Source of the DNA: Pleurocapsa sp. PCC 7327 | Lineage (GTDB): Bacteria > Cyanobacteriota > Cyanobacteriia > Cyanobacteriales > Microcystaceae | Direction: 5' to 3' | Length of the DNA stretch: 64,000 nucleotides | NCBI RefSeq assembly: GCF_000317025.1 | Contig: NC_019689.1 | Span: 3,302,024 to 3,366,023 of the forward strand | Shown: positions 1-64,000 of the stretch, piece by piece | Numbering within the stretch: position 1 is the stretch's first letter | Layout: every line of letters starts with the position of its first letter | The notes under the pieces: model-generated | Told to the model about the DNA's origin: nothing | Database searches by the model: none | Seen by the model: the letters and a program-made list of their open reading frames with translations, nothing else | Program-made: the position numbers and the translations under genes

Positions 1-1
1 C

Positions 2-94
2 CATCAAGACTGGTTGCCCTCTCACAAAGAGATTGAACTGGGGCGCAAGCGTCTAGCCTTAGCTTTCGAGCAACCTGCCTATACCTCAGCTTAA
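2..94 (+). CDS. C-terminal end of an unidentified protein (partial)
   Basis: A reading frame open from the left edge ends in TAA at 92-94. About 30 residues are visible, beginning HQDWLPSHKEIELG and ending AYTSA. The segment is charged and helical-looking and was not recognised as any family. Its stop overlaps the stop of the convergent carotenoid-protein gene by a few bases. Only the tail is present, so no function is proposed; it could be a chance open frame. Confidence 0.4.
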   Translation, partial: HQDWLPSHKEIELGRKRLALAFEQPAYTSA

Positions 95-486
95 CGACGC
101 AGTTGGGCTAGCTCTTCAAGAGAAGCTAATAATTTTACCTCGACTAAGAGAATTTCTTTAGCAGCATTAACAATGAATTGCCAAGCAACGTTGACCCCGA
201 ATAAAGGTGTTTGTACCTTGCCTTGGATTTGAAATTCCGTCAGTCCGTCTTCTAATCCTTCAGCAATTCCTTTGAGGGGATAGAGTTGTAGTCCTTGAGC
301 TTCAGTCTTTAGGTAATTCGCGATCGCTTCTCTTCCGACAATTGGGGATTCAAAAGGAGGACACAAGGCACCTTCAGCGGCGAATGAGCTTGCCGTCGCT
401 TCAAAGTCACCTGCATTTAAAGTTTCAAAATAGCTCAGAATAACTGGCTCAGTAATTCCTTTGATGGTTAATCGAGTAGATATCAT
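91..486 (-). CDS. OCP C-terminal-domain homologue (CTDH), NTF2-like carotenoid protein
   Basis: This 131-residue NTF2-like protein matches the C-terminal half of the orange carotenoid protein (OCP). Known CTDHs bind ketocarotenoid as dimers and deliver it to helical carotenoid proteins. Visible family features are the LNAGDF segment (residues 23-28), PPFESPIVG (43-51), KVQTP (90-94) and AWQF (101-104). Trp102 corresponds to carotenoid-contacting Trp288 of OCP, and Tyr19 to Tyr201. The only cysteine is Cys42. The ATG at 486 is chosen because TTGAGGAAAT lies just upstream; a frame extending to 558 would add a hydrophobic leader unlike the family and run into the intergenic palindrome. It lies 81 bp downstream of the matching N-terminal-half gene, probably co-transcribed with it. 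Confidence 0.9.
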   Translation of the reverse strand: MISTRLTIKGITEPVILSYFETLNAGDFEATASSFAAEGALCPPFESPIVGREAIANYLKTEAQGLQLYPLKGIAEGLEDGLTEFQIQGKVQTPLFGVNVAWQFIVNAAKEILLVEVKLLASLEELAQLRR

Positions 487-517
487 ATCAAATTTCCTCA
501 AGCCTTTATTGAACAAT

Positions 518-541
518 AAGAGCAGGAATATTCCTGCTCTT
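518..541. repeat. Perfect 24-bp palindrome between the two carotenoid-protein genes
   Basis: The arm AAGAGCAGGAAT is followed immediately by its exact reverse complement, with no spacer. It sits in the 81-bp gap between the stop of the helical carotenoid protein gene and the start of the CTDH gene. There is no T-run typical of a strong intrinsic terminator on the minus strand. As RNA it would form a hairpin 30-55 nt before the CTDH start and could attenuate transcription or protect or process the mRNA. As DNA it could be a dimeric operator. Confidence 0.7.
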
Positions 542-567
542 AATCGGAGAGATTTCAAGGATATATC

Positions 568-1068
568 TTATGCCAGAGGATCGACTCCCATATCAGCAAC
601 AGCATTGCGCAGAACCGTAATCTGTTGGCTGAAGTCTAATCTTTCAATCGCGGCGAGGACTTCGCTAGCCTCGCGACTCATCTGATAATTAGCAGGGACG
701 GGAACGACAACACCTTCTTTCATTAATTCGGCTAACTGATACCAGAAAGCCAGCTTGGTATTGATGCTGAGAACTCCGTAGGAGCGGGTAATCGGAGTGC
801 TGACTTTTCTGACTAGATCGCGCATTACCTGCAATTGCTCGTCATAGGACATTTGCTTGATTTGATTGAGCAATCCTTCAGCGAATTGCAGGCGAGCAGC
901 ACCGGGAGCGGCCGGTGTAATAGAGCGACCCATTTGGGTGTAAGCAAACCAAAGTAAACCTAACTTGTCGTCTACTCCCAGACGCTGGTACCCAGCAGTC
1001 GTGGAGGGAACGTCAACAAACCGGGTGTTGAGCGGAAGATTTGCCGAAAAAGCTGGAGTGTAAACCAT
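568..1068 (-). CDS. Helical carotenoid protein (HCP), stand-alone OCP N-terminal domain
   Basis: A 166-residue all-helical protein homologous to the OCP N-terminal domain, without linker or C-terminal domain. HCPs bind a ketocarotenoid and, depending on clade, quench phycobilisomes or singlet oxygen. Trp40 and Tyr43 (in LLWFAYTQMG) and Trp109 (in LAFWYQL) correspond to OCP carotenoid-binding residues Trp41, Tyr44 and Trp110. The AAPGAA (residues 53-58) and QQITVLRNAVADMG (148-161) segments are characteristic. It is the first gene of a two-gene unit with the CTDH gene; the pair supplies the two OCP halves separately. The clade, and so whether it quenches phycobilisomes, cannot be decided by eye. 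No Shine-Dalgarno sequence is evident before the ATG. Confidence 0.93.
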   Translation of the reverse strand: MVYTPAFSANLPLNTRFVDVPSTTAGYQRLGVDDKLGLLWFAYTQMGRSITPAAPGAARLQFAEGLLNQIKQMSYDEQLQVMRDLVRKVSTPITRSYGVLSINTKLAFWYQLAELMKEGVVVPVPANYQMSREASEVLAAIERLDFSQQITVLRNAVADMGVDPLA

Positions 1069-1298
1069 AGTTAATCTAGGAGGTTTTCTAGTGTTGACTG
1101 GAGACGCTTTAGATTTGCCTCGCCTCCTTACTTTCTATTTTGTAACAATTTTTTTATAAATTGCAAATAAACTTTACAAATAAATCTGATAAGAATATTT
1201 TAATGATGAGAATTTTCTCATAAAAAAAGATAAAGAGTAGAAGAAAAAATCTCCTACCCATTACTTAAAATTAAGGAGAAAAGCTTTAAATGTTGCAC

Positions 1299-2696
<1,398 letters not shown>

Positions 2697-2777
2697 TTAA
2701 GAGTCTCCTTTACTTATAAACTTTTATTAGTAGTTAGTTGCTAGAGAGCGACTGAACCACTAACGACTAATGAATAA

Positions 2778-3647
2778 CTAAACCATCATCAGATCTAATT
2801 CTTCTTCCACAGTTACTTGCGGTTTTTGAGGATTGAGGTAAAAGTCGGACAGCAAGGAGAACAACTCCCTATCTTGTGCGTCTTGAGGAACTACCCCTTC
2901 AGGTTTTGCTATAAGCTGATCCGCAATGTTGAGATAGTAGTCGCAGACGTAGTTGAGACAAGGATCGCTTTCTGCCATTTCAAACAGCGTCTTACCTTTA
3001 ACGCGGGAAACGCGAATATCTTCAATTAATGGCAGAATTTCTAAGACGGGCATCGGGACGTAAGAGACGTACTTATCAATTAAGTCGCGCTTGGAGGTAC
3101 GGTTGCCGATCAAACCTGCTAACCGAAGTGGATGCGTTCGTGCTTTCTCGCGTACTGACGCAGCGATGCGGTTAGCAGCAAAGAGTGCGTCAAAACCATT
3201 GTCGGTAACGATGATGCAGTAGTCGGCATAATTCAGTGGCGCAGCAAAACCACCGCAAACTACGTCGCCGAGAACGTCAAAAAGAATGACATCGAATTCG
3301 TCAAAAGCATTTAATTCTTTAAGTAGCTTCACCGTCTCGCCAACGACATAACCGCCGCAACCAGCACCTGCCGGAGGACCGCCTGCTTCTACGCATTTAA
3401 CGCCTGCATAACCATCGTAGATAACATCTTCGGGCCAAATATCTTCGTAGTGGAAGTCTTTTTCTTGCAGAGTGTCAACGATCGTAGGAATTAAAAATCC
3501 AGTCAGGGTAAAAGTGCTGTCATGCTTGGGATCGCAACCAATTTGGAGAACTTTTTTGCCTCTCTTGGCGAGAGCAGCGGATATATTACAGCTTGTCGTA
3601 GATTTGCCGATTCCGCCTTTTCCGTAAACTGCCAGTTTTAAAGTCAA
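2778..3647 (-). CDS. chlL: Light-independent protochlorophyllide reductase iron-sulfur ATP-binding protein
   Basis: ChlL (289 aa) is the NifH-like ATPase that passes electrons to ChlN/ChlB in dark chlorophyll synthesis. The P-loop GKGGIGKS is near the N-terminus, with the cluster cysteines in the [12 protein letters not shown] and [10 protein letters not shown] contexts, and the protein ends in ELDLMMV. The start is assigned to a TTG at 3645-3647: it gives the N-terminus [16 protein letters not shown], which fits the family, and is preceded by GAGAGGAAGAA. An ATG-initiated frame to 3779 would add about 44 unconserved residues. chlN lies directly downstream. ChlL and its partners are oxygen-sensitive, so expression is usually tied to darkness or low oxygen; no binding site was identified here. 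Confidence 0.96.
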
Positions 3648-4312
3648 GGTTCTTCCTCTCCTATGCGAGCAAATAAATTTTGTTTGCTTATGGCTGCTTT
3701 GCCTGTGGGCATTAGCAGTTTTCTTTATTAAGGTCGTCGATCGCATTATTGACCAAATTACGTACAAAGAAAAGAGCATATCTCAATAATTTAGGAATTA
3801 AAAAAGATTATTTAAAATTAAATAAATTTATTTTGGATATTAAATCTATAAAATAGCTTGATAAGCTTTTATAGTTATATAAATAAAATTTTGTGTTTTT
3901 AAATTAAATAAATAAAAACAATAAACAAAAAAGATCGTTGCCGAATATCTGACAACAGTAACTAAAACGCTAGAAGTTCGATTGAAAAAGCCCAGAGAGA
4001 TTTTCGATTGAGGAATTGGCTTGACAAGATGATAGATTTAAGTCAATCAAAATTATCGATCGCATCTGCAAGGACACTTCTCAAGTCCCTTTTGGATCTA
4101 AGCTTTTGGATTTTTATGAAAAATAATTAATTTTTTCGACCTAGGCGCTAACGACGATCGGCCAAAAGAAAATTCTTGCTCTAATCGACTTCGCAAGCGA
4201 GAATATAAACAATCGCTGTTAGCGATCGCTAAAGTCTCGCTCCAGCTTGTTTCCGCTTGGCAGTGCGATCTTGAACTAGTAAATAAGTAAAAATACTTCT
4301 TCTAATACCTCG
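3648..4312. other. AT-rich intergenic region upstream of chlL
   Basis: About 660 bp with no convincing gene. The part next to chlL (about 3780-3960) is extremely AT-rich and presumably holds the chlL promoter. Around 4210-4240 there is a palindrome centred on a HIP1 octamer (TTAGCGATCGCTAA). No tRNA or recognisable regulatory motif was found. Confidence 0.5.
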
Positions 4313-4480
4313 GTGCTTGGTTATCTGTTTGCCATTTCTTTATTAGTCACCCTTGTTGTCTACCTAATGAGGGGATGGGGGATTCTGACGTTTATTCCTG
4401 GCGGCATTATTTTGTTTTTATTCGCGCTTTCGATACTGACGGGCATCATTTACGGGATCGCAAAAACCTGGCGCTATTGA
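4313..4480 (+). CDS. Possible small two-helix membrane protein
   Basis: A frame of 55 residues opens after a TAA and can start at GTG 4313. It encodes two hydrophobic segments, about residues 3-18 (GYLFAISLLVTLVVYL) and 24-45 (including LTFIPGGIILFLFALSIL), split by a short MRGWG turn and ending in a basic KTWRY tail. This is a plausible small integral membrane protein rather than a random frame, but there is no clear ribosome binding site and the start is uncertain. It ends 53 bp before the rubredoxin gene on the same strand, so a functional link is possible. No function is proposed. Confidence 0.5.
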   Translation: MLGYLFAISLLVTLVVYLMRGWGILTFIPGGIILFLFALSILTGIIYGIAKTWRY

Positions 4481-4533
4481 TTTAGCCTATCGCAAGACTG
4501 GCGATCGCAATTAGCAAAGCAAGGAGAGCGATT

Positions 4534-4692
4534 ATGAGAAAATATATTTGTTCGGTTTGCGGTTACGAATACGATCCAGAAGTCGGCGAGCCCGATAATG
4601 GAATAGAACCCGGAACGCCTTTTGAAGAGTTACCGGAAGACTGGGTATGTCCTGTCTGTGGTGCTACTAAAGAAGAGTTTGAAGCAGCGTAG
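4534..4692 (+). CDS. Rubredoxin, soluble small form
   Basis: A 52-residue rubredoxin, a one-iron electron carrier. The two metal-binding knuckles are CSVCGYEY (Cys6, Cys9) and CPVCGA near residues 39-42, with PEDWVCP before the second. There is no C-terminal membrane anchor, unlike the cyanobacterial RubA needed for photosystem II assembly. AAGGAGAG lies just upstream of the ATG. The upstream small membrane ORF could in principle provide anchoring. A redox partner cannot be named from sequence; chlL/chlN lie nearby but are divergent and more than 800 bp away. Confidence 0.92.
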
Positions 4693-4696
4693 AACA

Positions 4697-4769
4697 GTTA
4701 TTGGTTGGTGGATGGTGGTTAGTAGGTACACTACGTACTATCTATTAACCACCAACTAATAACCAATCC
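4697..4769. repeat. Imperfect inverted repeat between rubredoxin and PPOX genes
   Basis: The left arm (GTTATTGGTTGGTGG...) and right arm (...CCACCAACTAATAACCAAT) form a long imperfect hairpin filling the gap. The same GGTTAGTGGTTAGT / AGTCATTGGTCATT vocabulary recurs in other gaps of this window (around 8861, 14000, 27291 and 56655), so it belongs to a degenerate dispersed repeat. It may also act as a terminator for the rubredoxin gene. Confidence 0.55.
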
Positions 4770-5354
4770 ATGTCACTCGCTCCCTGGAGATCTCCCCTAT
4801 CTCGCGCTTTACATCTCAACCGCTCTCAACCTTACTCGCGCTACCTGCAATTAGCAACCGTTAGAAAAGACGGAAGACCAGCTAACCGGACTGTTGTCTT
4901 TCGGGGATTTCTGGAGGGAAGCAATCAACTGCAAATTGTAACCGACTCTCGTAGCGAAAAAGTTTCCCAGATCGGAGAGCGACCCTGGGGAGAAGCTTGT
5001 TGGTATTTTACAAAAACTCGCGAACAATTCCGCCTTCTAGGTAACCTAACCGTTGTAACGGTAGATTATCCCAATGAAAGCTTGCAAAAAGCTCGCCGAC
5101 TGGTTTGGCAGCAGCTATCCGACGGAGCGCGATCGCAATTTGCTTGGCCAGATCCCGGACAAAAGAGAGTGGAGAAGGCATTGGCTTTTTCGCCGCCGCC
5201 TCCCTCGCCTAACGAACCATTGGCTAACTTTTGTCTTTTACTGCTTGCTCCAGAACGAGTAGAACACCTCGAATTGCGAGGAGAACCGCAAAACCGTTGG
5301 CAATATTACTTAGATGATTCTCAAATCTGGATAGCGCGATCGCTAAATCCATAG
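4770..5354 (+). CDS. PPOX-type FMN-binding flavoprotein (Alr4036-like)
   Basis: A 194-residue split-barrel protein of the pyridoxamine-phosphate-oxidase superfamily, cyanobacterial Alr4036-like subfamily. The N-terminus has APWRSPLSRALHLNRS, then LATVRKDGRPANRTVVFRGF (FMN-binding barrel strand), TDSRSEKVSQI and EACWYFTKTREQFRLLG. It lacks the C-terminal signature of true PdxH, and a canonical pdxH exists at 9.0-9.7 kb, so it is probably not the vitamin B6 enzyme. The substrate of this subfamily is unknown to me. It is convergent with cysE, 7 bp apart. Confidence 0.85.
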   Translation: MSLAPWRSPLSRALHLNRSQPYSRYLQLATVRKDGRPANRTVVFRGFLEGSNQLQIVTDSRSEKVSQIGERPWGEACWYFTKTREQFRLLGNLTVVTVDYPNESLQKARRLVWQQLSDGARSQFAWPDPGQKRVEKALAFSPPPPSPNEPLANFCLLLLAPERVEHLELRGEPQNRWQYYLDDSQIWIARSLNP

Positions 5355-5361
5355 AGCAATT

Positions 5362-6132
5362 TCAGAACTCTACCGTTCCATCCAAAAATTCTCTGATCGG
5401 CTTTTCATTTAAAGAACAGCACTGACCGACCGGACGCGAATTTTCTGAACGAGCAGATTGTATAGATGCCGATTCTACTAAAGCCTCCGTTCTCGACTGC
5501 GACTTCTGTAGCTCTTCAATTTGTTGCTCTAATGCCTCAATGCGATCGACGAGAGCGCGAATAACAATTGCTTCTGAGTCGGGGAGATTGCCATGCTCTA
5601 GCGGATCGACGCGAACCCCAGAACGATAGATAATGCGACCCGGAACGCCGACTACCGTGCAGTCAGAAGGCACATCGCGCAACACGACCGAACCTGCACC
5701 GATGCGAACGTTGTTGCCAATTTGAATATTGCCGAGAACTTTGGCACCAGCCCCAACGACTACGTTTTCTCCTAGCGTGGGGTGGCGTTTGCCGCTTTCC
5801 TTTCCAGTGCCGCCCAGGGTGACTCCTTGATAGATTAAGGCATAATCTCCCACGATCGCAGTTTCTCCGATCACTACTCCCATTCCATGATCGATAAACA
5901 CTCCCCGACCAATTTGCGCCCCCGGATGAATTTCAATCCCTGTCAAGAAACGGGCTAGGTGAGAGATTAAGCGAGGAATGAAAGGAACGCCTAGATTACG
6001 CAACCAATGAGCGACGCGATGAAACACCAGCGCTTGTAGACCCGGATAACAAAAAAGCACTTCCAACCAGTTACGAGCAGCGGGATCTCGCTCGAAGATG
6101 ATACGGAAGTCAGCAATGAGTGAGACTAACAC
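5362..6132 (-). CDS. cysE: Serine O-acetyltransferase
   Basis: CysE makes O-acetylserine from serine and acetyl-CoA, the entry step to cysteine. The 256-residue protein has a helical N-terminus and a left-handed beta-helix of hexapeptide repeats (about residues 65-170) with [30 protein letters not shown] and [17 protein letters not shown]; the catalytic histidines lie in FIDHG and KRHPT. The C-terminus is extended by about 70 residues including a predicted coiled coil ([17 protein letters not shown]), common in cyanobacterial forms. The ATG at 6132 opens the family-like N-terminus [19 protein letters not shown]. It stands alone and is divergent from the 6359 gene. Confidence 0.94.
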
Positions 6133-6358
6133 GATTTGTTTTCCCGTTTAGCAACATAGCTCTGTGACTATCTTACCTGGATTTGTTCGCTTACTTACTA
6201 ACATAAGGATTTATTCATGTCGAAAGAGATAACCTCGACATCCGCCCTTTGTTAAGAAATATTACAAGTTTGCCATCAAAACAGCTTACCAGCTTGACAG
6301 TAGAAAATAAAATCGCTAACGTACTAAAGTATACCCGGGTAAAACCTATTAGAGTGAT

Positions 6359-6709
6359 ATGCAAGACAAGCAAAAAGTCACACTATATATCCCCGCAGGA
6401 GTACATCGCCAGTTAAAGATTAGAGCAGCGATAGATGATGAATCTATGTCTGCGATAGTAGAAAAAGCGATAGCATTCTATTTAAAGTATCCAGAAAAGG
6501 TAGAAGAAATAGAATCATCCGTACACGGGAAAACATACCAAGTTCACGTTTGTCCCGAATGCAAAGCAGCAATGGTAATGCGGGATGGGGAATTAGTTTC
6601 CCTCAAACACCAACCGGGCGTTATCTCAGATGAGTTCCCAATAGAAGTCAAAGAGACAGTCCGCGCTCAAGCTAAGTCAGAAGGGGAAGAAGAATTAGTT
6701 CCTTGCTGA
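6359..6709 (+). CDS. Conserved cyanobacterial protein with ribbon-helix-helix-like N-terminus
   Basis: A 116-residue protein. Residues 5-45 (KVTLYIPAGVHRQLKIRAAIDDESMSAI...) have the strand-helix-helix pattern of CopG/Arc-type DNA-binding proteins, followed by a CPEC motif (about residues 63-66) and a Cys-terminated tail. It lies 70 bp upstream of the Ycf46-type ATPase on the same strand, as in the three-gene stress-responsive slr0373-slr0374-slr0376 operon I recall from Synechocystis. DNA binding is an inference from the fold pattern; an antitoxin-like or autoregulatory role is possible. The single CxxC may bind metal only as a dimer. Confidence 0.75.
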   Translation: MQDKQKVTLYIPAGVHRQLKIRAAIDDESMSAIVEKAIAFYLKYPEKVEEIESSVHGKTYQVHVCPECKAAMVMRDGELVSLKHQPGVISDEFPIEVKETVRAQAKSEGEEELVPC

Positions 6710-6779
6710 AAGGTTAGAGAGGCTGGAAGCATAGAGGTTTAACCGTCTAAGAAAACTTACCTAAACTTAGGTCGATAAT

Positions 6780-8291
6780 ATGAAAGAAGAGCTAAACATA
6801 CTAATACAAGCTCAATACCCTCTGATTTACCTCGTCACGTCAGAAGAGGAACGAGCCGAGCAAGCGATCGCTAGAATTGCACAGACGAAAACTCAGCATC
6901 GGCGAGTCTTTGTATGGACAGTGACCCACGGAATCGTCGAATACGGTCAGCCTCGACAAACCACTCAGCACAACACGGTTTCCCCAGAAGCGGCAATTGA
7001 ATGGGTCGTGCGCCAAAGAGAACCCGGTATTTTTATCTTCAAGGATTTGCATCCTTTTATTTCCTCGGCAGCTGTCAATCGATGGTTGAGAGATGCGATC
7101 GCAAGCTTTAAGGGGACAGAAAAAATCATTATCCTCATGTCGCCGATTCAAGAAATCCCCATTGAGCTAGAAAAGGATGCAGTTGTCGTTGACTATCCTT
7201 TACCCGACCTGAGCGAACTCGATCGCGTTCTGTCCGTACAACTCGAACGGACTAAAAATCGCCGCATCACGACAGAGGCTAGAGAAAAGCTTCTCAAAGC
7301 CGCTCTGGGTTTAACAAAAGACGAAGCCGAGAAAGTTTATCGGAAAGCTTATGTAAAAGCCAGCCGCCTCACGGAGGAAGAAGTTGACATCATTCTTTCT
7401 GAGAAAAAGCAACAGATTCGCCGCAACGGAATTCTAGAATACATCGAAGAAGACGAAACCATCGATGCAGTAGGCGGCTTGGAAGAACTGAAAAAGTGGC
7501 TCAAACAGCGTTCCGATGCCTTTACAGAACGAGCAAGAGAATACGGACTGCCCCAACCAAAAGGAATGCTAATTCTGGGGGTTCCCGGTTGCGGAAAATC
7601 GCTGATAGCTAAGACAACATCTCGTCTGTGGGGCTTGCCGCTACTGCGTTTAGATATGGGTCGAGTTTATGATGGCTCGATGGTAGGGCGTTCGGAAGCC
7701 AATCTCCGCAATGCACTGAAAACTGCCGAATCCATTTCCCCAGTCATCCTCTTCATCGATGAATTGGACAAAGCCTTCGCAGGTGGTACGGGTTCTGCCG
7801 ATTCCGATGGGGGAACTTCTAGTCGTATCTTCGGCTCCTTCCTGACCTGGATGCAAGAAAAAACCTCTCCCGTCTTCGTTATGGCAACAGCGAACCGAGT
7901 TGAAAGGTTACCGGGAGAATTTTTGCGCAAAGGTCGTTTCGATGAAATTTTCTTTGTCGATCTTCCTACGCCAGAGGAGCGTCAAGCTATCTTTAAGATT
8001 CACCTGAATAAACGTCGTTCGGATATTTCTCGCTTCGACCTCGAACAACTGGCTAAAGTTTCTGATGGTTTTTCCGGTGCAGAGATCGAGCAGGCACTAA
8101 TCGCTGCGATGTACGAAGCCTTCGCTCAAGACCGGGAGTTTACGCAGCTAGATATTATCGCTGCGATTAAATCCACCCTACCTCTGTCCCGGACCATGAC
8201 CGAGCAGGTCACCGCTCTCAGAGATTGGGCGAGACAGCGGGCACGACCTGCCTCAGCCTCCGTCGCCGAATATCAGCGATTGGAGTTCTAA
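6780..8291 (+). CDS. ycf46: Ycf46-type AAA+ ATPase
   Basis: A 503-residue protein homologous to plastid-encoded Ycf46 and Synechocystis Slr0374. The N-terminal part (1-235) carries a degenerate NTPase-like region without a P-loop. A canonical AAA+ module follows: Walker A GVPGCGKS (about 269-276), Walker B FIDELDKA (about 325-332), sensor-1 ATANR and arginine finger region GRFDEIFF. The family is linked to inorganic-carbon acclimation or stress in cyanobacteria, but the biochemical role is unknown. It sits between the RHH-like gene and ycf35, probably in one operon. There is no FtsH-like protease domain, so remodelling of a partner protein is the likeliest activity. Confidence 0.93.
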   Translation: MKEELNILIQAQYPLIYLVTSEEERAEQAIARIAQTKTQHRRVFVWTVTHGIVEYGQPRQTTQHNTVSPEAAIEWVVRQREPGIFIFKDLHPFISSAAVNRWLRDAIASFKGTEKIIILMSPIQEIPIELEKDAVVVDYPLPDLSELDRVLSVQLERTKNRRITTEAREKLLKAALGLTKDEAEKVYRKAYVKASRLTEEEVDIILSEKKQQIRRNGILEYIEEDETIDAVGGLEELKKWLKQRSDAFTERAREYGLPQPKGMLILGVPGCGKSLIAKTTSRLWGLPLLRLDMGRVYDGSMVGRSEANLRNALKTAESISPVILFIDELDKAFAGGTGSADSDGGTSSRIFGSFLTWMQEKTSPVFVMATANRVERLPGEFLRKGRFDEIFFVDLPTPEERQAIFKIHLNKRRSDISRFDLEQLAKVSDGFSGAEIEQALIAAMYEAFAQDREFTQLDIIAAIKSTLPLSRTMTEQVTALRDWARQRARPASASVAEYQRLEF

Positions 8292-8441
8292 CAGGCTTTC
8301 TCCTGTTCCCAACGGGAGGAAAGGCTAGCTAAGTGCTAGCAAATTTAAAAGCCGCTCTACCTACTAATATCCAAATGTTAGGCGGCATGCACAAAACCTA
8401 AAATTGTTGTTGACTTCTTTTCTACTGGAGGAAATCTAACT

Positions 8442-8795
8442 ATGTCTCATTTCAGCACTCTACGGACCAAAATTACCGATGCAGAAATCCTCAAGGCTTC
8501 TCTGCGCGATCTCGGTATTTCCGTTAAAACTGATGCTGACGTTCGCGGATACAACGGTCAGCGCGTTCGTGCCGACATCGTTGCTACTCTCGAAGGCGAA
8601 TATGATTTAGGCTGGTCTCGCAACAGCGATGGAAGCTTCGATTTGATTGCCGACCTCTGGGGTGTTGCTAAGAAGCACAATCAAACCGAACTCATCAACT
8701 CCATCAATCAGAAGTACGCTGTGAACAAGACCCTAGCAGAGGTCAAGCAGCGCGGTCTACAGAACGCCAACGTCAAGTTGCTCGTGCAAAACTAG
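8442..8795 (+). CDS. ycf35: Ycf35 family protein (DUF1257)
   Basis: A 117-residue protein starting MSHFSTLRTKITDAEIL, matching the Ycf35/DUF1257 family found in cyanobacteria and algal plastids. Conserved stretches are LRDLGI, VRGYNGQ, ADIV..LEGEYDLGW and FDLIADLWGV, with a C-terminal helix ending KLLVQN. TGGAGGAA lies upstream of the ATG. No enzymatic motif is present and the function is unknown. It follows ycf46 by 150 bp and is followed by a strong terminator, which closes the module. Confidence 0.93.
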   Translation: MSHFSTLRTKITDAEILKASLRDLGISVKTDADVRGYNGQRVRADIVATLEGEYDLGWSRNSDGSFDLIADLWGVAKKHNQTELINSINQKYAVNKTLAEVKQRGLQNANVKLLVQN

Positions 8796-8824
8796 AAAGA
8801 TTTGAAGCGCGTTCCCAAGCCTAT

Positions 8825-8860
8825 GGGTTGACCATTTTCGGTTAACCCTTTTTTCTTTTT
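8825..8860 (+). terminator. Rho-independent terminator after ycf35
   Basis: GGGTTGACC, loop ATTTTC, GGTTAACCC (one G-U pair), followed directly by a T-rich run. It lies 30 bp after the ycf35 stop and is the clearest intrinsic terminator in the window. Confidence 0.85.
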
Positions 8861-8872
8861 AGTCATTGGTCA

Positions 8873-8976
8873 TTTGTCCCCTCATCCCTTAATCCCTTTT
8901 CCCACAAAGGGCGAAAGGACTTCGAGCAAAAGTCTTAACTTGAAAGCCTCTCTCCCGCTCTGGGAAAGGGGTTGGT
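8873..8976. repeat. Dispersed repeat, copy A (partner at 51018)
   Basis: An approximately 100-bp block beginning TTTGTCCCCTCATCCCT and containing ACTT..GCAAAAGT.TTAA.TTGAAA, GCCTCTC and CCGCTCTGGGA. A clearly homologous block lies at 51018-51122 inside an element with terminal inverted repeats. Copy A lacks those termini and abuts an AGTCATTGGTCATT tract. No coding capacity. Confidence 0.7.
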
Positions 8977-9023
8977 TTGTCCTTTGTTCGCTCCTCAATT
9001 CAATAATAAAGAAAATTTTTCTT

Positions 9024-9662
9024 TTAGGGAGATAATCGTTGAATCTCCCAAGACCCATCCTCTTGACGAGAATAGAAGAAACGGTCGTGCAGTCGATTGG
9101 GTCGTCCTTGCCAAAATTCAAAACCATGGGGGATAACTCGATAACCGCCCCAAAATGAAGGAAGCGGGATTTCGCGGTTTTGAAACTTGCGGGCGATCTC
9201 TTCAAATTTCATTTCGAGCATTTGGCGAGAGGAGATAACGCTACTTTGCTGAGAACACCAAGCGCCAATTTGATTGCCCCTGGGACGGGTAGCGAAATAT
9301 TTTAGCGTCTCAGCCGTAGAGATTTTGACAGCCGTACCGATAATTTGAACCTGGCGTTCTAAAGGAAGCCAGAGAAATAGAAGGGAAACTTGAGGATTTT
9401 CTTGGATTTGGCGAGCTTTTTTGCTTTCGTAATTGGTGAAGAAGACGAATCCCTCGCGATCGAAGTATTTTAAGAGAACTGTCCGCGTGGAGGGTGCGGC
9501 AGTTGCTGAAGCTGTTGCCAAAATCATGGCGTTGGGTTCGAGTAGTTCGGCTTGACAGGCTTGTTGAAACCACAGTTCAAACTGCTCGAAAGGGTCGGGT
9601 TTGAGATCTTTGCGTCTAAGACCTTGACTGAGATATTCTTTGCGTAAATCTGCGATGTTCAT
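9024..9662 (-). CDS. pdxH: Pyridoxine/pyridoxamine 5'-phosphate oxidase
   Basis: PdxH oxidises pyridoxine or pyridoxamine 5'-phosphate to PLP with FMN. The 212-residue protein has the full family pattern: MNIADLRKEYLSQGLRR, DPFEQFELWF, STRTVLLKYFDREGFVFFTNYESKKARQI (FMN and substrate binding), RPRGNQIGAWCSQQSSVI, PSFWGGYRVIPHGFEFWQG and the C-terminal NRLHDRFFYSR..GSWEIQRLSP. The ATG at 9662 gives the standard N-terminus; a TTG one codon upstream is also in frame. It is a single gene, convergent with ycf35 across the repeat at 8873. Confidence 0.96.
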   Translation of the reverse strand: MNIADLRKEYLSQGLRRKDLKPDPFEQFELWFQQACQAELLEPNAMILATASATAAPSTRTVLLKYFDREGFVFFTNYESKKARQIQENPQVSLLFLWLPLERQVQIIGTAVKISTAETLKYFATRPRGNQIGAWCSQQSSVISSRQMLEMKFEEIARKFQNREIPLPSFWGGYRVIPHGFEFWQGRPNRLHDRFFYSRQEDGSWEIQRLSP

Positions 9663-9853
9663 CAATTGTGAGAGTTGACGTTTGGTTATTGACGATCGCT
9701 CTACTCTTTATCTTGCCTCAAACGAGACTTTCCCAATTTCGCGGCATTAAAAACATCGGGAAAAGATAGAAATTTTTAGCCAATCTGGGAATACTAACTT
9801 TACCATTCGGTTGCCAATTAGCGATCGCGTAATTTCTCACTCACAAATGACCG

Positions 9854-12628
9854 ATGACCAATCTATTCAGTCAAATTAAACTGCGAACGATTTTAGTTGT
9901 TCCCTTCGTGCTGCAAATTGTTGGTACGGTAGGACTGGTAGGATATCTTTCCTTTAAAAATGGGCAAGAAGCGATCGCCGATCTCGCCAACCAATTGATG
10001 AAGCAGGCGAGCGATCGCGTCGATCGACATCTAGATAATTATCTGGCAACCCCTCAACACATCAATCAAATTAACCTAGACGCGATCGAGTTAGGCTTGC
10101 TCGATTTGCAAAATTTTAAACAAATCGGACACTACTTCTGGCGGCAGATGCGAGTGTTTGATGTTGGTTATATCAACTTTGCTAATGAGAAAGGCGAATT
10201 TATCGGTGTCGAACGCACTGATGATGATAGATTGCTGATTAATGAAACTTTAAGTCAAGATCTTAACAAGCTATACGTTTACGCGACCGATGGCAAAGGA
10301 TATAGAAGCGAGTTGGTTTCAATTGTAGACAACCAGCTTCCTATCCAAGAAGAAGATTGGTATGCAGATGCAGCGAAAGCGGGCAAACCCGTGTGGAGTC
10401 AAGTTTATCAGTGGAGCGACCAACCCGATATTTTGTCGATTTCTTCAAGCTATCCAGTTTACAATCGCGCCAAGCAACTGATGGGTGTTATTGGTGTCGA
10501 TCTCATCCTTTCACAAATCAGTGATTTTTTAAGCGACATAAAAATTAGCCCGTCAGGAAAAATCTTTATCGTCGAACGCGATGGGTTATTAATCGCCAGT
10601 TCGAGTCTCGATCGACCATTTACTTTGATCGAGGATAAGGCAGAACGGCTGAACGTTTTAAACAGTAACGATTCCCAGATCCAATCTACAGCCAAGTATT
10701 TACAGCAAAAATATGGCAATTTTAGGCGGATTGGAGAAAATCAAGAACTAAATTTTCAGCTAAATGGCGATCGCCAATTCGTTCGAGTCACCCCTTGGCA
10801 GGATAAATACGGATTGGACTGGTTAGTCGTAGTCGTCGTTCCTGAAAGCGATTTCATGGCTCAGATCGATGCCAACACTCGCACCACTATTTTGCTATGT
10901 ATGGGAGCCTTGGCAGTAGCGACTCTCGTCGGGATGTATACCGCACGTTGGATAGCCCAACCCATTTCGCGCCTCAGTGAAGCTAGCGCCGCGATCGCGG
11001 CTGGAGATTTAGCACAAATCATTAAAGTCAAACAGGTTAAGGAACTGAAAACGCTGGCGCAATCTTTTAATAAAATGGCGGAGCAACTGCGAGCCTCATT
11101 TACTGCCCTAGAAAAAACTAACGAAGAACTAGAGCAACGGGTGGCAGAACGCACGGCACAATTACAAGAAGCCAAAGAAGCCGCCGATTCTGCTAACCAG
11201 GCAAAAAGCGAATTTTTGGCAAACATGAGCCACGAACTGCGCACTCCCCTCAACGGAATTCTCGGCTACGCGCAAATCCTACAACGGGACAGAAATCTCG
11301 ATTTCAAACAGAAGATAGGACTCAATGTCATTCATCAATGCGGTACTTACCTGCTGACCTTGATTAACGATATTTTGGATATCTCGAAAATCGAAGCTCG
11401 CAAGCTCGAACTCTGCCCCAGTAGTTTCCATTTTGAGAGCTTTTTGCAAAACATCCAAGAAATCTGTCGCGTTCGTGCCGAACAGAAAGAAATTTCCTTT
11501 GAATATGAAGCCCTCAATCGCTTACCAATCGCGATCCATGCCGATGAAAAACGCCTGCGTCAAGTCTTACTTAACCTCATCGGCAACGCCATCAAATTCA
11601 CCGATCGCGGCAGGGTAACTTTAAAAGTCGGCGTTTATCGGGAATCTCCTCCTATCGGCGATGAGGAACAACCGCCAACAATTAACAGCGATCGCTCCCT
11701 TCATCGCGTTCGCTTCCAAGTTGAAGACAGCGGCATCGGCATGAAGTCAGAACAACTAGAAAAAATTTTTCTGCCTTTTGAACAAGTGAGCGAGAGCGAT
11801 CGCAAGGCAGAAGGAACGGGTTTGGGACTGACGATTAGCCGTCAAATCGTCGAGATGATGGGCGGCAAGATTGAGGTAGAGAGTATCTATGGCGTTGGCA
11901 GTAAGTTCTGGTTTGACCTGGACTTACCCGAAACCAGCGACTGGAGCGAACCTACTTCATCGCGAACGAGACAGGCTGTTATTGGATATCGGGGCGATCG
12001 CAAGACAATTTTAGTGGTAGACGATCGCTGGGAAAACCGCTCTGTCGTAGCTAACATGCTAGAACCCCTCGGCTTTAAGGTTCTTGAGGCAAGCAACGGC
12101 CGAGAGGGACTAGAGAAAGCCCAACAATTTCAGCCAGATTTAATCATTACAGATCTAGTGATGCCAATTATGAATGGCTTCGCTATGACAAAGCACCTGC
12201 GTCAGTCCGAGAGCTTGCAGAAAATTCCCATCATTGCGTCTTCTGCCAGCGTCTTTAACTTCAACCGCCAGCAGAGTCGAGAAGCGGGCTGCGATGATTT
12301 TCTGCCCAAACCCGTGCAAACCGACGAGTTACTCGATTTAGTGCGGGATTATTTGGGATTGGTTTGGCTTTACGAAGAGAATGGAATTTTCGCAGCAGAG
12401 GATTCCTCCGTCCCCGAAATACTTATTCCTCCTGCCCCAGAATTGGGAAGTCTCTACCAAGCTGCCAAAGCAGGTTACGTCCTCGAAATTCAGAAAGAAG
12501 TCGATCGCCTCAAGCAACTCGCTCCTCAATATGCCACCTTTGCCGAAAAAGTTGCCGAACTAGTTGGCGAGTATGAAACGGAAGCCATTATCGAGTTAAT
12601 TCAACCCTATCTTTCAACACAACCATGA
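9854..12628 (+). CDS. Membrane hybrid sensor histidine kinase (Cache-HAMP-HisKA-HATPase-REC)
   Basis: A 924-residue sensor kinase. Transmembrane segments near residues 13-33 and 343-363 bracket a roughly 300-residue extracytoplasmic Cache-like sensor. Then come HAMP (about 365-417), a coiled coil, and HisKA with the phospho-accepting His460 in [11 protein letters not shown]. The HATPase has [16 protein letters not shown] and GTGLGLTI boxes. A receiver domain begins near residue 715 with the aspartate in [13 protein letters not shown]-terminal helical tail of about 90 residues may be a degenerate phosphotransfer region. The ATG of the next gene overlaps its stop (ATGA), so this is the first gene of a signalling operon. 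The ligand is unknown. Confidence 0.93.
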
Positions 12629-13983
12629 AACCCGTTCGACAAGATTCTATTCTCATTGTTGACGATATCCCAACCAACATTAAAGTGTTGGTCGAGCTAT
12701 TGAGTCAATCTGGCTTCAGAGTGGCGGTTGCCAAAAATGGAGAAAGTGCGCTGGCAAAAATCGATGAAATTGCCCCCGACTTGATTTTGTTAGACGTGAT
12801 GATGCCAAGGATTGACGGGTTGGAAATCTGCCGTCGCCTGAAAGCCAATCCCAAAACTCAGGATATTCCGGTCATCTTCATGTCAGCTTTATCAGATGTG
12901 GTAGATAAAGTCAAGGGGTTGGAAGTTGGCGGGGTAGACTATATTACCAAACCCATCGTCCACGAAGAGGCCCTCGCCCGGATTCGCGTTCACCTCCAAT
13001 TGCGCAAAACCCAACTCAGACTCGCGCAGGAAGAAAAAATGGCTGCTTTGGGTCACTTAGTCGCCGGGATTGCCCATGAAATCAATACGCCGCTAGGAGC
13101 CATTGGTGCCTCGATTGGCAACATTTCCACTGCCCTAGAGCGATTGATGCAAAAACTTCCCCAACTCCTGGCAAAACTGACCGCAGAACAAGCGATCGCC
13201 TTTTTTTCTCTCGTCGCCCTTGCCCAAAGCGCCAAACCTTTGCTGTCTTTTCGCGAAGAACGACAACTCAAACGAGCGATCGCAGCAAATCTGGCTGCTA
13301 AGGAGATTGACAATGCCGAGACTCTAGCCGCTTTTCTCTCTCAAATGGGCATCGCTTCCGATTTGGACTTTATGATGCCGCTTCTACAAGCGCCCGATCC
13401 GGTTTCTATCGTCGAAACCGCCTATAACTTCGCTATAGTGCAAAACAACAGCCGGAATATTAAACTAGCAGTCGATCGCGCTTCCAGAATTGTTTTTGCC
13501 CTCAAAAACTATGCTCGTCAAAGCTCGACGGGCGAGATGGTCATAGCTTCAGTCATCGATAGCATCGAGACGGTGCTGACAATTTATCAAAACCAGATCG
13601 AACGGGGCGTTGCACTCACAAAAGAGTATGGTTCGGTTCCGTCGATTCTTTGCTATCCCGACGAATTGACCCAAGTTTGGTCGAATTTAATCGGCAATGC
13701 TCTACAAGCCATGAACTATCAAGGTCATTTGGGGATTGCCGTCTTCGAGCAAGCCTGTCAGATCGTTGTCGAGATAATCGATTCGGGTTGTGGCATTCCT
13801 CCGGAAATTCAAGACCAAATCTTTGAGCCGTTCTTTACCACCAAACCAATGGGTGAAGGAAGCGGATTGGGATTAAATATCGTTCGCAAGATTATCGATA
13901 AACATCAGGGAACGATAAAAGTTACCAGCCAACCTGGGAATACTAAATTTAGCATATGGCTGCCTATTGTGCGATCGCATTAA
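12625..13983 (+). CDS. Soluble response regulator-histidine kinase (REC-HisKA-HATPase)
   Basis: A 452-residue cytoplasmic protein. An N-terminal receiver has Asp57 in LILLDVMMP and a conserved lysine in YITKP. A kinase core follows with His151 in [28 protein letters not shown] and [14 protein letters not shown]. Between the H box and N box is an unusually long helical insert of about 170 residues. The start overlaps the stop of the upstream hybrid kinase (ATGA), implying translational coupling. It probably receives phosphate from that kinase and passes it to the response regulators downstream. Confidence 0.92.
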
Positions 13984-14027
13984 ATTTTCTCGCTTACCAG
14001 TCACCAACGACCAATAACAAGGGACAA

Positions 14028-14429
14028 ATGACTAACCTAGCAATTTTATGTGTCGATGACGAAAGAATTATTTTGCTGAGCTTGCGAGACCAGATTAGCA
14101 AGCACTTCGGCGATCGCTATCGATACGAGTTTGCCGAGAGCGTAGAAGAAGCTTGGGAAGTTATTGAAGAATTATCTCAAGAGGGGATCAAAATTCTGAT
14201 TATCGTCTCCGATTGGCTCATGCCTGGAATTAGAGGCGATGAGTTTTTAATCGAGGTTCACAAGCGCTTTCCCGCTATCGTTACGGTTTTGTTGAGCGGA
14301 CAGGCGGACGAAGCCGCGATCGAGCGCGCCAAGGTACATGCCAACCTGCATGCTTACATCCCCAAACCGTGGGACGAGGAAACGTTAATTAGTATCATTA
14401 AATCCGGCTTGGAGAAATTTAATGAGTAA
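14028..14429 (+). CDS. Single-domain response regulator
   Basis: A 133-residue receiver domain beginning MTNLAILCVDDERIILLSLR, with acidic Asp9/Asp10, phospho-accepting Asp62 in IIVSDWLMPG and the lysine in YIPKPWDEE. It has no output domain, so it may act as a phosphate relay or bind a partner. The ATG at 14028 is preferred because it gives the standard receiver N-terminus; a longer frame from 13956 would overlap the upstream kinase and add about 24 irrelevant residues. It overlaps the next gene by 8 bp. Its IPKPWDE tail is shared with the REC of that protein, suggesting duplication. Confidence 0.92.
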   Translation: MTNLAILCVDDERIILLSLRDQISKHFGDRYRYEFAESVEEAWEVIEELSQEGIKILIIVSDWLMPGIRGDEFLIEVHKRFPAIVTVLLSGQADEAAIERAKVHANLHAYIPKPWDEETLISIIKSGLEKFNE

Positions 14430-16674
14430 AGGGGCGATCGTCTGCGTCGATGATGAAAGATTCGTGCTGATCGCTCTGCGCGATCAGCTTACCAGTTTCC
14501 TGGGCAACGAACATGAAATTCTTTTAGCTCAAAGTGCCAGCGAAGCCCTAGAAGTCTTTGCCGAACTAGAAAAAGAGCAGATCCCAATCCCGCTGATTAT
14601 TTGCGATCGGATCATGCCACAGATGAGCGGGGAGAAACTGCTGATCGAGATTCACGCTCGCTATCCCAAAACCCGAAAAATCCTCCTAACCGGACAAGCC
14701 AGTTTTGAAGAAGTCATCGATGCCGTTAACCATGCCGATCTCTACCGCTACATCTCCAAACCCTGGGACGAAACCGACCTCAGCTTGACCGTCAGGGAAG
14801 CCATCCGCAGTTATTTTCAAGATCGGCAAGTGATCGAGCAAAACGAAGCCTTGCGAAAAGCCAATGAAGCCTTGCAGCGAGAAATTGCCGATCGCAAACA
14901 GGCACAGCAATTATTACAAGAGAGCGAAGAACGACTGGAAAGTATCCTCAACTCCCTTGAAGAAGTTGTTTGGTCTATCGAACCCAATCCTCCTAAGCTG
15001 CTTTATCTCAATCCGGCTGCCGAAAAGGTTTATGGGCGTTCGGTTTCTGAGTTCTTCGAGAATATCGATCTTTGGCTGAAGGTCGTGCATCCCGACGATC
15101 GCGAAAGAATAGCACAAATCCCCCAAATGTTGCTGGAATTGGGCAGCATGAGCATCGAATACAGAATCTTGCGACCGGATGGAGAAGTGCGGTGGCTCAG
15201 CAGCCGTCACCGCATTCTTTACGATGCTAACGGCGTGCCCGTTCGCACGGACGGTATCATTCGCGACATTACCCAGGAAAAACTCGCTCAAGAACGGTTA
15301 CTCTACGAAGCGCTTCACGATGCCCTCACGGGGTTGTCCAATCGCACCTTGTTTATGGAGCGAGTCGAAAATGCACTGCAACGCGCTAAACGACACTCAG
15401 ATTATCTCTTTGCCGTTCTCTTTATCGATCTCGATCGCTTCAAAATCATCAATGACAGCCTCGGCCATCAAGTAGGCGACCAACTAATTATCTCGACGGC
15501 ACAGCGGTTAGAAGCTCTAGTACGCGCTACAGATACGATCGCTCGCTTGGGCGGCGACGAGTTTGTCATTCTCCTCGATGCGATCGAGGATATCAATGAT
15601 GCCATCCGCATTGCCGAGCGCATCTCCGCCAAGCTGAGAGAGCCTCTCAAGCTCGATGGGCGAGAAGTCTTCACCAGTGCCAGCATCGGGATTGCTTTGA
15701 GTTCGTCCAACTACCATCAAGCTTCCGATCTGCTGCGAGATGCCGATATTGCTATGTATCGAGCCAAAGCCAAAGGCAAGTCGTGCTATGAAGTATTTGA
15801 TAAGGAGATGTATGCTCAAGCACTCGCCCAACTCCAGCTCGAAAACGATATGCGTCAAGCCTTGGAGCGAAACGAGTTTCAAGTCTATTATCAACCGATC
15901 GTCTCGACACAAACGGGTAAAATTTCTGGTTTTGAAGCCTTGATTCGCTGGCAGCATCCGACGTGCGGTTTTGTCTCTCCAGCCGAATTTATTCCCTTAG
16001 CCGAAGAAACTGGGTTAATCGTACCGATTGGCGAGTGGATTCTTGGCTCGGTATGTCAGCAAATCAAGCGCTGGCAAGAGCAATTCTCCTTCAAATTTCC
16101 CCTGAAAGTTAGCGTCAATCTCTCGGCAAAGCAATTCAGAGATACAGATTTCTTGCGAAAAATCGACAAAATTCTCATGCAAACGGGTTTAGAAGGGGGG
16201 AATTTGCAGCTAGAGTTAACCGAAAGCATGCTCATCGATGATGTTGAAAACCTGATCGGTATTCTTTCGCAACTGAGAGTGAGAGGCATTCAGTTGAGTA
16301 TCGACGACTTCGGGACTGGTTATTCCTCTTTAAGTTATTTACATCGCTTTCCAGTTAACTATCTCAAGATCGATCGCTCGTTTGTCAAAGGACTTGGCGA
16401 CAACACCGAGAGCCTGAAAATTACCGAATCAATCGTCGCTTTAGCACATAATCTCAAGCTAGCCGCGATCGCCGAAGGCGTGGAAACCAAAGAACAACTG
16501 ATGCAACTACGCCAACTTGGTTGCGAGTACGTTCAGGGATATTTGTTTTCCCCTCCCGTTCCTGTCCCAGCAGCCACTAAATTACTCGCTAAATTATTCA
16601 ACGGTGCCAAGGCAACAGACCGCAATGGTTCTGGAATCATGCCCCTCTCCAATGGGCGACTTTATAAAGATTAA
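14422..16674 (+). CDS. REC-PAS-GGDEF-EAL cyclic-di-GMP regulator
   Basis: A 750-residue protein. The receiver (1-125) has Asp62 in CDRIMPQMSG, followed by a coiled coil, a PAS/PAC domain (about 165-290) and GGDEF with the intact RLGGDEFVILL active site near residue 377. The EAL domain has intact [30 protein letters not shown] and AEGVETKEQL motifs. Both synthesis and hydrolysis of c-di-GMP are therefore possible. It is the last gene of a four-gene unit with two kinases and a single-domain regulator, overlapping its neighbour by 8 bp. The likely signal path is sensor kinase to REC to c-di-GMP level. Confidence 0.94.
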   Translation: MSKGAIVCVDDERFVLIALRDQLTSFLGNEHEILLAQSASEALEVFAELEKEQIPIPLIICDRIMPQMSGEKLLIEIHARYPKTRKILLTGQASFEEVIDAVNHADLYRYISKPWDETDLSLTVREAIRSYFQDRQVIEQNEALRKANEALQREIADRKQAQQLLQESEERLESILNSLEEVVWSIEPNPPKLLYLNPAAEKVYGRSVSEFFENIDLWLKVVHPDDRERIAQIPQMLLELGSMSIEYRILRPDGEVRWLSSRHRILYDANGVPVRTDGIIRDITQEKLAQERLLYEALHDALTGLSNRTLFMERVENALQRAKRHSDYLFAVLFIDLDRFKIINDSLGHQVGDQLIISTAQRLEALVRATDTIARLGGDEFVILLDAIEDINDAIRIAERISAKLREPLKLDGREVFTSASIGIALSSSNYHQASDLLRDADIAMYRAKAKGKSCYEVFDKEMYAQALAQLQLENDMRQALERNEFQVYYQPIVSTQTGKISGFEALIRWQHPTCGFVSPAEFIPLAEETGLIVPIGEWILGSVCQQIKRWQEQFSFKFPLKVSVNLSAKQFRDTDFLRKIDKILMQTGLEGGNLQLELTESMLIDDVENLIGILSQLRVRGIQLSIDDFGTGYSSLSYLHRFPVNYLKIDRSFVKGLGDNTESLKITESIVALAHNLKLAAIAEGVETKEQLMQLRQLGCEYVQGYLFSPPVPVPAATKLLAKLFNGAKATDRNGSGIMPLSNGRLYKD

Positions 16675-16698
16675 CTTTCATCAAATGACCAACGACGA

Positions 16699-17436
16699 CT
16701 AAATAATTTGAATTTCATCGAGTTGCGCGATCGCTACATCTGCCGTCTCTAAATGGGCAGCTTCAGGATTGCCCCAGCAAATGCCGATCGCGCCTGCTGC
16801 CCCGGCTGCTTTTGCCATCTCGATGTCTCCCTGAGAATCCCCCACCATCAAGGTGGCGTTCGGTTCGACACCCAAAGCATGACAAGCTTTCACAAACAAA
16901 GCCGGATCGGGTTTGCTCAGTCCACAATCGGCACCCATCATCAACTGGATATAGCTTGATAATTGATGGCGAGTGACAAACGATTTTATGCCTGCCGTAG
17001 AGTCAGCCGACAGGATCCCCAGCTTTAACCCGGCTTCTGAGAGGAATTTTAAGACTTCTAGGCTGCCAGCGAATAGAGGAGAAGTCTCCGATCTGTCTGG
17101 GAGATACTTGTCTGCTTCGGTAAAAGCATTACGCGCGATCGCTAGCGATTCAAACCAACTGCGCCCCGTCTCTGCAATATAAGCTGCCGCTGCAATTTCG
17201 TTTTCTTGGCGACTGCCTACTGCCATTAATCCCGTCGGATCGAGGGTATTATTTTGTATGCCAAACGCCATCAGTAAGGGATCGCCAATTCTCGGAATCT
17301 GAGCATCTATCAGGCGTGCCCGTTTATATGCTAGCTCTCGTAAGAAAGATTGCGAATCTTCTAGCGTGCCATCTTTATCGAACAAAATCGCTTTAATATT
17401 AGAAAATTCACGATTTCCACAGCGAATAGTTACCAC
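16699..17436 (-). CDS. HAD-family phosphatase
   Basis: A 245-residue haloacid dehalogenase superfamily hydrolase of the phosphoglycolate-phosphatase-like type. Motif I is ILFDKDGTLEDSQ (nucleophile Asp20, acid/base Asp22), motif II ILSADST, motif III GLSKPDPALF, and motif IV MVGDSQGDIEMAKAAG. A helical cap lies between motif I and II. The start is a GTG with AGGAAGAAG upstream. It is convergent with the c-di-GMP gene (24 bp between stops). The substrate is not determinable; phosphoglycolate is a reasonable guess in a phototroph. Confidence 0.88.
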   Translation of the reverse strand: MVTIRCGNREFSNIKAILFDKDGTLEDSQSFLRELAYKRARLIDAQIPRIGDPLLMAFGIQNNTLDPTGLMAVGSRQENEIAAAAYIAETGRSWFESLAIARNAFTEADKYLPDRSETSPLFAGSLEVLKFLSEAGLKLGILSADSTAGIKSFVTRHQLSSYIQLMMGADCGLSKPDPALFVKACHALGVEPNATLMVGDSQGDIEMAKAAGAAGAIGICWGNPEAAHLETADVAIAQLDEIQII

Positions 17437-17504
17437 GACTTCTTCCTGACTCCATCTATAAGTCTATCGTCTCATCTCGGCGCGATCGCCTCAGATAATA
17501 CCAA

Positions 17505-17590
17505 GTTGCACTCAAAGATAATAGCTGTTATTCTGAGCGATAGCGAAGATCCGAGATCCTTCGTTATCGCGACGATGACATTTTTGGACG
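17505..17590. repeat. REP-like imperfect palindrome
   Basis: TGTTATTCTGAGCGATAGCGAAGATC is followed by GATCCTTCGTTATCGCGACGATGACA, a long imperfect hairpin in the gap between the HAD gene and the polyketide synthase. The TTCTGAGCG..AGCGAAGATC vocabulary is a widespread bacterial intergenic hairpin type. It could act as a terminator for the polyketide synthase transcript, which ends just beside it on the minus strand. Confidence 0.7.
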
Positions 17591-17617
17591 CAACTTAGTA
17601 GAAGTTCCGAAAATTCC

Positions 17618-20600
17618 TCATTCTCTGGGATTCCAAAGCCATTGTTGCTCGGTTAAATTTTTCAGCTCGTCGAACAACATTGCCTCAGCTTCTTCTTCAG
17701 AAAGCCTTTGTATTTCTGTTATAGCTGAATTGCGATCTTCGCCTTTAATTTCTCTCTCTACTTTACTAGAGGTTGGGGAAAGGATTTTTTTGTCTAAATA
17801 ATCGGCGATCGCGGCTATGGTTGGATAATCAAAAATTAAGGTAGAAGGCAAAGTACATTGCAAACTCGTTTGCAGTTTATTTCTGAGTTCTACAGATGAG
17901 AGGGAATCTATCCCCAATTCGGTAAGTCCTCGATCGATGTCTATAGACTCTGGTGGCTCGATTCCAAGGATTCCCGCGATATGAGAGCGGATACAATCGA
18001 TTAAAAGACCATTACGATCGCTTGTCGTCGCTGCTTCTAATTGTTGCAGAAACTTGGATGGCTGCCGTATTTTTTCCTCAGAGGCAGGCATAACCTCTTT
18101 AAAGAATGAAAATGCCTCATCATTAGGAAGTTGCTTGAGAAACGCCGACCAATCTATCGGCAATACGCCAATCTGCGTAATATCGCGAGCGAGTAATTCT
18201 TCTAGGATTTGTAAGCCTTGTTCTGGCTGAATTGCAGTTATTCCTTGTTGCACGAGTCGATCGCGATCGCGATCTGCTAACCGGGCAGCCATTCCTACAC
18301 TCGACCAACTTCCCCAGTTAATACTCAATCCAGGAAGCCCCAGCGATCGGCGATAATGGGCTAGGACATCTAAAAATGCATTAGCGGCACAATAGTTGCC
18401 TTGCCCCGCACAACCAACAACAGAAGCAGCGGAAGAAAACATGACAAAGAAATCCAGCGGATAATTTTGGGTGGCTAAATGCAGATTCCAAGCACCTTGT
18501 ACTTTAGGCGCCATAACTTGTTGAAAACGCTCCCAACTTTGCTGTATCAACACGCCATCATCGAGGATTCCAGCCGCATGAATAATGCCCCTTAACTGGA
18601 TTTTGGATTTTCGATTTTGGCGAAGCCGCCGCACGCTCCCGGAACCGCTTCCGGGAGAACGGCGGATTTTGGATTGAATTTTCTGATAGAAAGCAATGAT
18701 TTGCGCCACATCCTCTGGATTGGAGGCATCGGCTTGCACTACATCAACCCTAGCGCCTGCTTTCTCCAGTTGGCTAATTGTTTCTCGTGCTGCTTGGGAA
18801 GCACCGCTACGTCCCACTAAAACCAAGTTTCTCGCGCCTCGATCGACCATCCAGCGAGCAACTTGTAATCCTATTCCACTCAACCCGCCAGTAATTAAAT
18901 AGGCACTATCATTTCTAATTTGTGAATTTTGAGAAACGACAATTTTCCCAATATGCTTTGCCTGCTGCATGTAGCGGAAAGCATCGACAACGCGATCGTG
19001 CGAAAATACTTTATATAATAAAGGTTTGAGACTGCCTGCTTGAAATTGCTGCATCAATTGACACAGGATCGATTGAATCAGGTCTGGTTGTTGTTGCGTT
19101 ATCCGAACTAGATCGACAAGGAAATAAGAGATATCGGGTTTTAATCGAGCGACTTGCTTGGCATCCCATACGTCATTTTTGCCGATTTCTATAAAGCGAC
19201 CTCTGGCACTTAAAACCGATAGGCTTTTAGGAATAAATTCTCCTGCCAGAGAATTCAGAATAATGTCTACTCCCTCGCCTTGAGTAATAGATATTACTTC
19301 TTCGGCAAAATCAAGCGTCCGAGAGTTCATGATGTGTTTTACTCCCAGAGACTCGAGAAAGTCCCACTTGCTGGGAGAAGCAGTGGCAAATACCTCAGCA
19401 CCCGCCTGCTGGGCGAGTTGGATGGCGGCTAAACCGACTCCTCCCGCCGCCGCATGAATCAAAATGCGATCGCCTGCCGAAATTTTGGCGAGGTGATATA
19501 AGCTGTAGTAAGCCGTTGAGAACGCGCCTGGAATCGTTACGGCTTCCTCGAAACCGAGATTTTCTGGCTTATGTACCGCAAGAGCAGCGTTAACCGTGAC
19601 GTACTGACTAAAGCTACCAGACGCGATCGCGACTACTGCATCTCCTATCTGGAAATCTCGCACGCCTTGCCCGATAGCGACTACCTCGCCAGCACATTCG
19701 AGTCCCAAAAGTCCGGCATCTCCGGGATACAATCCCAGAGCATTCAACACATCTCTAAAATTAAGCCCCGTGGCGCGTACTTGAATTTCAATCTCGTCTG
19801 CACTGGGATGGCGGCGAGGTATTGGTTGCCAGTGCAAATTATCCAGCACTCCTCGATTCTCGATTTCTAATCGAACGGGGATTGAATTTTCAATAGGCGC
19901 GATCGCTTTGTTTTCGGACTGTTTGTTAAGACGGTTGCGAACTAACCTAGCTACATAACGGTTTCCATCTCGAAAGGCGATTTGGTCTTCTACATCTGGC
20001 GACCAAATTTCATCAAACAAAGTTTGTATTTCATTTTCCGTCGATTTCGGATCTAGATCGATCCGCACGCAATTCAATTCTGGGTGTTCGAGGGCAATAG
20101 CTTTTCCCATACCCCAAAGACAAGACTGAGCGATTCCAGACGGGGAAAACTCGCTATTTTTAACTGGCTGAGCGCCTTTAGTCACTAACCATAAGCGAGG
20201 AGAATTATTGGGTTGCGTCGAGGAGGAAGATGGGGGGAGTTCTTCTTGTCTCGTTGTTCCCTTATCCCTTCTTTTGACCAGGGCTTGGATTAAATGCAAG
20301 ACACCAGCGCATCCTCGCCTTACATCTATTTCTAAGCCAGATTTTGTCAGAAACTGAATGTCTAGTGCATCTAGACTCCATAAATAAATTATGCCGTACA
20401 GAGAAGGCCGATCTCGCGCGATCGCGTTCAAAAGTTGCTGAAAATCCTCTAGATTGTTAGGATTTATCTGGAACTTGCCCGGCGATTGTTTGTACTCTTT
20501 TCCTGGAAAAACAAGAGTACATGCATGTTGTTTATCTTCCAAAAGCTCGGCTAACTGCTTGGCTAATCCTTCTTTATCCGCAAAAATTAGCCAACTTCTG

Positions 20601-23600
20601 CTCTTCTCGTCTCTTATTCTCCTTTTATCTCTGTCTCGTTGCTGAGAACGCCATTCTATTTGATATAACCAATCTTGCCAAGACTTTTCTGAAATATCTA
20701 ATAGTGCTTCGCGGCTGGCTCGTTTTGAGGACAGTCCATCGATTTGAGCCACTAGATTTCCAGTGTCATCAAACAAGCGTAGATCGGCTATTATAGTCTC
20801 TGGATTGGCGCTATTTAATGGACGCAAGCGAACGTGACTCCACACAGTTGCTCTGGGATGGCGATAGAGAAATAGACGTTCTAATCCTACTGGTAAATAG
20901 GTTTCAGATTTTAGCGCTTCTGGGAGAGTGGCAAAGATAACCTGGAAGCAGGCATCGAGTAGTACTGGATGGAACTGATAAATAGAAACTTCTGAGGCTA
21001 ATGTTTCTGGTATGCGAATCCAGCCCAATGCTTCTCCTTCTTTTTTCCATAATCGCGCGATCGCTTGGAAACTTTCACCATAATCGATCGCTAGCTCTCG
21101 ACAGGTATCATAGTGAGTATTTACTGAAAGTTCACTAGCAAATTGACCTCGCAATCGAGCTAAATCGATCTGTTCTGATTGTGTATCTGGCTCTTTGACA
21201 AGAATTTTTCCAGAACAATGCAGTTTCCAAGATTCCTCACCTTCAGATATTAAACTATAGATCTCGAAGGAAGTCCCTGTGTCTTGCTGACTTAGAATTA
21301 ACTGAACGGTTTGGCATTCTTCCTCTGGCAGGATCAATGCTTGCTGTATCGTTACATTCTCAAGCACTAATTTGGTAGACTTTAATGCTGCTATCCCAGC
21401 AGCCAATGCCATTTCTAAATAAGCAGTCCCAGATAAGATGACCTGTTGGAAAATGCGATGATCTTTAAGGAAGGCAGGCATATCTGGCGCTAGCTGCGAC
21501 TCGAATATAATCTCTTTTAGCGGCGATCGCAATTTTTGCCCAAGCAGGGGATGATACTGATTTTGGATTTTAGACTCCCCCTTCCTAACAAGGGGGATAA
21601 GTCCTTGTCCGAATTGACTGTCCCCCCTTGAGAAGGGGGGTTGGGGGGTAGAGGGGATCGGATTTTGGATTATTTTTGGATTAACTTCAATCCAGTAGCG
21701 TTTTCGTTGGAAGGAATAGGTTGGTAGAGTAATGCGGTAACGGGAATAATCGCGATCGAAACCAAACCAATCGACGCTTACTCCCCGCACATACAATTGA
21801 GCCAAACTCTCAAGCAATTGTTGCCAGTCGGAAGTTCCCGGACGCAAACTCGGCAACCACAAATTGGAGTTTGGATTTTCTAAAATAGAGCGTGCCATCC
21901 CTAAAAGGATGGGTTTGGCTCCAATTTCTACAAAGGCTTGATATCCTAGCCGATGCAACGTTTCTAGACTTTGGGCATATCTAACCGGTTGCCGGATGTG
22001 GCGGCACCAATATTCTGGCGTAGCGATTTCTTCGCCGATAGCTTCTCCAGTCAGGTTGGAGATTAATTCTATCCTTGGAGGGGAATAAGTAATCTGGCGA
22101 GCAACTGTTTCAAATTCTGCTAAGATTGGCTCCATCAAAGGGGAGTGAAAGGCATGGGAGACGTTAAGGGGTTTCGTCTCAATCCCCCCTGCTTTTAATT
22201 GGGAAACTATCCTCTCGATTGCCTCGCGCTTGCCAGAAATGACGAGATTTTCGTAGCCGTTAATAGCTGCTAGATTGACTTGCTGTTGGTAGGGGGCAAT
22301 GGCAGTACTAACTCTTGCCTCGCTGGCGAAAACAGCTACCATTGTCCCATCTGGTGGCAATTGCTGCATCAAGCGCCCTCTGGCGGCAATCAGTTTGAGT
22401 CCATCTTCTAGACTAAAGACTCCTGCCACGCAAGCAGCGACGTATTCCCCGACGCTATGACCGATAACGGCAGTTGGAGAGATGCCCCACGATTGCCAGA
22501 GTTGGTAGAGGGCATATTCAATAGCGAATAGGGCGGGTTGGGTGTGGGCTGTTTCGTCTAATTTTGGATTAATACGCCGGTCATCTGAATACAACACTTC
22601 AAGTAATGGTTTATCTAGATAGGGTTGCACAATTTCGGCGCATTTATCTAAGGCGGCGCGGAAGGTAGGTTGAGTTTGATATAGTTCTCGTCCCATTCCG
22701 ACGTATTGCGAACCTTGACCTGTAAACAAAAATGCTAGCTTAGGACGCTGACTGCTTAATGCTTGTCCGCTTACCAGTCCAGAAATTTCCTTTCCAATCA
22801 AATATGCCTGTAGTTGTTGACGCAACTGCTCGACAGATTCGGTTACTATGCAAAGACGATGCTCAAAATGCGATCGCCCTGTATTAGCAGTAAAACAAAG
22901 ATCGGATAGGCATACTTCTGGATTCGACTCCAAAAAAGCTTTATAACGCTGTACTAGCTCCTGTAGCGCCTTCTCACTTCTCGCAGACAGCGTAAGAACA
23001 TGACTAGGACGCTCAACCTTCTTTTCTCTGCGTTCTCCCCCCTCCTTAATAAGGGAGGCAGGGGGGATGGTCTGGACGTGAAATTCTTCTAAAATGACAT
23101 GAGCGTTCGTTCCACCAATCCCCAATGAATTAACCCCGGCGCGGCGTGGAACACCTGCTGTTTTCCATTCTTTTAGCGTTGTATTGACGTAAAAAGGACT
23201 ATTGATGAAATCAATTTGCGGATTGGGTTGCTCAAAATGCAGGCTAGCTGGCAGTTTTTTATGATAAAGCGACAAAACGGTTTTAATAAAACCCGTCACG
23301 CCAGAGGCAATATTAAGATGCCCGACATTGGTTTTAACCGAACCGATGGCACAGAAACCTTTTTTCTGGGTATTGGTGCGAAATGCTTGGGTTAGCGCAG
23401 CAAATTCGAGCGGATCGCCCAGAATCGTTCCCGTACCATGAGCTTCTATGTAGCTAATCGTTTCTGCATCGATGCCAGAGATTGCGATCGCTTCTGCAAT
23501 CGCTTTTGCCTGTCCGTCGCTATTGGGAGCGAGATAGCCTACTTTCGTGCCACCATCGTTGTTAATAGCTGACCCTTTAATGACAGCATAAATGCGATCG

Positions 23601-26413
23601 CGATCGCGGATCGCATCTTCGAGGCGCTTGAGAACCACGATTCCCGCACCGCTACCAAAAAGCGTCCCTTGAGCGCCAGCAGCAAACGCCCGACAATGCC
23701 CGTCTGGAGAAAGAATCGTCCCATCGCGATACAAATAGCCGACCTTTTGGGGAACGTGAACGGAAACGCCGCCTGCTAAAGCCATATCGCACTCGCCAGC
23801 GAGTAAGCTTTGGCACGCCATATGAATCGCCACTAGAGAAGTCGAACAGGCGGTTTGGACGTTGACGCTGGCTCCGGTAAGATTGAGTTTGTAAGAAACC
23901 CGCGTGGTCAAATAATCTTTGTCATTAGCTACCGTCATTTGAAAGCCAGCCATCGAACCCAAATTGATGACCTGCAGATTGTCATGTTCGTCAATCTGGT
24001 GGCGGTTTGGGTAAACGTTATTGAGTAAATAAGTGTTGGCAGAAGCACCAGCATAAAGCGCGATCGCACCCTGATAAGTTAGAGGATTGTAACCCGCATT
24101 CTCCAAACTTTCCCAAGCACATTCGAGCAGAAGGCGCTGTTGCGGATCTATCAGTTCGGCTTCTTTGGGACTGTAGCCAAAAAATTCTGCATCAAATAGC
24201 TCGATATCCTCCAGAATCGGACTGGCTTTGACGTAATTAGGATTATTCAGAAGTTGGGGATCGATTCCAGAGGCGAGAATTTCCTCATCGGTAAAAAAGG
24301 AAATTGATTCCACTCCATTACATAAATTTTGCCAGAATTCATCAACATTTTTGGCTCCAGGGAAGCGACAAGACATGCCAATGACGGCAATATCTGTATT
24401 TTGAGATTTGCGCCGATGTTGTGCCCTCTGCTGTCCTTGTTGGGCGGCGTTGATTTTGGTTTGTTTCTGACTTAAATATTGGGCTAGAGTTGCGATCGCA
24501 GGATATTGAAATAGTTCTACGGCTGATAGTTGCCTTCCCAAGCGTTCCTGCAATTTAGCCAACACTTGCATCAGCAACAAGGAATTGCCACCCAGTTCAA
24601 AGAAATTATCGTGCAGGCTGACTCGTTCAATCCCTAATACTTTTTGCCAGATCTCGGCAATTTGACGTTCTAGGTCGCTTTGCGGTAGTTCGCTTGTTTC
24701 TCGACTCTCCAGCAAAGCATTCATTTGTTGAACGATCGAGTCGAATTCGCCAGCTTCAAAACGTTGACTTAACTGCTTTCGTTGAATCTTTCCAATCGCA
24801 GTTTTAGGAATCATTTCTCGATCTACAGGTATCAGGTAATCTGGATATACGCCAATCTTACTTACCAGTGTCTTGCGAATTGTTTTGATGAGGGAATGTA
24901 GAGACGTTTCTAGAAAATTAGATGGATTGAAGAAAATGACTAATTTATCGGTTGTATCCCCAGTCTTGCGAACGGCACAGGCAGCAGTATAGGAGACTTC
25001 TACTCCGTCGATTGCTTCGACGACGGCTTCGATTTCATGGTTGTAGTAATTAACCCCATTGATAATGATGACTTCTTTCTGGCGACCCGTAATCGTCAAG
25101 CGTCCCTCTCGCAAAAAGCCGAGATCGCCCGTGTTAAGCCAGCCATCCTCTGTAAAGATCTCGCGATCGCGTTCCTGGCTTTTGTAATACCCTGAAGTAA
25201 CCGTCAGCCCTTTGACCTGAAGTAATCCTACTGCACCTTCTTCAACGACCCGATTTTCAGAATCGACGATCCGCAGGGATACCCCTGGAATGGGAGATCC
25301 CACTTCTACAAACGGATCGTCATCTGTGGTTGACTCAAGCGAAAATCGATGGGAATGAACGATTCCAGAGGAGGTTTCCGACATCCCATAGCCGGGACTA
25401 ACGGCGGTACTGGCTAACCCGTAAGGCGCTAGCAACTTCAGAAAACGTCGAGTCGTTTTGCCGACGACGGCTTCTGCCCCATTGCCCATCCAGCGCAGGC
25501 AAGAGAGATCCCAACATTGTTCGCTAATGGCTTCTACTCGCTCGTTAACCAAACCATAGGCAAAATTTGGTGCCCAAGTCGCCGTCACTCGATAGCGATC
25601 GCAAAAATCTAGCCATTTTAAGGGATTCTGTAATACTAACTCGTTCGGGACGTGGATTTGCTGGCAACCTAAATAAACTTCCGTAATATGAAACATGACC
25701 AGGCTAGCCACGTGTTCCAGAGGCATCCAATTCAGGGTAATATCTTTTTGGGAAAGACGATTGACCTTTGCCATCCCAAAAGCACTCGCCAGCAAATTGC
25801 GATCGCTGAGCATGACTCCTTTGGGCGCACCCGTACTGCCAGAAGTTAGTAACAGCAGGGCTAGCTCGTCGGAATCGCCTGTATGCCAATTGTTATCTGG
25901 CCTGTAGCTTTGTAGTTCTTCCACGGCAACAACCTGCAACTCTTCAGAAAAAGAACGAATGACAGGGATCAATTGTCGATGGCTGACTACAAGGGCGCAA
26001 TCGCACAACTGCCAAGCCTGGTAGACTAGATTAGCTTTGCTATTATCGGGCGTATAGCTAGGAGCAACTGCAATCGGAACGGGGACAAAACCGCCCAACA
26101 GACATCCCCAAAAGGTGGCTAGAAAATCTTGCGGGCGAGAAAGTTGTAGAATTACTGGGTCTTTAGGCTTCAATCCCAACGCTCTCAAACCGCCAAGAAG
26201 GCAGGTAGCGCGTTCGAGTAACTCGCCGTAGGACTGAAAAACTTCGGTTTCGTCGATTTGGAGATAAGTGATTCCTGTCGTTTCTCTGGCGGCTCGTTGT
26301 AGAATCTCTGGTAAGGCGATCGCGCTATTAAATCCTTCTGGTAAGGAATCGCCATGAATAATCGCTAATGGCTTCGTTTCCAAGTTCTCTCCTCTGTTTT
26401 CTCCTCTTCCCAC
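17618..26413 (-). CDS. Type I polyketide synthase, FAAL-ACP-KS-AT-DH-ER-KR-ACP
   Basis: A 2931-residue single-protein assembly line. The fatty-acyl-AMP ligase (about 10-570) has LLLTSGSTGAPKGVML and GWLNTGDLGFL. ACP1 (about 575-650) has GGNSLL. The KS (about 672-1110) has catalytic Cys in VQTACSTS and histidines in EAHGTGT and KTNVGHL. The AT (about 1230-1520) has GHSVGE and HAFHS, the latter typical of malonyl-CoA specificity. The DH (about 1618-1885) has LKDHRIF and HPVLLDACF. The ER (about 2188-2490) has HAAAGGVGLAAIQLA. The KR has ITGGLSGIG, LDD and GQGNY. ACP2 has GIDSLSS. Predicted chemistry is activation of a fatty acid, one malonyl extension and full reduction. There is no thioesterase, reductase or sulfotransferase, so a partner must release the chain; the C-terminal EEEAEAMLFDELKNL helix may be a docking segment. 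Start is GTG, or TTG at 26383 behind AGAGGAG. Repeats interrupt linkers and the KR. Confidence 0.93.
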   Translation of the reverse strand: MGRGENRGENLETKPLAIIHGDSLPEGFNSAIALPEILQRAARETTGITYLQIDETEVFQSYGELLERATCLLGGLRALGLKPKDPVILQLSRPQDFLATFWGCLLGGFVPVPIAVAPSYTPDNSKANLVYQAWQLCDCALVVSHRQLIPVIRSFSEELQVVAVEELQSYRPDNNWHTGDSDELALLLLTSGSTGAPKGVMLSDRNLLASAFGMAKVNRLSQKDITLNWMPLEHVASLVMFHITEVYLGCQQIHVPNELVLQNPLKWLDFCDRYRVTATWAPNFAYGLVNERVEAISEQCWDLSCLRWMGNGAEAVVGKTTRRFLKLLAPYGLASTAVSPGYGMSETSSGIVHSHRFSLESTTDDDPFVEVGSPIPGVSLRIVDSENRVVEEGAVGLLQVKGLTVTSGYYKSQERDREIFTEDGWLNTGDLGFLREGRLTITGRQKEVIIINGVNYYNHEIEAVVEAIDGVEVSYTAACAVRKTGDTTDKLVIFFNPSNFLETSLHSLIKTIRKTLVSKIGVYPDYLIPVDREMIPKTAIGKIQRKQLSQRFEAGEFDSIVQQMNALLESRETSELPQSDLERQIAEIWQKVLGIERVSLHDNFFELGGNSLLLMQVLAKLQERLGRQLSAVELFQYPAIATLAQYLSQKQTKINAAQQGQQRAQHRRKSQNTDIAVIGMSCRFPGAKNVDEFWQNLCNGVESISFFTDEEILASGIDPQLLNNPNYVKASPILEDIELFDAEFFGYSPKEAELIDPQQRLLLECAWESLENAGYNPLTYQGAIALYAGASANTYLLNNVYPNRHQIDEHDNLQVINLGSMAGFQMTVANDKDYLTTRVSYKLNLTGASVNVQTACSTSLVAIHMACQSLLAGECDMALAGGVSVHVPQKVGYLYRDGTILSPDGHCRAFAAGAQGTLFGSGAGIVVLKRLEDAIRDRDRIYAVIKGSAINNDGGTKVGYLAPNSDGQAKAIAEAIAISGIDAETISYIEAHGTGTILGDPLEFAALTQAFRTNTQKKGFCAIGSVKTNVGHLNIASGVTGFIKTVLSLYHKKLPASLHFEQPNPQIDFINSPFYVNTTLKEWKTAGVPRRAGVNSLGIGGTNAHVILEEFHVQTIPPASLIKEGGERREKKVERPSHVLTLSARSEKALQELVQRYKAFLESNPEVCLSDLCFTANTGRSHFEHRLCIVTESVEQLRQQLQAYLIGKEISGLVSGQALSSQRPKLAFLFTGQGSQYVGMGRELYQTQPTFRAALDKCAEIVQPYLDKPLLEVLYSDDRRINPKLDETAHTQPALFAIEYALYQLWQSWGISPTAVIGHSVGEYVAACVAGVFSLEDGLKLIAARGRLMQQLPPDGTMVAVFASEARVSTAIAPYQQQVNLAAINGYENLVISGKREAIERIVSQLKAGGIETKPLNVSHAFHSPLMEPILAEFETVARQITYSPPRIELISNLTGEAIGEEIATPEYWCRHIRQPVRYAQSLETLHRLGYQAFVEIGAKPILLGMARSILENPNSNLWLPSLRPGTSDWQQLLESLAQLYVRGVSVDWFGFDRDYSRYRITLPTYSFQRKRYWIEVNPKIIQNPIPSTPQPPFSRGDSQFGQGLIPLVRKGESKIQNQYHPLLGQKLRSPLKEIIFESQLAPDMPAFLKDHRIFQQVILSGTAYLEMALAAGIAALKSTKLVLENVTIQQALILPEEECQTVQLILSQQDTGTSFEIYSLISEGEESWKLHCSGKILVKEPDTQSEQIDLARLRGQFASELSVNTHYDTCRELAIDYGESFQAIARLWKKEGEALGWIRIPETLASEVSIYQFHPVLLDACFQVIFATLPEALKSETYLPVGLERLFLYRHPRATVWSHVRLRPLNSANPETIIADLRLFDDTGNLVAQIDGLSSKRASREALLDISEKSWQDWLYQIEWRSQQRDRDKRRIRDEKSRSWLIFADKEGLAKQLAELLEDKQHACTLVFPGKEYKQSPGKFQINPNNLEDFQQLLNAIARDRPSLYGIIYLWSLDALDIQFLTKSGLEIDVRRGCAGVLHLIQALVKRRDKGTTRQEELPPSSSSTQPNNSPRLWLVTKGAQPVKNSEFSPSGIAQSCLWGMGKAIALEHPELNCVRIDLDPKSTENEIQTLFDEIWSPDVEDQIAFRDGNRYVARLVRNRLNKQSENKAIAPIENSIPVRLEIENRGVLDNLHWQPIPRRHPSADEIEIQVRATGLNFRDVLNALGLYPGDAGLLGLECAGEVVAIGQGVRDFQIGDAVVAIASGSFSQYVTVNAALAVHKPENLGFEEAVTIPGAFSTAYYSLYHLAKISAGDRILIHAAAGGVGLAAIQLAQQAGAEVFATASPSKWDFLESLGVKHIMNSRTLDFAEEVISITQGEGVDIILNSLAGEFIPKSLSVLSARGRFIEIGKNDVWDAKQVARLKPDISYFLVDLVRITQQQPDLIQSILCQLMQQFQAGSLKPLLYKVFSHDRVVDAFRYMQQAKHIGKIVVSQNSQIRNDSAYLITGGLSGIGLQVARWMVDRGARNLVLVGRSGASQAARETISQLEKAGARVDVVQADASNPEDVAQIIAFYQKIQSKIRRSPGSGSGSVRRLRQNRKSKIQLRGIIHAAGILDDGVLIQQSWERFQQVMAPKVQGAWNLHLATQNYPLDFFVMFSSAASVVGCAGQGNYCAANAFLDVLAHYRRSLGLPGLSINWGSWSSVGMAARLADRDRDRLVQQGITAIQPEQGLQILEELLARDITQIGVLPIDWSAFLKQLPNDEAFSFFKEVMPASEEKIRQPSKFLQQLEAATTSDRNGLLIDCIRSHIAGILGIEPPESIDIDRGLTELGIDSLSSVELRNKLQTSLQCTLPSTLIFDYPTIAAIADYLDKKILSPTSSKVEREIKGEDRNSAITEIQRLSEEEAEAMLFDELKNLTEQQWLWNPRE
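18599..18675. repeat. Hairpin repeat inserted in frame in the PKS ketoreductase region
   Basis: An 11-bp direct repeat GATTTTGGATT at 18599-18609 and 18665-18675 flanks a hairpin unit; the unit is 66 bp, a multiple of three. The core (18613-18667) has a 9-bp stem CTCCCGGAA / TTCCGGGAG, loop CCGC, inside a GCCGCC / GGCGG outer pairing. It encodes an Arg/Ser/Gly-rich insert just before the KR's RGIIHAAG strand. The same 55-bp core occurs at 59245-59299. Confidence 0.85.
20215..20290. repeat. Low-complexity insert in the PKS DH-ER linker
   Basis: A C/T-rich tract of the kind seen in intergenic regions (compare 27340-27420) is translated as a charged, Ser/Pro-rich stretch (KRRDKGTTRQEELPPSSSS). 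It lies at about residue 2041-2066, between structured segments of the inactive-looking central region, and looks like intergenic repeat material captured in frame. Confidence 0.5.
21559..21671. repeat. Hairpin repeat inserted in frame between PKS AT and DH
   Basis: Direct repeats GATTTTGGATT at 21559-21569 and 21661-21671 flank two C-run/G-run hairpins (CCCCCTTCCTAACAAGGGGG and CCCCCCTTGAGAAGGGGGG). The unit is 102 bp, a multiple of three. The encoded segment (PSTPQPPFSRGDSQFGQG...) is a Pro/Gly-rich linker just ahead of the DH domain's HPLLG start. Confidence 0.85.
23037..23066. repeat. Hairpin repeat in PKS KS-AT linker
   Basis: CCCCCCTCCTT, AATA, then AAGGGAGGCAGGGGGG form a G/C-run hairpin like the one at 21559, translated as TIPPASLIKEGGERR just after the KS domain (about residue 1115-1130). 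Confidence 0.7.
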
Positions 26414-26539
26414 TCTAAAAGCAGAGTACTCCCTTTATAGGATCTAGTCGCGATCGCTCTAAGTGTCAAGATTATCTCGATCGGTTCGGACTCGGAAGTT
26501 AGCACAGAAGTTTTTGCGCGTCAAAACTCAAATAGGTGG

Positions 26540-27292
26540 CTAAAATTGCTCAAATTCCTGGTTTATTGCTTTCTGCGCTTCTAATTGAAGTAAATTTTCT
26601 CGTAATTGTCTCCAATCTACGCGATCGCTTCTTATATCTTCTAGCATCTGTCCCTGCTGCAAGTACAAAACCCGATAAGCAAACTTTTGAGCCAATTCTA
26701 GTTGATGATTGACCATCACAATGGCGGTTTGAGCGGTATCGGCTAATTCAATTAATGCTTCGATCAGATTATTGGCACTCCCCGCATCTAAAGCCGAAGT
26801 CGGTTCGTCGAGTAATAAGATTTTGGGCTGCATGACCAAAGCACGGGCAATAGCAACCAATTGTCGCTGTCCTACTGAAAGTTGCAATTCATTGCGTTCT
26901 AACCAATTTTCGGGAATATGCAATCTCGTTCGCCAAATTTCGATCCGCTGTTGGATTTCCGACTTGGGTAACTTCTGTAAAACTAAAGGATAAGCTAAAG
27001 CTTCCCAAACTTTCATTCCCAATAACTTTGACTCCTGGAGAACGAGAGCGACTTGCTGACGAAGTTGTATTGCTGGAATCTGGTTAATGGGTCGATTGTC
27101 TAGATAGATGGAACCATGGGTTGGTTCTTGCAATCGATTGAGCAGGCGCAAAAGCGAGGTTTTTCCCGCACCGGAGGCACCAATGATGGCTATGCGATCG
27201 CCTTTTGATACGGTAAAAGAAATATTGTGCAACAAGTAGCGAGAACCCATTGAAGCAGCGAGACTGACTTGTTTTAGTTCAAGAATTGTCAT
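26540..27292 (-). CDS. ABC transporter ATP-binding protein, permease partner absent
   Basis: A 250-residue ATPase of the phosphate/amino-acid importer-like class. Walker A is GASGAGKTS (about 38-46), Q-loop VLQESKLL, signature LSVGQRQLVAIARAL, Walker B ILLLDEPTSALD, and the switch histidine is in MVNHQLE. No permease or binding-protein gene is adjacent, so it either works with a distant membrane partner or energises several. It lies downstream of ccmP on the same strand across a 130-bp gap of repeat-like sequence. The substrate is unknown. Confidence 0.9.
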   Translation of the reverse strand: MTILELKQVSLAASMGSRYLLHNISFTVSKGDRIAIIGASGAGKTSLLRLLNRLQEPTHGSIYLDNRPINQIPAIQLRQQVALVLQESKLLGMKVWEALAYPLVLQKLPKSEIQQRIEIWRTRLHIPENWLERNELQLSVGQRQLVAIARALVMQPKILLLDEPTSALDAGSANNLIEALIELADTAQTAIVMVNHQLELAQKFAYRVLYLQQGQMLEDIRSDRVDWRQLRENLLQLEAQKAINQEFEQF

Positions 27293-27425
27293 TAGTCATT
27301 GGTCATAGTAGTTAATGGTTAGTGGTTAGTAGTTGGTCTTCTTCCTCTTCTTCCTTGTCTCCCTTGTCCCCTGTTTGCTCCGTCCTCCGTCCTTAAAAAG
27401 TTCCCCCTCTCTCCTGTCTTTAGAT

Positions 27426-28067
27426 TTACTCTGGTTTTCCAAAGGTAGAAAGATCGCGACCCGGTACGTTTTCCATTGCCGCTAAAACTGCTCTCGAAGC
27501 GGCAAGAATATCTCTTTCCTCTCCGCCTAAATAAAGCCGTCCAAAACTGCCAATCGCACTAACCTGTAAGATGTTAATTAAAGCGGCTTTTTCTGCTTCG
27601 TTCGCTGCTAGCGCTGCGTAAGCGGCGGGTTGAACTTCTAGTACGTATAAGGTTTGTCCTGCTAAAAGCATTTGTCCGCGTCGGTTGCGGTTAATGAGTT
27701 GTGCTTGATAGGCATCAATATTGCGAATGATTTGATTGGAGACCACCTGCGGTTTCATACAATCCTGCTGGCGAACCCCTAATGCCTGTAAGATAGACTT
27801 TCCTGCGGCTCGCGTTTCGCCTTGACTGCTAGAATGAATTTCCAGTAGTCCGTAAAGTCTTTCTACAAATAACACTCCAGGACGAACGACAGCCGATTTG
27901 AGAGCAATATCGGTAATGCGATTGATTTCAATTCCTGGCGACACTTCAATCCACAAGGAGGTATCTCCTGGCAATGGCAAAAATCCTACTGCTACAGTTC
28001 CAATGTAGGCGGCGTGTTGGGGTTGCAAGCTGTCTAGATAAACGTAACTGCGAAGTTCTACGCCCAA
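27426..28067 (-). CDS. ccmP: Carboxysome shell protein CcmP (tandem BMC domain)
   Basis: A 213-residue tandem bacterial-microcompartment-domain protein, the same length as CcmP of Synechococcus 7942, and beginning [25 protein letters not shown] as in that family. CcmP trimers stack into two-layer shell tiles with a gated central pore, thought to pass larger metabolites of the beta-carboxysome. Two BMC repeats are visible (about 20-100 and 115-205), the second with [13 protein letters not shown] and [10 protein letters not shown]. It is a satellite locus: no ccmK, ccmL, ccmM, ccmN or ccmO gene is in the window. truB lies upstream on the same strand, 169 bp away. Confidence 0.93.
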
Positions 28068-28236
28068 TGTCTAACTCTCCATCTCTCCAAAAAAAATTTC
28101 GTCCAAAACTTGCGCCGGTACACGAATAATAATCGACCCATAATCGATGGCTTTTGTCAATGCGATCGCGAATCTAACCGAACGCTGACTCTGCCAGATG
28201 CGTGTTGGCGCGAACGCAATCCACCGCAGCTAGATT

Positions 28237-29142
28237 TTATGGTTTCTCTGAATTCCCTATAACTATCTTAGGAATGAGTAAGCGATCGCTTTGAGAGATT
28301 AATACCTCGCCAATCCCTAGAAATTGTCCGCCTCCATCATTAACTCGGACTGGATTGTGAATTGTCAGTTGCCAATCGTCAATTGAAATTTTTTGTCCCT
28401 GACACCAACGCTGAGCCTCGCTTGTTGATAAGATAATTTCTGGAAGATGTCGGAGCGCGATCGCGGGTGGAATAAGCGAAAAAGTTCCCTCTTGCAATTG
28501 CATTTCTATTTTTTCTAGAGTTAAACTGTCAGAAAGTTTCATGCCGCAACTTTCGGTACGAATTAAAGCGGCTAAAGTGCCGCCAACGTTGAGAGCTGTT
28601 CCCAAATCGCGAGCGATCGCGCGAATATAAGTCCCCGCACCGCAAGCGATCGCAACTTCCAATTCGGGAAATTCTCCTGGATACCAGCCCAAAACCTCTA
28701 TTTTATCTACTTCAACCGTTCGCACGGGAACTTCCACGTTTTCTCCCTTTCTAGCTAATTCGTACAGTCGTTTTCCTTCGCGTTGAATGGCGCTAAAGGC
28801 TGGAGGAATCTGCTCGATTTTGCCGATAAATTGTGACAAAAGCGGTTGAATTTGGTCTAAAGTAATATGAGATGCAGGTTGAGTCTCAATGACTTCCCCT
28901 TCTAAATCGTCAGTATTCGTCCGCATTCCTAGCCGAATTCTGGCTTGATAAGCTTTCTTCTCCGGTAAAAATGACAATAGCCGAGTGGCTTTTCCGACGG
29001 CGATGGGTAAAACTCCAGTCGCAGCCGGATCGAGGGTTCCTCCGTGTCCTACTTTTTTTTGCTTGAAAAGTCGTCGTACTTTAGCAACGCAATCGTGTGA
29101 GGTCAATCGGGCAGGTTTATTTAAATTAATAAAACCTAACAC
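28237..29142 (-). CDS. truB: tRNA pseudouridine-55 synthase
   Basis: TruB converts U55 of the tRNA T-loop to pseudouridine. The 301-residue protein begins MLGFINLNKPARLTSHDCVAKVRRLF, has the catalytic motif GHGGTLDPAATGVLPIAVG (Asp near residue 38), KAYQARIRLGMRTNTDD, PPAFSAIQREGKRLYELAR and the GTYIRAIARDLG motif, followed by a C-terminal PUA-like tail. It is part of a same-strand stretch PBP-truB-ccmP-ABC with gaps of 110-170 bp; co-transcription is possible but not evident. Confidence 0.96.
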   Translation of the reverse strand: MLGFINLNKPARLTSHDCVAKVRRLFKQKKVGHGGTLDPAATGVLPIAVGKATRLLSFLPEKKAYQARIRLGMRTNTDDLEGEVIETQPASHITLDQIQPLLSQFIGKIEQIPPAFSAIQREGKRLYELARKGENVEVPVRTVEVDKIEVLGWYPGEFPELEVAIACGAGTYIRAIARDLGTALNVGGTLAALIRTESCGMKLSDSLTLEKIEMQLQEGTFSLIPPAIALRHLPEIILSTSEAQRWCQGQKISIDDWQLTIHNPVRVNDGGGQFLGIGEVLISQSDRLLIPKIVIGNSEKP

Positions 29143-29254
29143 AATAGAATTAAAAAATATGTGGTTTTTATCTCACGCAGGGTCGCGGAGTCGCAGAGTT
29201 TTTTCTTGAGGTCGATTAGCAGTGCTCGCATAAAGTCCGAATGCGCGGTCGCTT

Positions 29255-31186
29255 TTACTTGCTTGAAGGGCGAGGAAACTTAGCAGCAGAGGGAAAATAC
29301 AGAACGGGTTCGTTTTTGAGCGCCTGAATCATAAAGTCGCGCCAAATGGGAGCAGCATAATGACCCCCGGTAATTCCCTTACCTAGAGTGCGGTTAGTAT
29401 CATCTCCAATCCAAACCGCTGTAGACAACTGAGGGACGTAACCCACAAACCAAACATTTCGCTCCGAGTCAGTCGTTCCTGTTTTCCCAGCCGCCGGACG
29501 ACCGATAGCGGCAGATCTGGCAGTACCGCTAGCAATTACCCCTTGCAGGACAGAAGTAAGGGAAGCAGTTGCCCAAGGATCTAAAACCAACTTAGGTTTA
29601 GGAGTATTATCTAGCATGACATTACCTTGACTGTCCGTCACGCGAACGATAACCGTCGGATCGGAATGCCAGCCGTTACTTGCAAAAGTAGCATAAGCTC
29701 CTGCCATTTCTAGGGGCGTTACGTCAACCGAACCCAACGGTAAGGAGGGAACCGCTAGTAGAGGACTTTTAAATCCCAGACGACGGCAGACTTCAACCAC
29801 TTTATCTACACCTACTCTTTGACCGAGAATCACGGCTGGTATGTTGGTCGATTGAGTCAATGCCGTCCGAAGACTCATCGAACCGGAATACTTTCCTCCA
29901 TAGTTTTTCGGTCTATAGAAAATGCTACCATCTCGGATACTAATTGGAGCATCGTTGACTACAGAATCGGGAGTATATCTGCCACTAGCGAAAGCCGTAT
30001 AATAAATGAATGGCTTGAAAGCCGATCCGGGCTGACGGCGAGATTGGATAGCGCGATTTAACTGGCTTTTGCTGTAATCAACGCCGCCTACTAACGCTTT
30101 AACAAAATGAGTTCGAGGATCGACTGCAACTAAAGCAATTTGCAAGTTTTTAGCAGCTAGACCGCGACCTCGAAGAGTGCGATAGGCTCGCTGTACGGTT
30201 GCTTCTGCCTTTTTCTGCATATCGTAGTCAATCGTTGTCTGGACGCGCATGCCGCCTTTAAGAACAGTTTCGGGTCCAAAGCGTCGATTTAACTCTTGGA
30301 TTACGGCATCGGTGACAAAAGGAAGTTTGCTTCCCTGCCATGCGGTTCGCTTGCCAATCGCCAGCTTTTGGTTGAGTGCTGCTTTTTCTTGTTCGGCAGT
30401 AATCCAGCCTAAATCTCGCATCCGAGCCAACACTAGCGCTTGGCGCTCTTTGGCCGCCTTGTAGTTTCTGAGAGGACTATAGACTTCCGGCGCTTGAATG
30501 AGTCCTGCCATCATCGCCGATTCTGCCAACGTCAACTGAGAAGCTGGTTTATTAAAATAGCTCTCAGCAGCCGTTTGAGCGCCATAATTATTGTGACCCC
30601 AATAGATGTTATTGAGGTACATCTCTAGGATGCGATCTTTGCTAAAAATTTGCTCGACGCGAATAGCTAAAACCGCTTCAGCCAGCTTGCGGCTATAGGT
30701 TCGTTCGTGCGAGAGGAAAATATTTTTTACTAACTGCATGGTAAGGGTAGATGCTCCCTCTTCGACGCCACCGCTCTTAAAGTTAACTAGTAAAGCGCGA
30801 CCGATGCTGGTCGGGTTAATGCCATAGTGATGGTAAAAGTGGCTGTCTTCGATCGCCAGTACGGCGCGTTTGAGGTCGGGAGAAACCTGGTTTAATCTGA
30901 CGAGGCGACGGTGGGCTTCTCCATGGAGACTGCTCAGAAGTTTTCCTTTTACATCATAGATGTAAGATGTTTCTGTTGGCGCATAGGTTCGCAGTAGCCT
31001 GACATCTGGAAGGTTGCGAAAACTAATGGCTAAACCGACCATTGCTCCAGCCACCACGACACTTGCTAACATGGTGGCGCCGAGAATGGTTGCCCCTGCT
31101 GCCCGTGCTACGTTTGATTTAACGAGAAAACTGAGAGGAAGCGATCGCTTCCGTTCTTCTTTTTGCCCAATAGTGCTAGACGACAC
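29255..31186 (-). CDS. Class A penicillin-binding protein (PBP1A-type)
   Basis: A bifunctional peptidoglycan synthase of 643 residues anchored by one N-terminal transmembrane helix (about 30-57). The glycosyltransferase domain (GT51) has EDSHFYHHYG, GASTLTMQLVKN, RKLAEAVLAIRVEQ and YLNNIYWGHNNYGAQTAAE. The transpeptidase has the active-site Ser in RQPGSAFKPF (SxxK), QSTNIPA (SxN) and KTGTTDSE (KTG). All catalytic motifs look intact. It lies upstream of truB on the same strand and is divergent from tyrS. The paralogue number cannot be assigned. Confidence 0.95.
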   Translation of the reverse strand: MSSSTIGQKEERKRSLPLSFLVKSNVARAAGATILGATMLASVVVAGAMVGLAISFRNLPDVRLLRTYAPTETSYIYDVKGKLLSSLHGEAHRRLVRLNQVSPDLKRAVLAIEDSHFYHHYGINPTSIGRALLVNFKSGGVEEGASTLTMQLVKNIFLSHERTYSRKLAEAVLAIRVEQIFSKDRILEMYLNNIYWGHNNYGAQTAAESYFNKPASQLTLAESAMMAGLIQAPEVYSPLRNYKAAKERQALVLARMRDLGWITAEQEKAALNQKLAIGKRTAWQGSKLPFVTDAVIQELNRRFGPETVLKGGMRVQTTIDYDMQKKAEATVQRAYRTLRGRGLAAKNLQIALVAVDPRTHFVKALVGGVDYSKSQLNRAIQSRRQPGSAFKPFIYYTAFASGRYTPDSVVNDAPISIRDGSIFYRPKNYGGKYSGSMSLRTALTQSTNIPAVILGQRVGVDKVVEVCRRLGFKSPLLAVPSLPLGSVDVTPLEMAGAYATFASNGWHSDPTVIVRVTDSQGNVMLDNTPKPKLVLDPWATASLTSVLQGVIASGTARSAAIGRPAAGKTGTTDSERNVWFVGYVPQLSTAVWIGDDTNRTLGKGITGGHYAAPIWRDFMIQALKNEPVLYFPSAAKFPRPSSK

Positions 31187-31477
31187 GGTGTTTGTACTTC
31201 CTCACTCCAAAAAATACTGATTCTGTTATCAATGTATTAACTATAAAAAACAACACTCCTTAAATTGGTTGGTTAGAAATCGATATAGTAAATCACATAA
31301 ATTTTTATAGGACTTACGATCCGAAATGATTTCTTATATTATTACCTCATTTTTGGTTGCTGTTGACAATTCTCTCTCGAAGACGGCAAGGCTACCATTT
31401 ATAATAGTTTGACGGTAAGGATTCGAGCTAGCTCCTTCAAGCCCATTCAATTTAAATTTCTAGACGAACGATTCCCC

Positions 31478-32704
31478 ATGGCTGTTTCAAATCTACCTCA
31501 AAACCTTGATTGGCTTTATCGAGGGATAAGCGAAATTTTTCCCGATCGCTCGGATTCTGACGATCCCAATGAAAATCTGGCGCTTTTATTAGCTAAAATC
31601 AATCGTCCTTTACGAGTCAAACTAGGAATCGATCCGACTGGAAGTGAGATTCATTTGGGGCACAGCATTCCCTTTCGCAAGCTGCGAGCGTTTCAGGATG
31701 CAGGGCATACGGCTGTCGTCATCATCGGCGATTTTACCGCTCAAATTGGCGATCCGACCGGAAAATCGGAAGTCCGCCGCCAGCTCACCTTAGAGCAAGT
31801 TAGGGAAAATGCCAAAGATTATTTAGATCAGTTGCGTCCCGTTTTAGATTTTGCTACGCCGGGGCGTTTGGAAATTCGCTATAACTCCGAGTGGTTGAGC
31901 AAGCTGGATCTTAAGCAAATTCAAGAATTGCTAGCTACTATGACAGTCGGCCAAATGTTGGCAAAGGAGGGATTTGCCGAACGTTTTGAGCAGGAAAATC
32001 CCATTTACTTGCACGAGTTTCTCTATCCTTTAATGCAAGGATACGATTCGGTGATGGTCGATGCAGATATTGAGTTAGGAGGCACCGATCAGAAGTTTAA
32101 TATTGCAGTCGGACGAGACTTGCAGCGGCATTTTGGCAAAAAACCCCAATTTGGTATATTGTTGCCGATTTTGCTGGGGACGGATGGCGTGCAGAAAATG
32201 TCCAAGTCTCTCAATAATTATGTGGGACTGAGAGAAGATGCGCTCTCGATGTATTCAAAGTTAGAAAAAACACCCGACGATCTTGTGAAAGACTATTTTG
32301 AGCTGCTAACTAATCTGCCTTTAGATAGACTGCCAGAAAATCCGCGCGATCGCCAAAAATTATTGGCGTTAGAGATTGTGTCTCAGTTCCACGGATGGGA
32401 AGCTGCGATCGCGGCACAAAAAACCGCAGAAGAGATCGTGATGAAGAAAAGCACTGCATCAGCCCAATCCGTACCAGAATATTCTCTGGCCGGGGTTAAG
32501 TTTCCTGCAAAATTATTTTATCTGCTCGGTGCTAGCGGGTTGTGTTCTAGCAGTTCGGAAGGCAGAAAACAAATTCAGGGAGGCGCAGTAAGACTCGATG
32601 GCGATCGCGTTAGCGATGTCGATCTTACTTTCGATAGTCCCGAACAACTGAACGGAAAGGTTTTGCAAGTTGGCAAGAAGAAGTTTATTCGTTTAGTTAA
32701 ATAA
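31478..32704 (+). CDS. tyrS: Tyrosyl-tRNA synthetase
   Basis: A 408-residue class I aminoacyl-tRNA synthetase of the TyrRS subgroup whose KMSKS lies near the middle. The ATP-binding HIGH motif appears as HLGH in [14 protein letters not shown], and KMSKS in [12 protein letters not shown]. Tyrosine-site residues lie in [15 protein letters not shown] and [10 protein letters not shown]-terminal S4-like RNA-binding domain ends [10 protein letters not shown]. The ATG at 31478 gives [16 protein letters not shown], as expected; a TTG frame from 31409 would add 23 residues. A long hairpin directly follows the stop. Confidence 0.96.
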
Positions 32705-32709
32705 AAATT

Positions 32710-32773
32710 AGATTTGGCGCGGACGAGCGATCAAGAAAACATAACTCGCTAGAATTTCCCGCGCCAATCTTTT
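32710..32773 (+). terminator. Long hairpin after tyrS, terminator-like
   Basis: AGATTTGGCGCGG pairs with CCGCGCCAATCT, enclosing a smaller AGCGA/TCGCT stem, and the right arm ends in TTTT. It starts 6 bp after the tyrS stop. The T-run is short, so termination efficiency is uncertain. Confidence 0.6.
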
Positions 32774-33621
32774 GAAATGAAACTTTTAGCTAATGGATAA
32801 AAGTTAATTGCTGCTCCCAAGCTAACTAATGTTAACGAACTTCTGTTCCCTGATTGGGATCGCCTTCTTTTTTGGGATTTCTCGAACCAGTTGACTCTGG
32901 TTCTGCGCCAGAACTGACACCTACAGCGATATCTCCCTGTTGAATCATAATGATTTCCTTTCTATTAATGTTCTTGCCAAACTGCGCTTTAAGGTTTGAT
33001 TCAAATGTTGCACTCGACTTTTATTACTAGGAGTCAGAGTTTCGATTGAAAGCTGAAAAAATTAAATTTAATCAACCTAGACAAAATTACCTAACAGTTT
33101 TCTAAGCACAGCTAATTTTATTTGAGCTATCTAAAAAATAATCTATTTTTCTTACCTATTGAATCTCACTTAGGTTGTATATTCTCGATCTTAAGTTCTC
33201 TCAAAACTTTTAAAAAGTAACTATAGTTAACTTCTTTTCGGGATAACTTCTCATTTTTTCTCTAACAGGTTGTCCCAAAAGTAGAGAATGTCGAAGATCC
33301 TCCGCCAATATGTTGATCGTCGCGATCGCGAAGCGAAACATCTTCTAACAATTTCCTCTTCTCTGGCTACAGATGAAGAGAGGGAAGTGTGAAAACCAAT
33401 CCTCCCACACTCTCGTTTTCCCCTCTCCAAGGGATTTGTAGCAGGCATTTTTGAAAACGTCGTAACCCGATCGATCGCGATGTCTAGTATCTCAACTGTA
33501 TCCTCAGTCGAAACATTGATTCTGGGCGGTGCGCCAAAAGCTTCAATAAATGCAAATTAGATTTATGTTAAATTTTAGATTAGCTTAACCCTAGGCAATT
33601 TGATGTCTATTAAAAAAATTA
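32774..33621. other. Gene-poor intergenic region with repeat
   Basis: About 850 bp, mostly AT-rich, with no convincing gene. A minus-strand frame near 32832-32945 reads like a small polar peptide but lacks a start codon. 33261-33350 carries a dispersed repeat shared with 49114-49190. The rest shows nothing recognisable. Confidence 0.5.
33261..33350. repeat. Dispersed repeat, copy 1 (partner at 49114)
   Basis: Begins with 23 bases (TCTAACAGGTTGTCCCAAAA plus GTA) identical to those at 49114, followed by ATGTC, GCGATCGCGAA, GAAACATCTT and CAATT blocks in the same order in both copies. It is a short non-coding repeat of unknown type. Confidence 0.7.
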
Positions 33622-35364
33622 ATGGCAAAGATTTTAGTCATAGAAGGCGACGAGCGCATTCGAGCGATCCTGCTAGAAATATTGAAGGCAGAAGGATTTG
33701 AAGCGATCGCAACAGGAAAAGGACACTGCGGCATCAGTCTAGCCACAGAGAAGGTTCCCGACCTAATTCTGTGCGATCTATCAAGGTCTGAAGTCGATGG
33801 GTATAAAGTTTTAGCTTCAGTGCGACAAAACCCGAAAACAGCAGCAGTGCCCGTTATTTTTCTCACGTCTAAAACTGCTAAAGACGATTTTCACCAGGGA
33901 ATGAAACCCGTCGCAGATGACTATCTCACCAAACCCTTTACCCGAAAAGAACTGCTGGCAGCTATCAAAACCCAACTGCAAAAACGCCGAACCAAACAAC
34001 AAGATTACCGCAGCCAACTCAACCATCTCATCTATCATGACAGTCTAACTGGGCTGCCCAATCGATTGTCGCTGCGGGAGCAGTTTCATCAAGCCTTGAG
34101 CCAAACCTCTATCGAAACCGAGAACGAACAATTGCTCCCCATCCTTTGTTTGTGTCTGGATCGACTCACGAAAATCAAGGCAACTCTAGGATATCGCGTT
34201 GGCAATTTACTTTTAAAAACTACTGCCGATCGCTTAAGATGCTGTATTGGCGAACGAGACAAAATTGCCTATTTAAGCTACAATAGATTTGCCATCATAC
34301 TAGCAACCGCCACAACCAAACAAAAGGTTGTAGAGACTGCCAAACAGATCCTTGCTTGCCTGAGCCAACTGACTAGCGTAGACGAGCGAGAACTTTTTGT
34401 AACCGTTAGTATTGGCATTACCTTTTATCCCAACAGTGGCACTGAGCTTGAAGATTTACTCGGGCAAGCTTACATAGCCATGCACTGTGCCAAAAAACAG
34501 GGGGGAAATCAGTATCAATTTTATGCGAGCAACAGCAAAGACGAAGCCTACGAACGTATAGCTCTGGAAGTCGCACTGCGACGAGCCTTAGAGCGAGAAG
34601 AGTTTCAACTTCACTACCAACCCAAGGTTAGTCTCCTGACAGGCAAGCTAGTTGGGGCAGAAGCCTTGATGCGCTGGCATCGTCCAAAAGTAGGTGCAAT
34701 TCCTCCTAGCACCTTTATTCCTATTGCCGAAGAAACAGGTTTAATCGTACCCATCGGAGAATGGGTGTTAAGAACTGCTTGTCGTCAGGTACGAGTTTGG
34801 AACGAACGGCTTTTAGAGCCAATCGTCGTATCGGTAAATTTGTCTGGTCGTCAATTCATGCAGTCCGATTTTTCTGAAAACGTCGAGCAGATTTTGTGGG
34901 AAACCAGACTAGAGGGGAAATACCTAGAATTAGAGCTAACCGAAAGCATTCTAGTGCACAATCTCCAAGAAGCCAGCCAGAATTTACACGCGATCGAGAT
35001 GCTGGGGGTAAAAATAGCCATTGATGATTTTGGAACGGGCTATTCTTCTCTGAGTTATCTGCGGCAATTTCCCTTCGGTACTTTAAAAATCGATCGCTCC
35101 TTTATCCGCAATTTGACTGAAGATGCGACCAACGCCGCAATAGTCAAAGCGATCGTGCAAATGGCTCGCTCTCTCAATCTCAAAGTTGTTGCCGAAGGAG
35201 TAGAAAGCGAGGCAGAATTAACTTTCTTATACCAATATGGTTGCGATGAAATTCAAGGTTATTTATACAGTCATCCCTTAAAGGCATCTGAATTTGAAAC
35301 ATTCCTCGCAAGCGGAAAACAGCTCTGCCTGGCTAAATTCAAGCAAAACGCAGCGATGAACTGA
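33622..35364 (+). CDS. REC-GGDEF-EAL protein, probable c-di-GMP phosphodiesterase
   Basis: A 580-residue protein. The receiver has Asp52 in [14 protein letters not shown] and a lysine in YLTKPF. The GGDEF domain is degenerate: at the active site, where RLGGDEFAIL is expected, it has [11 protein letters not shown], and the DLDRFK motif is CLDRLTK. The EAL domain is intact, with [31 protein letters not shown] and AEGVES. It should therefore hydrolyse rather than make c-di-GMP, with the dead GGDEF perhaps sensing GTP. It stands alone, with a small membrane protein gene convergent downstream. No kinase is adjacent. Confidence 0.92.
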
Positions 35365-35411
35365 TGAACTAGGTAAGCGCTATTCTAATCTGTCAAGATT
35401 GCGATCGCTGC

Positions 35412-35690
35412 CTAATTTATCTCTCGATCTAACTGCAACTCTTTCTCCGTCAAAGAATCTGTTTTCAAAGACACTTTAGAAAGTTTCTTGCGAACGATTG
35501 AGGGAAGAACGATGGGCCAAACAGCCGTAGCGACTACGATCGTTATCCAAGAGCCAATGTGGGTTTTTGGAGTAGTATTGTCTTTAATAAAAGCATGTAG
35601 TAAAATTACAAATACTAAAAAAGCACCAGCCATGTAGAGCTTCATATTGGTTTGGTTATTGCCTAATTTATCTGTTGATGACTCTATCAA
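35412..35690 (-). CDS. Hypothetical small membrane protein
   Basis: A 92-residue protein with two hydrophobic stretches, about residues 18-35 (MAGAFLVFVILLHAF) and 46-65 (GSWITIVVATAVWPIVLP), and a basic then acidic C-terminus (VRKKLSKVS...EKELQLDREI). It looks like a real two-helix inner-membrane protein, but no family was recognised and the start (MIESST or the internal MKLYMAG at residue 16) is uncertain. It is convergent with the c-di-GMP gene. Confidence 0.6.
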   Translation of the reverse strand: MIESSTDKLGNNQTNMKLYMAGAFLVFVILLHAFIKDNTTPKTHIGSWITIVVATAVWPIVLPSIVRKKLSKVSLKTDSLTEKELQLDREIN

Positions 35691-36257
35691 ACCATCAAAA
35701 TCTCTTAAAAATCCAAGGGATAAGTACGGAATTCTGATAGGTCTTATTTGTTGAAGAATTTCTCTTTGCGTAGATACACTTAAATTTTAGCGTTTATCTT
35801 CTCAAAATAGCTTTTTTGTGCATTTGCAGGGCGTTTTGAACAAAGCTTAGCCGACTGGGCTAATAGACTGCATTGCTTCTCAGATCTGTTTTTCTAATAC
35901 TGCTAGGTCTACTTCTAGGGTTGGTGGCGCGTCCGATCGCCCATCATAATGAAAATGCGTCATATTCCTAAAAGCCGATTGTTAACTCTACAATTGCTCG
36001 TGTTTGCAAATATTCCCAGCGATCGCGAAATTTTTTGCGATTTATCTTCACCACCCAATAAAGGCAGTAAAAATCGATCTGGAATCGCTTTATTATAGAA
36101 ATCTTTTTATTTGAAGAGATTTCAGCAAGCGTTGCCGACTTTATAGATTTTAAATGAGTTTTTGGAAGCGATCGAATGCTAGGAAAGAAATTTTGATAGA
36201 ATGCTATCTGGCATTAGTATTTGTCGTCCGTTACTCGTTAATTGGGAAAACCGCTCC
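35691..36257. other. Intergenic region upstream of the E2 gene
   Basis: About 570 bp without a convincing gene. It is AT-rich with scattered HIP1-like sites; the promoter of the downstream E2 gene is expected here but no motif is distinct. Confidence 0.45.
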
Positions 36258-37529
36258 ATGATTCACGATATTTTCATGCCTGCCCTCAGCTCCACCATGA
36301 CCGAAGGAAAGATCGTCTCTTGGCTCAAATCTCCAGGCGATAAAATTGAAAAAGGCGAAACGGTATTAGTGGTCGAGTCGGACAAAGCTGACATGGACGT
36401 TGAATCGTTCAATGAAGGCTATTTAGCTGCTATCCTAGTCGAAGCCGGACAAGAAGCGGCTGTCGGCGAACCTATTGCTCTAATTGCAGAAACCGAAGCA
36501 GAAATCGAGCAAGCCAAGCAGCAAGCAGCTTCTCGCTTAGGTGCTCCAGCCCCCACACCTGCTGCCGCACCAACAACACCCAAACCAGCTTTTGTAGAAA
36601 GTGAGGCGCCCGTCGCTGCCGTTCCAACTAACCGCAGCAATGGACGCACCGTTGTTTCTCCTAGAGCGAAAAAGCTGGCAAAAGAATTGGGAGTTGACCT
36701 AAAAACCCTACAGGGTAGCGGTCCCCATGGCAGAATCGTCGCTGAAGATGTGGAAAGAGCCGCTGGAAAGACCCCATCTCTGACAATTGCACCAACGCCA
36801 GCCGTTCAACCGACAACCCCCTCCGTTACACCCCAGCCTCAAGTAGCCATTCCCGTTGGCGAAACCGTACCATTGACCACTCTACAAAAGGCAGTGGCAC
36901 AAAATATGGTTGCCAGCTTGCAGGCTCCCACGTTCCACATAGGCTACACCGTTACGACCGACGGGTTGGATAAACTGTATCAACAGATAAAATCTAAAGG
37001 CGTGACGATGACGGCATTGTTGGCAAAAGCGGTTGCCGTTACTTTGCAGAAACATCGCATTGTCAACGCTAGCTATACCGAACAGGGAATTCAGTATCAC
37101 GCAGCCATTAATGTTGCCGTAGCAGTGGCAATGCCCGATGGCGGACTCATTACCCCCGTCTTGCAAAACGCCGACCAACTGGATATTTACACCCTCTCTC
37201 GAACCTGGAAAGATTTGGTAGACCGAGCCAGAGCCAAACAACTCCAGCCAGAAGAGTACAATAGCGGTACGATCACTATTTCTAATTTAGGGATGTTTGG
37301 AGTCGATCGCTTTGATGCGATTCTTCCTCCCGGACAAGGGGCAATTCTGGCAATTGGAGCTTCTCGTCCCCAGGTTGTCGCAACCTCGGATGGCATGTTT
37401 GGCGTTAAAAATCAGATGAGCCTCAATATCACCTGCGATCATCGCGTTATCTACGGCGCACAAGCAGCTGCTTTCATGCAAGACTTGGCGAAGTTAATTG
37501 AAGGCAATCCTCAATCCCTCACACTTTAA
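36258..37529 (+). CDS. Dihydrolipoamide acetyltransferase, E2 of pyruvate dehydrogenase complex
   Basis: A 423-residue E2 subunit. The lipoyl domain (1-80) begins MIHDIFMPALSSTMTEG and has the lipoylated lysine in VESDKADMDVE. A Pro/Ala-rich linker follows, then a peripheral-subunit-binding domain (RTVVSPRAKKLAKELGVDL...GSGPHGRIVAEDVE), a second linker and the catalytic domain with DHRVIYGAQAA (active-site His) and NLGMFGVDRF. It transfers acetyl groups to CoA, feeding acetyl-CoA into fatty-acid synthesis. The ATG at 36258 gives the normal N-terminus; a frame from 36201 adds 19 unconserved residues. No other PDH subunit genes are adjacent, as usual in cyanobacteria. Confidence 0.94.
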   Translation: MIHDIFMPALSSTMTEGKIVSWLKSPGDKIEKGETVLVVESDKADMDVESFNEGYLAAILVEAGQEAAVGEPIALIAETEAEIEQAKQQAASRLGAPAPTPAAAPTTPKPAFVESEAPVAAVPTNRSNGRTVVSPRAKKLAKELGVDLKTLQGSGPHGRIVAEDVERAAGKTPSLTIAPTPAVQPTTPSVTPQPQVAIPVGETVPLTTLQKAVAQNMVASLQAPTFHIGYTVTTDGLDKLYQQIKSKGVTMTALLAKAVAVTLQKHRIVNASYTEQGIQYHAAINVAVAVAMPDGGLITPVLQNADQLDIYTLSRTWKDLVDRARAKQLQPEEYNSGTITISNLGMFGVDRFDAILPPGQGAILAIGASRPQVVATSDGMFGVKNQMSLNITCDHRVIYGAQAAAFMQDLAKLIEGNPQSLTL

Positions 37530-37578
37530 TGTTCTAGCTATATTGGTGGGAAACCCCGCTCCCTAACAAGGCAAAGCC

Positions 37579-37615
37579 GACGCAGCCGCTGCGCTTTGGT
37601 CGCGGCGGCTGCGTC
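37579..37615. repeat. GC-rich perfect hairpin after the E2 gene
   Basis: GACGCAGCCGC and GCGGCTGCGTC form an 11-bp perfect stem around a 15-base loop. It resembles the GCCG-rich dispersed hairpins at 18613 and 59245 in composition but not in exact sequence. It starts 50 bp after the E2 stop and may terminate or stabilise that transcript. Confidence 0.7.
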
Positions 37616-37706
37616 AGGTGATGGCTAAAAAGCCCTATTATTAAAGAATTGTGTATGCTTCCACTTGGTGAAAACCGCTGTAAGTAAAAAATAGTATTTA
37701 ACTCCA

Positions 37707-38324
37707 TTACAATTTGGAAACTCCTTTACCTTTCGATTGAAAGAAACGAATAAAATCTTGACGGTCAGTGAGATGGGGAAGCTTCATTTGACCCGAATTC
37801 CATTCACCCGCTTTGGTTTTTGTGAGGATATAGCGGTCAAATTCTTCCGCAGGTAGATGAATAATTTGTAGAGGTTTCTGGGTTGCTCCAGTACCTATCG
37901 TGCCACAATCACCGCTAGCATGTATTAAGAAAGCTTCGCCTTCTAATATTTTTAAAGCCCGATAACCAACGCGATAAATAAAACAATTTGTAATAGCAGA
38001 TGACGAACTAAACCAATTTTTGATAAAATCTTGATTGTAAGGAAATAATTTGGGCGCTCCAGTCGTTCCTGAAGTTTGAATCCAGCAGATCGGTGGCTCT
38101 GGATGAAAGATATTAATTCCACCAGCAACAGTGCGATCGATATACGGTTTTAAATTGCTGTAGTGCTGAATCGGAGTTTGCTCTTGAAATTGTTCGATAC
38201 TTTTGATAGAGGCATAACCCCTTTCTTTTCCAATGGCGGTATCTTTAAATTTATTCAACAAAGACAGAAGAAACTCTTCCTGAAGCTGAAAAATATTGTT
38301 GTAGTCTTTCAGCCAAGCTTCCAT
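37707..38324 (-). pseudogene. Truncated GH3-like acyl-acid-amido synthetase
   Basis: 205 residues corresponding to the N-terminal part of GH3-family enzymes, which adenylate carboxylic acids and join them to amino acids and are normally about 500-600 residues. The segment TSGTTGAPKLFPYNQDFIKNW is the ATP-binding motif of this family, preceded by YSNLKPYIDR. The reading frame ends in KGKGVSKL and stop, with none of the remaining two thirds present downstream. The surrounding region contains transposase remnants, so a deletion is likely. A functional short form cannot be excluded. Confidence 0.75.
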
Positions 38325-38648
38325 TTCAGTTTTAATTTTCTCCTACATGAAAGCCACCTTACGCGATCGCGCAATTCACTTTTTGCTCAAATATTTCACA
38401 AGAGTCTTGAATTTAAAATATCGAAAAGAAGTGCTTGCCCACATCGGATAAATGTCATATTTAAATCATTACATTTGTCACGCTCGCTCAGGGAACAAGA
38501 TGCGAACAAAGATTGTATTAACCGATTTGTAAACCTTCAATTATAGTTATTCGCTTAGAGAATTACAAAAACTTTTCTCGCCATTTAGCGGGATAACTGA
38601 TTTGACGTGATTCCAAAAGCTCTAGGCTTATTGCTTGTCCAATTATTT
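38325..38648. other. Intergenic region between GH3 fragment and transposase remnant
   Basis: AT-rich, no supportable gene; probably the decayed remains of inserted or deleted DNA. Confidence 0.4.
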
Positions 38649-39014
38649 TTAGATTCTCAACACTTTGATAATTATCAAAATTTTCTTGGAATTAGCTTGC
38701 CTTAGTTCTTTGAAAAAATCTAAACAGTCTTCTTTTTTACATTGGGTTGCTGTTTTAACTACACTCTTTCCTCTTTTCTTTTTCCTCTCACTTGAGGCTT
38801 TAACTTTTCTATCCCTCCTTCATTCCATAAATCTATCCAGTTATAAATTGTTTTATGGCTAACGGATCGATGTCCCGCTACTTCGGTGATTTTCTATGAG
38901 GAATAAACTAATTTTATGGCTAACAGCCTCGTTTTTAAGATTATTTGTTTACAGTTTTTATAGAGCTTATCTATCTGTTCTAAGCTGGAATTACCTCGGA
39001 GTGACTTAGACATA
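38649..39014 (-). pseudogene. IS630-type transposase remnant
   Basis: Reading the minus strand from an ATG at 39014 gives MSKSLRGNSSLEQIDKLY, an in-frame stop, then a helix-turn-helix segment (ITEVAGHRSVSHKTIYNWID, followed by LWNEGGIEKLKP), another stop and, in a shifted frame, CLDFFKELRQANSKKILIII, which resembles the DDE-domain segment preceding the IADNARIH-type motif of IS630 transposases. At least two stops and a large internal deletion make it inactive. Terminal repeats were not found. Confidence 0.75.
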
Positions 39015-39133
39015 GCGATCGCGGACTTTTATCAAGATTTTAAAGTACTTGAATATTGTAATCTATTTAGTTAGCGAATAACTATATCTATACGTCATAT
39101 AGGAGCATTTTTGGGTAAATATCGAGATAACAT

Positions 39134-39538
39134 CTAATGAGAAGGCAAAGATTGCTGCTCGACGTAGTCTTTCAATTGCTCGATCGTCATGCCATTACAA
39201 GAGGCAATATAGTAAGTACCGTGCCAAAATGCGTCCTTACAAAAGCTGTCTATACAGGCTTTGAATTCTTTGCGGATTAGCCGACTGGAAACTGTCTTGA
39301 GATTGTTTACCAACTTGCTTAATTGTACCTCTGGCGGAAAGTCGATGAGCAGATAAACATGACTCTCATCTCCATAAAAATCTTCCAGCTTGCATCGCCA
39401 CTTTTGACAAGTTGCTGTCATAATTTCGCGAAGGCGTGCCAGCATTTCCGAATCGATAACCTTGCAGTGGTCTTTCGTTACTAGCACTAAATGAAACTTA
39501 AGAGAGTAAATGTTTCTATAGCCTTTATTTGGCTGCAT
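39134..39538 (-). mobile_element. tnpA: IS200-type transposase TnpA, atypical HUH motif
   Basis: A 134-residue Y1 transposase of the IS200/IS605 type, which moves single-stranded DNA. It begins MQPNKGYRNIYSLKFHLVLVTK and has PPEVQLSKLVNNLKTVSSRLIRKEF and the C-terminal catalytic tyrosine in LKDYVEQQ. The histidine pair that binds the metal is normally HVH; here it is HVYLLI, so the second histidine is tyrosine. This may cripple catalysis. The reading frame is otherwise full length. A stem-loop of the kind recognised by TnpA lies upstream at 39634-39673. No intact TnpB gene follows. Confidence 0.85.
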
Positions 39539-39633
39539 AGCGCTAATTTTTTGCTAGGGATATAATATAAGTAAGTATGATACTCATCTACGGAATTAAT
39601 ATTCCCAGTCGTGTAGAGAATCATATAAGTGAG

Positions 39634-39673
39634 GAAAGAGCTTCATCACTAGGTCGTGTGATGAGCGCTCTTC
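39634..39673. repeat. Stem-loop upstream of IS200 transposase
   Basis: GAAAGAGC..CATCAC and GTGATG..GCTCTTC form an interrupted stem with the loop TAGGTCGT, about 95 bp upstream of the tnpA start. The position fits the left-end palindrome of an IS200 element. A second weaker hairpin (CATCTACG/CGTGTAGAG) lies at about 39586-39620. Confidence 0.5.
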
Positions 39674-39674
39674 T

Positions 39675-40027
39675 CTGTAATTTGGTAGTGTAAAACCAAG
39701 TAGCTAAAGGCTTTTAAGCGCCTGCTGACCATCCCAATCCCGGACGAGTTTCAAGAGCATTTTCTCAAGTCCAAAAAGCCGTGACGGTCGAGCGCAGCAA
39801 TTTGCTAGGAAGAACGAAGGCTCTTACCAAACTCACTCAAACTCAGTTATGAATTTGAGATAGCTCTGGGTATTGGAACTTTATTGCCTTGCTTTCTTGA
39901 ATTAGCAACCATTATACAGGAAATATATATGCGCGTAAGCTAGTAGGATTCTAGTAGCTTGCAGACATTGTAGGCGATCGCTCTACCTCACACCTTCGAT
40001 CCTATCGCAGCTAGCAGGAGGTCTGCT
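39675..40027. other. Region between IS200 element and nblA
   Basis: No intact gene. Short open stretches on the plus strand may be decayed mobile-element sequence. 39953-39982 holds an imperfect hairpin (GTAAGCTAGTAG / CTAGTAGCTTGC) 45 bp before nblA, in its probable 5' leader. No NtcA-type GTA-N8-TAC site was seen. Confidence 0.4.
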
Positions 40028-40204
40028 ATGAATAGCTCATGGTTTGAACTGACCTTAGAACAGGAATTTCAACTGAGACTGATGGAAGAATCAGTCCAGG
40101 AAATGAGCCGCGAACAGATGCAGGATCTCTTAATCCAGACAGCACGACTGTTGATGGTTAAAGACAACGTGCTCCGTCAGACGATTAAGAATTGTCCGCT
40201 CTGA
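40028..40204 (+). CDS. nblA: NblA/Ycf18-family phycobilisome degradation protein
   Basis: A 58-residue protein matching the NblA family, small helical adaptors that bind phycobiliproteins and target them to Clp protease during nutrient starvation. LTLEQEFQLRLMEESVQEMSREQ and MQDLLIQTARLLMVKDN have the family pattern LSLEQEF...MSREQA.D.L...Y..M..RE. The C-terminus is somewhat divergent from classic NblA, so this may be a paralogue. A strong AGGAGG lies seven bases before the ATG. It is located between a mobile-element scar and an acyl-CoA synthetase gene, 198 bp before the latter. Confidence 0.82.
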   Translation: MNSSWFELTLEQEFQLRLMEESVQEMSREQMQDLLIQTARLLMVKDNVLRQTIKNCPL

Positions 40205-40401
40205 TTTGCAAAACCCTGTCTATGTTTGGTTTATCACTAGCTAAAACACTCGTAAATTTGCCTGGGTTTCCATTCGTCTCTGATGGAATACCCAGGGCAA
40301 TTTGCTGTGTCCATTGGCAGATTCATTCCTGCTGCTGTGCCATGATGGAAGATAGCAATGGGAAATAAACCCTTACACGCGATCGCGAAAGAAGGCGGGG
40401 A

Positions 40402-42456
40402 ATGGCGATGGCAAAACAACTGTTACTTGGGGAACTTGTCACCTGCGGGATAGAAAAAACCGTAGCTGCCGCGATGCTACAACAGATCGCTCCATATCTA
40501 TCCTCTTTACCTGCCGCCGAGTGCTGGCAGCAAATTTCCCAGCAGATCCTCAAACCCGACCATCCCTTTGCACTGCACGAACTACTCTATAAAACCATTT
40601 TCTGTGATTGGGATGCGAATCAAGGACCTCCCCCAGCTTGGTTTCCCTCCGACGAGCAGATTCGGGCGACCAATATTGCAGCTTTGATGAACGATCTCAA
40701 CATAGGTTCCTATCGGGAATTGCATGCTTGGTCGGCGCACAATCGCGCTGAATTCTGGAACGAAACGATCCAACGAGTAGGAATTCGCTTCCGGCAGAAA
40801 TACAAAGAGATTGTCGATCTATCGCAGGGTGTAGAGTTTCCTCAATGGTTGGTAGGTGCCCGCCTCAACATCGCCGAGAGCTGTTTTCAGGCACCCGAAG
40901 ACGACCCCGCCATTGTCTTCCAGCCAGAAGGAGGTTTGCTTTCCATCCTAACCTATGGAGAACTCAACGCCCTGAGCAACCGAGTCGCCAATGGATTGGT
41001 AGAGACTGGCTTTCGTCCCGGCGATGCGATCGCGATCGCATCGCCGATGACTGCCGAGTCCGTGGCGATTTATCTGGGAATTGTCAAAGCAGGTTGTGCG
41101 GTTGTTTCCATTGCCGACAGTTTTGCTGCCGCCGAAATAAAAACACGGCTGCGTTTGTCTGGGGCAAAAGGGATTTTTACCCAGGACTATATCCTGCGCG
41201 CTGGCAAACTGTTGCCCCTCTATTCCAAAATCGTCGATGCCCAAGCACCCATAGCGATTGTATTATCACTGGATTCGTCTTCATCGATGCAACTACGTCC
41301 TGGGGATTGCACTTGGGAAGAGTTTCTCAGTCCTAACGAGCAATTCGATCCCATTCCTGCCCGTCCATCTGACCACACCAATATCCTCTTCTCTTCCGGC
41401 ACCACGGGAGAGCCGAAAGCCATTCCCTGGACGCAAACCACTCCGATCAAATGTGCGGTTGACGCACATCTACACCACGATATCCGTCCTAGAGAGGTAG
41501 TGGCGTGGCCAACCAATTTGGGATGGATGATGGGACCGTGGCTGATCTATGCTAGCTTAGTTAATCGCGCCACCATTGCCCTCTACTACGGCGTTCCCAC
41601 TGAGCGAGGATTCGGTCAGTTCGTCCAGGATGCCCGCGTCAACGTGCTGGGATTAGTGCCCAGTCTGGTGAGCGCCTGGAAAGCAACTGCCTGCATGAAA
41701 GGGCTGGATTGGAGCGCCATTAAAGCATTCAGCTCGACGGGCGAGTGTTCCAATCCACGAGATATGCTCTACCTAATGTCTCTGGCAGGGTACAAACCCA
41801 TCATCGAATACTGCGGCGGCACCGAAATCGGCGGGGCATACATTACGGGGACTTTGGTACAGCCTGCAGCTCCTGCAACCTTTTCCACGCCAGCGCTGGG
41901 TTTAGATGTTGCCATCCTCGACGAAGACGGCTATCCTTCCAACAAAGGCGAGGTGTTCATTATCCCCCCATCAATCGGACTCTCTAACGAATTGTTAAAT
42001 AGAGATCACTACAAGGTCTATTTTGCCGATACTCCTACTCATCCCCTAATCCCCATTCCCCTGCGTCGCCACGGAGATCGGATGGAGCTATTGTCCAACG
42101 GATACTATCGCGCTCAAGGTCGGGTTGACGATACGATGAATTTGGGCGGCATTAAGGTTAGCTCGGCAGAGATCGAACAAACCCTCAATGTGGTGGAGGG
42201 AATTTGCGAAACTGCCGCGATCGCTATCTCTCCGCCCGAAGGCGGACCAAACCAGTTAGTTATCTATGCGGTGGTCGCAGACAATTTTTCTCAGGACAAA
42301 GAGACGCTTAAAGCTTCCCTACAGAAAGCAATCCGGCAGTCTCTCAATCCTCTTTTTAAAATTCATGACCTCGTACTGGTCGAGTCGTTACCCCGTACCG
42401 CCTCTAACAAGGTCATGCGTCGGGTGCTGCGCGATCGTTATCAAGCTAATTCCTGA
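40402..42456 (+). CDS. AMP-forming acetyl/acyl-CoA synthetase-like protein
   Basis: A 684-residue ANL-superfamily enzyme most like the acetyl-CoA/acetoacetyl-CoA synthetase branch and plant AAE17/AAE18. The N-terminal 150 residues form a helical extension, followed by ILFSSGTTGEPKAIPWTQ (ATP-binding loop, about 330-347), YCGGTEIGG, HGDRMELLSNGYYRAQGRVDDTMNLGGIKVSSAEIE (hinge) and the C-terminal catalytic lysine in RTASNKVMRRVLR. All motifs appear intact. The substrate is not determinable; carboxylic acids from acetate to side-chain-bearing acids are possible. It follows nblA and precedes a 430-bp gap. ATGs at 40402 and 40408 are both possible starts. Confidence 0.9.
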   Translation: MAMAKQLLLGELVTCGIEKTVAAAMLQQIAPYLSSLPAAECWQQISQQILKPDHPFALHELLYKTIFCDWDANQGPPPAWFPSDEQIRATNIAALMNDLNIGSYRELHAWSAHNRAEFWNETIQRVGIRFRQKYKEIVDLSQGVEFPQWLVGARLNIAESCFQAPEDDPAIVFQPEGGLLSILTYGELNALSNRVANGLVETGFRPGDAIAIASPMTAESVAIYLGIVKAGCAVVSIADSFAAAEIKTRLRLSGAKGIFTQDYILRAGKLLPLYSKIVDAQAPIAIVLSLDSSSSMQLRPGDCTWEEFLSPNEQFDPIPARPSDHTNILFSSGTTGEPKAIPWTQTTPIKCAVDAHLHHDIRPREVVAWPTNLGWMMGPWLIYASLVNRATIALYYGVPTERGFGQFVQDARVNVLGLVPSLVSAWKATACMKGLDWSAIKAFSSTGECSNPRDMLYLMSLAGYKPIIEYCGGTEIGGAYITGTLVQPAAPATFSTPALGLDVAILDEDGYPSNKGEVFIIPPSIGLSNELLNRDHYKVYFADTPTHPLIPIPLRRHGDRMELLSNGYYRAQGRVDDTMNLGGIKVSSAEIEQTLNVVEGICETAAIAISPPEGGPNQLVIYAVVADNFSQDKETLKASLQKAIRQSLNPLFKIHDLVLVESLPRTASNKVMRRVLRDRYQANS

Positions 42457-42888
42457 AATCTTCTAATAATTAAAGTAGGTCGTGCCACAAAAATCAAAAA
42501 TAAAATCATTTATTTCTCGATAAAAAAATCGGGGTATAAATACTTAATGCGACTCTTGTAAGTTCAAGATTATAATTAAAGAAAAAGTCTCAAGCAATAA
42601 CAACCGAACAGTCAAAAAGATCGAAAAAATTGAAAAAAGCTCTTATTTAAGCTAGGGGATCGAAAACCTTAGAATATTTAACTGATTTTAATTAATAAGA
42701 GAATTTGATTCTCTTTTGTGGCAAGCAACCGTTCTGTTTGAATAGCAAAAACCAGAGGCGATGTGCATTTTTTTATTATGCCCGACGCAGCGATAGCTCT
42801 TCACTTTGTTCGAGGATAAACTCCGTGAAGCGTCTGTGAGATTCTTTAAGTTACCTCAAGTTACCTCAAAAAAGAGGAGGCAATTACA
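42457..42888. other. AT-rich intergenic region before the dioxygenase gene
   Basis: About 430 bp, very AT-rich with no gene seen. It presumably holds the promoter for the 42.9-46.8 kb gene run. The duplicated AAGTTACCTC just before the start is notable but unassigned. Confidence 0.45.
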
Positions 42889-43575
42889 ATGTCATTCTCA
42901 TTAAAAACTCAAAATTTTAATTGCATTACAGATTACGCTCTTGAAACCATAAATTCAATCGCTCTAGATAGGCTGAATAGATTTTTTAACAATCTGCCTG
43001 TCGATCCTTATTTAAAAGGAAACTATCGTTTCAGACGATTATCTAACTTCATAGTTTCTTCTAATAGCCTAGTCAAGCTGCCTCATAATCGTCTATTTCA
43101 AAGTAAAGAATACAATCCCCTACTAGGCGATATAATCAGAGAATTCGAGGAATTAGACGAAGAAATAGTCAAACTTGAAGACTTTAAAACTATCGTCTTA
43201 GAGTTTTTTACTTTCTGTCAGCTTTGCTCTACAGCTAACGAAATTGGAGTGCATCAAATTAGAACGACCACTTCGGCTCGACAAATTGGCAATCCAGCTC
43301 CTGAAGGAATTCATCGGGATGGGGTAGATTTGGTGGGAATATTCTGCGTTAATCGGGAAGAAATTGAAGGAGGAGAAACTTATCTTTACAAAGATAAAAA
43401 TAGCAGCCCAGTTTTCCAAAAAATTCTCAATCCTGGCGAACTATTAGTATTCGACGATCGTCAATTTTTCCACTACACTGCTCCTATCAAACCGACAACC
43501 GAGCAACAGGGAGTTAGGGATGTTTTTGTGTTGACTTGTCCCGGTTTGATCGCTAATAGAAACGAAAAGAACTAA
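42889..43575 (+). CDS. 2-oxoglutarate/Fe(II) dioxygenase (IDO-like family)
   Basis: A 228-residue protein of the 2OG-Fe dioxygenase family that includes bacterial L-isoleucine 4-dioxygenase. The iron triad is His142 and Asp144 (in GIHRDGVD) with His195 (in QFFHYTAPI), and Arg210 (in GVRDVFVLT) is positioned to bind 2-oxoglutarate. The core also has GGETYLY and LVFDDRQFFHY. The family hydroxylates or sulfoxidises free amino acids. AGAGGAGG precedes the ATG. The stop lies 6 bp before the SufS-like gene, so the two are very probably co-translated. The substrate is unknown. Confidence 0.9.
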   Translation: MSFSLKTQNFNCITDYALETINSIALDRLNRFFNNLPVDPYLKGNYRFRRLSNFIVSSNSLVKLPHNRLFQSKEYNPLLGDIIREFEELDEEIVKLEDFKTIVLEFFTFCQLCSTANEIGVHQIRTTTSARQIGNPAPEGIHRDGVDLVGIFCVNREEIEGGETYLYKDKNSSPVFQKILNPGELLVFDDRQFFHYTAPIKPTTEQQGVRDVFVLTCPGLIANRNEKN

Positions 43576-43581
43576 TAACTG

Positions 43582-44844
43582 GTGATTGACATGCACCTTG
43601 ACCTGGAATGGATACGTGCTCAGTTTCCCGCACTAGATCGGAAAATCGGCGGTCAACCAGTCATTTTCTTTGATGGTCCCGGTGGGACTCAGGTGCCTAA
43701 ATCGACGATCGACGCGATCGGCAACTATTTGCTTCAGTCAAATGCCAATGCTCATGGGGCTTTTGCCACGAGTGTGCAAACGGATGTACTGATTAGAGCG
43801 GCTCGTGTAGCGATCGCCGACTTCCTTGGTTGCGATCGCGATGAGGTAGCGTTCGGTGCCAACATGACGACGCTTACCTTCGCTCTCAGTCGCGCCATCG
43901 GTCGCCAGTTGCAACCCGGCGACGAGATCGTCGTTACCAGACTCGACCATGAAGCCAATGTTTCCCCGTGGCAAGCCTTAGAGGAACGCGGTGCCGTTAT
44001 CCGTTTTGTCGATGTCAAGGTAGAAGACTGTACCTTAGATACGAGCGATCTGGAGCGGCAAATTAACGAGCGAACTCGGATCGTAGCCGTTGGGTATGCG
44101 TCTAACGCAGTCGGTACGATTAATGACGTGGCAACAGTTGTCCGATTGGCTCGTGCTGTAGGAGCATTGGTTTTTATCGATGCCGTTCACTATGCACCCC
44201 ACGGCGCGATCGACGTGGGCGCGATCGACTGCGATTTCCTAGCTTGCTCGGCTTACAAATTTTTTGGACCCCACGTTGGCATCTTGTACGGCAAGCGCGA
44301 ACATTTAGCCCGTTTGCGACCTTACAAAGTACGTCCTGCCCCAGAAGAGGTTCCTTCGCGCTGGGAAACCGGAACTCAAAATCATGAAGGACTCGCCGGA
44401 TTGGTGGCAGCGATCGACTATTTGAGCGAACTCGGTCGCCGCGTCTCGCCAGCAGTTGAAAGCCGTCGTTCTGCTCTCGTAGCAGCCATGGAAGCCATCC
44501 GACAATACGAAAGGGAGCTGAGCAAACAGTTAGTAAGCGGGCTGTTGCAAATTCCAGGCCTAACGCTGTACGGGATAGCCGATCCCGATCGCTTTGCGTG
44601 GCGAACTCCAACCGTCGCCATCCGACTCGCCGGACATACGCCTTATGCAGTTGCGAAAGCATTGGGCGATCGCGGGATTTTTACCTGGAATGGCAACTTT
44701 TATGCCCGCCATCTCACCGAACGGTTAGGCGTTGAGGCAAGTGGTGGATTGGTGCGCATTGGGCTGGTACATTACAATCATCTCGAAGAGATTCATTATT
44801 TGTTAAAAGTCTTGAAGGAAATTTCTGCCCTTGCTACATCTTGA
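43582..44844 (+). CDS. SufS-like PLP-dependent enzyme lacking the desulfurase cysteine
   Basis: A 420-residue class V aminotransferase-fold protein of the 'cysteine desulfurase-like' (VC1184-type) group. The PLP lysine is Lys226 in ACSAYKFFGPHVG, with Asp200 and His203 in FIDAVHYAPH. In SufS the catalytic cysteine sits in RTGHHC; the corresponding stretch here, IFTWNGNFYARHL (367-378), contains no cysteine. Classic persulfide chemistry is therefore unlikely, and a lyase, epimerase or transaminase role is more plausible. Start is GTG 43582 or ATG 43591. It is coupled to the dioxygenase upstream (6 bp) and followed after 54 bp by a GH13 gene. Confidence 0.88.
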   Translation: MIDMHLDLEWIRAQFPALDRKIGGQPVIFFDGPGGTQVPKSTIDAIGNYLLQSNANAHGAFATSVQTDVLIRAARVAIADFLGCDRDEVAFGANMTTLTFALSRAIGRQLQPGDEIVVTRLDHEANVSPWQALEERGAVIRFVDVKVEDCTLDTSDLERQINERTRIVAVGYASNAVGTINDVATVVRLARAVGALVFIDAVHYAPHGAIDVGAIDCDFLACSAYKFFGPHVGILYGKREHLARLRPYKVRPAPEEVPSRWETGTQNHEGLAGLVAAIDYLSELGRRVSPAVESRRSALVAAMEAIRQYERELSKQLVSGLLQIPGLTLYGIADPDRFAWRTPTVAIRLAGHTPYAVAKALGDRGIFTWNGNFYARHLTERLGVEASGGLVRIGLVHYNHLEEIHYLLKVLKEISALATS

Positions 44845-44898
44845 CCTACTGAAAAACACCCTCCGGTAAAATCGTAGGCACAAAGATAAAAAAGGGCT

Positions 44899-46833
44899 AT
44901 GAAAAAAGAGACTTCCAGAAAAATTGATGCTAGCAGCAAGCTTCAAAAACCCTGGCTCGGAGCGCTTATCCCCCACAATTCAAAACCAGATTTTACCCGA
45001 CCCCTTTTAGAGATTTCCGCCCAGGAACAACAACGGATCTTGGCTCGACTTAGCTTTCTCTACGGCGAAACCGAAGCTAAGAGATGGATGCCCGAACTAG
45101 AAAGGATTCTCAAAGTTTACTATGCCTATAAACACCAGGAGGCGATCGCAGCCGAACGAGAGTTCGATCGCTCTAACCGTTTTACGGAACGGGATCTGAT
45201 TTTAATTACCTATGGGGATCTCTTACGGAGTAACAGTCGTTCTCCATTAGTAACTCTAGAGAGATTTATCAGAGACATTCTCCGTTACGATAGACTCTTT
45301 AGCACCATTCATCTTTTACCCTTCTTTCCCTATTCTTCCGATCGCGGCTTTTCGATTACAGATTTTACTGCCGTTAATCTGAGTTTGGGGTCTTGGGAGG
45401 ACATCGAGGAGATTGGCGAACAGTATCAATTGATGTTTGACGGGGTTTTCAACCATGTCTCATCCCAGGGTCAAGCCTTTCAAGAGATGCTTGGCGGCAA
45501 TCGAGCCTATAAAGATTGGGCAATTGTCTATCATTCTCCTGACGAACTGACTCCCGAACAGCGTCGGCAGATCGTCCGCCCTCGCACCTCCGATGTCTTG
45601 ACTCGCTATCAGTCTATCGATGGTCCTATTTGGGTTTGGACGACTTTCTCTGCCGATCAAATCGATCTCAATTACAAAAATCCCAAAGTTCTCATGGGGA
45701 CGATCGAAACCTTACTACTGTACGTTCGTCATGGGGCAGATATTATTCGCTTAGATGCTGCGACTTATTTATGGAAAGAACCGGGAACGACTTGCGTTAA
45801 CTTGCCCCAAACCCACGAACTCGTCAAGCTTTTTCGAGATGTCTTAAATGTCGTTGCACCTGGCGTTGCCCTGATTACGGAAACCAATGTGCCCCATCAA
45901 GACAATATCTCTTACTTTGGAGATGGTTCGGACGAAGCTCAGATGGTCTATAACTTTACCTTGCCGCCGCTCGTTCTTTATACCTTTTATAAGGAAGATA
46001 CCACGGTTCTTTCCGAGTGGGCAAAGGATCTAGAGTATCCTTCAGCGACGACAACGTTTTTTAATATTCTCGACACCCACGACGGGATTGGCTTGATGGG
46101 GGTGAAAAATATTCTACCTCAGGCAGAGATTGACTTCATTATCCAGAAAGCTAGGGAGCATGGGGCATTTGTCTCTTATAGAACGGGAGCCGATGGTAAG
46201 AGAAAACCTTACGAAATCAACACGACTTGGTTTAGCGCCCTCAACCTAGATAATAGCCGCGAAGACATGGCTTTTCAGGTGAAACGGTTTGTCGCTTCTA
46301 GGAGCATTGCTTTGGTGCTGCGAGGAGTGCCAGGAATTTATTTTCACGGGCTAATTGGCACGCGCAATGATGTTGAAACGGTTCGGAAAACGAAATTTAA
46401 GCGAGACATCAACCGTCAAGTCCTTCAGGAAGAAGACCTCATCATCGCCCTTAAAGACCCACACTCAAAGCTTTCTTTGCTCGCAGGCGAGTTGGGCAAA
46501 CTTCTAGAAGTTCGAGTAAAACAAAGTGCTTTTCATCCCAATGGGAAACAACAAATTTTCAGGCTTTCCCCAGATGTTTTTATCGTATGGCGAACGTCTC
46601 CCAATGGCGATGAGCATATTCTCACTTTAACCAATGTTACTCACAAAATTTGTCAAATCGAGATTCCGCTCTCCGAATTAGAGGTCAAAGAATGTCATTG
46701 GTACGATTTAGTCGGTAGAAGAGGGTGGATGGCGCAAGGGCAAAATCTAGAAGTGATTTTACAGCCCTACGATGTAGTTTGGCTGATTCCCTTTACCGAA
46801 ATAGAGAGGAGTATCGAGTCGGAGGGGGGTTGA
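44899..46833 (+). CDS. GH13 subfamily-18-like glycoside phosphorylase
   Basis: A 644-residue alpha-amylase-family enzyme resembling sucrose phosphorylase and glucosylglycerate/glucosylglycerol phosphorylases. Region motifs are HLLPFFPYSSDRGFSITDF, DGVFNHVSSQG, the nucleophile Asp286 in IIRLDAATYLW, the acid/base Glu328 in LITETNVPH and the stabilising Asp395 in LDTHDGIG. Such enzymes split alpha-glucosides with phosphate to give glucose 1-phosphate. The N-terminal 95 residues are an extension absent from typical sucrose phosphorylase, as in the glucosylglycerate group. Because the organism is a cyanobacterium, turnover of the compatible solutes sucrose or glucosylglycerol/glucosylglycerate is likely. 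Same strand as the flanking dioxygenase/PLP pair. Confidence 0.9.
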   Translation: MKKETSRKIDASSKLQKPWLGALIPHNSKPDFTRPLLEISAQEQQRILARLSFLYGETEAKRWMPELERILKVYYAYKHQEAIAAEREFDRSNRFTERDLILITYGDLLRSNSRSPLVTLERFIRDILRYDRLFSTIHLLPFFPYSSDRGFSITDFTAVNLSLGSWEDIEEIGEQYQLMFDGVFNHVSSQGQAFQEMLGGNRAYKDWAIVYHSPDELTPEQRRQIVRPRTSDVLTRYQSIDGPIWVWTTFSADQIDLNYKNPKVLMGTIETLLLYVRHGADIIRLDAATYLWKEPGTTCVNLPQTHELVKLFRDVLNVVAPGVALITETNVPHQDNISYFGDGSDEAQMVYNFTLPPLVLYTFYKEDTTVLSEWAKDLEYPSATTTFFNILDTHDGIGLMGVKNILPQAEIDFIIQKAREHGAFVSYRTGADGKRKPYEINTTWFSALNLDNSREDMAFQVKRFVASRSIALVLRGVPGIYFHGLIGTRNDVETVRKTKFKRDINRQVLQEEDLIIALKDPHSKLSLLAGELGKLLEVRVKQSAFHPNGKQQIFRLSPDVFIVWRTSPNGDEHILTLTNVTHKICQIEIPLSELEVKECHWYDLVGRRGWMAQGQNLEVILQPYDVVWLIPFTEIERSIESEGG

Positions 46834-46970
46834 ACAATGCGATCGCGAGTAATCCTCTCAAGCTATCGTACTCCGATCGAGATATAGCCTAAGAGGAATT
46901 TCTGGCACCTACCTTGTAACAGTACAATGGTGTTGGTTTTTATAAGCCAGCTAGCGATTGAGGAACCATT

Positions 46971-48125
46971 GTGCTGCTATCAAAAGGATTTGAAGTCGAA
47001 ATGTATACTGGCACTCCCGAAGGCGATATCGTCGGGTTGTCAGATCGCATCGTTAGAGACCTAGAGGGGTTTGTGCGAGAGCCAGACAGTCGCAACGTAG
47101 AATATACGACTGCACCCCTGTGTTGCTACGATCGCCTTTTATGCGCCATTCTGCGACCCCGGCGGCAGCTTAGAAAATATTTACAAAAAATCGGTAACTA
47201 CACGCTAATTCCCGGCAGCACGTTATCTTTGGGAGGGAGCGATCGCTTTTACCGTTCCGATCCCCACAATCCCTATCACGACTACATCGAGCAAACCTAT
47301 GGAACCACGGTCGTCACCGCCAGCATTCACATGAATGTAGGAATCGACGACCCAGAAGATTTACTGCAAGCTTGTCGCCTCATTCGCGTCGAAGCCCCTC
47401 TCTATCTTGCTCTGAGCGCCTCTTCTCCTTTTTTTGACGGCAAAGCGACTGGTTATCACTCGACTCGCTGGCACATCTTTCCTAAAACCCCTGCCCAGAT
47501 CCCGTTCTTTGAGAGTCACGATCACTTTATCCGCTGGACGGAAGAACAACTAGCTAAGGGAACAATGCAAAACGTTCGCCATCTGTGGTCGTCAGTGCGC
47601 CCCAATGGCGATCGCCGTCCCTACTGCCTCAATCGCTTAGAATTAAGAATCTGCGATTTAATTACCAATCCCATTTCTCTGTTGGCAGTGATGGCATTGT
47701 TAGAAGCTCGTCTCACCCAACTGTTGCGAGATCCCAGTCTCGATCCCTTACAACTCAGCCAATTGCCTGCGGCGACTCGTGCACAAGATTTAATCGCTAT
47801 TACCGATGCAAACGAAGAAGCTGCCGCCCATTGGAGTCTGGACGCGCAACTCCGACATTGGCAAGATGGTCGTAAAATCCTCGCTAGGGATTGGATCGAG
47901 GAAATTTATCAAGAAGTCTTGCCAATTGCCAAACAACGGGGTATTGCTTGTTTTCTCTCGCCCGTGAAGAAAATTCTGCAGGAGGGCAATCAAGCTCAAC
48001 AATGGATGCAGCAATACGAAGCGGGATGGGATATCCGTTCGATTATAACTCGTACCATTCAAACAACAGAGCTACAAGAGCAAGAACTCGAACACAAGTT
48101 ATGTCAGCCGTTGTTGGTCGCTTGA
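46971..48125 (+). CDS. gshA: Glutamate-cysteine ligase, cyanobacterial type
   Basis: GshA catalyses the first step of glutathione synthesis. The 384-residue protein has the cyanobacterial-type signature: GFEVEMYTGTPEGDIVGLSDRIV, FVREPDSRNVEYTTAPL, LIPGSTLSLGGSDRFYRSDPHNPYHDYIEQTYGT, VVTASIHMNVGI and RLELRICD. The start is a GTG (codons GTG CTG CTA TCA), which gives the family N-terminus; there is no upstream in-frame ATG. It follows the GH13 gene by 137 bp. Its 3' end overlaps the convergent hydrolase gene by 22 bp. gshB is not in the window. Confidence 0.94.
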   Translation: MLLSKGFEVEMYTGTPEGDIVGLSDRIVRDLEGFVREPDSRNVEYTTAPLCCYDRLLCAILRPRRQLRKYLQKIGNYTLIPGSTLSLGGSDRFYRSDPHNPYHDYIEQTYGTTVVTASIHMNVGIDDPEDLLQACRLIRVEAPLYLALSASSPFFDGKATGYHSTRWHIFPKTPAQIPFFESHDHFIRWTEEQLAKGTMQNVRHLWSSVRPNGDRRPYCLNRLELRICDLITNPISLLAVMALLEARLTQLLRDPSLDPLQLSQLPAATRAQDLIAITDANEEAAAHWSLDAQLRHWQDGRKILARDWIEEIYQEVLPIAKQRGIACFLSPVKKILQEGNQAQQWMQQYEAGWDIRSIITRTIQTTELQEQELEHKLCQPLLVA

Positions 48126-48925
48126 GGATACTTTTGCAGCCAACTGTCTATATCTTGAAGGACTTGAGCAGGAATTTCCCAAGGAAATAGATGGGCTGTA
48201 TTCGGATAGCATTGCCAGTGACAATGCTTGAGATGTTGGGCGGTTTCCTGACTCGATTCAGCCGTGATATGTTTATCTGCGGCACCTGCGAGCACGAGAC
48301 AAGGAATTTCAATCCGGTTTAGATCTCCCAAGCGATTGTATCCCGATCTGAGCGCTTTAGAAAGCGCTTTTTGGGCGGCATTAGAAGTTTGCAGATAGGC
48401 GGAAACTCCGTCGGAGGCGAGGTATTGATAGGCAAGAGGGGTTTGTTGGTGCAGGAGGTAGCGAAAGAGCGATCGCACTCCAAAAACCTCTATATTCCAC
48501 TGCCAACCGGGTTTGAGGTAATTGATAATGCCAGCGATTCCAGTATAAAGGAAATCCTGCCAACCTACGGGAGGATGATTGCCGCGAGGACGTGCGGCAG
48601 AAGCAATCAAAATCAGACCGCTAAACCGTTGGGTATCTCGGAGGGCTAATTCTAGGGCGAGGATTCCGCCTAACGACCATCCCAACAGCAAGCAGCGATC
48701 GACTTTTAATCGCTCTAAAAGTGCCGTCAAATCGGTTAAATGGTCGTTCATCTCGAAGTGACCGTTAGGACGACTTTTCCCATATCCTCGTAAATCGGGC
48801 GCTATGGTTTGAAAGCGTTTTGATAAATAATTGGTAAAGACAGATAAGCTGCGACCCGAACCTGGATGACCGTGCAAGCAGAGAATAGGATAGCCTTTTC
48901 CTCGAACTTCGACGTTGAGATTCAT
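48104..48925 (-). CDS. Alpha/beta hydrolase
   Basis: A 273-residue alpha/beta hydrolase. The oxyanion-region HGHPGSGRS precedes the nucleophile elbow GWSLGG (Ser about residue 103), with the acid in LVLAGAADKHIT and histidine in NTAHLFPWE. No signal peptide is evident. The fold includes esterases, haloperoxidases and ester-lactone hydrolases, and the substrate is unknown. It is convergent with gshA, overlapping it by 22 bp, and has no obvious operon partner. Confidence 0.9.
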   Translation of the reverse strand: MNLNVEVRGKGYPILCLHGHPGSGRSLSVFTNYLSKRFQTIAPDLRGYGKSRPNGHFEMNDHLTDLTALLERLKVDRCLLLGWSLGGILALELALRDTQRFSGLILIASAARPRGNHPPVGWQDFLYTGIAGIINYLKPGWQWNIEVFGVRSLFRYLLHQQTPLAYQYLASDGVSAYLQTSNAAQKALSKALRSGYNRLGDLNRIEIPCLVLAGAADKHITAESSQETAQHLKHCHWQCYPNTAHLFPWEIPAQVLQDIDSWLQKYPQATNNG

Positions 48926-49113
48926 GAAATTGGAGACTCGATGTTATCGACTCGAATGTTTTTTTACTAAAGCTGATTTATCAATAAACAATTAAGCGAG
49001 CATTTTCTATTTAGACTCTCATTCTCTGTCTAAGCTTATTTTAAAGTGCCTATCTTAAAGTTGGCTAAAAAGTAGGGCTATTTCATTCTAGTAGCCAGAG
49101 AATAAATTTTCTG

Positions 49114-49190
49114 TCTAACAGGTTGTCCCAAAAGTATAGTATGTCATGTTGAGCGGAGCGATCGCGAAAGGAAACATCTTATAGCAATTC
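49114..49190. repeat. Dispersed repeat, copy 2 (partner at 33261)
   Basis: The first 23 bases are identical to 33261-33283, then ATGTCATGTTGAGCGGAGCGATCGCGAA and GAAACATCTT follow. The GTCATGTTGAGCG..GAAACATCT vocabulary is common in intergenic hairpin repeats of cyanobacteria. Confidence 0.7.
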
Positions 49191-49235
49191 GCAATTGGCA
49201 ATTATCAGTTCGCCATTAGTCAGCAGCTATTAGCC

Positions 49236-49320
49236 GTCGGGGAATGAATTCCCCGTCTAATATATAAAGTCCATTAAAATGGACTGAAACACTTGTTTAG
49301 TCGTATGAAGACGACTTCGC
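49236..49320. repeat. Triple-hairpin intergenic repeat
   Basis: Three successive small palindromes: GGGGAATGAATTCCCC (49239-49254), AGTCCATTAAAATGGACT (49268-49285) and AGTCGTATGAAGACGACT (about 49299-49316). This fits a known style of cyanobacterial dispersed repeat. No coding capacity. Confidence 0.75.
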
Positions 49321-49453
49321 ATATGAGGCAGCGAGAGAACATCAAGGGGCATATTATTGACAATGGTGCAAGTTTTACATAAGACGGACTTGATATTTAG
49401 GGGAAAAGAAATTTATTTCTTGGTGAAATCAAGTCACAATCAAATAAACTCGG

Positions 49454-49897
49454 CTAAAAAGTAGCCCGAACTTTACTGGTAATGCGCAGAACTGACTCTT
49501 GCTCGAATTGTTGTTTATATTTTTTAATAATTGCTCGAATGGCTTGCTCCTTCTCAAAACTGGGTTCATAGAGTAAGATTAACATCTTGTTTTTTTCTCT
49601 CAGTATCGTTCCAGAGGAGTTTAAATACTGTCCGTAACCCTCTAAAACCGTTAATCCTTCTCGAAAATGCGGCGTAATCTCGTCATTCAAAAATTGCTGC
49701 CATTGAACTTCCGTTATTTGTTTCCCCTGTGGCAAAGAGGTACCAAAATACAACTCATCTTTGATTAAGATCTGAGAGTTAGCCTCAACCGCAGAGACAG
49801 CAGTAGTTTCTTGAATTTTTGAATACGGAGCGATCGCGCCAGTTAACAATAAACTGATAAAAAACAGAATTCCCAGACGGTTGAGTCGAGTCTTCAT
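49454..49897 (-). CDS. DUF3574 secreted protein
   Basis: A 147-residue protein with an N-terminal hydrophobic signal-like segment (LGILFFISLLLTGAIAPYS, about 8-26). The conserved DUF3574 core follows: ELYFGTSLPQGKQITEVQWQQFLNDEITPHFREGLTVLEGYGQY, then REKNKMLILLYEP and a C-terminal KYKQQFEQESVLRITSKVRATF. It is probably periplasmic. The family has no assigned function. It stands alone and is followed by repeats downstream. Confidence 0.82.
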   Translation of the reverse strand: MKTRLNRLGILFFISLLLTGAIAPYSKIQETTAVSAVEANSQILIKDELYFGTSLPQGKQITEVQWQQFLNDEITPHFREGLTVLEGYGQYLNSSGTILREKNKMLILLYEPSFEKEQAIRAIIKKYKQQFEQESVLRITSKVRATF

Positions 49898-50006
49898 GGA
49901 TTAAACGATAGACTGAGAGATTTTTAGGGGTTGCATAATAACGATATGAACCTGGGAAAATTGTTATGCAATGTTTGCCCGGCAACTCGACGTAAATCTG
50001 GTTCGA

Positions 50007-50906
50007 TTATCGATCGCCTCGTTCGTATTTAGATTGGGCAATGCCGATTTTTCGATAAAGATCGTCCCCCGATCCTGGCAAAAGTTGACTTTCAATCCAA
50101 TCGGAAGGTAAAGATTCTCGCTTGCCGATGAGGAGGATTCCATTGGCAAGCAAGCGATCGCAAATTTGTTGCAGGATTTCCCGTTGTAAGGTTGGCTCGA
50201 AATAGGTGAAAACTAAATTTCGGCATAAAATGAGGTGAAAAGAGCCATTTGGCATCTCCTTTCGGATATCTTGGCGATCGAAGCGAATTCTTTCCTTAAA
50301 GATAGGCTTGATGCAATATTGCTCGCTGTTGATAGTAAAAGCTTCTGCGATCCATTCTTGAGGGAGTTCCTTGAGCGTTCCTAGTTTATAACAACCTTGA
50401 CTCGCTCTTGAGAGCAAATATTCATCAATATCAGTTGCCAAGATGTCTAAAGGCAAATAGAATTGCGATCGCGCCAAACAGAAATGTTCGATAAGTTTGA
50501 GCGTATAAACTTCTTCTCCTGAAGCACAGCCAGCACTCCAGCAACAAAGGCTTTTGTCGCCCCTTTCAGTAGCCAACCGCGCCAAAGCGATTAGTTCCTG
50601 GGTTAATTGCGCGAATACCCGCGAATCTCGATAAAAACGAGAAATAGTGATTCGGCAGCAAGCATCTACCACTGACCATTCTTCAGCATGAGTAGCGAGA
50701 TAGACAGAGTAACTGGAAAAGTCTTCTAGTTCTAATTCTTTGATGCGATGTTTCAACCGCTTGCAGACTTGCTGGCGCACTCGCCGAAACCCCGACCAAC
50801 GCAAGTGTAATTTAGGGAGGATTTCCTGTAAAAAGCGGACGCATTCGCAATCTTTCATTGAGTCAGATTTTTGTTGAGCGATCGCGCAGTTTGTTTGAGA
50901 TAACAT
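50007..50906 (-). CDS. CheR-type glutamate methyltransferase
   Basis: About 300 residues of the CheR family, which methylates glutamates of chemoreceptors with S-adenosylmethionine. After a helical N-terminal domain (VRQQVCKRLKHRIKELELEDFSSYSVYLA), the SAM-binding part has LCCWSAGCASGEEVYTL, DILATDIDEYLLSRA and HLILCRNLVFTYFEP. The RFYRDSRVF stretch lines up with the CheR TRFFRD motif. The gene is not beside chemotaxis genes; it may act on a distant receptor or, as in PilJ-type systems, on phototaxis. The start is uncertain: ATGs at 50930, 50906 and 50858 are all in frame. Confidence 0.88.
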   Translation of the reverse strand: MLSQTNCAIAQQKSDSMKDCECVRFLQEILPKLHLRWSGFRRVRQQVCKRLKHRIKELELEDFSSYSVYLATHAEEWSVVDACCRITISRFYRDSRVFAQLTQELIALARLATERGDKSLCCWSAGCASGEEVYTLKLIEHFCLARSQFYLPLDILATDIDEYLLSRASQGCYKLGTLKELPQEWIAEAFTINSEQYCIKPIFKERIRFDRQDIRKEMPNGSFHLILCRNLVFTYFEPTLQREILQQICDRLLANGILLIGKRESLPSDWIESQLLPGSGDDLYRKIGIAQSKYERGDR

Positions 50907-51000
50907 AAAGCATCTCTCAGGCGATCGCAATGCTGAAGTTATTAAAATTTAACCAGGAGAGGGAAACCCTATTATGAAACCTGGGATTAACTTAGATTCC

Positions 51001-51152
51001 TGGTTGACTGACAAATCTTTGTCCCCTCATCCCTAAATCCCTTCCCCCACAAGGGGTAAAGGGACTTCAGGCAAAAGTTTTAAGTTGAAAAGCCTCTCCC
51101 GCTCTGGGAGAGGGGTTAGGGTGAGGGCGATTTGAGTTTTGTCAGTCAATCA
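51001..51152. mobile_element. MITE-like element with perfect 12-bp terminal inverted repeats
   Basis: TTGACTGACAAA at 51004-51015 is repeated inverted at 51138-51149, and the match extends to 15 bp with one mismatch. The interior (51018-51122) is the block also present at 8873-8976. At about 150 bp it has no gene, and sits in the gap between cheR and the aminotransferase gene. No clear target-site duplication was seen. It may be a non-autonomous transposable element. Confidence 0.65.
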
Positions 51153-51160
51153 GCTTATCT

Positions 51161-52360
51161 TTAAGCAAACACTTCAGGTTGATAGCGAATTCCCGCTTGC
51201 TTGAGACGGAGCAATGCTTCTCCCAAGCGATCGCGATCGGCAATTAAACTAATTCTTACATATCCTTCCCCTCCTTCGCCAAAAGCATTCCCAGGAGTCA
51301 CCACGACTCCGGTTTTCTGTAAAACATCGAGGGCAAAATCCGCAGAATTTATGCCCACCGGACAAGGTACCCACAGATACATCGTGGCTTTAGAAAGAGG
51401 AATATTCCAACCCAATTCTGCCAATCCTTGGATGAGAAAATCGCGACGTTCGCGATAGCGATCTTGCACTTGTTTGATATGACTGTCTGGTAATTGCAAA
51501 GCGGTTTCGGCTGCGGTTTGAATAGCAGCAAAAATGCCGTAATCGAGGTTGGTTTTTAGAGTGCGCAAACCTTGAATAATGTCCGAATTTCCGACCACAA
51601 ATCCCACGCGCCAGCCTGCCATATTGTAAGTTTTGGACAAGGTATGAAATTCAACCCCGATTTCTTTTGCGCCGGGAATTTGTAATAAACTGGTAGGTTG
51701 ATAGCCGTCAAATGCCAACTCTGCGTAACAGAGATCGTGTACGAGCATGATTTCGTAGTGGCAAGCAAAAGCGACGACTTCTTCAAAAAATTCTCTAGGA
51801 GCAGTCGCCGTCGTAGGATTGCTGGGATAGTTGAAGTAGAGAATCTTTGCTTGTCGCGCCACTTCCTCTGGAATCGCAGACAGCTCGATTAACCAGTCTT
51901 TTTCCGCTTTTAGCATTAAGGGATAGATTTTGCCGCCAGCAATCAAGGGACCGCGAAAATGAGGCGGATAAGAAGGACTGGGAACGAGAACGAGATCGCC
52001 TGGGTTGATATAGGCAAGGGCGAGGTGAGTGAGTCCTTCCTTCGATCCTAGTAGGGGTAAGGCTTCGCTATCGGGATCGAGATCGACATCGTAGCAACGT
52101 TTGTACCAATTGGTGATGGCACGACGGAAGCTAGCCGTGCCTTCAAAGGGAGGATAGCCGTGGGTTTGGGGTTTTCCAAGAGACTCGATCGCCGCCTCAA
52201 TTACTGGTTCAGGCGCAAATCCATCTGGATTGCCCATCCCTAAATCGATCAAATCTAGTCCCTGTTCTCTCGCTCGTGCTTTGAGTTCGTCAAGACGAGC
52301 AAAAACATAAGTCGGTAATGCTTTCAGGCGATCGGCACGGCTAATCCAATTTACACTCAT
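51161..52360 (-). CDS. Class I/II aminotransferase (AlaC-like)
   Basis: A 399-residue fold-type I PLP aminotransferase. Landmarks are DLGMGNPDG, GYPPFEG, LLGSKEGL, FNYPSNPTTA, VHDLCYAELAF, SKTYNMAGWRVGF (Schiff-base lysine) and ISLIADRDRL. It resembles alanine/aspartate-type transaminases, not the LL-diaminopimelate type, which begins differently. The ATG at 52360 gives MSVNWISRADRLKALPTYVF; the frame to 52414 adds 18 unlikely residues. It lies 149 bp downstream of the acyl-CoA dehydrogenase gene on the same strand. Confidence 0.92.
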   Translation of the reverse strand: MSVNWISRADRLKALPTYVFARLDELKARAREQGLDLIDLGMGNPDGFAPEPVIEAAIESLGKPQTHGYPPFEGTASFRRAITNWYKRCYDVDLDPDSEALPLLGSKEGLTHLALAYINPGDLVLVPSPSYPPHFRGPLIAGGKIYPLMLKAEKDWLIELSAIPEEVARQAKILYFNYPSNPTTATAPREFFEEVVAFACHYEIMLVHDLCYAELAFDGYQPTSLLQIPGAKEIGVEFHTLSKTYNMAGWRVGFVVGNSDIIQGLRTLKTNLDYGIFAAIQTAAETALQLPDSHIKQVQDRYRERRDFLIQGLAELGWNIPLSKATMYLWVPCPVGINSADFALDVLQKTGVVVTPGNAFGEGGEGYVRISLIADRDRLGEALLRLKQAGIRYQPEVFA

Positions 52361-52508
52361 TGCTACGGATTGACACAAATGTAAATACACATAGGCAATT
52401 ATTGTCTCATTCAAATGAGCCTTTGCGCTAATTTTTAAGATCTCGTTTTTCTAACAGACTTTTTTGTAGGATAGCTCAACTTCGCTCGAAGCTGCTGCTA
52501 CGGGGCGA

Positions 52509-55019
52509 CTATCCCATCGATCTAGTTTGCTGCTGTACAGGAGTTTTTGTTGCCACGGCGATCGGCTTGACATCCGATCGATACTCTTCTAACGTAAACG
52601 AATCTACCTGAATCGCATCGTTGCGAGCAGCCTCTGCCTCACGGATTAGCTCGATATCTTGCTTGCTAATGACACTAGTCTCTAAAGCTTGTGCTATTAA
52701 CCGTTCGGGTTTCTGCGGCGACAGTTTACCAGCACGGATGGCAGCTTTGATAGTTTTGAGAACTGGCTCGACTTGAGACGATAGCAGGAAGGCGCGTTCT
52801 AATCGTCCCAAGGCTTCGTTTGCATCGTCAGGAATATGAATGCCTGCGGTGAGTCTATCTCGCAGCAGTCCAGGAGTTTGCAGGATCTGGGCAATTTGGC
52901 TGCCAAGCTGGTCGCCTGGTTGAGTTCCAATCGGATTCAGTCGCCACCACCAAGCAACAAGTTCCCGAAGCACGGGCAGATTGTTAAAAATTCCTTCAAA
53001 TCCTTGTTGAATTTGGGCAAAAGCATACTGCATCGCCCAGTGGACTAGGGGAAGATCTGACTGTTGGCGACCTTCCGCCTCGAACCGACGCAGCGTAGCA
53101 GTCCCCAGATACATCCAAGAAAGAATATCGGCAAATCGTCCGGTCAGTTTTTCTCGTCGCTTTAGCGTACCGCCGAAGAAAATGAGCGCTAGGTCAGTGA
53201 GGAAGGCAAAGGTTGCCGAAGCCCACGCCAACTTGCGATAGTATTTAGCTGTAGCGCCAGAAACTGGGGAACGAGCCAAGTAACCGCGAGAAAGGTTGAG
53301 GAGAACGGCACGGAAGCCATTGCGAACCATCCAGCCGAGATGATGCCAGAAAGCGCGATCGAAAGCCGCAACATCGGACTGGTTGAGCGCTTCGATTTCT
53401 GCATAGATATAGGGATGACAGCGAATCGCCCCTTGACCGAAGATAATCATCGTGCGAGTGAGGATATTTGCGCCTTCGACCGTGATGGGAATGGGGGTTG
53501 CGGTGTAAATATTTGCCAGCAAGTTTCTCGGTCCCCGACAAATGCCAGCCCCGCCGAGAATGTCCATGCCATCATTGATAATTTTGCGCGACAGTTCGGT
53601 GAAGTTGTATTTTGCGATCGCAGAAATTACCGCAGGCTGTTCCCCTTTATCGACTGCGCCGCAAGTATAAATCCGCCCAGCCTCCATCAGATAAGTCAGT
53701 CCGCCAATACGGGCTAAAGGTTCCTCAATGCCTTCAAAACGACCGATAGAAAGACCAAACTGATGCCTTACCGTTGCATAAGCCCCCGTTACTCGCGTCA
53801 CCAGCTTGGCAATGCCAGTACAGGCAGCCGGAAAACTAATCCCTCGACCTGCCGCTAGGGATTGCATAAGCATTTTCCATCCTTGCCCCGCCTGTTCGAC
53901 ACCGCCGATAATCTGGTCAACAGACACGATGACATCATGCCCTTCAAGGGGAGAGTTATAAAAAGGTACTCCCATTGGGTCATGTCGCCTTTCCAGTACG
54001 ACTCCCGGCGTATCCGCAGGAATCAAAGCACAGGTAATCCCCACATCTTCCCCTTTGCCGAGAAGATTGTCAGGATCTCGCAGTCTAAATGCTAATCCAA
54101 TCAGAGTCGCGATCGCGCCGAGGGTGATGTAACGTTTTTTCCAGTTGAGGCGCAGATAAAGCTTGCCATCCGTTCCTTTAAACACAATCCCCTCTGAAAC
54201 GATACTGGCTGCATCCGACCCAGCATTGGGTTCGGTCAGGGCAAAACAAGGAATTTCCTCACCTCGCGCCAGTCGCGGCAGATAATATTCCTTCTGTTCG
54301 GGAGTGCCGTAGCGAAGTAACAGTTTGGCAGGACCGAGAGAATTAGTAACGCCGACGGTTGCCGTGTAGATAAAAGAACGCGATGCCAATTTCATCATCA
54401 CGGTACTGTAATCCAAGCTGGAAAAGCCCAACCCGCCATATTCCTTGGGAATTATCGCCCCCAAAAAGCGCTCTTGTTTGAGATAGTCCCATACTTGGGG
54501 GGGAAAATCCTTGCGGCTGTAAATTTCCCAATCGGTTGTCATGCGACAGACTTGTTCGACTGGACCATCTAGAAATGCTTGAAGTTCCGGCGAAATCTGG
54601 GGATAGGGTTCGCTGTTGAGGCGTTGGAAATTGGGACTGCCAGAAAAGAACTCCCCATCCACCCACACCGTCCCCGCTTCAATTGCCGCCCGTTCCGTTT
54701 CCGAAATGGTCGGCAATAGTTTTAATGCTTCGATCCTTTTCACAACTTGAGAGGTAATAATCGCACGTCGCAGCACCGGAATATTCAAAACAGCAGCCAC
54801 AATGCCAAAACAGATCCAGACCCAGATGGGTACATTAAACGCTGCTAGAACTGCTGCCAAATACAACGACCATACCCAAAGAGGAACGCCGATATAGCCA
54901 AGCAATAGGAAAAGAAACAGGAATAGGAATATAGGCATGTAGATAGACGCGGTGACGCGGAGAAATGGGGAGGTGGGGAAGGCTTTTAAGTAATTTTCTA
55001 AGGAAAGGAAAGAAATCAT
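52509..55019 (-). CDS. fadE: Acyl-CoA dehydrogenase, FadE-like
   Basis: An 836-residue acyl-CoA dehydrogenase, close in length to E. coli FadE (about 814). Residues 20-90 hold three hydrophobic helices, so it is membrane-bound. The dehydrogenase core has PKEYGGLGFSSLDYSTVMMKLAS, ALTEPNAGSDAAS, PADTPGVVLERRHDPMG, AAGRGISFPAACTG and ILGGAGICRGPRNLLANIYTATPI. The C-terminal 200 residues match the FadE-type extension. It catalyses the first, FAD-dependent step of beta-oxidation. The ATG at 55019 has AGGG upstream; an extension to 55088 is not family-like. Downstream of the thiolase and FadB-like genes across a decayed gene at 55.1-55.4 kb. Confidence 0.93.
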   Translation of the reverse strand: MISFLSLENYLKAFPTSPFLRVTASIYMPIFLFLFLFLLLGYIGVPLWVWSLYLAAVLAAFNVPIWVWICFGIVAAVLNIPVLRRAIITSQVVKRIEALKLLPTISETERAAIEAGTVWVDGEFFSGSPNFQRLNSEPYPQISPELQAFLDGPVEQVCRMTTDWEIYSRKDFPPQVWDYLKQERFLGAIIPKEYGGLGFSSLDYSTVMMKLASRSFIYTATVGVTNSLGPAKLLLRYGTPEQKEYYLPRLARGEEIPCFALTEPNAGSDAASIVSEGIVFKGTDGKLYLRLNWKKRYITLGAIATLIGLAFRLRDPDNLLGKGEDVGITCALIPADTPGVVLERRHDPMGVPFYNSPLEGHDVIVSVDQIIGGVEQAGQGWKMLMQSLAAGRGISFPAACTGIAKLVTRVTGAYATVRHQFGLSIGRFEGIEEPLARIGGLTYLMEAGRIYTCGAVDKGEQPAVISAIAKYNFTELSRKIINDGMDILGGAGICRGPRNLLANIYTATPIPITVEGANILTRTMIIFGQGAIRCHPYIYAEIEALNQSDVAAFDRAFWHHLGWMVRNGFRAVLLNLSRGYLARSPVSGATAKYYRKLAWASATFAFLTDLALIFFGGTLKRREKLTGRFADILSWMYLGTATLRRFEAEGRQQSDLPLVHWAMQYAFAQIQQGFEGIFNNLPVLRELVAWWWRLNPIGTQPGDQLGSQIAQILQTPGLLRDRLTAGIHIPDDANEALGRLERAFLLSSQVEPVLKTIKAAIRAGKLSPQKPERLIAQALETSVISKQDIELIREAEAARNDAIQVDSFTLEEYRSDVKPIAVATKTPVQQQTRSMG

Positions 55020-55154
55020 AGTTTTATCCCTGCTAAAATCATCAAACTTAAAGGACGCGGCGATGCGGAAAGACGAGGACGCACACAAGAGAGAAAGAAG
55101 CGATATGAGAATGAGAGAAGAGAATACTAAAAAGAAATGAGTAGATCGGCGTGA

Positions 55155-55490
55155 AGAGATTTAGCAATAGCAAATATTCGCTCGTTTAAAGAGTTAAGGG
55201 TTTGGCAAAATGCGATCGATACAGCCATGACGATTTTTGAGCTAATCAAATCTTTTCCCATAGAAGAACGCTATTCTCTAAGCGACCAAATTCGCCGCTC
55301 TACCCGTTCTGTAGCTGCAAATATTTCAGAAGCTTGGAGAAAAAGAAGATATCCAGCAGCATTTGTTAGTAAACTCAATGACGCTGAAAGTGAGGCATCT
55401 GAAACTCACAGCCCAAACGATGAACTTAGGAAGATGACAAATTCTCAATCACCCCTGCTACACCCATGCCGCCACCAACGCACATGGTAA
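55155..55490 (+). pseudogene. Four-helix-bundle (rRNA-intervening-sequence) protein, truncated
   Basis: A four-helix-bundle protein of the 23S rRNA IVS type. IRSFKELRVWQNAIDTAMTIF, then FELIKSFPIEERYSLSDQIRRSTRSVAANISEAWRKRR and FVSKLNDAESEASET match the family through about residue 85. No start codon is in frame before the homology begins, and an ATG at 55137 is separated from it by a TGA at 55152. After ASETH the frame runs into antisense of the thiolase gene, so the last third is lost. It is probably a broken gene. No adjacent rRNA is present; such genes also occur outside rRNA. Confidence 0.75.
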
Positions 55491-56610
55491 CCAGACCGTA
55501 GCGAATGCCGCGACGCTTCATTTCATGCAATAAAGTTGCTGTCAGTTTCGCACCCGTACATCCCAAAGGATGACCCAGCGCGATCGCACCTCCATTAACA
55601 TTGACAATATCTTCGTTAAGACCAAGTTTGCGAATAACAGCGAGAGATTGAACGGCAAAGGCTTCATTCAATTCGATCAAACCGATGTCGTCCAGCGTCA
55701 GCCCTACCTGCTTGAGGACTTTCGGCACCGCTTCTATCGGTCCGATGCCCATAATCTCTGGCGGAACGCCCGCAACGACATACCCCAACAATCGCCCCAA
55801 GGGTTGCACGCCGAGTTCGTTAACCATGCGATCGCTCATGATGACTGTCGCCGCTGCACCATCAGAAGTTTGGGATGAGTTGCCCGCCGTCACCGTACCG
55901 CCGACGCGAAACACGGGTTGCAAATTAGCCAAAGCTTCCAGACTGGTATCGGGACGAGGACCCTCATCCACCTGAAAAACTTTCTCCATCGACTGCGGTT
56001 TGCCATCGATGTAGTGCGTTTCTTTTACGGGAACCGGGACGATTTCCTCGGCAAAACGACCTTGCCCAATTGCGTCCAAGGCGCGTTGGTGCGATCGCAG
56101 GGCAAAGGCATCTTGTTCTTCGCGAGAAATCCGATATTGCCGCGCGACATTTTCTGCTGTGAGACCCATGGTCATGTATACCTCTGGCTTTTGTGCCAGA
56201 AGATCTGGGTTGGGCAAGAGATCGTGTCCTCCCATGGGAATCAAACTCATCGATTCGGTTCCCCCTGCCACTACTACCTCTGCCTGTCCGGTCATAATCG
56301 CCCCAGTTGCCATGGCAATTGCTTGCAGTCCAGATGCACAAAAGCGATTAATTGTCAAGCCTGCCACCGCATCGGGCAATCCTGCTCGCTGAGCGATCGT
56401 CCGTCCCAGATTGAATCCCTGTTCTGCTTCGGGAAAGGCACAGCCAAAGATGACATCATCGATGCGTACCGGATCGAGATTTTTCACTCGCGCGATCGCT
56501 TCTTTAACAACAACTGCTCCCATATCGTCCGGGCGAACGTTGCGTAGCGTCCCGCGCGGTGCTTTTCCAATAGCAGTCCTGACGCTGCAGACAATATAAG
56601 CTTCTTTCAT
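55426..56610 (-). CDS. fadA: Acetyl-CoA acetyltransferase / 3-ketoacyl-CoA thiolase
   Basis: A 394-residue thiolase. The nucleophilic cysteine is in [14 protein letters not shown] (about residue 90), the [11 protein letters not shown] motif carries active-site Asn/Glu, and the acid/base residues lie in [17 protein letters not shown] (His) and [11 protein letters not shown] (Cys, about 382). It cleaves 3-ketoacyl-CoA in beta-oxidation, or condenses acetyl-CoA. It is followed 210 bp upstream by the FadB-like gene. Because a dehydrogenase and hydratase are encoded alongside, the degradative role is favoured. Confidence 0.94.
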
Positions 56611-56820
56611 AATTTGTCCTTTGATTTTGAATTTTGGATTGGGGATTGGTCACTTGTTATGAGTCATTAGTCATTGGTCATTTGATGAAAGGATTGAGGA
56701 TTGTGAGTGGTTATTGGTTAATAGTTAGTTTTCTCCCCATCCCCCACTCTCGCCGTCCCCCCGTCTTCCAGTCTCCCTTGTCTCCCCACACTCACCACGC
56801 TCTCCCCTCTCCGCGTCCTA

Positions 56821-59223
56821 CTAATTCCGTAGAGGTTTTTTAGTCTCGAGCATGTGAGCAATTCGCTCTTGGGTTTTGGGTTGACTGAGAAGGGGCACAA
56901 ACACCTCCCGCTCTAATTGCAGCAGGTAGTTTTCATCTACTAAAGAAGGAACGGACAAATCTCCACCCGTCATAACATAAGCCAAGCGATTGGCGAGATA
57001 GCGATCGTATTCGCTAATGAAGCCGCCCTGTTGTAAGATGTAAGCGCCATGCTCTAGCATTGCCCTGGCAGGACGACCCAGCACCATGAAGGCTTTGCGT
57101 TCGGGGGGCGGCGTATAGCCTTCGCGATCGAGACGCAACACCTCTTCTTTGGCGACAAATAAGAGGCGATCGCCATTCATGACAATCCTTGCCTGGGGCG
57201 AAAGGAAGCCAAGCTCTTGCGCTTCGTAGGCACTATTGGACACCTTTGCCATGCCGATGGTTTCAAAGACTTGTTTGAGGAAAGGCGCAATATCGCCGGG
57301 AGAGTCCGTCGCGGCTCGTTGTGCCGCCCAAATTGTCATGCGCGTGGTGCCGCCACCCGCAGGAATGAGTCCTACGCCGAGTTCCACCAATCCGATATAG
57401 CTTTCTGCCGCTGCTACTACCTGCGGACATGCCATGACTACCTCGCAACCGCCACCGAGCGCCCGTCCCTGCACCGCAGCGACGATGGGTTTGGGGAAAT
57501 ATTGAATTCGCTGCATCAGGTTTTGAAACTTGACGAGCAGATTCGCGATCGCGTCGAAATTGCCCGACTGCGCTGCCATTCCCATTTCTGCCAGATTGGC
57601 TCCAGCGGAGAAATTAGCACTGCCGTTGCCGATAACCATGCCGCGAAACTCCCTAGTTTCGAGGAGATCGAGCACTTCGGCTAATCCCTCTATTACCTTT
57701 TGGCTCACGGTATTGCCTTTGGAGCGGAACTCGTACAAGACTACCCCATCACCCAAGTCCAGCAAGGCTGCTTCTGGGTTTTGCCAAAGGGTGCGGTTTG
57801 AGTCGGCTTTAATAACGCCCAAATGGATTTCATCTGTAGGCGTTTCTAAAAGAATAGGGCCGCGATCGGACATAACCACTCCGGAGGTGAAGCAGGCTTC
57901 TCCCCGACAGACTTCTCGCTCTGCGCCTTGGTGCTTGCCGATTTCGGTGCGGTAAAAGCCCGTTATCCCCTCGTAGCGCATTTTTTCGACCCATCCTGGC
58001 ACGACGATTCCAGCGGCTTCCATATCTGCCAGGATGACATCGAACCCAAGAGCATCCCAGATTTCAAAGGGACCGAGTTCCCAATTAAATCCCCAGCGCA
58101 TGGCGCGATCGATCTCGGCGGGACTGTTGGCAATTTCGGGAATGCGGCGAGCGCAATAGCCTAGCATTTCTAAGGTGGAGCGACGGAAGAAAGCACCCGC
58201 ACGCCCCGGATCGCGATAGAGTGCCCGCAGGCGATCGCCTAAATCGCGAATTTTAGCAATGGCATCGATATCGCCCAAATTCAGGGGTTTTGCTGGCTCG
58301 TAGGTGAGAGTTTCTCGATTGAGGGAAAGAATTTCTTTCCCTTGCTTTTTGTAAAAGCCCTGACCTGTTTTTGTGCCGAGTGCCTTAGCTTTTACAAGTT
58401 TATCCAGTAGTTCGGGAACGCGAAGGATCTCCCGACTTTCATCGTGGGGAATGGCGGGGTAGAGATGCTTGGCGACATAGACTAGGGTATCGAGTCCCAC
58501 TAAATCTATCGTCCGGAACGTTCCCGACTTCGGTCGTCCCGCGATCGTCCCCGTCAAGGTATCGACTTCCTCAATGGTATATCCTTCCTCTGTCAAGGCT
58601 CGTATCCCCTGCATCGTCACGTACATCCCGATGCGATTGGCGATAAAGTTGGGGGTATCTTTTGCCATTACTACCCCTTTCCCCAGGTGCAGCCGCCCGA
58701 ACCACTGCATTCGTTGGAGTACCTGCGGATCGGTATCGGGTGTGGGAATGAGTTCGAGTAGCTTGAGATAGCGAGGCGGATTGAAAAAGTGCGTGCCCAA
58801 GAATCGTTTGCGGAAAGCATCCGATCGCCCGTTGGCGATCGCGCCGATGGGCAACCCGCTAGTATTGGTAGAAATGACGGTATCTTCGCGGACGACACTC
58901 TCCAATCGTTCCATCAACTGCTGCTTGATTTCCAGATTTTCTACTACCGCTTCGATCGCCCAATCGACCTCGGCAAGGCGATGAAAATGTTCGTCAAAAT
59001 TGCCCAGAATAATGCGACGGGCGGTTTTTTCGGTAAATAAAATCGGCGGAGATAATTTGAGAGCCTTTTTGAAGGAGGCTTCCACCAAATCGTTTTTCTT
59101 GCCCGTCTCAGCGGCAAGATCGAGCAGATGAACTGTCAGACCTGCATTGGCGAGGTGAGCTGCGATTTGGCTTCCCATCACGCCCGCACCGAGAACGGCA
59201 ACCGTTCGGAATGGCTTCCACAT
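56821..59223 (-). CDS. fadB: Fused 3-hydroxyacyl-CoA dehydrogenase / enoyl-CoA hydratase
   Basis: An 800-residue bifunctional enzyme with the dehydrogenase first, the reverse of E. coli FadB and as in Bacillus FadN. The Rossmann motif GAGVMGSQIAAHLANAG is at 12-28, followed by STNTSGLPIGAIA, GTHFFNPPRYLKLLELI and KDTPNFIANRIG. A second HAD C-terminal region follows (about 300-420). The C-terminal crotonase domain (about 510-790) has NGSANFSAGANL, QGRALGGGCEVVMACP and GLVELGVGLIPAGGGTTR. It would hydrate enoyl-CoA and oxidise hydroxyacyl-CoA. The next gene upstream on this strand is the acyl-CoA synthetase-like gene. The short-repeat hairpin at 59245 separates them. Confidence 0.93.
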   Translation of the reverse strand: MWKPFRTVAVLGAGVMGSQIAAHLANAGLTVHLLDLAAETGKKNDLVEASFKKALKLSPPILFTEKTARRIILGNFDEHFHRLAEVDWAIEAVVENLEIKQQLMERLESVVREDTVISTNTSGLPIGAIANGRSDAFRKRFLGTHFFNPPRYLKLLELIPTPDTDPQVLQRMQWFGRLHLGKGVVMAKDTPNFIANRIGMYVTMQGIRALTEEGYTIEEVDTLTGTIAGRPKSGTFRTIDLVGLDTLVYVAKHLYPAIPHDESREILRVPELLDKLVKAKALGTKTGQGFYKKQGKEILSLNRETLTYEPAKPLNLGDIDAIAKIRDLGDRLRALYRDPGRAGAFFRRSTLEMLGYCARRIPEIANSPAEIDRAMRWGFNWELGPFEIWDALGFDVILADMEAAGIVVPGWVEKMRYEGITGFYRTEIGKHQGAEREVCRGEACFTSGVVMSDRGPILLETPTDEIHLGVIKADSNRTLWQNPEAALLDLGDGVVLYEFRSKGNTVSQKVIEGLAEVLDLLETREFRGMVIGNGSANFSAGANLAEMGMAAQSGNFDAIANLLVKFQNLMQRIQYFPKPIVAAVQGRALGGGCEVVMACPQVVAAAESYIGLVELGVGLIPAGGGTTRMTIWAAQRAATDSPGDIAPFLKQVFETIGMAKVSNSAYEAQELGFLSPQARIVMNGDRLLFVAKEEVLRLDREGYTPPPERKAFMVLGRPARAMLEHGAYILQQGGFISEYDRYLANRLAYVMTGGDLSVPSLVDENYLLQLEREVFVPLLSQPKTQERIAHMLETKKPLRN

Positions 59224-59244
59224 AATTCTGATACCTCGATTTTG

Positions 59245-59299
59245 GATTTTGGCGAAGCCGCCGCACGCTCCTTGAACCTCTTCAAGGAGAACGGCGGAT
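59245..59299. repeat. Dispersed hairpin repeat, copy B (partner at 18613)
   Basis: A 55-bp unit in the gap between the FadB-like gene and the acyl-CoA synthetase gene. The stem is CTCCTTGAA / TTCAAGGAG with loop CCTC, inside a GCCGCC / GGCGG outer pairing. Outside the stem centre it is nearly identical to the unit at 18613-18667 inside the polyketide synthase gene, and the stem differs by two compensating base pairs. Confidence 0.85.
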
Positions 59300-59389
59300 G
59301 AAAGGATTGGGGATTAGTTAGTAGTTAGTGGTTTTTCCTCCCACTTCCTCCCACACTCCCCACACTCCCGGTTCTCCCTACCTTCTGCC

Positions 59390-61666
59390 TTAATAATGAT
59401 TGAGCGATCGCGCATAGACTGGGCAGGTGACGGGAGCAACAGGCGGACACATAATCGCAGGAATATCGTTTTCATTAACGCTTTCGAGTTCCGCGTCGGT
59501 GCGTTTGTGCGTCCCCGCGTCGCGAACGTCTTCATATAAGGCATCGATTTCCTTGGCAAATGCTTCGACTACTTTGGCACGCCTAACCTCTCCGCTTGGT
59601 GTCAGCATCTCGTTCTCAACGTTTAAAGTCGCGTTGACGAGACTGAAGCGCTTAACCATAGACCAGTAAGGCAGATGACAATTGGCTTCGTCTACCAGGG
59701 CTTGGTAGAGGGCAAGGATGCATGGATGCTTTAGAAGCGCTTCAGTTGGCAAGTTGAGTCCGATCGCTTGCGCTTGCTCGTGCAGGGCATCTAGATTGGG
59801 GAAAATCAGCATGGCGCAGAATTTTCGTTCGGCACCCACCGCGATCGCCTTTGAGACTAGAGGAGATTTCTCTAGCTTGCCCTCCAGCGGTTCTGGGGTC
59901 ACGTACTTGCCTGTGGAGAGTTTGAAGGGACTTTTCTTAAGACCAGTAATCTTAAGAAAACCGTCTTCGCCAAATTCTCCTAAATCGCCTGTATGCAACC
60001 ATCCATCCTCATCGAGGACTTTTTGAGTGGCTTCGGGGTTTTTGTAGTAGCCTTGCATGACGCAAGGTCCCCTGACGAGAATTTCTTTATCTTCTGCGAT
60101 CGCGAATTCTACCCCAGGCAAGGGCACGCCCACGGTTCCTGCCCGGTTGAATTGCCCTCGATTGCAGGCAACTGCCCCACTCGTTTCGGTCAAACCATAG
60201 CCTTGTAGGATGACGATTCCGGCTGCTGCTAATAAGTTAGCTATCCCGGCTTTCAAGGCTGCCCCTCCACTAATCAAGTATTTGAGACGACCTCCGAATA
60301 CGGCTCGCCATTTCGAGAAGACGAGGCGATCGGCTACTTTAAGCTGTAAGGCATACAGTGCCTTAGGTTGTCGTCCCAACTCGTACTGTTTTGCTAGATT
60401 TAACGCCCAGTTAACGATATTTTGAATCGGGGCATTTTGGAGGAATTGCAGCTCGATCTTAAAGACGCTAAAACGAGAGAACAACCACCCAACATGCCGT
60501 TTCGTCGCTTTTCTTGCTCTCAGCCACCTTTGTAAGGCTGCTGTACTGTATTTTCTCTTGGCTGCTCGTTTTTTTTTGCCTACAGTTTCCGATCGCGTTG
60601 ATTGTTTGCTTGCTCTTTCCAAAATATGGTGGTAAACCTTCTCCAGTAGCAGAGGCACCGTAGCAAAAAGCGTCGGTCGCACTTCCATAAGATGCTTCAT
60701 AACCCGATTTGGGCTTGAGAAATAGATACTGTGCCCGTAGTTCATATGACCGTAGACAAAGGTACGGGCAAAAACGTGCGTTAGCGGCAAAAATGAAAGG
60801 GCAACCTCTTTTGCCCCTAATGCCAAATCGGGAATACTGGTAAAAGTAGCCAACGAACTTGCAGAAAGGTTTTCATGGGTCAGCATGACGCCCTGAAGTT
60901 GTCCCGTCGAGCCGGGAATATAGATGATGGTGGCTAGCATTTTCGCTTCCAGCGATTCTCGCAGTTGCTGTCTGTGGGTTTCTCCACCGCAATTCCGACC
61001 TTTGGCACGAACCTCCTCTAAGGAAAGGAGTTGGATGCATGGCGGAAATTCCGGACAAGGGCGATCGACTCGCGGGTGATGGAGGAGTTGTGGAATCACC
61101 AAACATGCCGAGGCAGGGATTTCCTTGATGTCGCTCGTTTCCTGGGTTGCTTCATTGCGATCGCTTAACCGTTGCGAGCGCACTTGCTGCCAATTGGTGG
61201 GAACGTCGGCAATGATGGCAATTTTAAGAGTCGATGCATCCCACAAGTAAGGGACGATTTGATTGAGCAAATCGAGGTTGGAGATAACGAGCGCTTTTGC
61301 CTCGCTGTGCTGCATGATGAAAATTATGTTTTCGATCGTCTGAGTGAGGTCGATCGGTACGTCGATTAGGTTTGCCAGCAAGCAACCCATATCAACTAAA
61401 CAAAAGTTAACATCGCTGTGCATTAACAGAGCAACGCGATCGCCCTTCTCCAGGGGCAACTCTAACAAACCGAGTGCTACCTCTTCGGCTGCACTCCGAA
61501 AGGCATGATTGGAGAGCGACTCCCACCCTGCTTCTCTCCATTGATTGAAGGCGCGATTGTTAGGAGCGCGATCGCATCCCTCATCGAGCAAGGAAGGCAA
61601 AGTTCTCCCCAAGATTGCCTTTCCAGAGTTAGGGGGAGCTTTGTAAGTCTTATCAAACCGCAACAT
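59390..61666 (-). CDS. Long-chain acyl-CoA synthetase-like protein with altered active-site motifs
   Basis: A 758-residue ANL-superfamily protein with a long-chain acyl-CoA synthetase layout. Motifs include SFLPLTHVFAR, GYGLTETSGAVACN, GWLHTGDLGEFGEDGFLKITG and a KKSPFKLSTGKYV hinge. Two expected lysines are absent: the ATP-binding loop reads IPGSTGQLQG where TSGTTGxPKG is usual, and the C-terminal LTPSGEVRRAKV has Glu where the adenylation lysine is expected in LTPTLKVRR. It may have weak or altered activity. A helical insert lies at about 345-400. Same strand as the beta-oxidation genes, 166 bp upstream of the FadB-like gene. Membrane association is not obvious. Confidence 0.87.
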   Translation of the reverse strand: MLRFDKTYKAPPNSGKAILGRTLPSLLDEGCDRAPNNRAFNQWREAGWESLSNHAFRSAAEEVALGLLELPLEKGDRVALLMHSDVNFCLVDMGCLLANLIDVPIDLTQTIENIIFIMQHSEAKALVISNLDLLNQIVPYLWDASTLKIAIIADVPTNWQQVRSQRLSDRNEATQETSDIKEIPASACLVIPQLLHHPRVDRPCPEFPPCIQLLSLEEVRAKGRNCGGETHRQQLRESLEAKMLATIIYIPGSTGQLQGVMLTHENLSASSLATFTSIPDLALGAKEVALSFLPLTHVFARTFVYGHMNYGHSIYFSSPNRVMKHLMEVRPTLFATVPLLLEKVYHHILERASKQSTRSETVGKKKRAAKRKYSTAALQRWLRARKATKRHVGWLFSRFSVFKIELQFLQNAPIQNIVNWALNLAKQYELGRQPKALYALQLKVADRLVFSKWRAVFGGRLKYLISGGAALKAGIANLLAAAGIVILQGYGLTETSGAVACNRGQFNRAGTVGVPLPGVEFAIAEDKEILVRGPCVMQGYYKNPEATQKVLDEDGWLHTGDLGEFGEDGFLKITGLKKSPFKLSTGKYVTPEPLEGKLEKSPLVSKAIAVGAERKFCAMLIFPNLDALHEQAQAIGLNLPTEALLKHPCILALYQALVDEANCHLPYWSMVKRFSLVNATLNVENEMLTPSGEVRRAKVVEAFAKEIDALYEDVRDAGTHKRTDAELESVNENDIPAIMCPPVAPVTCPVYARSLNHY

Positions 61667-62101
61667 CTCAAACTAGAAGAGCTTGAAACTCTTCCCCTCG
61701 CTAACGGTTATCTTTAAATTTGAGCCTTGCTTGCAGTCGAAGCCTTTTCAATAGAGCGGGATTGACGCATTAAAAGCCATTTCAAACTTTTAATGCAACT
61801 CGTGTCTTTCAGTTGTTATTGTGAATTGAATTATTTCGTTTTTATGTCGCTCGAAAGGTATCGAAGACCATCTAAAAAAGTAACAGATCGGACTCAGCAG
61901 CTATTAAATACCGACTTTTGCTACTCAAGTCCAGTGCAATTTCAGTTTCTCCTTTTAATTTGGTATCTATTAAGGGCAGAATAAAAGGTTTTTAAGGCTC
62001 CAGCACTGCCATGCTAAGCGATTTGTCATATCAGTAAATTTGTACGTAATCTTACTGTAGCTTATCAATTGAGAAGATCGCCAAGATTGTATCGAGTTGC
62101 T
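61667..62101. other. Intergenic region between acyl-CoA synthetase and lipase genes
   Basis: About 430 bp without a supportable gene. It has AT-rich sequence and a short internal open frame at 61793-61984 that shows no family features. It may carry the promoter for the beta-oxidation operon. Confidence 0.45.
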
Positions 62102-63076
62102 TTACAATCGGCGAAGCAATAAGAAAGAAGGAATAAGAAAGAATTTTTTTTTCTCGACCGTTTCTTGTTCCCAGGAGGGCTGAAAACTTCGATTGCTAGG
62201 CAATTTTGAGACACAAAGGGCTAGCGGCTGATGATTGGTAGCTCCCGGCAAATGCCGCTCTAGCCATTCTCCCAAATCTGCAAATACTTCATGATGGTTG
62301 ATATCGATGTGGAGATCGTGATAGCTGCCTGGCAATTCGTAACATTCTTTATCTGGGAAAGTCACTTGCATGCAGAAAGCCCAACTGCTATCTGGATGCG
62401 TCACTCGGTCTGCGCTGCCGTGGAGCATGAGTAAAGGAAGGCGCAAATCCGAGCCGTGACTTTGTATCCAATTGACGGTCTGCAAAAATTCTGTGGCGAG
62501 TCGGGCACTGCCGTATTCGTGTCGAAGAGGGTCTTGGGCATAGGCAGAGACTGCGTTCGGGTCGCGAGAACTCGCATCGCGATCGATGCCTAGTTTCAGG
62601 CTGAAGCGCGGATAGACTTTCGAAAGCAGCCGTCCAATCGCCATTTTTATCGGCGAGACTCCCACTTTTCCTATTGCTGGTGCCGTGACAACGATCCCTT
62701 GTAAGCCCTCTGGAAATCGTAAGGCATAGTCTAGCGCGATCGCGCCGCCTAAACTATGTCCCCACAGAAAACGAGGACAGTCCGGTTCTCGTTCTCGAAT
62801 CAGCTGCAAAAAAGCGCTCAAATCTTCTCGAAACTCAGCCCAGCGATTGATATGACCTCGCTGTCCGGGCGACCGTCCATGACCGCGCAGATCGAAAGCG
62901 TAGACCCCGTAACCCTTCCCAATTAAATACCGCGCCGCATCGTCGAATAGTCCGCTGTGGGAGCCAAGTCCGTGTACGATAGCCACAATGGCTTTAGCTC
63001 GATTCTGGGGAAACCAGCTTTGGTAATAGAGGCTCAGTCCTCCAGCGCCTTGAAAAGTTCCTTTGATGTGTTTCAT
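62102..63076 (-). CDS. Monoacylglycerol-lipase-like alpha/beta hydrolase
   Basis: A 324-residue alpha/beta hydrolase of the monoacylglycerol lipase/lysophospholipase type. HGLGSHSGLFDD, LRGHGRSPGQRGHI, the nucleophile in LWGHSLGGAIALDY (Ser about residue 109), LLMLHGSADRVTHP (acid) and SYHDLHIDINH (His) give an intact triad. A C-terminal extension of about 40 residues (from about 285) is basic and unlike the core. It is transcribed towards the acyl-CoA synthetase and beta-oxidation genes and could release fatty acids for them. No signal peptide is evident. Confidence 0.92.
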   Translation of the reverse strand: MKHIKGTFQGAGGLSLYYQSWFPQNRAKAIVAIVHGLGSHSGLFDDAARYLIGKGYGVYAFDLRGHGRSPGQRGHINRWAEFREDLSAFLQLIREREPDCPRFLWGHSLGGAIALDYALRFPEGLQGIVVTAPAIGKVGVSPIKMAIGRLLSKVYPRFSLKLGIDRDASSRDPNAVSAYAQDPLRHEYGSARLATEFLQTVNWIQSHGSDLRLPLLMLHGSADRVTHPDSSWAFCMQVTFPDKECYELPGSYHDLHIDINHHEVFADLGEWLERHLPGATNHQPLALCVSKLPSNRSFQPSWEQETVEKKKFFLIPSFLLLRRL

Positions 63077-63300
63077 CTCAATTTATCCCTAATAGCTTCT
63101 CCATTGCTGCACTCTGAGCACCCACGCCGAGATTTCTAGTCGATCGCATTTCCGAAGAGTTGATGAGGCTATTCAATGCCAAGTTGAGAAGCACAGCCGC
63201 GATCGCAGACATATCTTTAATTCTAAATTCTATTCAACTTATAGCGGGATTGTATAACGAGAGCGATCGCGCAAATCCCTGCGATCGCTCCGTCAGATCG

Positions 63301-64000
63301 CTATCTCTGGATATCCTTAAAGGACTGATAGGCTTTTTCGGGGTGATAGAGATGACAGCGATCGCCTATTTCCTTCATTAGTGCCCAAGAAAACTTGCTT
63401 TCTTGAATGTGGCTGCCCCAGTTTTGTTTTAAACTCTCGTGAGCCATTCGCAAATTATAGGAGGGAATGGCAACGCAGATATGATGTGGCACGTGTACGT
63501 TGATATCATGACACAGAAATTCCACCCAACGGGGATAGGTACAGTGAACGGTTCCGGCTAATTGAGCTTCTGCGGCACTCCAGGTTTCAGCAGGACGAAA
63601 CTGAATGTTGGGTGCTGTGTGATGGACTAATGTAAAAGTGCTCATCCAGAAGTGATATACCAACCAAGGCAGCAGCCAAAACTTGACGAAGCCCCAGATG
63701 CCAGTCATCGCGATTAGAGTAGGGAAGAAGACAGCAGCAAAGATGACGACAGATGCGATCGACACTTTGACTTTGGCGCGATCGCGTTCTGAGAATTGGG
63801 ATAAGTCGAAATGCAGCACTGCCCAATGCGCGATCGAACCTAGCCACCAAAAGCGTCCGCGCAAGGCTTGGTAAAATCCTCGCACGAAGGGGTTCGTCTG
63901 GGTATAATCCTCTAGCGTCCAAGGATCCCATGCGTTATCTATCAATAACTTATTGGTATGAAGGTGATGGCGATCGTGCAGGATGCGCCAGCAGTGAAAT
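63301..64000 (-). CDS. Membrane fatty acid desaturase (DesA-like), 5' end beyond window
   Basis: The C-terminal 232 residues of a DesA-like omega-6 (Delta-12) membrane desaturase; the beginning lies beyond position 64000. The frame is open to the window edge and includes HDRHHLHTN (histidine box 2) before [14 protein letters not shown], transmembrane helices around [15 protein letters not shown] and [12 protein letters not shown], and the third box HVPHHI. It introduces double bonds into membrane lipids, using ferredoxin. The next gene downstream on this strand is the lipase-like hydrolase, 224 bp on. Its relation to the beta-oxidation set may be thematic only. Confidence 0.9.

Follow-up and report, generated by a model that had tools for sequence, protein, structure and literature searches.

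A conserved cyanobacterial beta-oxidation cluster pairs a FadE found without electron-transfer flavoprotein with a ligase whose adenylation residues are eroded

The window, the whole stretch of 64,000 nucleotides analyzed here, comes from Pleurocapsa sp. PCC 7327 (NC_019689.1, positions 3,302,024 to 3,366,023). The ORF list contains five long reading frames at this locus, all on the minus strand and transcribed in the order 63076 to 52509, with an aminotransferase gene beyond them:

62102..63076, minus strand: alpha/beta hydrolase of the monoacylglycerol-lipase type (PF12146, E 9e-72)
59390..61666, minus strand: acyl-CoA-synthetase-like protein, an AMP ligase of the ANL fold (PF00501, E 9e-56; PF23562)
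56821..59223, minus strand: FadB/FadN-like fusion of 3-hydroxyacyl-CoA dehydrogenase and enoyl-CoA hydratase, HAD/ECH (3HCDH_N, E 2e-44; ECH_1, E 7e-23)
55426..56610, minus strand: degradative-type 3-ketoacyl-CoA thiolase, FadA-like (E 3e-74; TIGR01930, 473 bits, cut-off 240.55)
52509..55088, minus strand: FadE-type long acyl-CoA dehydrogenase with an ACDH_C domain (PF09317, E 1e-102, 344 bits, cut-off 25; PRK09463, 1042 bits, cut-off 600)
51161-52414: aminotransferase, neighbor of the cluster (PRK05942, "aspartate aminotransferase," 809 bits, cut-off 628)

A sequence-only reading of this DNA had placed a lipase, ligase, FadB-like protein, thiolase, and FadE on one strand, and the reading frames and profile matches confirm that arrangement. 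It had also noted an aminotransferase behind them. The aminotransferase is an unrelated neighbor of the cluster: among the cyanobacterial loci, an orthologue (97%) adjoins in Hydrococcus rivularis (L050), a very close relative, and in no other, with two further loci having only 29% matches. A hidden extra operon gene was likewise rejected, as the hydrolase family lies within 6 kb in 43 of 61 loci, the next commonest neighbor family in 6, and no family beyond the hydrolase in more than 6. Because the source genome is a single contig of 4,986,817 bases (completeness 100, contamination 0.61), contamination by a stray contig was excluded. Promoter and terminator scans of the locus gave no more than chance.

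The core of the pathway stood up as proposed, with acyl-CoA dehydrogenase, enoyl-CoA hydratase, 3-hydroxyacyl-CoA dehydrogenase, and thiolase all present and intact at the residues that we take to be catalytic. Glu538 of FadE is found in all 80 rows with a letter at that position, and E594 and E614 of the hydratase domain are found in 61/61 rows. The thiolase retains Cys91 in 62 of the 62 rows with a letter and both His347 and Cys377 in 65/65, while only Gly12 and Phe146 were counted in the dehydrogenase domain of the fusion. In that fusion, the dehydrogenase is N terminal and the hydratase is C terminal; E. coli FadB has the opposite domain order, and it is the middle part of FadB models that aligns with the N terminus of our protein. 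The FadB of the Bacillus fadNAE and Staphylococcus fad operons places the dehydrogenase domain first, as here, and the best NCBIfam matches are models of the Staphylococcus/Bacillus type, although both fall below their cut-offs (Staph_FadB, NF052272, 670 versus 999 bits for the fusion; PRK07661, 580 versus 633 bits for the thiolase). Those operons, such as Bacillus fadNAE, contain a short acyl-CoA dehydrogenase, whereas in the window the fusion stands with a FadE of the E. coli type, together with a lipase and a ligase that is degenerate. For S. aureus, the operon is listed as fadXDEBA (PMC12369327).

The closest solved relatives of the hydrolase are monoacylglycerol lipases (E 2e-44), and the triad Ser108-Asp223-His253 has its letters in 34/34 rows. 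By these features it is monoacylglycerol lipase-like. It is a frequent, not universal, neighbor of the core, and in L055 it is fused in frame to the ligase.

We examined how far the cluster extends among cyanobacteria. Of 300 genomes sampled from the class, 61 have FadE; in a draw of 386 genomes across the phylum, 6 class members have it, the source genome being included in both counts. Prevalence thus differs between the draws; the class makes up at most 207 of the 386 phylum-draw genomes (179 ETF-bearing genomes lie outside it). FadE is missing from all 17 other sampled members of the family, and the distribution supports the earlier reading in that many cyanobacteria are without it. The order ligase-fadB-thiolase-fadE, on one strand, recurs at 52 of the 63 cyanobacterial loci with FadE. 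The remaining 11 start at a contig end that lies at most 1,554 bases from fadE (fadE alone in 5, thiolase-fadE in 4, fadE-hydrolase in 2). The gene order is not due to chance. In the phylum draw, the class members with full-length FadB-like matches are exactly the six FadE genomes, the match in one of them (G185) being in two pieces. Quick trees place the cyanobacterial FadE rows in one group (SH-aLRT, 99) and the FadB rows in one group (SH-aLRT, 95); both were computed with outgroup rows that drew long-branch warnings, the Rhodothermales row L069 included. The source FadE is 97% identical to that of Hydrococcus rivularis. The sequence-only reading had left acquisition and retention side by side. 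Given the single groups and the 61/300 spread, an old, mostly inherited cluster with many losses appears likelier, and a recent, private acquisition by the source genome is disfavored. The notion of cyanobacteria without beta-oxidation, which came from model strains, is corrected by this spread, and the distribution of FadE is relevant to biofuel strains and to heterotrophy. According to one review, fatty acids have been neglected as a test substrate (PMC10515406, in the part available). A locus from a "Gracilibacteria" MAG (L023) falls beside Hydrococcus in the tree and is probably misbinned.

The set had also been called complete-looking; in the textbook sense it is not complete, since electron-transfer flavoprotein (ETF) was not found and the ligase lacks adenylation residues. 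The ETF alpha and beta subunits by which an ETF-dependent acyl-CoA dehydrogenase would be recognized (PF00766 and PF01012) were not found in the source genome. PF01012 was found in 0/48 named FadE-bearing cyanobacterial genomes (their completeness is not given, and several are MAGs), and neither domain was found in the six FadE-bearing class genomes of the phylum draw, our own included; three of these six are also among the 48. The search does pick up ETF elsewhere, namely in 10 of the 14 controls, in 181 of the 386 genomes of the phylum draw, and in the Rhodothermales MAG L069. Only two sampled class members had ETF; its absence is therefore class-wide and does not set FadE bearers apart. The Fer4 domain of ETF-QO was found in 0/12 FadE-bearing cyanobacteria, which says little because it was likewise not found in E. 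coli or in the ETF-bearing genomes L069 and G053. With no ETF found, FadE would have to pass its electrons to another acceptor, perhaps plastoquinone, and a nonhomologous carrier may take the place of ETF.

Next, we compared the residues of the ligase. The protein has the ANL fold (model pLDDT, 79.4) and the family match of a FadD or long-chain acyl-CoA synthetase, but the A3 Ser, A8 Arg, and A10 Lys of such enzymes are missing. In the window, the changes are Ser251Pro and Lys258Gln in A3, Arg576Leu and Asp579Ser in A8, and Lys693Glu in A10. Among cyanobacterial ligases, the A8 Arg is retained in 0/53 rows, the A3 Ser is retained in none of the 52 rows with a letter, and the A10 Lys is retained in 7/53 and is elsewhere replaced by many different residues or a gap. 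The source genome also encodes an Aas-like synthetase (L120), which we take to be the counterpart of Synechocystis Aas (Slr1609). This paralogue keeps all five residues missing from the cluster ligase (A3 Ser, A3 Lys, A8 Arg, A8 Asp, and A10 Lys) and is intact by this comparison, and the Rhodothermales orthologue L069 keeps its adenylation residues; both served as controls. Aas, as described in the accessible part of PMC11973298, and the cluster ligase are relatives within the AMP-binding superfamily. Conversely, His307, His312, and Cys617 are present in 52/52 cyanobacterial ligase rows and absent from the canonical L069 and L120. The ligase model fits some structures in the thioester-forming conformation better, a weak preference on which no conclusion here rests.

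These residues bear on whether the cluster carries out ordinary beta-oxidation, in which the ligase still makes acyl-CoA with ATP and an unrecognized carrier replaces ETF. In keeping with that explanation, the ligase adjoins the core at every locus not cut by a contig end, and its dN/dS of 0.08 to 0.28 in 7 pairs indicates purifying selection. The A7 Asp is kept in 53/53 rows and the A5 Glu in 41/53, so nucleotide binding may remain; the seven ligases with an A10 Lys mean that the loss of adenylation may not hold everywhere. However, the A8 Arg and A3 Ser are gone throughout, and mutation of the equivalent lysine (Lys487) in FadD13 removes about 95% of activity, according to the available text of PMC2793005. 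We consider ordinary beta-oxidation unlikely. A position-conserved acyl-CoA synthetase without adenylation residues suggests an unrecognized step in fatty-acid loading. Our literature search, with most subscription journals outside its reach, found no paper on the eroded cluster ligase or on an ETF-free cyanobacterial FadE, and as far as that search reaches, both are new.

FadE was examined for features that bear on its acceptor. It belongs to the same family as E. coli FadE (PRK09463/PF09317), with a high score and with long N- and C-terminal extensions common to both, although on FadE_coli, the exception model for E. coli, it scores 888, short of the cut-off of 1300. Its predicted structure (pLDDT, 83.9) has N-terminal helices at 41-66, 70-83, and 88-102. 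A hydrophobic N terminus is present in 59/59 full-length cyanobacterial FadE proteins, with frames taken from the most upstream start; this type of N terminus also occurs in several proteobacterial rows and is missing from L094 and L095. Translation of the window FadE probably begins farther downstream than the TTG at 55088, because in most relatives the match sets in only at about residues 44 to 70. One alternative is that FadE is an acyl-CoA oxidase that passes electrons to oxygen, as in peroxisomes. No ETF was found in the searched genomes, and AnaB (4irn), a prolyl-carrier-protein oxidase of the same fold, is at rank 22 of the 50 listed fold matches. Furthermore, there is a published connection between E. 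coli FadE and the formation of H2O2, with a predicted structural resemblance to acyl-CoA oxidase noted (PMC11495604, in part). The top-ranked folds are nevertheless dehydrogenases, e.g., VLCAD and ACAD9, and the hydrophobic N terminus fits a quinone partner better, which makes an oxidase quite unlikely. Two papers, in the portions available, call the acceptor of E. coli FadE unidentified and its electron route unresolved (PMC9329746 and PMC11495604). E. coli has the ETF homologues FixAB, YgcRQ, and YdiQR (PMC9329746, in part), and its genome therefore cannot decide the acceptor; the FadE-bearing cyanobacteria searched, in which no ETF domain was found, offer a natural experiment in which the question can be tested.

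On balance, we lean toward a working but unusual beta-oxidation core with an ETF-free FadE, a nonadenylating ligase, and acetyl-CoA as the output. The hydrolase would free acyl chains from the cell's own glycerolipids. With its adenylation residues lost, as the alignment shows, the cluster ligase most likely has given up ATP-driven activation of free fatty acids; it may be kept for another step, e.g., binding acyl groups or handing them to CoA, and ATP-dependent activation would fall to another enzyme, perhaps the Aas-like synthetase. By their families and residues, FadE would oxidize acyl-CoA, the FadN-like fusion would hydrate and oxidize the product, and the thiolase would cleave it to acetyl-CoA. 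Most likely, FadE would be held at the membrane through its N-terminal helices and would reduce the plastoquinone pool directly.

The proposed link to acetyl-CoA use has a counterpart in the genome, which encodes isocitrate lyase, malate synthase A, PhaE, and PhaC, with the PHB operon adjoining aceAB. Acetyl-CoA could thus become sugar via the glyoxylate shunt or be stored as PHB. Of the 48 named FadE-bearing genomes, only 6 carry a near full-length isocitrate lyase, and net growth on fat is therefore not indicated for most of them. The absence of the enzyme in that form from the other 42, the position of the PHB operon, and the lack of any widely recurring neighbor beside the hydrolase, hence of an uptake gene, would also suit a cluster that serves lipid remodeling, chain shortening, or PHA precursors instead of energy from fat. 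Degradative-type thiolase and FadE families, however, imply repeated full cycles to acetyl-CoA, and we regard a remodeling role as very unlikely. Published data that suit both this role and the favored reading come from Chlorogloeopsis fritschii PCC 9212, whose beta-oxidation genes UYEDRAFT_05553-05556 have been reported (PMC6424891). The sequence-only reading had suggested use of membrane-lipid fatty acids in darkness as a possible role; the C. fritschii transcripts point to induction of these genes in far-red-light acclimation, which the authors link to reduced thylakoid membranes. The part of the paper available says nothing of the missing ETF or of the ligase residues. In C. fritschii PCC 6912 (L078), the five genes all occur in the order seen here, and judged from that order, the published genes are probably the same cluster.

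In a more radical version of the mechanism, the hydrolase and the nonadenylating ligase would form one ATP-free lipid-to-CoA transacylase and FadE electrons would go straight to plastoquinone, so that thylakoid lipid would be burnt without acyl-adenylate or ETF. This is suggested by their in-frame fusion in L055 and by the shared His307, His312, and Cys617, and we judge it highly improbable. A decaying cluster without present function, already disfavored, is hardly credible: the ligase residues are eroded, the L023 ligase match is in two pieces with a short frame, and in both L057 and L032 the stretch matched to FadE contains a stop (which may precede the true start), but all computed gene pairs have a dN/dS of 0.04 to 0.28 (from 7 species pairs, the hydrolase in 4 of them), core catalytic residues are invariant, and the cluster forms one cyanobacterial group with conserved order. 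Elsewhere in the genome, a second acyl-CoA dehydrogenase of 612 amino acids (L002), with no ACDH_C domain seen, follows an acyl-ligase frame and is taken as secondary metabolism.

The sequence-only reading had described a complete-looking beta-oxidation set on one strand, and its five genes were confirmed: all lie on the minus strand and gave strong family matches.

62102-63076, minus strand: hydrolase
59390-61666, minus strand: ligase, an acyl-CoA-synthetase-like protein
56821-59223, minus strand: FadB-like dehydrogenase/hydratase fusion
55426-56610, minus strand: thiolase
52509-55088, minus strand: FadE

The residues that we take to be catalytic were intact throughout alignments of the fetched loci, which include some noncyanobacterial rows. 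These are the lipase triad of the hydrolase (34/34 rows), thiolase Cys91 (62/62 rows with a letter there) and His347 and Cys377 (65/65), both hydratase glutamates in the FadB-like fusion (61/61), and FadE Glu538 (80/80 with a letter). On the opposite strand, a small ORF (55227-55490, plus) overlaps the end of the thiolase gene. Its residues 2 to 62 match positions 15 to 74 of the 106 in PF05635, the 23S rRNA-intervening-sequence protein family (60 bits against a cutoff of 33.8), and it looks like a remnant inserted between the thiolase gene and fadE.

The cluster proved to be conserved in relatives. We took the best 80 of 92 relatives' loci, of which 63 were counted as cyanobacterial, including one labeled Gracilibacteria (L023) that groups beside Hydrococcus in both the FadE and FadB trees. 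Among these best 80, the order ligase-fadB-thiolase-fadE on one strand was found in 52 of the 63 cyanobacterial loci; the other 11 start at a contig end, with fadE no more than 1,554 bases from it. The hydrolase gene lies upstream in 28 of the 52 ordered loci (once reversed) and downstream in 3, and it was not found in the remaining 21. A count of neighbor families placed the hydrolase family within 6 kb in 43 of 61 loci, followed by the next commonest family in 6, and in locus L055 hydrolase and ligase form a single unbroken frame of 985 codons. Among the cyanobacterial loci in the best 80 of 92, only that of Hydrococcus rivularis also has, beside the cluster, the desaturase found next to it in the window and a gene closely matching the aminotransferase that had been noted behind it. 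A locus from another class of the phylum (L112, genome G047) encodes a FadB-like protein (44%) and a thiolase (59%), then a protein 29% like FadE; by these likenesses it appears to be a relative of the window cluster that carries another dehydrogenase.

The FadE ACDH_C domain was present in 10 of 386 genomes drawn across the phylum, 6 of them in the window's class (Pleurocapsa itself included), and in none of the 17 other sampled members of its family. A draw within the class found FadE in 61 of 300 genomes, again including Pleurocapsa; prevalence differs between the two draws, and so we give both figures. Within the class, full-length FadB-like matches in the phylum draw came from exactly the six FadE genomes, and in genome G185 the match was split in two pieces. 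The set had been read as an acquired or retained route, and phylogenies of FadE (80 rows) and FadB (65 rows) each returned one cyanobacterial group; both are quick trees with long-branch warnings on outgroup rows. In the FadE tree, the cyanobacterial rows plus L023 form one group (SH-aLRT, 99), with some subgroups that correspond to an order or family (heterocystous forms, Xenococcaceae, Acaryochloris, and Nodosilinea), scattered Leptolyngbyaceae rows, and an unsettled order of the deepest forks. Nearest outside the cyanobacteria are a Rhodothermales metagenome-assembled genome (MAG), two Planctomycetota, and one long Rickettsiales row. Likewise, 55 cyanobacterial FadB rows form one group (95) adjoining the Rhodothermales locus. 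The simplest reading is one origin within oxygenic cyanobacteria, then many losses. The cluster is a real, conserved, and probably largely inherited beta-oxidation core.

Beta-oxidation genes of this kind have been described before, for at least one species. Published work reports them in Chlorogloeopsis fritschii PCC 9212, induced about 10-fold after 48 h of far-red light and 15- to 70-fold in rfpBC mutants (PMC6424891). A paper on Synechocystis states that this organism has no beta-oxidation pathway and describes its homologue of acyl-CoA synthetases as an acyl-ACP synthetase (PMC11973298). Our search of open-licence papers returned none that deals with a missing electron-transfer flavoprotein (ETF) or with this ligase in such organisms. 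What is new, as far as we searched, is the ETF-free setting together with a conserved ligase that lacks adenylation residues.

None of 48 named FadE-bearing cyanobacterial genomes, whose completeness is not stated, gave a match to the ETF domain PF01012. The same search did pick it up in its 49th genome, the Rhodothermales MAG, and the method works, with 10 of 14 control genomes positive. Neither PF01012 nor PF00766 was found in Pleurocapsa and five other FadE-bearing class members, three of which also belong to the named set, so that about 51 different genomes were searched. In the phylum draw, PF01012 occurred in 181 of 386 genomes, just two of which fall in the window's class; thus, being without ETF is a trait of nearly the whole class, and FadE has been retained all the same. 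ETF is present in all four of the FadE-bearing genomes that lie outside the class (G001, G007, G016, and G029). The sole class members of this draw with ETF genes were G177 and G332, both of family f27. The Fer4 domain of ETF-QO was absent from 12 of 12 FadE-bearing cyanobacteria searched, which says little because E. coli and two ETF-bearing genomes lacked it too.

We infer that cyanobacterial FadE reduces plastoquinone directly. Two papers report that an ETF partner of E. coli FadE has yet to be identified, and they discuss direct reduction of quinone or an involvement of the C terminus (PMC11495604, PMC9329746). E. coli itself has the ETF homologues fixAB, ygcRQ, and ydiQR. The model of the window FadE (mean pLDDT, 83.9) has helices at 41-66, 70-83, and 88-102 in a hydrophobic N terminus. 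With frames taken from the most upstream start, an N-terminal segment with a mean hydropathy of ≥1.6 over 19 residues occurred in 59 of 59 full-length cyanobacterial FadE proteins; such a segment is also present in several noncyanobacterial FadE rows and missing from L094 and L095. The top solved folds were acyl-CoA dehydrogenase 2z1q, VLCAD, and ACAD9, and the 50 fold matches listed include AnaB, an oxidase of the same fold. Pleurocapsa also encodes a second acyl-CoA dehydrogenase-like protein (L002, 778-2616; 612 amino acids) in which no ACDH_C domain was found; its gene comes immediately behind an acyl ligase frame.

For the ligase, we compared positions in A3, A5, A7, A8, and A10, which we take to be the motif names of adenylate-forming enzymes. 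None of the 53 cyanobacterial rows has the A8 Arg, and none of the 52 with a letter at that position has the A3 Ser. Kept in part are the A8 Asp (6 rows), the A10 Lys (7 rows, with a gap in 6 others), and the A3 Lys (20 rows); the A7 Asp was kept in all 53 and the A5 Glu in 41. The orthologues L110 and L111 are without the A3 Ser, both A8 residues, and the A10 Lys, with the A3 Lys present in L111. All five of these residues are present in the Rhodothermales orthologue (L069) and in an Aas-like paralogue from Pleurocapsa itself (L120). Six further alignable Pleurocapsa paralogues (L121, L122, and L124 to L127) have the A3 Ser, A3 Lys, and A8 Arg intact, and five of them the A8 Asp and A10 Lys; L122 has Glu for Asp and no letter at A10. 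In a study of FadD13, exchange of the C-terminal lysine (K487A) cost about 95% of activity (PMC2793005). Judged from these residues, adenylation has likely been lost in the cluster ligase. The A10 state (Lys, other, or gap) requires six changes on a quick ligase tree, and His307, His312, and Cys617 are common to 52 of 52 ligase rows and different in L069 and L120. The ligase gene is not dead, because its dN/dS (Nei-Gojobori) was 0.08 to 0.28 across seven close pairs, one of which, with L023, rests on a fragment. The other four cluster genes gave 0.04 to 0.20 (hydrolase in 4 pairs only), and the ligase was usually the fastest, the exceptions being L077/L102 (fadB higher) and L030/L080 (hydrolase higher).

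As for acetyl-CoA use, Pleurocapsa has adjoining genes for isocitrate lyase (765 bits; cutoff, 562) and malate synthase A (831; cutoff, 594.5). This aceA/aceB pair neighbors PhaA/PhaB-like genes and the class III PHA synthase genes phaE/phaC (L108, genome positions 4276000-4294000), placing glyoxylate shunt and PHB synthesis genes in a single neighborhood. Within the class, isocitrate lyase matching both model halves occurred in the phylum draw only in G000 and G334, both FadE bearing. It was near full length in 6 of the 48 named FadE genomes and in none of the other 42.

The window holds other ligase-type genes. An AMP ligase (40402-42456, plus) resembles acetoacetyl- and acetyl-CoA synthetases, with scores below cutoffs, and lies upstream of genes for a 2OG-Fe dioxygenase and a cysteine-desulfurase-like protein. 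A 2,931-amino-acid frame with an AMP-binding domain (17618-26413, minus; L129) probably encodes, at a guess, a nonribosomal peptide synthetase.
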